Source: Clostridia bacterium
Lineage (GTDB): Bacteria; Bacillota_A; Clostridia; Christensenellales; Aristaeellaceae
Reading direction: 5' to 3'
Assembly (NCBI GenBank): GCA_017432405.1
Contig: JAFRJF010000284.1
Location: 1-21,172 of the forward strand
Length of the DNA: 21,172 nt
The notes under the pieces were generated by a model. That model was not told the origin of the DNA and searched no databases. It saw only the letters and a program-made list of their open reading frames with translations. Shown here piece after piece: positions 1 through 21,172 of this stretch; position 1 is the first letter of the stretch, and each line of letters starts with the position of its first letter. Made by a program: the position numbers and the translations under genes.

Positions 1-388
1 CGGCGAGGGCGTCGCAGCGGCCCTGGAACCGGGCGGCGGCGCCCTCGTGGCTGAGGGTGCGGTCGTGGCCCGCGCCGATGATGCCGCCCAGGGTGCTGAT
101 GCTCGACCAGCGCTCCGTGGGGCGGGGCCGGACGGGACTGCGGGTCAGCAGGTCGAACAGCGCCATGCCCTCGTTGACGAAGCCTTCGGCGCGGTATTCC
201 CCGGGGCCCGGCTGGCGGGCATAGCCCACCGCGCCGGTGCGCCGGTCGATGCGCAGGGCCTCGGTCATGTATTCGGCGTACAGGAAGTCGCCGTCGTGGT
301 CCAGGCCCCAGCGGCGAATCATCTCCTCCTGGTCGTAGCCCAGGAACAGCGCCTGGGCCTGGGCGAGCATCTTGTCGTAGTTGGACAT
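1..388 (-). CDS. DUF3786-type protein, 3' part beyond window
   Basis: Partial gene running off the left edge, with 129 codons visible from an ATG at 388. The N-terminus starts MSNYDKMLAQAQALFLGYDQ and continues with EEMIRRWGLDHDGDFLYAEY, then a short segment around RIDRRTG. This resembles my memory of clostridial DUF3786 proteins, whose function is not known. It starts 4 bases after the thrH stop and has no strong Shine-Dalgarno of its own (only a weak GAGG inside the end of thrH), so it is probably translated by coupling with thrH from one transcript. No signal peptide or membrane segment is visible. The family call rests on recognition of the N-terminal pattern only; without the C-terminal part it is moderate. 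Confidence 0.6.
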   Translation of the reverse strand, partial: MSNYDKMLAQAQALFLGYDQEEMIRRWGLDHDGDFLYAEYMTEALRIDRRTGAVGYARQPGPGEYRAEGFVNEGMALFDLLTRSPVRPRPTERWSSISTLGGIIGAGHDRTLSHEGAAARFQGRCDALA

Positions 389-392
389 GGTT

Positions 393-1001
393 TTACAGCG
401 CCTCGAATATCGCTTCCTTCAGCCCGTCGAAGGTGTCGAAGTGCTGAAGGTCCGGGTTGTCGGCGATGATCTGCTCGGTGGAGCGGAACAGGAAGCCGGC
501 CTTGCTGGCGCGGATCATGCCCAGGTCGTTGTAGCTGTCGCCGCAGGCGATGGTGTCGAAGCCCACCGACTGCAGCGCCTTCACCGTGGACAGCTTCGAC
601 TGGGCCACGCGGATCCTGTAGTCGGCGATCATGCCGTCCCCGTCCACCTCCAGCGCGTTGCACAGCAGCGTGGGCCAGCCCAGCTTCTCCATCAGCGGCT
701 GGGCGAACTGGGTGAAGGTGTCGCTGAGGATCACCGCCTGGGTGCGCGCGCGCAGGGCGTCCAGGAAGTCCTTCGCGCCGGGCAGCGGGTCGATTTTGCG
801 GATGGTGGCCTGGATGTCCTTCAGGCCCAGGTGGTGCTGGCGCAGTATGCCCAGCCGCCAGCGCATCAGCTTGTCGTAGTCGGGCTCGTCCCGGGTGGTG
901 CGCCGCAGCTCGGGGATGCCGCTGGCCTCGGAAAAGGCGATCCAGATCTCGGGCACCAGCACGCCCTCCAGATCCAGGCAGACGATGTTCAGTTCGCTCA
1001 T
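393..1001 (-). CDS. thrH: ThrH: phosphoserine phosphatase / homoserine phosphotransferase
   Basis: 202-residue cytoplasmic HAD-superfamily enzyme. In characterised ThrH proteins it dephosphorylates phosphoserine and can pass the phosphate to homoserine, linking serine and threonine synthesis. The N-terminal motif CLDLEGVLVPEIW carries the nucleophile Asp10 and Glu12; the DLEG form, rather than DxDGT, is typical of ThrH and separates it from SerB. Motif II is ILSDTF (Ser93), and motif IV is GDSYND at 154-159, with Lys136 before it. Length equals the family norm, so it is complete. The ATG at 1001 is preceded by GGAGGT at good spacing, and a promoter is visible just upstream (1034-1062). It is followed after 4 bases by the DUF3786 gene, so the two are likely cotranscribed. 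Confidence 0.93.
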   Translation of the reverse strand: MSELNIVCLDLEGVLVPEIWIAFSEASGIPELRRTTRDEPDYDKLMRWRLGILRQHHLGLKDIQATIRKIDPLPGAKDFLDALRARTQAVILSDTFTQFAQPLMEKLGWPTLLCNALEVDGDGMIADYRIRVAQSKLSTVKALQSVGFDTIACGDSYNDLGMIRASKAGFLFRSTEQIIADNPDLQHFDTFDGLKEAIFEAL

Positions 1002-1033
1002 GGGTTACCTCCGCTTTCGGTTGTAATGGGTAC

Positions 1034-1062
1034 AGTTTAACATATATTTCGCCGATTGGCAA
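1034..1062 (-). promoter_or_regulatory. Predicted sigma-A promoter of thrH
   Basis: Reading the minus strand, TTGCCA (1062-1057, 5 of 6 matches to TTGACA), a 17-base spacer and TAAACT (1039-1034, 4 of 6 matches to TATAAT). It lies about 33 bases upstream of the thrH ATG and just after the EamA remnant, in a locally AT-rich stretch. Inferred from sequence only. Confidence 0.5.
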
Positions 1063-1066
1063 GGCG

Positions 1067-1207
1067 TCATTCGCCCTCCCGGGCGGGCAGCAGCGCGTAG
1101 ACGGTGGCGGCGGCCAGCACGATGGCCGCGCCGACGGCGGTCGGCCGCCCGGGCCGCTCGCCCACCAGCAAAAACGCCCAGACCGGGTTGAGTATCCTCT
1201 TCAGTCC
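1067..1207 (-). pseudogene. 3' remnant of an EamA/DMT-family transporter
   Basis: About 45 codons ending at a TGA at 1067-1069 encode LKRILNPVWAFLLVGERPG followed by a hydrophobic helix (AVGAAIVLAAATVYALL) and a polar tail. This is the characteristic last part of EamA (drug/metabolite transporter) proteins, where an 'EPVLNPVWAFLFLGE'-like motif precedes the tenth membrane helix. There is no start codon or Shine-Dalgarno for it. Upstream the same frame runs antisense-like through the intact yitT gene in another phase, so the rest of the transporter is absent. It overlaps the yitT stop by a few bases. It is best read as the residue of a transporter gene truncated when the yitT segment came to lie here. 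Confidence 0.7.
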
Positions 1208-2061
1208 TGCGGCCTCCGATAAAACCTGCCCGTCAGCGAGTCGGTGCGCTGGGTGTTGATGAAGGCGTGGGGGTCGACGGCGCGCACCTCGTGGACCACG
1301 CGGCGGATGTCGTCGCCGGAGAGCACGGTGTAGATCATCGAGCGGGGCTCGTTCTTGTACAGGCCGGTGCCCTTGAACAGCGTGGCGCCGTGGTGGGTGG
1401 CGTCGCGGATGATGGCGTAGACCGCGTCGGGCCGGTCGGTGACGATCCAGAGCGTGCGGTGCTGGTAGCGCTGGAACAGCGTGTGCAGCGCCTGGGTGGT
1501 GCAGAACTGGAAGATCATCGAATACAGCGCCCGCTCCCAGCCGAACAGCAGCCCCGCCGCGCAGAGCATGACCACGTTGCCGCCCAGTATGATGTTGAAG
1601 GCGTCCCGGCCGCTCTTTTCGGCCAGGTAGATGCTGATGAAGTCGGTGCCGCCGGTGCTGGCGTCCGCCCGCAGGCACAGCGTCGTGGTCAGGCCGTTCA
1701 GGAGCCCGCCGAACACGCTGCACAGCAGCGGGTCTGCCGCCACGGTGAAGGTGGGCAGCACGTCGGTCAGCACGCTGGTGATGGTCACCGCCAGCACCGA
1801 GAACAGCGCGAAGCGCCTGCCGATGTAGCGGAAGCACAGCGCCGCCGCCAGGAAGTTCAGCGTCAGGCTGAAGGCGGAGTAGGGCACGCGGATGCCCGCG
1901 TAGCGCAGCAGGCATTCCTGGATCAGCAGTGAAAGCCCCGTAAAGCCGCCGGGAAACAGCCCCGCCGCCCGAACGAAGCTCACCAGGTTCAGCGCCGACA
2001 GCGTCGCCCCGCAGGCGATCAGCAGCACCCGCTGCCAGATGGGACGCGGTTTGGGAAGCAT
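1201..2061 (-). CDS. YitT family membrane protein (DUF161 + DUF2179)
   Basis: 286-residue membrane protein. Residues 1-200 contain about five hydrophobic helices (for example LLIACGATLSALNLVSFV, FSLTLNFLAAALCF, VVMLCAAGLLFGW) with the family's conserved GLFPGGFTGLS and STGGTDF segments. Residues ~205-280 form the soluble DUF2179 domain (LWIVTDRPDAVYAIIRD, YTVLSGDDIRRVV). This order and length are standard for YitT proteins, which are common in Bacillota; their transported substrate or role is not established. The ATG at 2061 has AGGAGGG 8-9 bases upstream and a promoter at 2086-2114. It is transcribed divergently from the sugar operon that begins at 2257. Its stop falls within the first bases of the EamA remnant. 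Confidence 0.9.
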   Translation of the reverse strand: MLPKPRPIWQRVLLIACGATLSALNLVSFVRAAGLFPGGFTGLSLLIQECLLRYAGIRVPYSAFSLTLNFLAAALCFRYIGRRFALFSVLAVTITSVLTDVLPTFTVAADPLLCSVFGGLLNGLTTTLCLRADASTGGTDFISIYLAEKSGRDAFNIILGGNVVMLCAAGLLFGWERALYSMIFQFCTTQALHTLFQRYQHRTLWIVTDRPDAVYAIIRDATHHGATLFKGTGLYKNEPRSMIYTVLSGDDIRRVVHEVRAVDPHAFINTQRTDSLTGRFYRRPQD

Positions 2062-2085
2062 CGAATCACCCTCCTGTCGGGTACT

Positions 2086-2114
2086 ATTGTAACCGATGAC
2101 GGGGCGTTTCGCAA
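2086..2114 (-). promoter_or_regulatory. Predicted sigma-A promoter of the yitT gene
   Basis: On the minus strand: TTGCGA (2114-2109), 17-base spacer, TACAAT (2091-2086). The -10 lies about 25 bases before the yitT ATG. It forms a divergent pair with the promoter at 2173-2201, with the palindrome at 2127-2163 between them. Confidence 0.5.
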
Positions 2115-2126
2115 TTTGGAGCGTGT

Positions 2127-2163
2127 AAATTCTGATTTGTCGCGGGGCGACAAATCAGAATTT
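2127..2163. repeat. Palindromic repeat, TTCTGATTTGTC family, minimal copy
   Basis: A perfect inverted repeat: 17-base arms (AAATTCTGATTTGTCGC and its complement) around a GGG loop. The same arm sequence, exact or nearly so, bounds or forms elements at 15210-15479, 19937-19967, 20042-20080 and 20967-21172. Here it sits between two divergent promoters, 9 bases upstream of the -35 box at 2173. It is probably a dispersed palindromic element. A role as an operator is possible but less likely, since the other copies are not at promoters. Confidence 0.85.
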
Positions 2164-2172
2164 CCCTCCATA

Positions 2173-2201
2173 TTGACAATTCCCCCCCACCCAAGTATAA
2201 T
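2173..2201 (+). promoter_or_regulatory. Consensus sigma-A promoter of the PfkB-epimerase operon
   Basis: TTGACA (2173-2178) and TATAAT (2196-2201), both exact consensus, separated by exactly 17 bases containing a run of seven C residues. It is about 55 bases upstream of the first ORF's ATG. A promoter this close to consensus predicts strong transcription, so control would need a repressor or another mechanism. No clear operator is seen apart from the neighbouring palindrome. Confidence 0.85.
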
Positions 2202-2256
2202 TAACCTGTATAACCCTGACTCAACATTTTTAACAGAAGAGAGGAGCTGACACTGG

Positions 2257-3201
2257 ATGGATCTGTATAGCATTGGCGAGATGGTCATCGACTTCATTCC
2301 GGGCAGCGAGCCGGCCAGCTATATCCGAAAGGCGGGCGGCGCGCCGGCGAACGTGGCCATCGCCGTTTCAAAGAACGGGCTGGGCGCCTCGATGGCCTGC
2401 AAGGTGGGGGACGACGACTTTGGACGCTTCCTGATGGACACCCTGGCCGAGTACAACGTGAAGGCCGCCTGCCCCGAGCTCTGCAGGGAGGCCATCACCA
2501 CCATGGCCTTCGTGACCCTGGCCGAGGACGGCGAGCGCCGCTTTACCTTCGCCCGCAAGCCCGGCGCGGACATGCTGCTGAAGGAGGCGGAGGTGCTGGA
2601 GTCGGACATCGCCGACGCCGCCATCGTCCACGCCGGCTCTTGCTCGCTGTCGGCCCAGCCCGAGGCCGCCGCCACCGTGCGGGCGCTGCGCCTGGGGCAC
2701 GAGATGGGAAAGCTGGTCAGCTTTGACGTCAACTACCGCAACGTGATGTGGAACGACGACATCGACGCCTGCGCCCGGGCCGTGACGGATATCCTGAAAT
2801 ATGTGGACCTTTTGAAGATCTCCGAGGAGGAGGTCGACATGATCGGCGGCGAGGCCGCCATTCCCCAACTGATGAAGGACTATGGCATCGCCCTGGTGGT
2901 GCAGACCCTGGGCGCCAACGGCGTGCGGGCCTACTTCGGCGGCGATTACTTCGACGTGGCCGGCCGGAAGGTCAAGGCCGTAGACGCCACCGGCGCCGGC
3001 GACGCCTTCTGGGGCGCGTTCCTGGCGAAGCTGAGGATCTGCGGCGTGGAAAAGGCCGCCGACCTGACCGCCGGGATCGTCCGCGAGGCGCTGGAGTACG
3101 GCAACATCTCCGGCAGCATCTGCGTGCAGACCAAGGGCGCCATCGCCTCCATCCCCACCCGGATGCAGATCGAGGCCGTGATGCGGGAGGGCAAGGCATG
3201 A
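2257..3201 (+). CDS. PfkB-family sugar kinase (fructokinase-like)
   Basis: 314-residue cytoplasmic kinase of the ribokinase/PfkB family, which phosphorylates a sugar hydroxyl with ATP. Both family signatures are present: GGAPANVA at 27-34 (sugar-binding glycines) and DATGAGDAF at 243-251, with Asp249 as the catalytic base. The N-terminus (YSIGEMVIDFIPG) is like bacterial fructokinases. The ATG at 2257 follows GAGAGGAGC at suitable spacing. It is the first gene of the operon driven by the promoter at 2173-2201. Its stop overlaps the next start (ATGA at 3198-3201), indicating translational coupling to the epimerase. Fructose is the simplest substrate guess, because the downstream lyxose/mannose isomerase family could yield fructose, but specificity inside PfkB cannot be read reliably from sequence. 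Confidence 0.9.
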   Translation: MDLYSIGEMVIDFIPGSEPASYIRKAGGAPANVAIAVSKNGLGASMACKVGDDDFGRFLMDTLAEYNVKAACPELCREAITTMAFVTLAEDGERRFTFARKPGADMLLKEAEVLESDIADAAIVHAGSCSLSAQPEAAATVRALRLGHEMGKLVSFDVNYRNVMWNDDIDACARAVTDILKYVDLLKISEEEVDMIGGEAAIPQLMKDYGIALVVQTLGANGVRAYFGGDYFDVAGRKVKAVDATGAGDAFWGAFLAKLRICGVEKAADLTAGIVREALEYGNISGSICVQTKGAIASIPTRMQIEAVMREGKA

Positions 3202-3896
3202 GCGCGAATATCTGGAATGAGAAGTGCGTCATCTCCCCCTCCCTGATCTGCCTGGACATGTGCAACCTGGAGAGCCAGGCGAAGCTGCTGGAGCAGTGCG
3301 GCATACAACTGCTGCACGTGGACATACTGGACGGCCACTTCAGCCCCAGCATGCCCCTGGGCCTGGACGCCGTGCGCCAGCTGCGCTCGCGCACCAGCCT
3401 GACCTTTGACTGCCACCTGATGGTGACGGCCCAGGATTACTTCGTGGACGAGCTGCTGGACATCGGCGTGGACCAGATCGTGTTCCACGCGGAAACCCAG
3501 CCCCACATCGACGGCATGCTGAACCGCATCCACGCGAAGGGCGTGCGGGCCGGCGTGGCCCTGAAGCCCGCCACCCCCCTGTCCACGCTGGAATACGTGC
3601 TGGAGAAGTGCGACACGGTGCTGCTGATGCTGATCAATCCCGGCTACGCCTTCATGAAGGGCGAGCAGCAGGCGCCCTACGCCGACCGGAAGATCCGCGC
3701 CCTGCGGGAGATGATCGAGGCGCGGGGCCTGGACACGAAAATCGAGCTGGACGGCCGCGTCTCCCCAAAGAACATCGAGGACTGGGGCAACGGCGTCGCC
3801 GACATCTTCGTCACCGGCAGCACCTGCCTGAAGCGGGACGATCTGCCCGGCAGCTTCAAAAAGCTGGCGGAGCTGCGTGAGAACGTAGTGAAATAG
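3198..3896 (+). CDS. Ribulose-phosphate 3-epimerase family, AlsE-like
   Basis: 232-residue TIM-barrel epimerase that would invert C3 of a ketose phosphate. RPE-type catalytic and metal residues are visible: SPS at 13-15, His40 and Asp42 in HVDILDGHF, His73 in DCHLMV, and Asp185 in IELDGRV. The start motif (ISPSLICLDM) and ELDG motif resemble D-allulose-6-phosphate 3-epimerase AlsE more than housekeeping Rpe. The usual NPGF(G/A)GQ phosphate loop is replaced by NPGYAFMKGEQQ (147-158), which suggests an altered substrate pocket. The GTG-free start is the ATG overlapping the kinase stop. A 191-bp inverted-repeat element follows the stop directly. Being between a PfkB kinase and an HxlB-type isomerase, it probably acts on a hexulose 6-phosphate; this is inference. 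Confidence 0.85.
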   Translation: MSANIWNEKCVISPSLICLDMCNLESQAKLLEQCGIQLLHVDILDGHFSPSMPLGLDAVRQLRSRTSLTFDCHLMVTAQDYFVDELLDIGVDQIVFHAETQPHIDGMLNRIHAKGVRAGVALKPATPLSTLEYVLEKCDTVLLMLINPGYAFMKGEQQAPYADRKIRALREMIEARGLDTKIELDGRVSPKNIEDWGNGVADIFVTGSTCLKRDDLPGSFKKLAELRENVVK

Positions 3897-4087
3897 AATG
3901 AGGAATCAGGAATGAGGAATGATGGAGGAAATCCTTTCGTATTTCGCAACGATTCAGTCGTGAATGCGCCTGCTTCTTTTGTGGCGGCCTGGAGGCCGCC
4001 GCTACAGGTCGTGTTCATTGTAACGGCGAAGCGCGTCAGCCCTTTAGGGTACTTCCACTCCTCATTCCTCATTTCTCATTCCTCATT
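3897..4087. repeat. 191-bp element bounded by inverted GGAATGA heptads
   Basis: Starts at the base after the epimerase stop codon. The left end (3897-3922) is 7-bp units of GGAATGA/GGAATCA; the right end (4059-4087) is the reverse complement (TCATTCC units). The 26-base arms match at 24 positions. Inside lies one copy of the GTAGCGGCGG-type hairpin (3981-4005) in inverted orientation. No ORF of note. It looks like a non-coding, MITE-like insertion within the operon, between the epimerase and the SIS isomerase genes. Confidence 0.8.
3981..4005 (-). repeat. REP-like GTAGCGGCGG hairpin, inverted copy
   Basis: Complement of the repeat found four times at 11625-11766 and once at 4701-4724. Forward sequence begins GTGGCGGCCTGG and ends GGCCGCCGCTAC, forming a GC-rich hairpin. 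It is nested inside the heptad-bounded element. Confidence 0.75.
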
Positions 4088-4107
4088 AAAAAACAGGAGG
4101 CTATGGA

Positions 4108-4680
4108 ATGACTTTTGCAGAGGAATACAGTAAGGCATGCAAGGACGTGACCGCGGAGCTGGAGCGGACGCTGGCCAGCGTGGACCCGGAACAGCTGATG
4201 CGGCTGCGGGACGAGATCTTCAAGGCCGACCAGGTGTTCTTCGTGGGCGTGGGCCGGGTGATGCTGGCCCTGCAGTGCGTGTGCAAGCGGCTGGCCCACC
4301 TGGGCATCAAGGCCCACTACGTGGGCGAGATCACCGAGCCCGCCATCAAGAAGGACGACCTGCTGATCGTGGGCTCCGGCTCCGGCGGGTCGCTGTTCCC
4401 GCTGGGCATCGCCAGGAAGGCCCGGGCCGCCGTGGACTGCACCATCGTGCACATCGGCTCCAACCCCAACAGCGAGATGAAGGACATCGCCGACTTCATG
4501 GTCCGCATCCCCGTGCGCACCAAGTTCTACCTGGAGGACGAGATCGACTCCTGCCAGCCCATGACCAGCCTGTTCGAGCAGAGCGTGCTGCTGCTGGGCG
4601 ACGTGCTGGCGAAGATGATCATCGAGGAAAAGCAGCTGGACATGAAGGGCCTGTGGCAGTATCACGCGAATCTGGAATAG
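4108..4680 (+). CDS. SIS-domain isomerase, 6-phospho-3-hexuloisomerase (HxlB) type
   Basis: 190-residue single SIS-domain protein. HxlB interconverts arabino-3-hexulose 6-phosphate and fructose 6-phosphate. The phosphate-binding GSGSGG is at 89-94, the glycine loop FFVGVGR at 44-50 (GAGRS in classical HxlB), the isomerase Glu region SLFEQ at 154-158, and the C-terminus LWQYHANLE almost equals the LWxxHANLE end of HxlB. Length is normal. ATG 4108 follows AGGAGG; an ATG six bases earlier opens only a three-codon frame (ATGGAATGA). The usual partner HxlA (hexulose-6-phosphate synthase) is absent; an RPE-type epimerase stands in its place. The substrate may therefore be a related hexulose phosphate made by a route other than formaldehyde fixation. 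Confidence 0.88.
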   Translation: MTFAEEYSKACKDVTAELERTLASVDPEQLMRLRDEIFKADQVFFVGVGRVMLALQCVCKRLAHLGIKAHYVGEITEPAIKKDDLLIVGSGSGGSLFPLGIARKARAAVDCTIVHIGSNPNSEMKDIADFMVRIPVRTKFYLEDEIDSCQPMTSLFEQSVLLLGDVLAKMIIEEKQLDMKGLWQYHANLE

Positions 4681-4700
4681 GCAACAGGAACAACGATCCC

Positions 4701-4724
4701 GTAGCGGCGGCAATCTGCCGCCAC
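4701..4724 (+). repeat. REP-like GTAGCGGCGG hairpin, single copy
   Basis: GTAGCGGCGGCAATCTGCCG followed by CCAC; stem GGCGGCA/TGCCGCC. It occupies most of the 62-base gap between the SIS isomerase and the DUF4432 gene and differs by one loop base from the tandem copies at 11625-11766. It could modulate mRNA stability between the two genes. Confidence 0.8.
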
Positions 4725-4742
4725 TGGAAATGAGGAAACATC

Positions 4743-5786
4743 ATGAACGATAAACGCGACCTGATGAAATACATGGGCTCCATGCAGCAGGCGGCGTACA
4801 TCCGCCCGCTGACCTACACCGAGGGCCGCAGCACCGGCCTGAAGGCCTACGAGGTCAAAAACGGCCCGCTGTGCTACAAGCTGATGGCCGACAAGTGCCT
4901 GGACATGTGCGAGCTGTCCTACAAGGGCGTGAACTTCAGCTTCCTGTCCAAGCCGGGGCTGCAGGGCCGCAACGCCTACGACACCGCCGGGGACGAGGCC
5001 ATCCGCGGCATCATGGGCGGCATGTTCTTCACCTGCGGCGTGGAAACCATCTGCGCCCCCTGCACCGTCGACGGCGTGGACTACCCGATGCACGGGCGCA
5101 TGCGCACCACCCCGGGCGAGCACCTGTCCGCCGACGCCTTCTGGGCGGAGGACGGCTACCACCTGCGGGCCAGCGCCGAGATGCGGGAGGCGGCCCTGTT
5201 CGGCGAGAACATGACCCTGCGCCGCAGCATCGAAACGGTGTACGGGCAGAAGACCGTCACCCTGACCGATGTGTTCGAGAACCAGGGCTACCGTGACGAG
5301 CCGCTGATGCTGCTGTACCACATCAACCTGGGCTGGCCCTTCCTGGATGAAAACCTGCGGCTGGTCCTGCCCACCCGGAAGGTCACCCCCCGGGACGCCG
5401 AGGCCGAGGGCCACGAGGGCGAATACGACCGCATGGACCCGCCGAAGGACAACGAGCCGGAATACGTGTTCATCCACGACCTGGCGCCGGACGCCGACGG
5501 CAGCCTGCGGGCCGTGGCCGTGAACGAGGCGCTGGGCCTGGGGCTTGAGATCGGCTGGAACGAGGCGAATCTGCCCTACTTCATGGAGTGGAAGTCCACC
5601 GCCTCCGGCGACTATGTGATCGGCCTGGAGCCCGCCAATTCCAGCGTGTACGGCCGGCCCTGGCACGAGGAACGGGACACCGTGCACCGCCTGGCCCCCT
5701 TCGCCACCGAGAAAAACGTGCTGACGTTCACGATACTGGACGGCCAGGACGAGATCAACCAAGCCATACAAAAAATCAAAAAGTGA
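4743..5786 (+). CDS. DUF4432 / aldose 1-epimerase-like protein
   Basis: 347-residue protein of the galactose-mutarotase-like beta-sandwich superfamily, DUF4432 branch. Supporting segments include MHGRMRTTPGEHLSAD (around 118-133), YHINLGWPFLDE (around 192-203) and GDYVIGLEPANSSVYGR (around 289-305), which match the superfamily's carbohydrate-site histidines and glutamate. Related enzymes equilibrate the anomers of free aldoses; the reaction of DUF4432 itself is not firmly known to me. No signal peptide, so it is cytoplasmic. ATG 4743 follows TGAGGAAACATC with a GAGG Shine-Dalgarno. It sits between the SIS isomerase and the lyxose isomerase family gene, so it likely delivers the anomer used by the isomerase. 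Its stop is 11 bases before the next ATG. Confidence 0.85.
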   Translation: MNDKRDLMKYMGSMQQAAYIRPLTYTEGRSTGLKAYEVKNGPLCYKLMADKCLDMCELSYKGVNFSFLSKPGLQGRNAYDTAGDEAIRGIMGGMFFTCGVETICAPCTVDGVDYPMHGRMRTTPGEHLSADAFWAEDGYHLRASAEMREAALFGENMTLRRSIETVYGQKTVTLTDVFENQGYRDEPLMLLYHINLGWPFLDENLRLVLPTRKVTPRDAEAEGHEGEYDRMDPPKDNEPEYVFIHDLAPDADGSLRAVAVNEALGLGLEIGWNEANLPYFMEWKSTASGDYVIGLEPANSSVYGRPWHEERDTVHRLAPFATEKNVLTFTILDGQDEINQAIQKIKK

Positions 5787-5797
5787 GGTAATGCCAC

Positions 5798-6484
5798 ATG
5801 AAACGCTCTGAAATCAACAAGTGCATCAAGGAGTTCGAGGGCCTGCTGAAGGAGCACCGCTTCGAGCTGCCGCCGTTCCTCAGCTTCACCCCCGAGGAGT
5901 GGCAGGAGAAGGGCCACGAGTACGACGAGATCCGCGACAACGCCCTGGGCTGGGACATCACCGACTACGGCGAGGGCCACTTTGAGACCAAGGGCCTGTA
6001 CCTGATCACCCTGCGCAACGGCAACGTGCACAACCCCAAGTACACCAAGACCTACGCCGAGAAGATCATGATGCTCAAGGAGGGCCAGGTCTCCCCCAAC
6101 CACTTCCACTGGCACAAGATGGAGGACATCATCAATCGCGGCGGCGGCAACCTGGTGTTCCGGCTGTGGAACGCCGACAAGGACGAGAAGGTGGACCGGG
6201 AGAGCCCCGTGAAGATCTTCTCCGACGGCAGGGAGTACACCGTGGCGGCGGGCTCCGACATCATCCTCAAGCCCGGCCAGAGCCTGAGCCTGTATCCCTA
6301 CTACTACCATGAGTTCACCATCCAGCCCGGCACCGGCTACGCCATCATCGGCGAGGTGTCCATGTGCAACGACGACAATACCGACAACTGCTTCGAGGAG
6401 GCCCAGGGCCGCTTCCCGACCATTGAGGAGGACGAGCCGGCCTATCGCCTGCTGTGCACCGAGTATCCCCCGGCCAAGGACTGA
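5798..6484 (+). CDS. D-lyxose isomerase family (cupin sugar isomerase)
   Basis: 228-residue cupin enzyme of the D-lyxose/D-mannose isomerase family (DUF1498), which converts an aldose (D-lyxose, D-mannose) into its ketose (D-xylulose, D-fructose). The four metal ligands of the cupin are visible as His102 and His104 in SPNHFHWHKMED, Glu109, and His171 in YYYHEFTI. The KGLYLITLRNG and HNPKYTKTYAEKIM segments are also family features. Length is typical for the short forms. It is the last gene of the operon and is followed at once by a terminator at 6497-6521. With the kinase first in the operon it allows a lyxose/mannose to ketose to ketose-phosphate route, but members with other aldose substrates exist, so the exact sugar is open. 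Confidence 0.9.
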   Translation: MKRSEINKCIKEFEGLLKEHRFELPPFLSFTPEEWQEKGHEYDEIRDNALGWDITDYGEGHFETKGLYLITLRNGNVHNPKYTKTYAEKIMMLKEGQVSPNHFHWHKMEDIINRGGGNLVFRLWNADKDEKVDRESPVKIFSDGREYTVAAGSDIILKPGQSLSLYPYYYHEFTIQPGTGYAIIGEVSMCNDDNTDNCFEEAQGRFPTIEEDEPAYRLLCTEYPPAKD

Positions 6485-6496
6485 CCGATCTTTATC

Positions 6497-6521
6497 AAAG
6501 GACGCCTTCGGGCGTCCTTTT
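6497..6521 (+). terminator. Rho-independent terminator of the first sugar operon
   Basis: Ten-base stem AAAGGACGCC / GGCGTCCTTT with a TTCG tetraloop, ending in TTTT, 12 bases after the lyxose isomerase stop. A classic intrinsic terminator that separates this operon from the ABC-transporter operon. Confidence 0.9.
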
Positions 6522-6724
6522 GCATGGGCCGATAACTGTACTTTCGAAAAAGATCGAAAAGTTTTTTTTGCTCGTTCGGGAATCGCCCGAGAGCGGAGGC
6601 CCAAACCCCGAAAATGTAGGAAAAAGCGGCGTTTTGGCCGAAAAGAGGCCGAAAATGCCGGGGCAAAAACCGATCAAAATATCTACGCGGGGAGGGCGAA
6701 ATCGATTTAACACAGTAAATTGGA

Positions 6725-6754
6725 GTTTCGATTTTGATTATAAGTGATCGAAAC
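6725..6754. promoter_or_regulatory. Possible operator: GTTTCGAT inverted repeat
   Basis: Perfect 8-base arms separated by 14 bases, placed 36 bases upstream of the -35 box at 6791. The position suits an activator or an upstream repressor site. Additional TCGAAA half-sites flank it (6765-6770). Function inferred only from symmetry and position. Confidence 0.4.
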
Positions 6755-6790
6755 GAAAGTAAAAATCGAAAATTCAACGTAAGAAAACAG

Positions 6791-6819
6791 TAGACAAGTC
6801 AGATTATTTGTGTTATAAT
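6791..6819 (+). promoter_or_regulatory. Predicted sigma-A promoter of the ABC/DhaK operon
   Basis: TAGACA (6791-6796), 17-base spacer, TATAAT (6814-6819) with an extended -10 TG at 6811-6812. It predicts a leader of roughly 165 bases before the binding-protein gene. Confidence 0.75.
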
Positions 6820-6990
6820 ACGATCAATGGTTAATGTGCTGGCTTTTGTGCTGCCTGATATGTGCATGTTGCTGATTTTTTGAGAAAAATCCAGTGCATG
6901 TGTGATGGACGGCAGGAAGCGGGCGCGGGCCAAAGAACAGGAATGCAAGGCCGATCGCGGTCTGCACAATAAGAAAGAGAGGGTATTGTC

Positions 6991-7947
6991 ATGAAGAAAA
7001 TCGTCTCCATCCTGCTGGTTGCCATCATGGTACTGGCCATGGGCGCTGCTGTCGCCGAGGCCAAGGACGTCAAGGACCTGAAGCTGGGCTTCATCCTGGG
7101 TTCCCGTGAGCACGCCTTCTATCTGAAGATCGAAGAGGGCATCAACGCCGCCGCGGCCGACATGGGCTTCACCGCCATCGTCGACGAGAGCAACCTGGAA
7201 GGCGCCATCGCCACCCAGCGCATTGAGAACATGGTCACCGACGGCATGGACGCCATCTCCCTGGCCTGCAACGAGCCCGCTGCCTGCACCACCGCCATCG
7301 AAGAGGCGGACAAGGCCGGCGTGCCGATGTTCACCTTTGACTGCACCTCCTCCGAGACCGACGTCATCAAGTGCTTCGTGGGCACCGACAACTACCAGGG
7401 CGGCGTCGTCGGCGGCGAAGCCTGCATCGCGGTGCTGGACGAGCTGGGTCTGAAGGACGGCGCGACCGTGGGCATCATCGGCTATCCCGAGCCCCAGAGC
7501 TGCATCGACCGTGAGAACGGCTGGATGGAAGTCATGAACGCCAAGAAGGACGAGTACAACCTGAACATCGTCAACATCGGCAACTATCAGGGCGACGCCG
7601 GCAAGGCCCAGGAGCTCATGGAGGCTGCCCTGACCGCCAACCCCGAGATGGCCGTGATCTTCACCGTGGGCGATCCCGCCTGCATCGGCGCCCTGGCCGC
7701 CATCAAGACTGCCGGCGCTTCCACCAAGATGATCGGCTTTGACGCCAACCCCGAGGCCCACGAGGCCATTCTGGACCCCGAAGACGGCCAGATCTGGGTC
7801 GGCGACGTCGCCCAGGATCCCTATCAGATCGGCTATCAGATCGCCACTGAGATGGTCAAGTACCTGACCGAGGGCACCGTGGACGAGCAGACCATCCTGA
7901 TCGCTCCCTACCTGGTGGACGCCTCCAACGCCGTGAAGCCCGAATAA
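6991..7947 (+). CDS. Ribose-type sugar ABC transporter substrate-binding protein
   Basis: 318-residue exported binding protein of the periplasmic-binding-protein type 1 (Peripla_BP_4, RbsB/ChvE-like) family. Residues 1-24 are a signal peptide (MKK, hydrophobic core, AVAEA). The mature part starts with LKLGFILGSREHAFYLKIEEG and contains the family's ligand-region motifs DAISLACNEP (84-93 region), FTFDCTSS, VGTDNYQGG and GFDANPEA. Unlike most binding proteins of monoderm bacteria it has no lipobox cysteine, so it would be cleaved by signal peptidase I. ATG 6991 follows GAGAGGG. It heads an operon with ATPase and permease; the hairpin at 7992-8032 after it may keep its mRNA more abundant than that of the partners. 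The substrate is a monosaccharide, not determinable further. Confidence 0.93.
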   Translation: MKKIVSILLVAIMVLAMGAAVAEAKDVKDLKLGFILGSREHAFYLKIEEGINAAAADMGFTAIVDESNLEGAIATQRIENMVTDGMDAISLACNEPAACTTAIEEADKAGVPMFTFDCTSSETDVIKCFVGTDNYQGGVVGGEACIAVLDELGLKDGATVGIIGYPEPQSCIDRENGWMEVMNAKKDEYNLNIVNIGNYQGDAGKAQELMEAALTANPEMAVIFTVGDPACIGALAAIKTAGASTKMIGFDANPEAHEAILDPEDGQIWVGDVAQDPYQIGYQIATEMVKYLTEGTVDEQTILIAPYLVDASNAVKPE

Positions 7948-7991
7948 TCCCGGGACGACTCAGCGTCGGATAACACTGTAGAAGCAATGCC

Positions 7992-8032
7992 AAAGGGCAT
8001 CCGACGCGGCACGCCGCGTCGGATGCCCTTTT
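7992..8032 (+). terminator. Perfect 19-bp hairpin between binding-protein and ATPase genes
   Basis: Arms 7992-8010 and 8013-8031 are exact complements (AAAGGGCATCCGACGCGGC), with only two central bases, followed by one more T. Forty-five bases after the binding-protein stop. It may act as a partial terminator or 3' mRNA stabiliser that raises binding protein over membrane components, an arrangement common in ABC operons. A second, 16-base GC palindrome follows at 8040-8055. Confidence 0.7.
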
Positions 8033-8074
8033 CAGACCATCGGGCCGCGGCCCGACAAGGACCAAAGTAAAGGG

Positions 8075-9577
8075 GTGACGGATGTGCAGCCCTGCTTGCA
8101 GGCAATTCATATTACAAAGATCTTTCCGGGCGTCAGGGCCCTGTCAGATGTTTCGGTGGATTTCTACCCCGGCGAGGTGCACGCCCTGATGGGCGAGAAC
8201 GGCGCCGGAAAATCCACCCTGATCAAGATCCTCTCCGGCGTCTATACCGCCACGGAGGGCGAAATCCGCCTCGACGGACAGAAGATTGAATTCAAGGGCC
8301 CCAGGGACGCCATGGACAAGGGCATCTCGGTCATCCACCAGGAGCTGTCCATCGCCAAGGACCTGACTGTGGCCCAGAACATCTTCCTGGGCGAGGAAAA
8401 AACCAACGGCATGTTCCTGGACAACCGCAGCATGAACGCGCGGGCGCTGGAGCTACTGAAGCAGATGAAGATGGATGCCATCATCAAGCCCACCGACGTG
8501 GCCGGCAACCTGACCGCCGCGCAGCAGCAGATGGTGGAGATCGCCCGCGTGATCAACAAAAACGCCCGGGTGGTCATCATGGACGAGCCCACTTCATCGC
8601 TGTCGGACCACGAGATCGACGCCCTGTTCGAGCAGATCCGCATCCTGCGGGACAAGGGCGTGGCCATCGCCTATATCAGCCACCGCATGAAGGAGATCTT
8701 CGAGATCTGCGACCGCTCCACGGTGCTGCGTGACGGCTGCTTTGTGCGCACCGACCTGATCAAGGACATCACCGAGCACGACCTGGTGGCCAGCATGGTC
8801 GGCCGCGAGCTGGACAACTACTTCGTCCATACCACGCACCACCGGGGCGAGGAGACCCTGCGCGTGGAGGGCCTCACCCACGGCCGCGAGTTCAAAAACG
8901 TGTCCTTCACCGCCTACAGGGGCGAGATCCTGGGCATCGCGGGCCTGGTGGGCGCGGGCCGCACCGAGACGATGGAAACCATCTTCGGCGCGCGCCACGC
9001 CGACAGCGGCAAGGTGTTCGTCAACGGCAAGGAGGTCCACTTCAACAGCCCCAAGGACGCCATCGCCCACAAGATCGGCATGGTCACCGAGGACCGGCGC
9101 ACCACGGGCCTGATGCTGAAGGCCATGATCAAGGACAACGAGGTGCTGCCCAGCCTGATCTACCACATGAAGGGCATGGGCTTCGCCGACCAGAAGTGGA
9201 TCGACAAGGTCAGCAAGGAATACGTGGGCAAGCTCAGCGTCAAGACGCCCAGCGTGGAGACCATCATCGGCAACCTGTCCGGCGGCAACCAGCAAAAGGT
9301 GGTCCTGGCCAAGTGGCTGATCGCCGAGAGCCAGATCCTGATCCTGGACGAGCCCACCCGCGGCATCGACGTCAACGCCAAGTCCGAGTTCTATACGCTG
9401 ATGAACGACTTCGTGGACCAGGGCGGCACCATCGTCATGGTGTCCTCGGAGCTGCCGGAGGTGCTGGGCGTCAGCGACCGCATCATCGTGATGTGCGAGG
9501 GCAAGGTGACCGGCGAGCTGAGCCGCGAGGAAGCCACTGAGCAGAAGATCATGTACCTGGCCAGCCAGGTGGATTGA
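8075..9577 (+). CDS. Sugar ABC transporter ATP-binding protein (RbsA/MglA type)
   Basis: 500-residue protein with two fused nucleotide-binding domains, energising import of the sugar. Domain 1: Walker A GENGAGKST at 40-48, signature NLTAAQQQ at 145-152, Walker B VVIMDEPTSS at 166-175. Domain 2: a degenerate Walker A GLVGAGRTE at 290-298, normal for RbsA/MglA, signature LSGGNQQ at 401-407 and Walker B ILILDEPTRGID at 421-432. Start choice: GTG 8075 gives the listed length, but AAAGGGG abuts it. The in-frame GTG 8084, eight bases downstream of that Shine-Dalgarno, may be the real start and removes three residues. It follows the binding protein and precedes the permease in one operon. Confidence 0.94.
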   Translation: MTDVQPCLQAIHITKIFPGVRALSDVSVDFYPGEVHALMGENGAGKSTLIKILSGVYTATEGEIRLDGQKIEFKGPRDAMDKGISVIHQELSIAKDLTVAQNIFLGEEKTNGMFLDNRSMNARALELLKQMKMDAIIKPTDVAGNLTAAQQQMVEIARVINKNARVVIMDEPTSSLSDHEIDALFEQIRILRDKGVAIAYISHRMKEIFEICDRSTVLRDGCFVRTDLIKDITEHDLVASMVGRELDNYFVHTTHHRGEETLRVEGLTHGREFKNVSFTAYRGEILGIAGLVGAGRTETMETIFGARHADSGKVFVNGKEVHFNSPKDAIAHKIGMVTEDRRTTGLMLKAMIKDNEVLPSLIYHMKGMGFADQKWIDKVSKEYVGKLSVKTPSVETIIGNLSGGNQQKVVLAKWLIAESQILILDEPTRGIDVNAKSEFYTLMNDFVDQGGTIVMVSSELPEVLGVSDRIIVMCEGKVTGELSREEATEQKIMYLASQVD

Positions 9578-9619
9578 TCGCCAACCACCCTGTGAAGCAA
9601 TTTAGAGAGGTGTAATCAA

Positions 9620-10627
9620 ATGGCAGAAAAGAGCATGCAGAAGGGCTTCAATGCCAAGGAATTCCTGATGAAAAACATGGTGGTCGTGATCCTGATCGCC
9701 CTGATCCTTGGCTTTGGCCTGGGTACCGGCGGCAAGTTCTTCACCGCCAACAACCTGGTGAACCTGACCACCCAGATGGCCATCAACGCCATGCTGTCCG
9801 CGGGCCTGACCTACGTCATCATACTGGGCGGCATCGATATCTCCGTCGGCTCGGTAGGCGCGCTGGCCGGCGTCATCTCCACGCTGATCGCCGCGCGGAT
9901 CCCCGGCCTGTCCCGGCTGGGCTCCATCCCGATCCTGATCATCCCCGCCATCGTGGTGGGCCTGGTATGCGGTGGCTTTAACGGATTTATGATCAGCCGG
10001 ATGAACGTGGTGCCCATGATCGCGACCCTGGCCATGCAGACCATCGGCCGCGGCCTGTGCTTCATCTTCTCCGGCGGCACCGCCGTTTCCGGCATCCCGA
10101 AGACCTACGGCTTCGTCGGCGCGGGCCGCTGGCTGGCCACCGAGGGCAACCCCAACGGCTGGATCCCCAATATCACGATATTCGTCATCATCATGGTGGC
10201 CATCGTGCACATCCTGCTGTCGAAGACCGTCTTCGGCCGCCATGTGTACGCCACCGGCTCCAACCAGCAGGTCGCCCACCTGGCCGGCGTCAACACCAAG
10301 AACGTGGTGTTCCTGGGCCATGTGATCTGCGCAGTCATGGCGGCCCTGGCGGGCGTGCTGAACGCCTCCAAGCTGAACAGCGGCCAGCCCGCGGCCCTGG
10401 ACGGCTACGAGATGTACGCCATCGCCGCGACGGTCCTGGGCGGCACGTCCCTGACGGGCGGCAGCGGCTCCGTCGGCCGCGCCATGTTCGGCGTGGCGGT
10501 CATCGCCGTCATCAACAACGGCATGAACCTGATGCACATCGACTCCTACTGGCAGAAGGTCGTCATCGGCGCGATCATCCTCTTCGCCGTCATCCTGGAC
10601 ATGGCGCAGAAGAAGCGGAAGAACTGA
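9620..10627 (+). CDS. Sugar ABC transporter permease (RbsC type)
   Basis: 335-residue integral membrane protein of the BPD_transp_2 family, the channel subunit of the ribose-type importer. Eight to ten hydrophobic segments are evident (for example VVVILIALILGFGLG, IPILIIPAIVVGLVCGG, ITIFVIIMVAIVHILL). Family motifs: GGIDISVGSV (around 71-80), GRHVYATGSNQQVAHLAGV (around 206-224) and the ATPase-coupling loop ATVLGGTSLTGGSGS (around 272-286). ATG 9620 has AGAGAGGTG upstream. It is 42 bases after the ATPase gene and 39 before the DhaK-like gene, so one transcript is expected. Complete. Confidence 0.94.
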   Translation: MAEKSMQKGFNAKEFLMKNMVVVILIALILGFGLGTGGKFFTANNLVNLTTQMAINAMLSAGLTYVIILGGIDISVGSVGALAGVISTLIAARIPGLSRLGSIPILIIPAIVVGLVCGGFNGFMISRMNVVPMIATLAMQTIGRGLCFIFSGGTAVSGIPKTYGFVGAGRWLATEGNPNGWIPNITIFVIIMVAIVHILLSKTVFGRHVYATGSNQQVAHLAGVNTKNVVFLGHVICAVMAALAGVLNASKLNSGQPAALDGYEMYAIAATVLGGTSLTGGSGSVGRAMFGVAVIAVINNGMNLMHIDSYWQKVVIGAIILFAVILDMAQKKRKN

Positions 10628-10666
10628 TTGCGATGGCGCGGCATGGCCGCTTAGAGGTGACGCACT

Positions 10667-11629
10667 ATGCATTGGTTTGGCGAAACGAGAGACAACTACT
10701 GCCCCGCCTGGTTTGACGCCATGGCGCAGGCATTCCCCGAGCGTTGGCGCGCGATGAAGGGCAGCGAGCCCAGCGCGGTGCTGCTCAAGCGCACGCCAAC
10801 GCCCGAAAGGGTGGCCGTCATCATCAGCGGCGGCGGCTCCAACGGCCCGTTCATCCCCGGCTTCGTGGGCGAGGGACTGGCCGATGCGGCGGTCGTCGGG
10901 CCGCCCTACACCGCCCCCAGCGCCTACGCCCTGTACGAGGCCGGCAAGGCGATCGGCGGGGAGAAGGGCGTGCTGCTGCTGTACAACAACTTCATGGGCG
11001 ACTACCTGAACAACGACATGGCCGACGAGCTGCTTCGGCTGGACGGCTACAGGGTGGCGCAGGTGCTGTGCTGCGACGACATGGGCACGGCCATCGGCGA
11101 ATCCCGGGAAAACCGGGGCGGCCGCATCGCCATCGCCTACCTGATCAGGATCGCCGCCCGGGCCGCCGCTGAAGGCAAATCCCTGGACGAGGTGGCAGGT
11201 CTTTTGCGCAAGGCCGAGGCGCGCACCAGCACCCTCTGCGTGTCCGTGGACCCGCTGGACGACCGGGTGACCTTCGGCAAGGGCATCTCCGACGAGCCCG
11301 GCTTCAAGACCCTTGAAAAGGCCACCGTGGCCGGCGCGGCCGAGGAGACCGTCCGCCTGCTGGTGGAGGACGTGAAGCCCCGGCCCGGCGAGAAGGTGCA
11401 CATGCTGGTGAACCGGCTGCGGCTGACCAGCTACTCCGACAGCTTCGTGATGGCCGGATACCTGAACGACGCCCTGAAGCGGCGCTGCGACGCGGCGCAG
11501 ATGCGGGTGGGCGGCTACATGCAGGTCACCGATACCTATGGCTACACGGTCACGCTGCTGTGTGCCGACGACGAAATCGCCCCCTATCTGGCGGGTGAGC
11601 CCACCTGCGGCGACGGCTTCCTGCTGTAG
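10667..11629 (+). CDS. Divergent DhaK-family protein lacking both active-site histidines
   Basis: 320-residue homologue of the dihydroxyacetone-kinase substrate-binding subunit DhaK. Alignment by eye: SGGGSNGPFIPGFVGEG (54-70) equals SGGGSGHEPxHxGYVG, YNNFMGD (106-112) equals KNYTGD with Asp112 kept, and FGKGISDEPG (203-212) equals xGxGIHGEPG. Thus the histidine that covalently holds dihydroxyacetone (His218 of E. coli DhaK) is Ser208 here, and the His56 site is also lost. The fold should be intact but the substrate chemistry must differ. The protein may bind another ketose non-covalently and be phosphorylated through the DhaL-like partner encoded at 12619. ATG 10667 follows GAGGTGA. The stop TAG is the TAG inside the first unit of a tandem repeat. 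Confidence 0.85.
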   Translation: MHWFGETRDNYCPAWFDAMAQAFPERWRAMKGSEPSAVLLKRTPTPERVAVIISGGGSNGPFIPGFVGEGLADAAVVGPPYTAPSAYALYEAGKAIGGEKGVLLLYNNFMGDYLNNDMADELLRLDGYRVAQVLCCDDMGTAIGESRENRGGRIAIAYLIRIAARAAAEGKSLDEVAGLLRKAEARTSTLCVSVDPLDDRVTFGKGISDEPGFKTLEKATVAGAAEETVRLLVEDVKPRPGEKVHMLVNRLRLTSYSDSFVMAGYLNDALKRRCDAAQMRVGGYMQVTDTYGYTVTLLCADDEIAPYLAGEPTCGDGFLL

Positions 11630-11766
11630 CGGCGGCAACCTGCCGCCACGGGCCCCGAGTCATTGTAGCGGCGGCAACCTGCCGCCACGGACTCCGAGCC
11701 GTTGTAGCGGCGGCAACCTGCCGCCACGGGCTCCGAGCCATTGTAGCGGCGGCAACCTGCCGCCAC
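11625..11766 (+). repeat. Four tandem REP-like hairpins, 39-bp period
   Basis: Four copies of a 25-base unit, TGTAGCGGCGGCAACCTGCC then GCCAC, at 11625-11649, 11664-11688, 11703-11727 and 11742-11766, identical to each other and separated by 14-base spacers that differ at only a few positions (GGGCCCCGAGTCAT, GGACTCCGAGCCGT, GGGCTCCGAGCCAT). Each unit can form a GGCGGCA/TGCCGCC stem. The array lies between the DhaK-like gene and the regulator gene and may reduce or stabilise downstream expression. Single copies occur at 4701-4724 and, inverted, 3981-4005. Confidence 0.92.
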
Positions 11767-11814
11767 GGTCGCTGCGGTATGTCTGACGGCAACGCTGTGG
11801 ATTGGAGGCGCGCC

Positions 11815-12603
11815 ATGTTACCCAATGAGCGGCTGAAGCGCATCTGCGACCTGGTGAACGAAAAGGGCTCGGTGCGGGTGACGGAGCTGAGCCGGCTGCT
11901 GAACGTCAGCGAGGTCACCGTGCGCCGGGACCTGGAGCTCCTGGCCCGGGATAACCGGCTGCAGCGCACCCACGGCGGCGCGTTTTCCGTCCAGCCCGTG
12001 GGCGACGAGATCACCGCGCCGGAGCTGATCCGCAGCCATCGCAACGTGGCGGAGAAGCGACTGATCGCCCAGGCCGCCTACGACATGATCAACGACAGGG
12101 ATACCCTCTTCATGGACGGCTCCTCCACGGTGAACGAGCTGGCGAAGCTCATCGCCCGCGAGGACCGCAAGCGCCTGTACGTCATCACCCCCTCGCTGAG
12201 CACGGTATCGGCGCTGGCCGACTGCGCCAGCGTATCGGTCATCATGGTGGGGGGCGAGGTCAACTACCGCATGGGGCACGTGGAGGGCACCCTGGCCGTG
12301 GAATCCATTCGCAACATGCGTGCGGACAAGTGCTTCATCGGCATCAACGGCATCGACCAGTCCTTCGGCTTTTCGTTCCCAAGGCTGATCGAGATCGACC
12401 TGAAGTGCGGCATGATGCAGGCTTCGCGCCGATCCATCGTGCTGGCCGACCACACCAAGTTCGGCAGGGTCTACATGGCCCGGCTCAACCGGGACTGCGA
12501 CGACGTGGTCACCGATACCCGCATGCGGGACTACGATTACGGGTGGCTGACGGAGCGCTGCACCGTGCACTTTGCGGACGAGCGAGAACAACGGATGAAT
12601 TAA
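11815..12603 (+). CDS. DeoR-family transcriptional regulator
   Basis: 262-residue regulator. The N-terminal winged helix-turn-helix spans residues 5-55 (LKRICDLVNEKGSVRVTELS, then VSEVTVRRDLELL and RTHGGAF, the classical DeoR signature). Residues ~75-240 form the DeoRC sugar-phosphate-sensing domain (MDGSSTVNELAKL, KCFIGINGID, VLADHTKFGR). Such proteins usually repress sugar operons and release DNA on binding a phosphorylated intermediate. ATG 11815 is preferred because GGAGG lies 7 bases upstream; an ATG at 11779 in the same frame lacks a site and lies just after the repeat array. It is located inside the operon, between the DhaK- and DhaL-like genes, so it most likely controls the promoter at 6791-6819. 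Confidence 0.93.
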   Translation: MLPNERLKRICDLVNEKGSVRVTELSRLLNVSEVTVRRDLELLARDNRLQRTHGGAFSVQPVGDEITAPELIRSHRNVAEKRLIAQAAYDMINDRDTLFMDGSSTVNELAKLIAREDRKRLYVITPSLSTVSALADCASVSVIMVGGEVNYRMGHVEGTLAVESIRNMRADKCFIGINGIDQSFGFSFPRLIEIDLKCGMMQASRRSIVLADHTKFGRVYMARLNRDCDDVVTDTRMRDYDYGWLTERCTVHFADEREQRMN

Positions 12604-12618
12604 GGAGTGAACCGACGG

Positions 12619-13254
12619 ATGAACAGGGCCGATATTTCCGCGCTGAAGCGCGCGATGATCACCGCGGCGGACGACATCGTGGCCGCAGAGCCGGAGCTGA
12701 CCCGCATCGACATGGTCATCGGCGACGGCGACCACGGCATCGGCATGAAGACGGGATTCACCGCCCTGAAGCGCGAATTGCTGGCCAATGATTACGAATC
12801 GCCCTACGCGCTGTTCCATGCCTGTGGGCTTTGCCTGGTCAAGAGCATGGGCGGGTCGTCCGGCGTGCTGTTCGGCACGCTGTTGATCGGCGGCCTGGAG
12901 GCCATTCGCGGCCTGGACAGCCTGGACGGCACCGAGATGTGCGCCTTCCTGGGGGGCGGCATCGACGCGGTGATCCGCCGGGGCAAGGCCAAGCCCGGTT
13001 ATAAGACCATGGTGGACGCGCTGCTGCCCGCAAAGGCCCACATGGAGCAGATGCTTCGGGACACCACCGCCGTCGGCCCCATCATGCGGGCCGCGGAGGC
13101 CGGGGCGCTGGGCGGCGTCGAGGCCACCAAGAGCATGCTGCCCCGGCTGGGTAGGTCAAAGAACTTCAGGGAAAACGCCATCGGCTGGCCGGACCCCGGC
13201 GCGATCTCCGTGTCGGTGCTGTTCGGCGGCATGGCAAAGGAACTATCTAAATAA
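12619..13254 (+). CDS. DhaL-family kinase subunit
   Basis: 211-residue homologue of DhaL, the nucleotide-binding subunit of dihydroxyacetone kinases. The Mg/ADP triad is intact: Asp31, Asp36 and Asp38 in RIDMVIGDGDHGIGM. MGGSSGVLFGT corresponds to the GG(A/T)SGxLYGT nucleotide loop, PGYKTMVDAL to the PGDKTMxDAL segment, and WPDPGAISV to the HPDPGAxS tail. No phosphocarrier DhaM gene is nearby, so it probably uses ATP directly. Start: ATG 12619 follows AAGGAG (12602-12607); a GTG at 12607 in frame has no Shine-Dalgarno. Together with the divergent DhaK at 10667 it should form a two-subunit kinase, although the regulator gene is inserted between them. Confidence 0.9.
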   Translation: MNRADISALKRAMITAADDIVAAEPELTRIDMVIGDGDHGIGMKTGFTALKRELLANDYESPYALFHACGLCLVKSMGGSSGVLFGTLLIGGLEAIRGLDSLDGTEMCAFLGGGIDAVIRRGKAKPGYKTMVDALLPAKAHMEQMLRDTTAVGPIMRAAEAGALGGVEATKSMLPRLGRSKNFRENAIGWPDPGAISVSVLFGGMAKELSK

Positions 13255-13298
13255 AAGGACGTCCGCATCGCGGCGTCAGATATTAGGAGGAATGTACC

Positions 13299-14138
13299 AT
13301 GGCACTGGCAAGAGTCAGCGAAATCCTGAAAATGGCAGACAAGGCCAATACTTCCGTCATCGCTTTCAACAGCTCCGACTACAACATGATCCACTCGGTG
13401 TTCACCATCGCGGAGGAGCTGAACAAGCCCGCGCTGGTGATGCTGGACCCCCGTCACGCGGTGCTGTGGGGCTGGGGCAACCCCGAGATCTACGCCCAGA
13501 TCGCCATCGAAGAGGCCAGGAAGGTGAAGGTGCCCGTCAGCTTCCACCTGGATCACTGCATGGATTTTGACCTGATCATGCGCTGCATCAAGGCCGGCTT
13601 CCCGTCGGTCATGTACGACGGCTCCATGCTCAGCTATGCCGAGAACGTGAAGAACACCGCCGAGGTGGCCAAGGTCGCCCACGCCATGGGCGTCGACGTC
13701 GAGGCCGAGCTGGGCCACGTGGGCTTCGCCGTGACGGAGACCGACCAGGACGACCTGGACCTGTACACCAAGGTGGACGTGGCTGCCCGCTTCTGCGAGG
13801 AGAGTCACTGCGATTCCCTGGCCATCGCCATCGGCACGGCCCACGGCTTCTACAAGAAGACCCCGAAGCTGGACCTGCAGCGCCTGCAGGACATCAACGC
13901 CGCCACCGATACGCCCTTGGTGCTGCACGGCGGCAGCGGCGTGCCCGACGACCAGCTGGAGAAGGCCTTCACGATGGGCATCAACAAGTTCAACGTGGGC
14001 ACCGAGTACTTCTACAACTACTACCAGACCATGAAGGCCTATTGCCAGGAGCACGAGGACATCTTCGATCTCCAGACCACCGTTCAGGCTTCCCTGCAGG
14101 ACTATCTGCGCCAGAAGATGCAGCTGTGCAGGATGTAG
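13299..14138 (+). CDS. Class II (zinc) aldolase, fructose-bisphosphate aldolase family
   Basis: 279-residue TIM-barrel zinc aldolase that would cleave a phosphorylated ketose to dihydroxyacetone phosphate plus an aldehyde. Catalytic Asp85 and zinc His86 are in FHLDHCMDF, zinc His182 in GTAHGF, zinc His210 in LHGGSG, and the phosphate-site NVGTE is at 232-236. The loop after the second strand reads MLDPRHAVLWGW (48-59), whereas family members usually have a Q-x-S/T-x-G/S-A-x-x-Y/F pattern (compare QTTPSTIRY in the second aldolase of this window), so the substrate pocket differs. ATG 13299 follows AGGAGG. It is the last gene of the ABC/DhaK operon and most likely cleaves the product of the DhaK/DhaL-like kinase. 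Confidence 0.9.
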   Translation: MALARVSEILKMADKANTSVIAFNSSDYNMIHSVFTIAEELNKPALVMLDPRHAVLWGWGNPEIYAQIAIEEARKVKVPVSFHLDHCMDFDLIMRCIKAGFPSVMYDGSMLSYAENVKNTAEVAKVAHAMGVDVEAELGHVGFAVTETDQDDLDLYTKVDVAARFCEESHCDSLAIAIGTAHGFYKKTPKLDLQRLQDINAATDTPLVLHGGSGVPDDQLEKAFTMGINKFNVGTEYFYNYYQTMKAYCQEHEDIFDLQTTVQASLQDYLRQKMQLCRM

Positions 14139-14163
14139 GTTCGGCAAACCCTTACGGCACTAT

Positions 14164-14191
14164 GCGGCACGGCGATATCTCGCCGTGCCGC
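14164..14191 (+). terminator. 12-bp hairpin after the class II aldolase gene
   Basis: Perfect arms GCGGCACGGCGA / TCGCCGTGCCGC around TATC, 25 bases after the aldolase stop, followed by a weak T tract (TTGGGCGTTT). It probably ends or attenuates the operon transcript before the secreted-protein gene. Confidence 0.6.
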
Positions 14192-14222
14192 TTGGGCGTT
14201 TCTATAGAAGGAGGCTTGGAAC

Positions 14223-15203
14223 GTGAAGAAATGGCTTGTGATGGTAACGCTGGCCGCGGTGTTGCTGGCGATGACGGGCTCCGCCCTGGCGGAGGAGGCG
14301 TCGTATACGCCTGTGAACGCGGATGAGCTGCTGGGCGTATGGCAGTCGGAAGACGACGACGCGCTGGTGTTGTACATGCTGCCCGGCACATATGCCCCGG
14401 TGAACGACCTCTCCAGGATGCCCGAGCTGTATGCCGAGGGCAAGTGGCAGGAGACCAGGGAAAGGCAGCTTGACTATTTGATGCTGTTGAACAAGCGAAG
14501 AGAACAGGGAAACAGCTTTCTGGATTCGCTGCTGGGTGCTTCGATGTCAAGGGCGCTCCAGACGCTCAATAGCTTCAACGACGACACGAGCAGTGATGAG
14601 CCGTTCGACTGCTTCGACTATTCCAACGCACGCATCGGCGTCACGTGGTTCTTTGAAGAGGGCGAAGAGGAGTATGAGGATTATACCACCGTAGCCGAGG
14701 GCACGATCTTCGCGTTTCGCGATGAAGACGGGGAGGTCAGCCTGTTCTGGATGGACGATTATGACCCCCATATTCCCGGGATCATGATGCGGCGGCTGTC
14801 GGCGGAAGCGCCCTCTGCCGAGGCGCTGACCGAGGGCGTGCTGCGTCCGGTGATCGACATGGCCGGGGACGCGGCACTGCAGACTGCCGTGGCGGTGGCG
14901 CGCTGGGCCGCGGAAAAGCAGTGCATGCGGATGGACAGCGCCGCCCTCACGGCCAATCTCCGCGCCGCATACGACGCCCTGTCGCCGGAGGACGCGCAGG
15001 CCTTCAAGGACAACTACGGCAAGTTTGACCAGGCGCTGATCGACGCCCTGAGGCTGAACCCCAAGACCTGGAACGACCCGGACCCCGACAAGCTCTTCGA
15101 GGACGCGGGGCTTCAGGACGCGATCGCAACGCTGGCCAACGACACGGAAAGCCAGCGCTCGGTGGAGGTGCTGAACAGTGCCGTCGAGGGGATTATTGGG
15201 TGA
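14223..15203 (+). CDS. Secreted protein of unknown function
   Basis: 326 residues with a signal peptide at 1-23 (MKKWLVMVTLAAVLLAMTGS then ALA, cleavage before EEA) and no lipobox cysteine or further membrane helix. After the signal, VNADELLGVWQSEDDDALVL suggests the start of a small beta-rich 'GxW' lipocalin-like or secreted domain. Residues 90-180 are acidic (including EEGEEEYEDY), and the C-terminal ~120 residues look helical (EALTEGVLRPVIDMAGDAAL, YDALSPEDAQAFKDNYGKFD). I do not recognise a family. Start: GTG 14223 with AAGGAGG eight bases upstream. It follows the sugar operon but is separated by a hairpin, and a repeat element begins 7 bases after its stop. No link to sugar use can be shown. 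Confidence 0.8.
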   Translation: MKKWLVMVTLAAVLLAMTGSALAEEASYTPVNADELLGVWQSEDDDALVLYMLPGTYAPVNDLSRMPELYAEGKWQETRERQLDYLMLLNKRREQGNSFLDSLLGASMSRALQTLNSFNDDTSSDEPFDCFDYSNARIGVTWFFEEGEEEYEDYTTVAEGTIFAFRDEDGEVSLFWMDDYDPHIPGIMMRRLSAEAPSAEALTEGVLRPVIDMAGDAALQTAVAVARWAAEKQCMRMDSAALTANLRAAYDALSPEDAQAFKDNYGKFDQALIDALRLNPKTWNDPDPDKLFEDAGLQDAIATLANDTESQRSVEVLNSAVEGIIG

Positions 15204-15209
15204 AGGGGG

Positions 15210-15479
15210 AAATTCTGATTTGTTGGGCTGACGCCCAAGCTAACTTACCGGGGGTATCGGGGGCGGCAGCGCCCCGATCTTTAATCGTACGCGGCGGCGT
15301 GTACGCCGCGGGCGGGGTCTTTTTTGCGGCAGGGAGCCTGTCGACCAGAGCAAAAAAGACTTCCTTGCAGATTTGCCGCCCGGAAATCGCCTGCGATTTC
15401 AGGCAAATCTGAGGAGGATGTATTGAAGGGGGACCTGTCCCCCTTCAAACGGGCGATAGCCCGCGATAAATCAGAATTT
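15210..15479. repeat. 270-bp hairpin-chain element with TTCTGATTTGT termini
   Basis: Termini AAATTCTGATTTGT (15210-15223) and ATAAATCAGAATTT (15466-15479) are inverted repeats matching at 13 of 14 bases. Between them runs a series of hairpins: TGGGC/GCCCA (15224-15237), ATCGGGG/CCCCGAT (15256-15278), GCGGCG/CGCCGC (around 15290-15310), CAGATTTGCC/GGCAAATCTG (15368-15411, with a nested GAAATCGC/GCGATTTC), TTGAAGGGGGAC/GTCCCCCTTCAA (15423-15448) and CGGGC/GCCCG (15450-15463). No credible gene is present. It is a composite non-autonomous element and fills most of the 338-base gap between convergent genes. Confidence 0.75.
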
Positions 15480-15490
15480 GTAGCTCTCCC

Positions 15491-15531
15491 AAACAACAAG
15501 GATGCCGCATTTCGCGGCATCCTTGTTGTTT
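15491..15531. terminator. Bidirectional terminator between convergent genes
   Basis: Perfect 18-base arms AAACAACAAGGATGCCGC / GCGGCATCCTTGTTGTTT with a 5-base loop. The arms end in T-rich sequence on both strands. It lies 10 bases beyond the gatY stop and should end the minus-strand gatY transcript as well as any read-through from the plus strand. Confidence 0.85.
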
Positions 15532-15541
15532 ACAGGCCGTC

Positions 15542-16390
15542 TCACGCCTTGCCGTCGCAGCCGCAGACCTTCATGCGGCTCATCACCAGGTCCTTGACCG
15601 CGGCCATGCCGGCCTTGCAGAAGACCTTGGGGTCGAAGGCCTTGGGGTCCTCCTCGGCCAGCTTGCGGCAGGCGTCGGTGAAGGCCTTGCGCAGCTCGGT
15701 GGCGAAGTTGACCTTGCAGATGCCCCGGGCGACGCAGTCGCGCACGTCCTCGTCGGTCAGGCCGGAGGCCCCGTGCAGCACCAGGGGAATGTCCACCACC
15801 TTGCGGATCTCGCTGAGGCGCGCCTTGTCCAGCACGGGCGTGCCCACGTAGAAGCCGTGGGCCGTGCCGATGGCCACCGCCAGCGAGGTGACGCCGGTGC
15901 GCTCCACGAAGGCCTTCGCCTCCATGGGGTCGGTGTTGGTGTCAGCCACGGCCACCAGGTCGTCCTCCTTGCCGCCCACCTTGCCCAGCTCGGCCTCGCA
16001 GGGGATGCCCACCGCCGCGGCCACGTCGGCCACCCGGCGGCTGACGGCCACGTTCTCCTCAAAGGGCAGCTTGGAGCCGTCGATCATCACCGAAGTGTAC
16101 CCGGCGTTGATGGCCTGCACGGCCAGCTCGAAGCTGCTGCCGTGGTCCAGGTGCAGGCACACCGGCACGGTGGCGTGCTTTGCCTCCGCGGCCACCATGG
16201 CGGCGAACATGTCCAGGCTGGCATAGCGGATGGTGGAGGGGGTGGTTTGCAGCATCACCGGGGCCCGCAGCTCTTCGGCGGCTGCGATGATGGCCTTGAC
16301 CATCTCCATGTTTTCACAGTTGAACGCGCCCACGGCGTAGCCCCGCTTCTGGGCGTCCAGCAACATCTTTTCGGAAGTAACCAGCGGCAT
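15542..16390 (-). CDS. gatY: Class II aldolase, tagatose-bisphosphate aldolase (GatY/KbaY) type
   Basis: 282-residue zinc aldolase. Catalytic Asp82 and zinc His83 in LHLDHGSSFE, zinc His178 in GTAHGF, zinc His206 in LHGASG, and KVNFATELR (226-234) as in GatY/KbaY and FbaA. The substrate loop VMLQTTPSTIRYAS is canonical, unlike the aldolase at 13299. GatY-type enzymes split tagatose 1,6-bisphosphate into dihydroxyacetone phosphate and glyceraldehyde 3-phosphate and are helped by GatZ, encoded directly upstream. ATG 16390 follows AGGAGG located at the gatZ stop (12 bases between genes), so they are translated together. It is last in the pfkB-gatZ-gatY operon. Fructose 1,6-bisphosphate use is an alternative. 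Confidence 0.88.
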   Translation of the reverse strand: MPLVTSEKMLLDAQKRGYAVGAFNCENMEMVKAIIAAAEELRAPVMLQTTPSTIRYASLDMFAAMVAAEAKHATVPVCLHLDHGSSFELAVQAINAGYTSVMIDGSKLPFEENVAVSRRVADVAAAVGIPCEAELGKVGGKEDDLVAVADTNTDPMEAKAFVERTGVTSLAVAIGTAHGFYVGTPVLDKARLSEIRKVVDIPLVLHGASGLTDEDVRDCVARGICKVNFATELRKAFTDACRKLAEEDPKAFDPKVFCKAGMAAVKDLVMSRMKVCGCDGKA

Positions 16391-16400
16391 TGTAATCCTC

Positions 16401-17693
16401 CTATCTCGTGGCGTACTCGTAGTCCTGCATGAACAGCATGATGCCGTAGAGCGCCAGGGCCCGGGGCGTCTTTTCGATCTCGCCGGCGCGGATGGCGTCG
16501 AACTGGCGGGGCATGTACTGGTGCAGCATGTTCATGGGAATGTCGTATTTCTCCAGGTTCCCGAACAGTTTGTCGATGGCGGCCTGCACCTCGGGAAGGT
16601 TGATGTAGTAGCGGGCGCGGTCGGAGAAGCTGTAGCGCCGGGCCAGACGGGTGGCCCTGTAATCGCCGTGGTAGTGCTTCTGCCAGTTGCCGGGCTGCTC
16701 CAGCATCACCCGCTCCAGCACCTCGGGGAACCAGGCCCGCGCCTCCGGTGGCACCAGCTCGGCCTCCATGTCGGACAGGGCGAACAGTGCCTCCCGCAGC
16801 CCGTAGGTCAGCGCGGGGCCGACCTTCAGGATCGCGATGCCGTCCTCCACCATCTGGCGCAGGCATTCGGCGGTCTGGTAGTCCGAGGAGTGGCCCTCGA
16901 ACACGATCTCGGGAGTGTCTTTCAGCGCGGCGCTGAGGGCGCGGGCGTTTTCCCGGTTGTACAGGAACACCTGGTCGTCGCCGAACTCCACGCCCGGCTG
17001 CACCACGATGGCGATCACGTCCCTCCAGCCGTCCGCGAGGCCCGCCTCGGCAAAGCAGCGCTTGTAGGTATCCACGGTGTCCCGGAAGGCCTCGGGCTTC
17101 GTGACGGCCAGGGAATCCTCCTCCTCCTGGGCGCCGCCGGGAATGGGCACCTCCGACCCGATGACGAACACCGGCCGCGGGGCGTCGGGCCTTTCCGCCT
17201 TCAGCGCGGCGTAGGCCTCCATGCAGGCCCGGTACAGCCGTATCCCTCGGCGGGCCACCACCTCGGTGGCCAGCGGGCCCTCGGGATCGTCCGCCAGCTT
17301 CATGCTGGTGTCCAGGTGGATCTTGGTGAAGCCGGCCCGGACGAACTGATAGACCAGCGTCTCGGCCTTCTCCATGGCCTCGGCCTCCGGCTCGTTCTGC
17401 CAGGTCAGGGGGCCCAGGTGGTCGCCAGCGAGGATCAGCTGGCGCTCCGGCACGCCGATCTTACCGGCCAGGTCCAGCACCAGCTTATAGAAGTCCGCCG
17501 GCAGCATGCCGGTGTAGCCGCCGAACTGGTTCACCTGGTTGGCGGTGGCCTCGATCAGCACCGGCTTGCCCAGCTGTTTGGCGCGGATCAGCGCCGCCTC
17601 CAGCGCCAGCTCGTTGGCCGTGCAGTAGGAGGGAATGCCGCATATTTCGCCGGCCCTGCGCCGGTCGATCATTTCCTGCAGGGGATGCTTCAC
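16401..17693 (-). CDS. gatZ: GatZ/KbaZ-type subunit of tagatose-bisphosphate aldolase
   Basis: 430-residue TIM-barrel protein close in size to E. coli KbaZ/GatZ (about 420-426). Diagnostic segments are GIPSYCTANELALEAAL near the start, EATANQVNQFGGYTGM, LAGDHLGPLTWQ, KIHLDTSM, FVIGSEVPIPGGAQEEE and FEGHSSDYQ. In E. coli this protein is not catalytic on its own but stabilises the class II aldolase GatY/KbaY. GTG 17693 is chosen because GAGGAGG lies 8 bases upstream and it overlaps the preceding kinase stop (GTGA), which implies translational coupling. The frame remains open upstream into the kinase but there it is only a shadow. Its position directly before gatY supports the pairing. Confidence 0.9.
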   Translation of the reverse strand: MKHPLQEMIDRRRAGEICGIPSYCTANELALEAALIRAKQLGKPVLIEATANQVNQFGGYTGMLPADFYKLVLDLAGKIGVPERQLILAGDHLGPLTWQNEPEAEAMEKAETLVYQFVRAGFTKIHLDTSMKLADDPEGPLATEVVARRGIRLYRACMEAYAALKAERPDAPRPVFVIGSEVPIPGGAQEEEDSLAVTKPEAFRDTVDTYKRCFAEAGLADGWRDVIAIVVQPGVEFGDDQVFLYNRENARALSAALKDTPEIVFEGHSSDYQTAECLRQMVEDGIAILKVGPALTYGLREALFALSDMEAELVPPEARAWFPEVLERVMLEQPGNWQKHYHGDYRATRLARRYSFSDRARYYINLPEVQAAIDKLFGNLEKYDIPMNMLHQYMPRQFDAIRAGEIEKTPRALALYGIMLFMQDYEYATR

Positions 17694-18652
17694 TTTGCCG
17701 CCTCCTCGTTGTCCGCGATCATCTTTTCCACGGTCGCCCGGGAGATGTTGCCTTCCATGGGTCCGAAGGCCGCCGCGTTCAGCGCGCCTGCCGCCGCGCC
17801 CATCTGCGCCGCGCCCTTCAGGGTTTTGCCCTCGGCCAGGCCGCAGATGAAGGCCGCGTCGTAGCTGTCGCCGGCGCCGGTGGCATCCAGCTGCTCCACC
17901 TTGTAGACGCCCATGGTCTCGGCCAGGCCGTTCCGGTCGTAGATCTTCGAGCCCTCGCTGCCGCTCTTCAGCACGATCAGCTCCAGCCCGGGGTTGTCGG
18001 CGAAGGCCTTCGCGATGGCCCTGTCCAGGTCCTCCTCGCCGGTGATCATGCGGATCTCGGAGCGCCCCGGCATGAAGATGCTGCAATTCAGGTAGGCCTC
18101 CCGCACCACGTCCATGGCCCTGGGGTCGCGGAGCATCTCCAGGCGCACGTTGGGGTCGAAGCTGACCTTCGCGCCGAGGCCCTTCAGCAGCCGCATGGTC
18201 TTCAGGATCTCCTGGCCGAAGGGGATGGAGGCCATCAGCGAGCAGCCCATGATGTGGAAGTATTTGCAGTCCTTCAGATCGTCGGCCATCTCCGGGGCCT
18301 TCGCCATCACCGCGGGGGTGTTGTTGATGTGGAAGATGAACTTGCGCTCGCCGTCGGCGAAGTAGGTCACAAAGGCCGCGCCGGTGGCGGCGGCATCGGA
18401 GACCAGCACCCGGCGGGTGTCCACGCCCACGGCGTTCAGGCGGTCCAGTATGTTCTTGCCGAAGTCGTCGTTGCCCACGCCGGAGATGATGCCGGTGCCG
18501 TGGCCCAGCCGGGCCGCGGTGCTGGCAAAGATGCCCGGCGCGCCGCTGGGGAAGGGTCCCCTGAAGGTTTCGCCGGTCTCAAACAGCTGAACATCCTCCC
18601 GGGCGCGCATGATTTCCACCAACAGCTCGCCCATGATCAAGATTTCCGCCAT
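17690..18652 (-). CDS. PfkB-family sugar kinase, with gatZY
   Basis: 320-residue kinase of the ribokinase/PfkB family. Sugar-site motif GPFPSGAPGIFASTAARLG at 32-50 is a variant of GGAPxNVAxxLARLG. The catalytic motif DATGAGDSY is at 256-264 with Asp262, and FDPNVRLEML (the DxNxR segment) is present. Context with GatZ and GatY makes tagatose-6-phosphate or another ketohexose phosphate the likely substrate, giving the bisphosphate cleaved by the aldolase; a 2-keto-3-deoxygluconate-kinase-like activity is an alternative from the sequence style. ATG 18652 is chosen for its GAAAGGGG site; the frame is open 30 codons further but that part lies in a repeat element. First gene of a three-gene operon. 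Confidence 0.88.
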   Translation of the reverse strand: MAEILIMGELLVEIMRAREDVQLFETGETFRGPFPSGAPGIFASTAARLGHGTGIISGVGNDDFGKNILDRLNAVGVDTRRVLVSDAAATGAAFVTYFADGERKFIFHINNTPAVMAKAPEMADDLKDCKYFHIMGCSLMASIPFGQEILKTMRLLKGLGAKVSFDPNVRLEMLRDPRAMDVVREAYLNCSIFMPGRSEIRMITGEEDLDRAIAKAFADNPGLELIVLKSGSEGSKIYDRNGLAETMGVYKVEQLDATGAGDSYDAAFICGLAEGKTLKGAAQMGAAAGALNAAAFGPMEGNISRATVEKMIADNEEAAK

Positions 18653-18679
18653 ATGCTCGTTTCCCCTTTCTGTTTGGAT

Positions 18680-18839
18680 GGGTACCTCTAAAAACGAACG
18701 CGTCGCCCGACGAGATGAATTGTAGACAGATTTGGCTTGCAAAAGACGCAGGCTGCCTGGCGGGCAGTCAAGGTTTTGGCAAGACGAGGATGGCTGTTAT
18801 TCAGCCGTCCGGCGGCGATGCGCGTTTTTAGAGGTGCCC
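18680..18839. mobile_element. 160-bp MITE-like element with 17-bp terminal inverted repeats
   Basis: Ends GGGTACCTCTAAAAACG (18680-18696) and CGTTTTTAGAGGTGCCC (18823-18839) are inverted repeats matching at 16 of 17 positions. Inside are hairpins CTGCC/GGCAG (around 18752-18766) and GGCTGTTATTCAGCC (18792-18806). No ORF. It lies between pfkA and the PfkB gene, 10 bases after the pfkA stop and just before the PfkB Shine-Dalgarno, so it must carry or disrupt the promoter of the pfkB-gatZY operon. A TACAAT at about 18719-18724 (minus strand) is a possible -10 without a good -35. No transposase in the window. Confidence 0.7.
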
Positions 18840-18849
18840 TAATGTGTTT

Positions 18850-19860
18850 TCAGTGGCCCTCGATGGACGGCTGGATGTAGGGCGTGGTGACGCTGACCGT
18901 CTCCAGCACGTGGTAGCGGTCCATCTGCAGGTGCTTCTTCATCTGCAGGGCCTCCTCGATGGGGGTCTCCACCATGTCGCCGCCGCGGGTGCCGATGACG
19001 CAGTTGCCCCGGCCCTCCACGAAGGCCTTCACCGCGAAGTAGCCCATGCGGGTGGCGGTCTCGCGGTCCCTGGCGTTGGGGGTGCCGCCGCGCTGGATGT
19101 GGCCCAGCACGGTCACACGGGGCTCGATGCCGATGGCCTCGTGAATCTGCTTGCCGATCTCCACCGCGCTGCCCACGCCCTCGGCCACCACAATCATGAA
19201 GTGGGTGCTGCCGGCCAGGCGGGCGCTGCGGATGCGCTCGATCACGTCCCGCTGGAAGTCCAGCTCCCGCTCCGGCACCAGCACGGCGGTGGCGCCTACG
19301 GCGATGCCCACATAGAGCGCCAGGAAGCCGGCGTTGCGGCCCATGACCTCCACCACCGAGCAGCGCTCGTGGCTCTGCATGGTGTCCCGCAGCTTGTCGA
19401 TGCACTCTATGGCGGTGTTGCAGGCGGTGTCGAAGCCGATGGTGTAGTTGGTGCAGCCGATGTCGTTGTCGATGGTGGCCGGCACGCCCACCACCGGCAC
19501 GCCCAGCCGGGAGAGGGCCAGCGCGCCCCGGAAGGTGCCGTCGCCGCCGATGGCCACGATGCCGTCCAGGCCCAGCATTTTACAGGTGGATACCGCCTTC
19601 AGGCGGCCCTTTTCGGACATGAAGTCCTCGCTGCGGGCGGTGTAGAGTATGGTGCCGCCCCGGGAGATGATGTGGCCCACGCTGGCGGCGTCCAGCTGTA
19701 CGAAGTCGCTGTTGATCAGCCCCTGCCAGCCCCGGCGGATGCCGACGCACTGTATGCCGTTGGAGAGCGCGGTGCGCACCACCGCGCGCACCGCCGCGTT
19801 CATGCCGGGGGAGTCGCCGCCGCTGGTCAGCACGCCGATGCGATTGATCTTCTTGTCCAT
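18850..19860 (-). CDS. pfkA: ATP-dependent 6-phosphofructokinase
   Basis: 336-residue glycolytic kinase making fructose 1,6-bisphosphate. TSGGDSPGMNAAVR at 12-25, the ATP-site GGDGT at 105-109 (the GGDG form marks ATP rather than pyrophosphate enzymes), catalytic Asp131 in TIDND, and MGRNAG at 173-178. Slightly longer than the 320-residue norm. Small departures from the Bacillus enzyme occur: VPATIDNDIGCTN in place of VPGTIDNDIPGTD. ATG 19860 follows AAGGAGGT at 7 bases. A promoter is visible at 19898-19926. The gene stands alone between repeat elements; the pfkB-gatZY operon follows in the same direction after the 160-bp element. Confidence 0.95.
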   Translation of the reverse strand: MDKKINRIGVLTSGGDSPGMNAAVRAVVRTALSNGIQCVGIRRGWQGLINSDFVQLDAASVGHIISRGGTILYTARSEDFMSEKGRLKAVSTCKMLGLDGIVAIGGDGTFRGALALSRLGVPVVGVPATIDNDIGCTNYTIGFDTACNTAIECIDKLRDTMQSHERCSVVEVMGRNAGFLALYVGIAVGATAVLVPERELDFQRDVIERIRSARLAGSTHFMIVVAEGVGSAVEIGKQIHEAIGIEPRVTVLGHIQRGGTPNARDRETATRMGYFAVKAFVEGRGNCVIGTRGGDMVETPIEEALQMKKHLQMDRYHVLETVSVTTPYIQPSIEGH

Positions 19861-19897
19861 TGAGGTTACCTCCTTGTGCTTGAATCGTTACGTGGGT

Positions 19898-19926
19898 ATT
19901 ATAGCAGAAAGGGTGGGGAACGACAA
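19898..19926 (-). promoter_or_regulatory. Predicted sigma-A promoter of pfkA
   Basis: Minus strand: TTGTCG (19926-19921), 17-base spacer, TATAAT (19903-19898), with TTTCTGC directly before the -10, about 38 bases upstream of the pfkA ATG. The TTTCTGCTATAAT core is identical in the promoter at 20859-20887. Confidence 0.7.
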
Positions 19927-19936
19927 GGCGGAACTT

Positions 19937-19967
19937 CTGATTCATCGAGCTTTGCTCGATAAATCAG
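19937..19967. repeat. TTCTGATTTGTC-family palindrome, variant copy
   Basis: Arms CTGATTCATCGAGC (19937-19950) and GCTCGATAAATCAG (19954-19967) with a TTT loop and one mismatch. The outer CTGATT matches the family while the inner part differs from TTGTCGC. Heptad units start at its last base. Confidence 0.7.
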
Positions 19968-20036
19968 GTTTTAGGTTTTAGGTTATAGGTTTTAGGTGGA
20001 GGTTCCCTTCCCTAACACCTATAACCTAAAACCTAA
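19967..20036. repeat. Inverted arrays of GGTTTTA heptads
   Basis: Left: GGTTTTA, GGTTTTA, GGTTATA, GGTTTTA from 19967 to 19994. Right: the complementary array at 20017-20036. Twenty bases (19971-19990 versus 20017-20036) are exact inverted repeats around a 26-base centre. It lies between the two palindromes at 19937-19967 and 20042-20080, giving a composite element of about 145 bp between pfkA's promoter and the GDPD gene. Confidence 0.85.
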
Positions 20037-20041
20037 CCCCT

Positions 20042-20080
20042 CAACATCTGATTTGTCGCCCCGCGACAAATCAAATGTTG
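20042..20080. repeat. TTCTGATTTGTC-family palindrome overlapping the GDPD stop
   Basis: Eighteen-base arms beginning CAACATCTGATTTGTCGC with a CCC loop and one mismatch. The minus-strand TGA stop (20073-20071) of the phosphodiesterase gene lies inside the right arm, so the element supplies the gene's last codons and stop. As a hairpin it may also serve as the gene's transcription end. Confidence 0.8.
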
Positions 20081-20823
20081 CTCTCCTCCCGTATCCTCAG
20101 CATTCGGTCCGGGTAGTCGCCGATCAGCATGTCTGCGCCGGCTTCGAGGCTCTGGCGGATGTCGGCCTCGTCGTTCACGGTCCAGACGTTCACCTGCATA
20201 CCCCTGGCGTGGGCCTTGTCCGCCTCCCGATACAGCAGCAGCTCGGAGAAGTGGGGGTGTATGGCGTCGATGCCCACCAGGTGCGTCAGGTCCCAGGGAT
20301 CGACGACCTTCCGGTTGTTGAGCTTGCCGATGGGGGTCCGGAGCAGGCCGACGCGGGCGTGCGGCTCCATGTGCTTGATCAGCAGAAGGCTTGCACTGTT
20401 GAAGCTGGAATAGAGAACGCGATCCGTCATGCCCGTTTCCGAGGCGAGCTTGACGCACTTTTCCTCGATGTGCTCATAGCGTATGCGGCTCGTCTTCAGC
20501 TCCGTATTGACTTCAAGGCCGGTGGGCTTCAGCAGCTCGTAGACCTCCCGAAGGGTGGGAATGGTCGCGTTCGGATACTCGGGATGGGTCTTGTTGAAGC
20601 GCAGCCGCTTCAGTTCCGCCACGGTCTTATCCCGTATGAAGCCCAGGCCGTTGGAGACGCGGCTGAGCGCTTCGTCGTGGGCGACCACCAATTCCCCGTC
20701 CCTGGTCATGTGAACGTCCAGCTCCACGCCGTCCGCCCCCATCCGGACCGCCAGCTCAAAGGCCTCCAGAGTGTTTTCCGGGGCGTAGCCGGAAGCGCCG
20801 CGATGTGCAAATACCTTTTGCAT
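20071..20823 (-). CDS. Glycerophosphodiester phosphodiesterase
   Basis: 250-residue TIM-barrel GDPD enzyme that hydrolyses glycerophosphodiesters to glycerol 3-phosphate plus alcohol. Catalytic and calcium residues are visible: His7-Arg8 in FAHRGASG, Glu16-Asn17 in APENTLEAF, Glu34 and Asp36 in GVELDVHM, His49 in VVAHDEAL, and the later NTELK glutamate. VNVWTVNDEADI and GADMLIGDYPD end the barrel. No signal peptide, so it is probably cytoplasmic. ATG 20823 is chosen because GGGGGT lies 7 bases upstream; an ATG at 20838 adds five residues but has no Shine-Dalgarno. The last codons and stop are inside a palindromic repeat. A promoter is at 20859-20887; the gene appears monocistronic. Confidence 0.93.
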   Translation of the reverse strand: MQKVFAHRGASGYAPENTLEAFELAVRMGADGVELDVHMTRDGELVVAHDEALSRVSNGLGFIRDKTVAELKRLRFNKTHPEYPNATIPTLREVYELLKPTGLEVNTELKTSRIRYEHIEEKCVKLASETGMTDRVLYSSFNSASLLLIKHMEPHARVGLLRTPIGKLNNRKVVDPWDLTHLVGIDAIHPHFSELLLYREADKAHARGMQVNVWTVNDEADIRQSLEAGADMLIGDYPDRMLRIREESNI

Positions 20824-20858
20824 TCGTATGACCCCCATATCAGTCGTATACCAATGTC

Positions 20859-20887
20859 ATTATAGCAGAAATGTCAGTGGCAGGCAA
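20859..20887 (-). promoter_or_regulatory. Predicted sigma-A promoter of the GDPD gene
   Basis: Minus strand: TTGCCT (20887-20882), 17-base spacer, TATAAT (20864-20859), about 36 bases before the chosen ATG. Shares TTTCTGCTATAAT with the pfkA promoter. Confidence 0.7.
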
Positions 20888-20897
20888 GGAACAATTG

Positions 20898-20925
20898 GGA
20901 ATGAGGAATGAGGAATGAGGAATGT
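20898..20925 (+). repeat. Tandem GGAATGA heptads (four units)
   Basis: Four direct units of GGAATGA (the last ends in T), the same unit as the termini of the 191-bp element at 3897-4087. No inverted partner follows here before the next repeat. The gap 20824-21172 (349 bases) holds only a promoter and repeats; no gene was seen in it. Confidence 0.85.
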
Positions 20926-20954
20926 GGGACAAAAGAACCGTCCCCTTGTCCCAC
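20924..20954. repeat. GTGGGACAA / TTGTCCCAC inverted repeat
   Basis: Nine-base perfect arms (20924-20932 and 20946-20954) around AAGAACCGTCCCC. The second strand-symmetrical 'gggac...gtccc' pattern in the window; compare the hairpin at 15423-15448. Confidence 0.75.
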
Positions 20955-20966
20955 AAAAGCGTTGAC

Positions 20967-21172
20967 AAATTCTGATTTGTCGCGCTGACGCGCAGGGAAT
21001 AGGGATTAGGGATTAGGGATTAGGAAAAGCCGCGCACCGAGGTATCACGAGGAATAGAGCGACCGTTCCCGCGACAGAACAGAGGATTATTCATGTTTTA
21101 AGGGATGGTGTTTGTTTCTACCATGCGCCAGCCACTATTTCTAATCCCTAATCCCTCTCCCCGACAAATCAG
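20967..21172. repeat. Nested element: TTCTGATTTGTCG ends around GGGATTA heptads, cut by window edge
   Basis: Left end AAATTCTGATTTGTCG (20967-20982) and right end CCGACAAATCAG (21161-21172) are inverted repeats, and the right one is cut by the window end. Inside, AGGGATT units (21001-21024) and their complement CTAATCCCTAATCCCT (21141-21156) form a second inverted pair. The centre (21025-21140) has no recognisable gene. Same architecture as the composite at 19937-20080. Confidence 0.8.

Follow-up and report, generated by a model that had tools for sequence, protein, structure and literature searches.

Genes of the locus

The window, meaning the whole 21,172-nucleotide stretch analysed here, comes from a Clostridia bacterium and carries a DhaK homologue without the substrate histidines; its carrier is a probable gut bacterium. 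The following features were assigned.

2257..3201, + strand: PfkB kinase, fructokinase-like (profile matches)
3198..3896, + strand: ribulose-phosphate/allulose-phosphate 3-epimerase-like protein (profile matches)
4108..4680, + strand: SIS-domain protein, 6-phospho-3-hexuloisomerase-like (TIGR03127, 162.3 against a cut-off of 160)
4743..5786, + strand: DUF4432 protein (profile match)
5798..6484, + strand: D-lyxose isomerase family protein (PF07385)
6991..7947, + strand: RbsB-like sugar-binding protein of the importer (profile matches)
8075..9577, + strand: presumably the sugar ABC ATPase (sequence and gene order; kept next to DhaK in relatives)
9620..10627, + strand: presumably the sugar ABC permease (sequence and gene order; kept next to DhaK in relatives)
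10667..11629, + strand: DhaK homologue, S type (Pfam, alignment, AF2 model, Foldseek)
11779..12603, + strand: DeoR-family regulator (profile matches)
12607..13254, + strand, GTG start: DhaL (Dak2), nucleotide-binding partner of DhaK (profile and alignment)
13299..14138, + strand: class II (FBA-type) aldolase without the DPR/DPK motif, putatively a ketose-1-phosphate aldolase (profile and alignment)
15542..16390, - strand: second class II aldolase, GatY-like by best match (368.1 against a cut-off of 383), DPK present, in a diverging operon
16401..17699 (approximate extent), - strand: a protein that we take from its sequence to be KbaZ/GatZ-like
17690..18742, - strand: PfkB kinase, tagatose-kinase-like (NF049991, 249.4, below the cut-off of 420)

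The boundaries that the sequence-only reading gave for the DhaK, DeoR, DhaL and first aldolase genes hold as listed. The best NCBIfam match of the sugar-binding protein is ribose RbsB, at 92.4 far below the cut-off of 337, and neither its solved relatives nor those of the kinase PfkB1 indicate a particular sugar. In one related locus, L015, the PfkB kinase corresponding to 2257..3201 forms a single run with the DhaK operon. A second DhaKL is absent from the window.

The DhaK homologue

The DhaK homologue is a member of the Dak1 family (PF02733, 173.1 bits against a cut-off of 31.4) that falls below both equivalog models, DhaK (TIGR02363, 150.8 against 406.25) and DhaQ (TIGR02362, 84.9 against 413.25). 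Its AF2 model has a pLDDT of 91.5 and matches DhaK structures in Foldseek with a TM of about 0.8, the highest value in the list belonging to DhaQ chains (2iu6_A, 0.87); this comparison is one of scores rather than of residue-by-residue superposition.

Residue positions were read from alignments with DhaK chains of known structure and with the E. coli protein from MG1655. Ser208 occupies the site of E. coli His218 (GKGISDEPG on GVGIHGEPG) and Asn59-Gly60 occupy that of His56 (GGGSNGPFI on GGSGHEPMH), as had been proposed in naming serine in place of the dihydroxyacetone-binding histidine and GGGSNGP in place of GGGSGHEP. The GD pair at 111-112, also correctly called from the letters, lies on E. 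coli Gly108-Asp109, Asp112 being the retained counterpart of Asp109. A histidine at the equivalent site had been named as counter-evidence; alignment to the solved DhaK chains places none there, and the two histidines of the whole protein, H2 and H245, lie elsewhere. The window protein is 13 residues shorter in the stretch from E. coli position 186 to 218.

Two clades without the histidines

Homologues were taken from two lists, the best 120 of 401 and the best 120 of 509. All 120 of the best 120 of 401 have serine at the 218 site and aspartate at the 109 site, and the serine is thus neither chance nor a lone mutation. The span from 186 to 218 comprises 19 residues in 147 of 152 rows of this Ser type (S) and 32 in all 71 rows of the canonical, histidine-bearing type (H); histidine makes up at most 50% of any alignment column in these S rows. 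A second clade without the histidines (N) has asparagine in place of the serine and retains the loop. It displays a histidine three residues before Asp109, at the E. coli Tyr106 site, that is conserved at 98% and could partly stand in for the lost histidines there.

In a quick tree each of S, N and H is set apart by a single branch (SH-aLRT 100/98/93), with a warning from the tree program that long branches meet between S and the remaining sequences. The tree, which is unrooted and silent on single versus repeated histidine loss, uses listed S proteins taken at intervals of 12 and N and H proteins at intervals of four; L017 (a long branch), L001 (a copy of the window) and S rows not longer than 300 residues were left out. 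The few members with a source name are annotated as dihydroxyacetone kinase, as its DhaK subunit or as a similar protein. No description of DhaK relatives without the histidines was found by title or start of abstract among the literature matches listed, a scope that excludes most subscription journals.

DhaL and the phosphate donor

The DhaL protein matches Dak2 (150.4 against a cut-off of 27) and lies exactly at the cut-off of TIGR02365 (138.3). Alignment with the E. coli protein bears out the earlier claim that all three Mg-binding aspartates are kept (D35, D40 and D42). DhaM (TIGR02364) was not found in five of the six genomes searched, including the nearest genome, G001, which is 93% complete and in which the histidine-less DhaK is the only Dak1 protein found; in the sixth, G177, DhaM adjoins a canonical DhaK. 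The phosphate donor is thus likely to be ATP rather than PEP.

The window pair resembles the PTS-dependent DhaK-DhaL of E. coli and L. lactis in its Dak1 and Dak2 domains, fold, Asp109 and DhaL aspartate triad. It differs in lacking both substrate histidines and the 13 loop residues, in having no DhaM found in G001, and in having an aldolase and an importer next to the kinase. With the Citrobacter and human TKFC enzymes it shares ATP as the likely donor and the K and L modules, although the window subunits are separate and the histidine of covalent capture, His220 and His221 in those enzymes according to an excerpt of PMC6429413, is absent. The same excerpt presents the covalent hemiaminal as the hallmark of dihydroxyacetone kinases.

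Gene neighbourhoods

In 27 of 31 S loci and in all three N loci the kinase has a class II aldolase gene no more than 6 kb away, versus two of 39 stand-alone canonical genes (30/34 against 2/39, Fisher p about 1e-13 with related loci counted as independent). The association extends over Bacillota and Synergistota. The S loci come from a single scan with the DhaK alignment alone, and the 31 include L001, which at 99% is nearly the window locus. Of the 39 canonical genes, 37 come from 35 of 40 stretches and two from L074 and L075; the loci were chosen by coordinates only, before their neighbours had been seen. The count leaves out the duplicates L112, L129, L135 and L136 and the N-type L126, and for L125, L130 and L131 the sequence ends short of 6 kb on one flank. 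At L074 a 174-amino-acid gene adjoining the canonical DhaK was considered as RpiB-like and rejected, its NCBIfam matches being weak ones to ureidoglycolate lyase only.

The expectation that the histidine-less clade always sits with DhaL, an aldolase and a ribose-type ABC importer stands in large part for the first two, with DhaL in 28 of the 31 S loci, and less so for the importer, with ATPase and permease in 24 and a binding protein in 22. Of the seven S loci that lack an ABC match, six are covered by sequence for 6 kb upstream, so most of these absences are real. Two loci, L020 and L029, have a binding protein of the SBP_bac_1 type close by, and L017, with complete flanks, has an S-type DhaK and neither DhaL nor aldolase. 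A PfkB gene is present in 11 of the S loci, and a canonical DhaKL adjoins the S pair in seven; the two kinases at these seven loci thus probably differ in their jobs.

The N operons, known from three loci only, consist of DeoR, DhaK, DhaL, PfkB, aldolase, binding protein, ABC and permease genes. Two of their three PfkB proteins were tested; both pass the 1-PFK subfamily model TIGR03168 (295.0 and 292.8 against 216.4) and fall just under the 1-phosphofructokinase equivalog (288.6 and 289.4 against 292).

The aldolases

The aldolase next to the window kinase belongs to the F_bP_aldolase family (PF01116, 271 against 25.5) and passes the subfamily model TIGR00167 (224.8 against 215.6), and it reached the cut-off of none of the bisphosphate-aldolase equivalogs. 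It had been called odd. The residues recognised as metal, catalytic and DHAP-phosphate motifs are present; the oddness lies in the sequence FDLQ, with glutamine in the arginine column of DPR/DPK, and in three extra residues in a different loop, where FbaA has Ser61. The arginine of DPR/DPK is FbaA Arg331, with a role at the distal phosphate.

DPR/DPK is missing from all 27 S-operon aldolases examined and DPK is present in the second aldolase of the window and in the three N-operon aldolases. Ten of the 27 have a lysine or arginine within five residues before a conserved VQ, and the substrate of those may carry a distal phosphate; an apparent match of this kind in L015 was false and is not counted. 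The one N-operon aldolase tested, that of L068, passes the GatY model NF009374 (387.3 against 383) and falls short of the more stringent models for tagatose and fructose bisphosphate (353.7 against 443.55 in one case).

A candidate ketose 1-phosphate pathway

It is proposed, at about an even chance, that DhaK/DhaL is an ATP-dependent kinase acting on the 1-OH of an imported ketose, likeliest a ketohexose, and supplying its product to a DHAP-releasing aldolase. The importer would bring in the ketose, DhaL would carry Mg-ATP and DhaK would hold the sugar, the predicted site of phosphorylation being this 1-OH, adjacent to the carbon of the carbonyl or hemiketal. Dihydroxyacetone and the tetruloses do not close to rings; in canonical DhaK the dihydroxyacetone ketone is captured by His218. 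Ketoses of at least five carbons are mostly cyclic, which would make the histidine pair dispensable, and the shorter loop of the S clade may open the pocket to a larger sugar; with an importer and an aldolase next to the kinase and the residue change shared by many relatives, the substrate is probably a larger ketose than dihydroxyacetone. The aldolase would then split the ketose 1-phosphate into DHAP and an aldehyde. In relatives, the second triose could be phosphorylated by the adjacent canonical DhaKL in the role of a triokinase, or else by a PfkB kinase. In the N operons a ketohexose would pass through its 1-phosphate and 1,6-bisphosphate to two trioses. Their gene set is the one that this route needs, with DhaKL the sole candidate within the operon for the first step. 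The scheme drawn from the window, in which a ketose that is not dihydroxyacetone is imported, phosphorylated and cleaved, thus gains comparative support from the aldolase neighbours and from the kinase and aldolase types of the N clade; its substrate part is still a prediction.

Among known systems, E. coli YdjH/YdjI likewise pairs a kinase with a class II aldolase lacking DPR and is annotated for a ketose 1-phosphate. YdjH, however, is a PfkB-type kinase and the window kinase is DhaKL. Bacillus licheniformis takes D-tagatose through a PTS, tagatose-1-phosphate kinase and GatY, as outlined in a partial text of PMC10101011. The N operons would share that chemistry (1-phosphate, 1,6-bisphosphate, GatY-type cleavage), with an ABC importer and DhaKL probably replacing the PTS as the source of the 1-phosphate.

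An unlikely alternative, though the foremost, is that the kinase substrate is an anionic ketose, either of ulosonate or uronate type or already phosphorylated, whose charge is bound by Arg252, the aldolase cleaving an acid-tailed ketose 1-phosphate as annotated for YdjH/YdjI. Arg252 is specific to S, with arginine in 91% of S rows versus glycine in 99% of H rows, and it might point to an anionic substrate. The window aldolase resembles YdjI in lacking DPR/K, the MG1655 annotation of YdjH/YdjI is for an octuluronate, and PfkB in some loci could act first. However, the RbsB-like binding protein speaks rather for a neutral sugar, glycine fills this column in the N clade despite similar neighbours, and Arg252 is placed by alignment column rather than by superposition of the model on the pocket.

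It is quite improbable that the kinase is a triokinase, acting without covalent capture on glyceraldehyde or dihydroxyacetone from the aldolase. The aldolase does usually accompany the kinase, and human TKFC, another member of the family, accepts both trioses, according to an excerpt of PMC6429413. Such an enzyme, however, would be redundant at the seven loci with a canonical DhaKL alongside; the N operons, with their bisphosphate-type aldolase and 1-PFK-type kinase, would yield no free triose and need a first kinase, and a triose substrate needs no loss of the histidines and loop.

It is very unlikely that the substrate is a pentulose, or else a ketose that is branched or deoxy, cleaved to glycolaldehyde or lactaldehyde that needs no further kinase. 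The missing DPR/K of the window aldolase would suit it, and genes of the lyxose isomerase family, named for a pentose reaction, are present in the window, in L004 and L015 and, as fragments, in L016; FGGY kinase genes lie near the S-type DhaK in L019 and L029, the latter also with an AraD-type aldolase. The tandem DhaKL and the PfkB genes, however, point to a second phosphorylation as a frequent step, and the neighbours of the N clade are of bisphosphate type.

DhaQ of Lactococcus is a DhaK paralogue, and its chains head the Foldseek list, but that the S-type DhaK is likewise a non-enzymatic sugar sensor or coactivator is extremely unlikely, given the nearby DhaL with its aspartate triad, Asp109 in every listed homologue, its standing as the sole Dak1 protein found in G001 and its low DhaQ score.

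Meaning for the DhaK family

A wider proposal is that the Ser- and Asn-type "DhaK" clades form a new class of ATP-dependent ketohexose 1-kinases without covalent carbonyl capture, and that with the importer they make up a PTS-free ketose 1-phosphate pathway of gut and rumen bacteria in two versions; this is put forward tentatively, as somewhat short of even probability. In the N version the 1-phosphate would become the 1,6-bisphosphate before GatY-type cleavage. In the S version the 1-phosphate would be cleaved directly and a triokinase would follow, much as in mammalian fructose breakdown, and at the tandem loci a DhaK-family kinase would serve both kinase steps.

Muricomes intestini, a cultured member of the Lachnospiraceae, carries the S locus L019. 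The named isolates with S loci, Muricomes intestini, Schaedlerella arabinosiphila and Blautia schinkii, make the reading of a histidine-less kinase directly testable. If it is true, a gene set in gut and rumen bacteria carries the wrong name, and there would be two natural solutions for DhaK chemistry without the histidines, one with serine and loss of the loop and the other with asparagine and the loop intact.

DhaK residues and clades

The window DhaK (10667-11629, + strand) is, judged by its sequence, a kinase of the DhaK family lacking residues that define dihydroxyacetone (DHA) kinase. Alignment with solved DhaK chains and E. coli DhaK places Ser208 at the His218 position and Asn59/Gly60 at the His56 position, and aligns Asp112 with E. 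coli Asp109. The sequence-only reading that the substrate histidines are absent is thereby borne out; by sequence no histidine falls at an equivalent site, H2 and H245 being the sole histidines. The AF2 model is a confident DhaK fold (pLDDT 91.5, pTM 0.92). In a Foldseek search of the PDB the best E-values belong to the DhaK proteins of L. lactis and E. coli, with H56N and H56A mutants of the latter among them, and the top TM score to the paralogue DhaQ.

Relatives form three clades, named by the residue at the E. coli His218 site: S (Ser), N (Asn) and H (His, canonical). Residue 218 is Ser and residue 109 is Asp in 120/120 homologues of the window DhaK (the best 120 of 401), and no column of the S alignment (152 rows) has more than 50% histidine. 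S rows have 13 residues fewer between E. coli 186 and 218: this span is 19 in 147/152 S rows, 32 in 71/71 H rows and 31-32 in 99/99 N rows. Arg252 is an S-specific residue, and the N clade has a His near Asp109.

Within the phylum sample of 398 genomes, 74 match the window DhaK (E up to 0.001). Thirty fetched loci hold 31 DhaK frames: 29 with His218 (one a fragment without the His56 region), one of S type, belonging to the genome nearest the window (G001, with 68% of the window's words in common), and one with Asn at both sites (G356). Homologues of the G356 protein constitute the second large group, N. Among the best 120 of 509, 96 have Asn218, with Asn (90), Leu (5) or Met (1) at residue 56, and 24 keep both histidines. 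A quick unrooted tree (119 rows) sets each of S, N and H apart by a branch (SH-aLRT 100, 98 and 93, respectively), with a warning of long branches meeting between S and the rest. The S-type gene set is distributed patchily; strong matches (E up to 1e-45) occur in 3/150 genomes of the family of G001.

Gene neighbourhoods

Gene sets of the window and of related loci L015 and L016:
2257-6484, + strand: PfkB, ribulose-phosphate-epimerase-like, HxlB-like SIS, DUF4432 and lyxose-isomerase-family genes, in this order
3′ of the lyxose-isomerase-family gene, + strand: binding protein (SBP), ABC ATPase, permease, DhaK, DeoR, DhaL, class II aldolase
Diverging set, - strand: second aldolase (GatY-like), KbaZ-like gene, tagatose-kinase-like PfkB, PFK-like gene
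L015 6205-10348 and L016 3-4977: recurring PfkB-epimerase-SIS-DUF4432-isomerase module

The importer's ATPase and permease are putative, named from their sequences, as are the KbaZ-like and PFK-like genes. The module at 2257-6484 recurs near the DhaK operon in a few relatives and was not seen in the fetched flank of most other loci. In L015 both + strand halves form one co-directional run, so the two halves can belong together; the L016 copy has its isomerase in pieces and DUF4432 on the opposite strand. Ruminant gut samples (rumen of sheep and roe deer, duodenum of goat and yak) are the stated source of several of the loci most similar to the window's.

Genes within 6 kb of DhaK were compared at 31 S loci, 3 N loci and 39 canonical DhaK genes without an S neighbour. 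The contrast in aldolase between His-less and canonical loci is plain: 30/34 against 2/39 (Fisher p about 1e-13, a value too small because the loci are related). A sequence-only prediction, that the His-less clade always sits with DhaL, aldolase and ribose-type ABC genes, holds for most S loci (DhaL 28/31, FBA-type class II aldolase 27/31) but not for all (ABC 24, permease 24, SBP 22). DeoR is found at 15 and PfkB at 11; at three loci without aldolase (L012, L018, L025) the sequence ends <1 kb downstream. All seven genes occur at 3/3 N loci, and of the canonical DhaK genes 33 have DhaL, 12 ABC and 2 PfkB within 6 kb. A divergent S-type DhaK (L017 6926-7993) adjoins a divergent importer set, with DhaL and aldolase absent within 6 kb. 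L029 has a different importer type (SBP_bac_1, BPD_transp) and FGGY, ROK and AraD-type genes.

Seven loci (L009, L020-L024, L027) have an S-type pair adjacent to a canonical, His-bearing one, accompanied by a single aldolase. No PfkB occurs within 6 kb of the canonical DhaK there (two have <3 kb downstream). In these loci the canonical DhaK has GHLP in place of GHEP, and its partner DhaL has GDGDLG, not GDxDHG.

Between DhaK and DeoR (11625-11768) lies a 39-bp tandem array with four copies of a REP-like hairpin, GGCGGCAACCTGCCGCC; one further near-copy is at 4706-4722. Compared with shuffled sequence the array has the stronger fold (z -2.4), and G001 has 104 copies (up to 1 mismatch) against 0 for the reversed control. 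The weakest of three Y1-transposase (PF01797) matches in G001 (L149, contig C53 22681-22893, E 4e-4) is flanked by hairpin copies (22246-22522 on one side, 23107-23210 on the other), the arrangement that a REP/RAYT pair should show.

Aldolases and PfkB kinases

With E. coli FbaA, GatY and KbaY as guides in the same alignment, S-operon aldolases keep HLDH, GxAHG, LHGGSG (MHGGSG in L009) and N[VI]GTE. The DPR motif, whose Arg331 in FbaA binds the distal phosphate, is missing from 27/27 (26 relatives and the window), as it is from YdjI; the window enzyme has Gln in that column. To judge from these motifs, a ketose 1-phosphate would suit the S-operon aldolase, and the substrate of the window enzyme probably has no distal phosphate. 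A Lys or Arg lies within 5 residues before the next conserved VQ in 10/27, which weakens direct 1-phosphate cleavage in those operons. The window's second aldolase and all three N-operon aldolases retain DPK.

Against the 1-PFK subfamily model (cut-off 216.4), the two N-operon PfkBs scored, of three, reach 295.0 and 292.8; both are slightly under the 1-phosphofructokinase equivalog (288.6 and 289.4 vs 292). Among N-operon aldolases L068, the one scored, exceeds the cut-off of the GatY subfamily model (387.3 vs 383) but not those of the stricter tagatose and fructose bisphosphate models. Tagatose kinase is the best match of the window's - strand PfkB and the L014 PfkB, far under cut-off (249.4 and 264.4 vs 420).

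Proposed mechanism

In N operons, the 1-phosphofructokinase-type kinase and bisphosphate-type aldolase would require a ketohexose 1-phosphate, which DhaKL, as the sole gene of the set able to supply it, would provide. In S operons the second triose would pass to the neighbouring canonical, triokinase-like DhaKL or be handled through PfkB. From the contents of N and of S operons alike, His-less DhaKL would be a ketose 1-kinase. The phosphate donor is likely ATP, because DhaM was not found in five genomes (G001, G518, G495, G356, G412) and that of a sixth, G177, adjoins its canonical DhaK.

Since longer ketoses are mostly rings, and dihydroxyacetone, which like the tetruloses is unable to close one, is captured covalently, the histidines could be dispensable, and so lost, where the substrate is a ring-forming longer ketose; this argument is our own. 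Covalent capture of dihydroxyacetone by DHA kinase is described in PMC6429413. Arg252 of S and the His near Asp109 of N are loose ends in this mechanism.

The boldest reading is that S and N are two clades of ATP-dependent ketohexose 1-kinases that dispense with covalent capture and, with a sugar importer, make up a PTS-free route to ketose 1-phosphates. It is offered tentatively, the balance lying somewhat against it; the Lys or Arg close to the missing DPR in 10/27 aldolases lowers its probability. A literature search of titles and abstract openings, with most subscription journals outside its scope, found no description of a His-less DhaK relative. The S-type protein may act as DHA kinase does, with DhaL-bound ATP and Asp109; it should not be filed as a DHA kinase.
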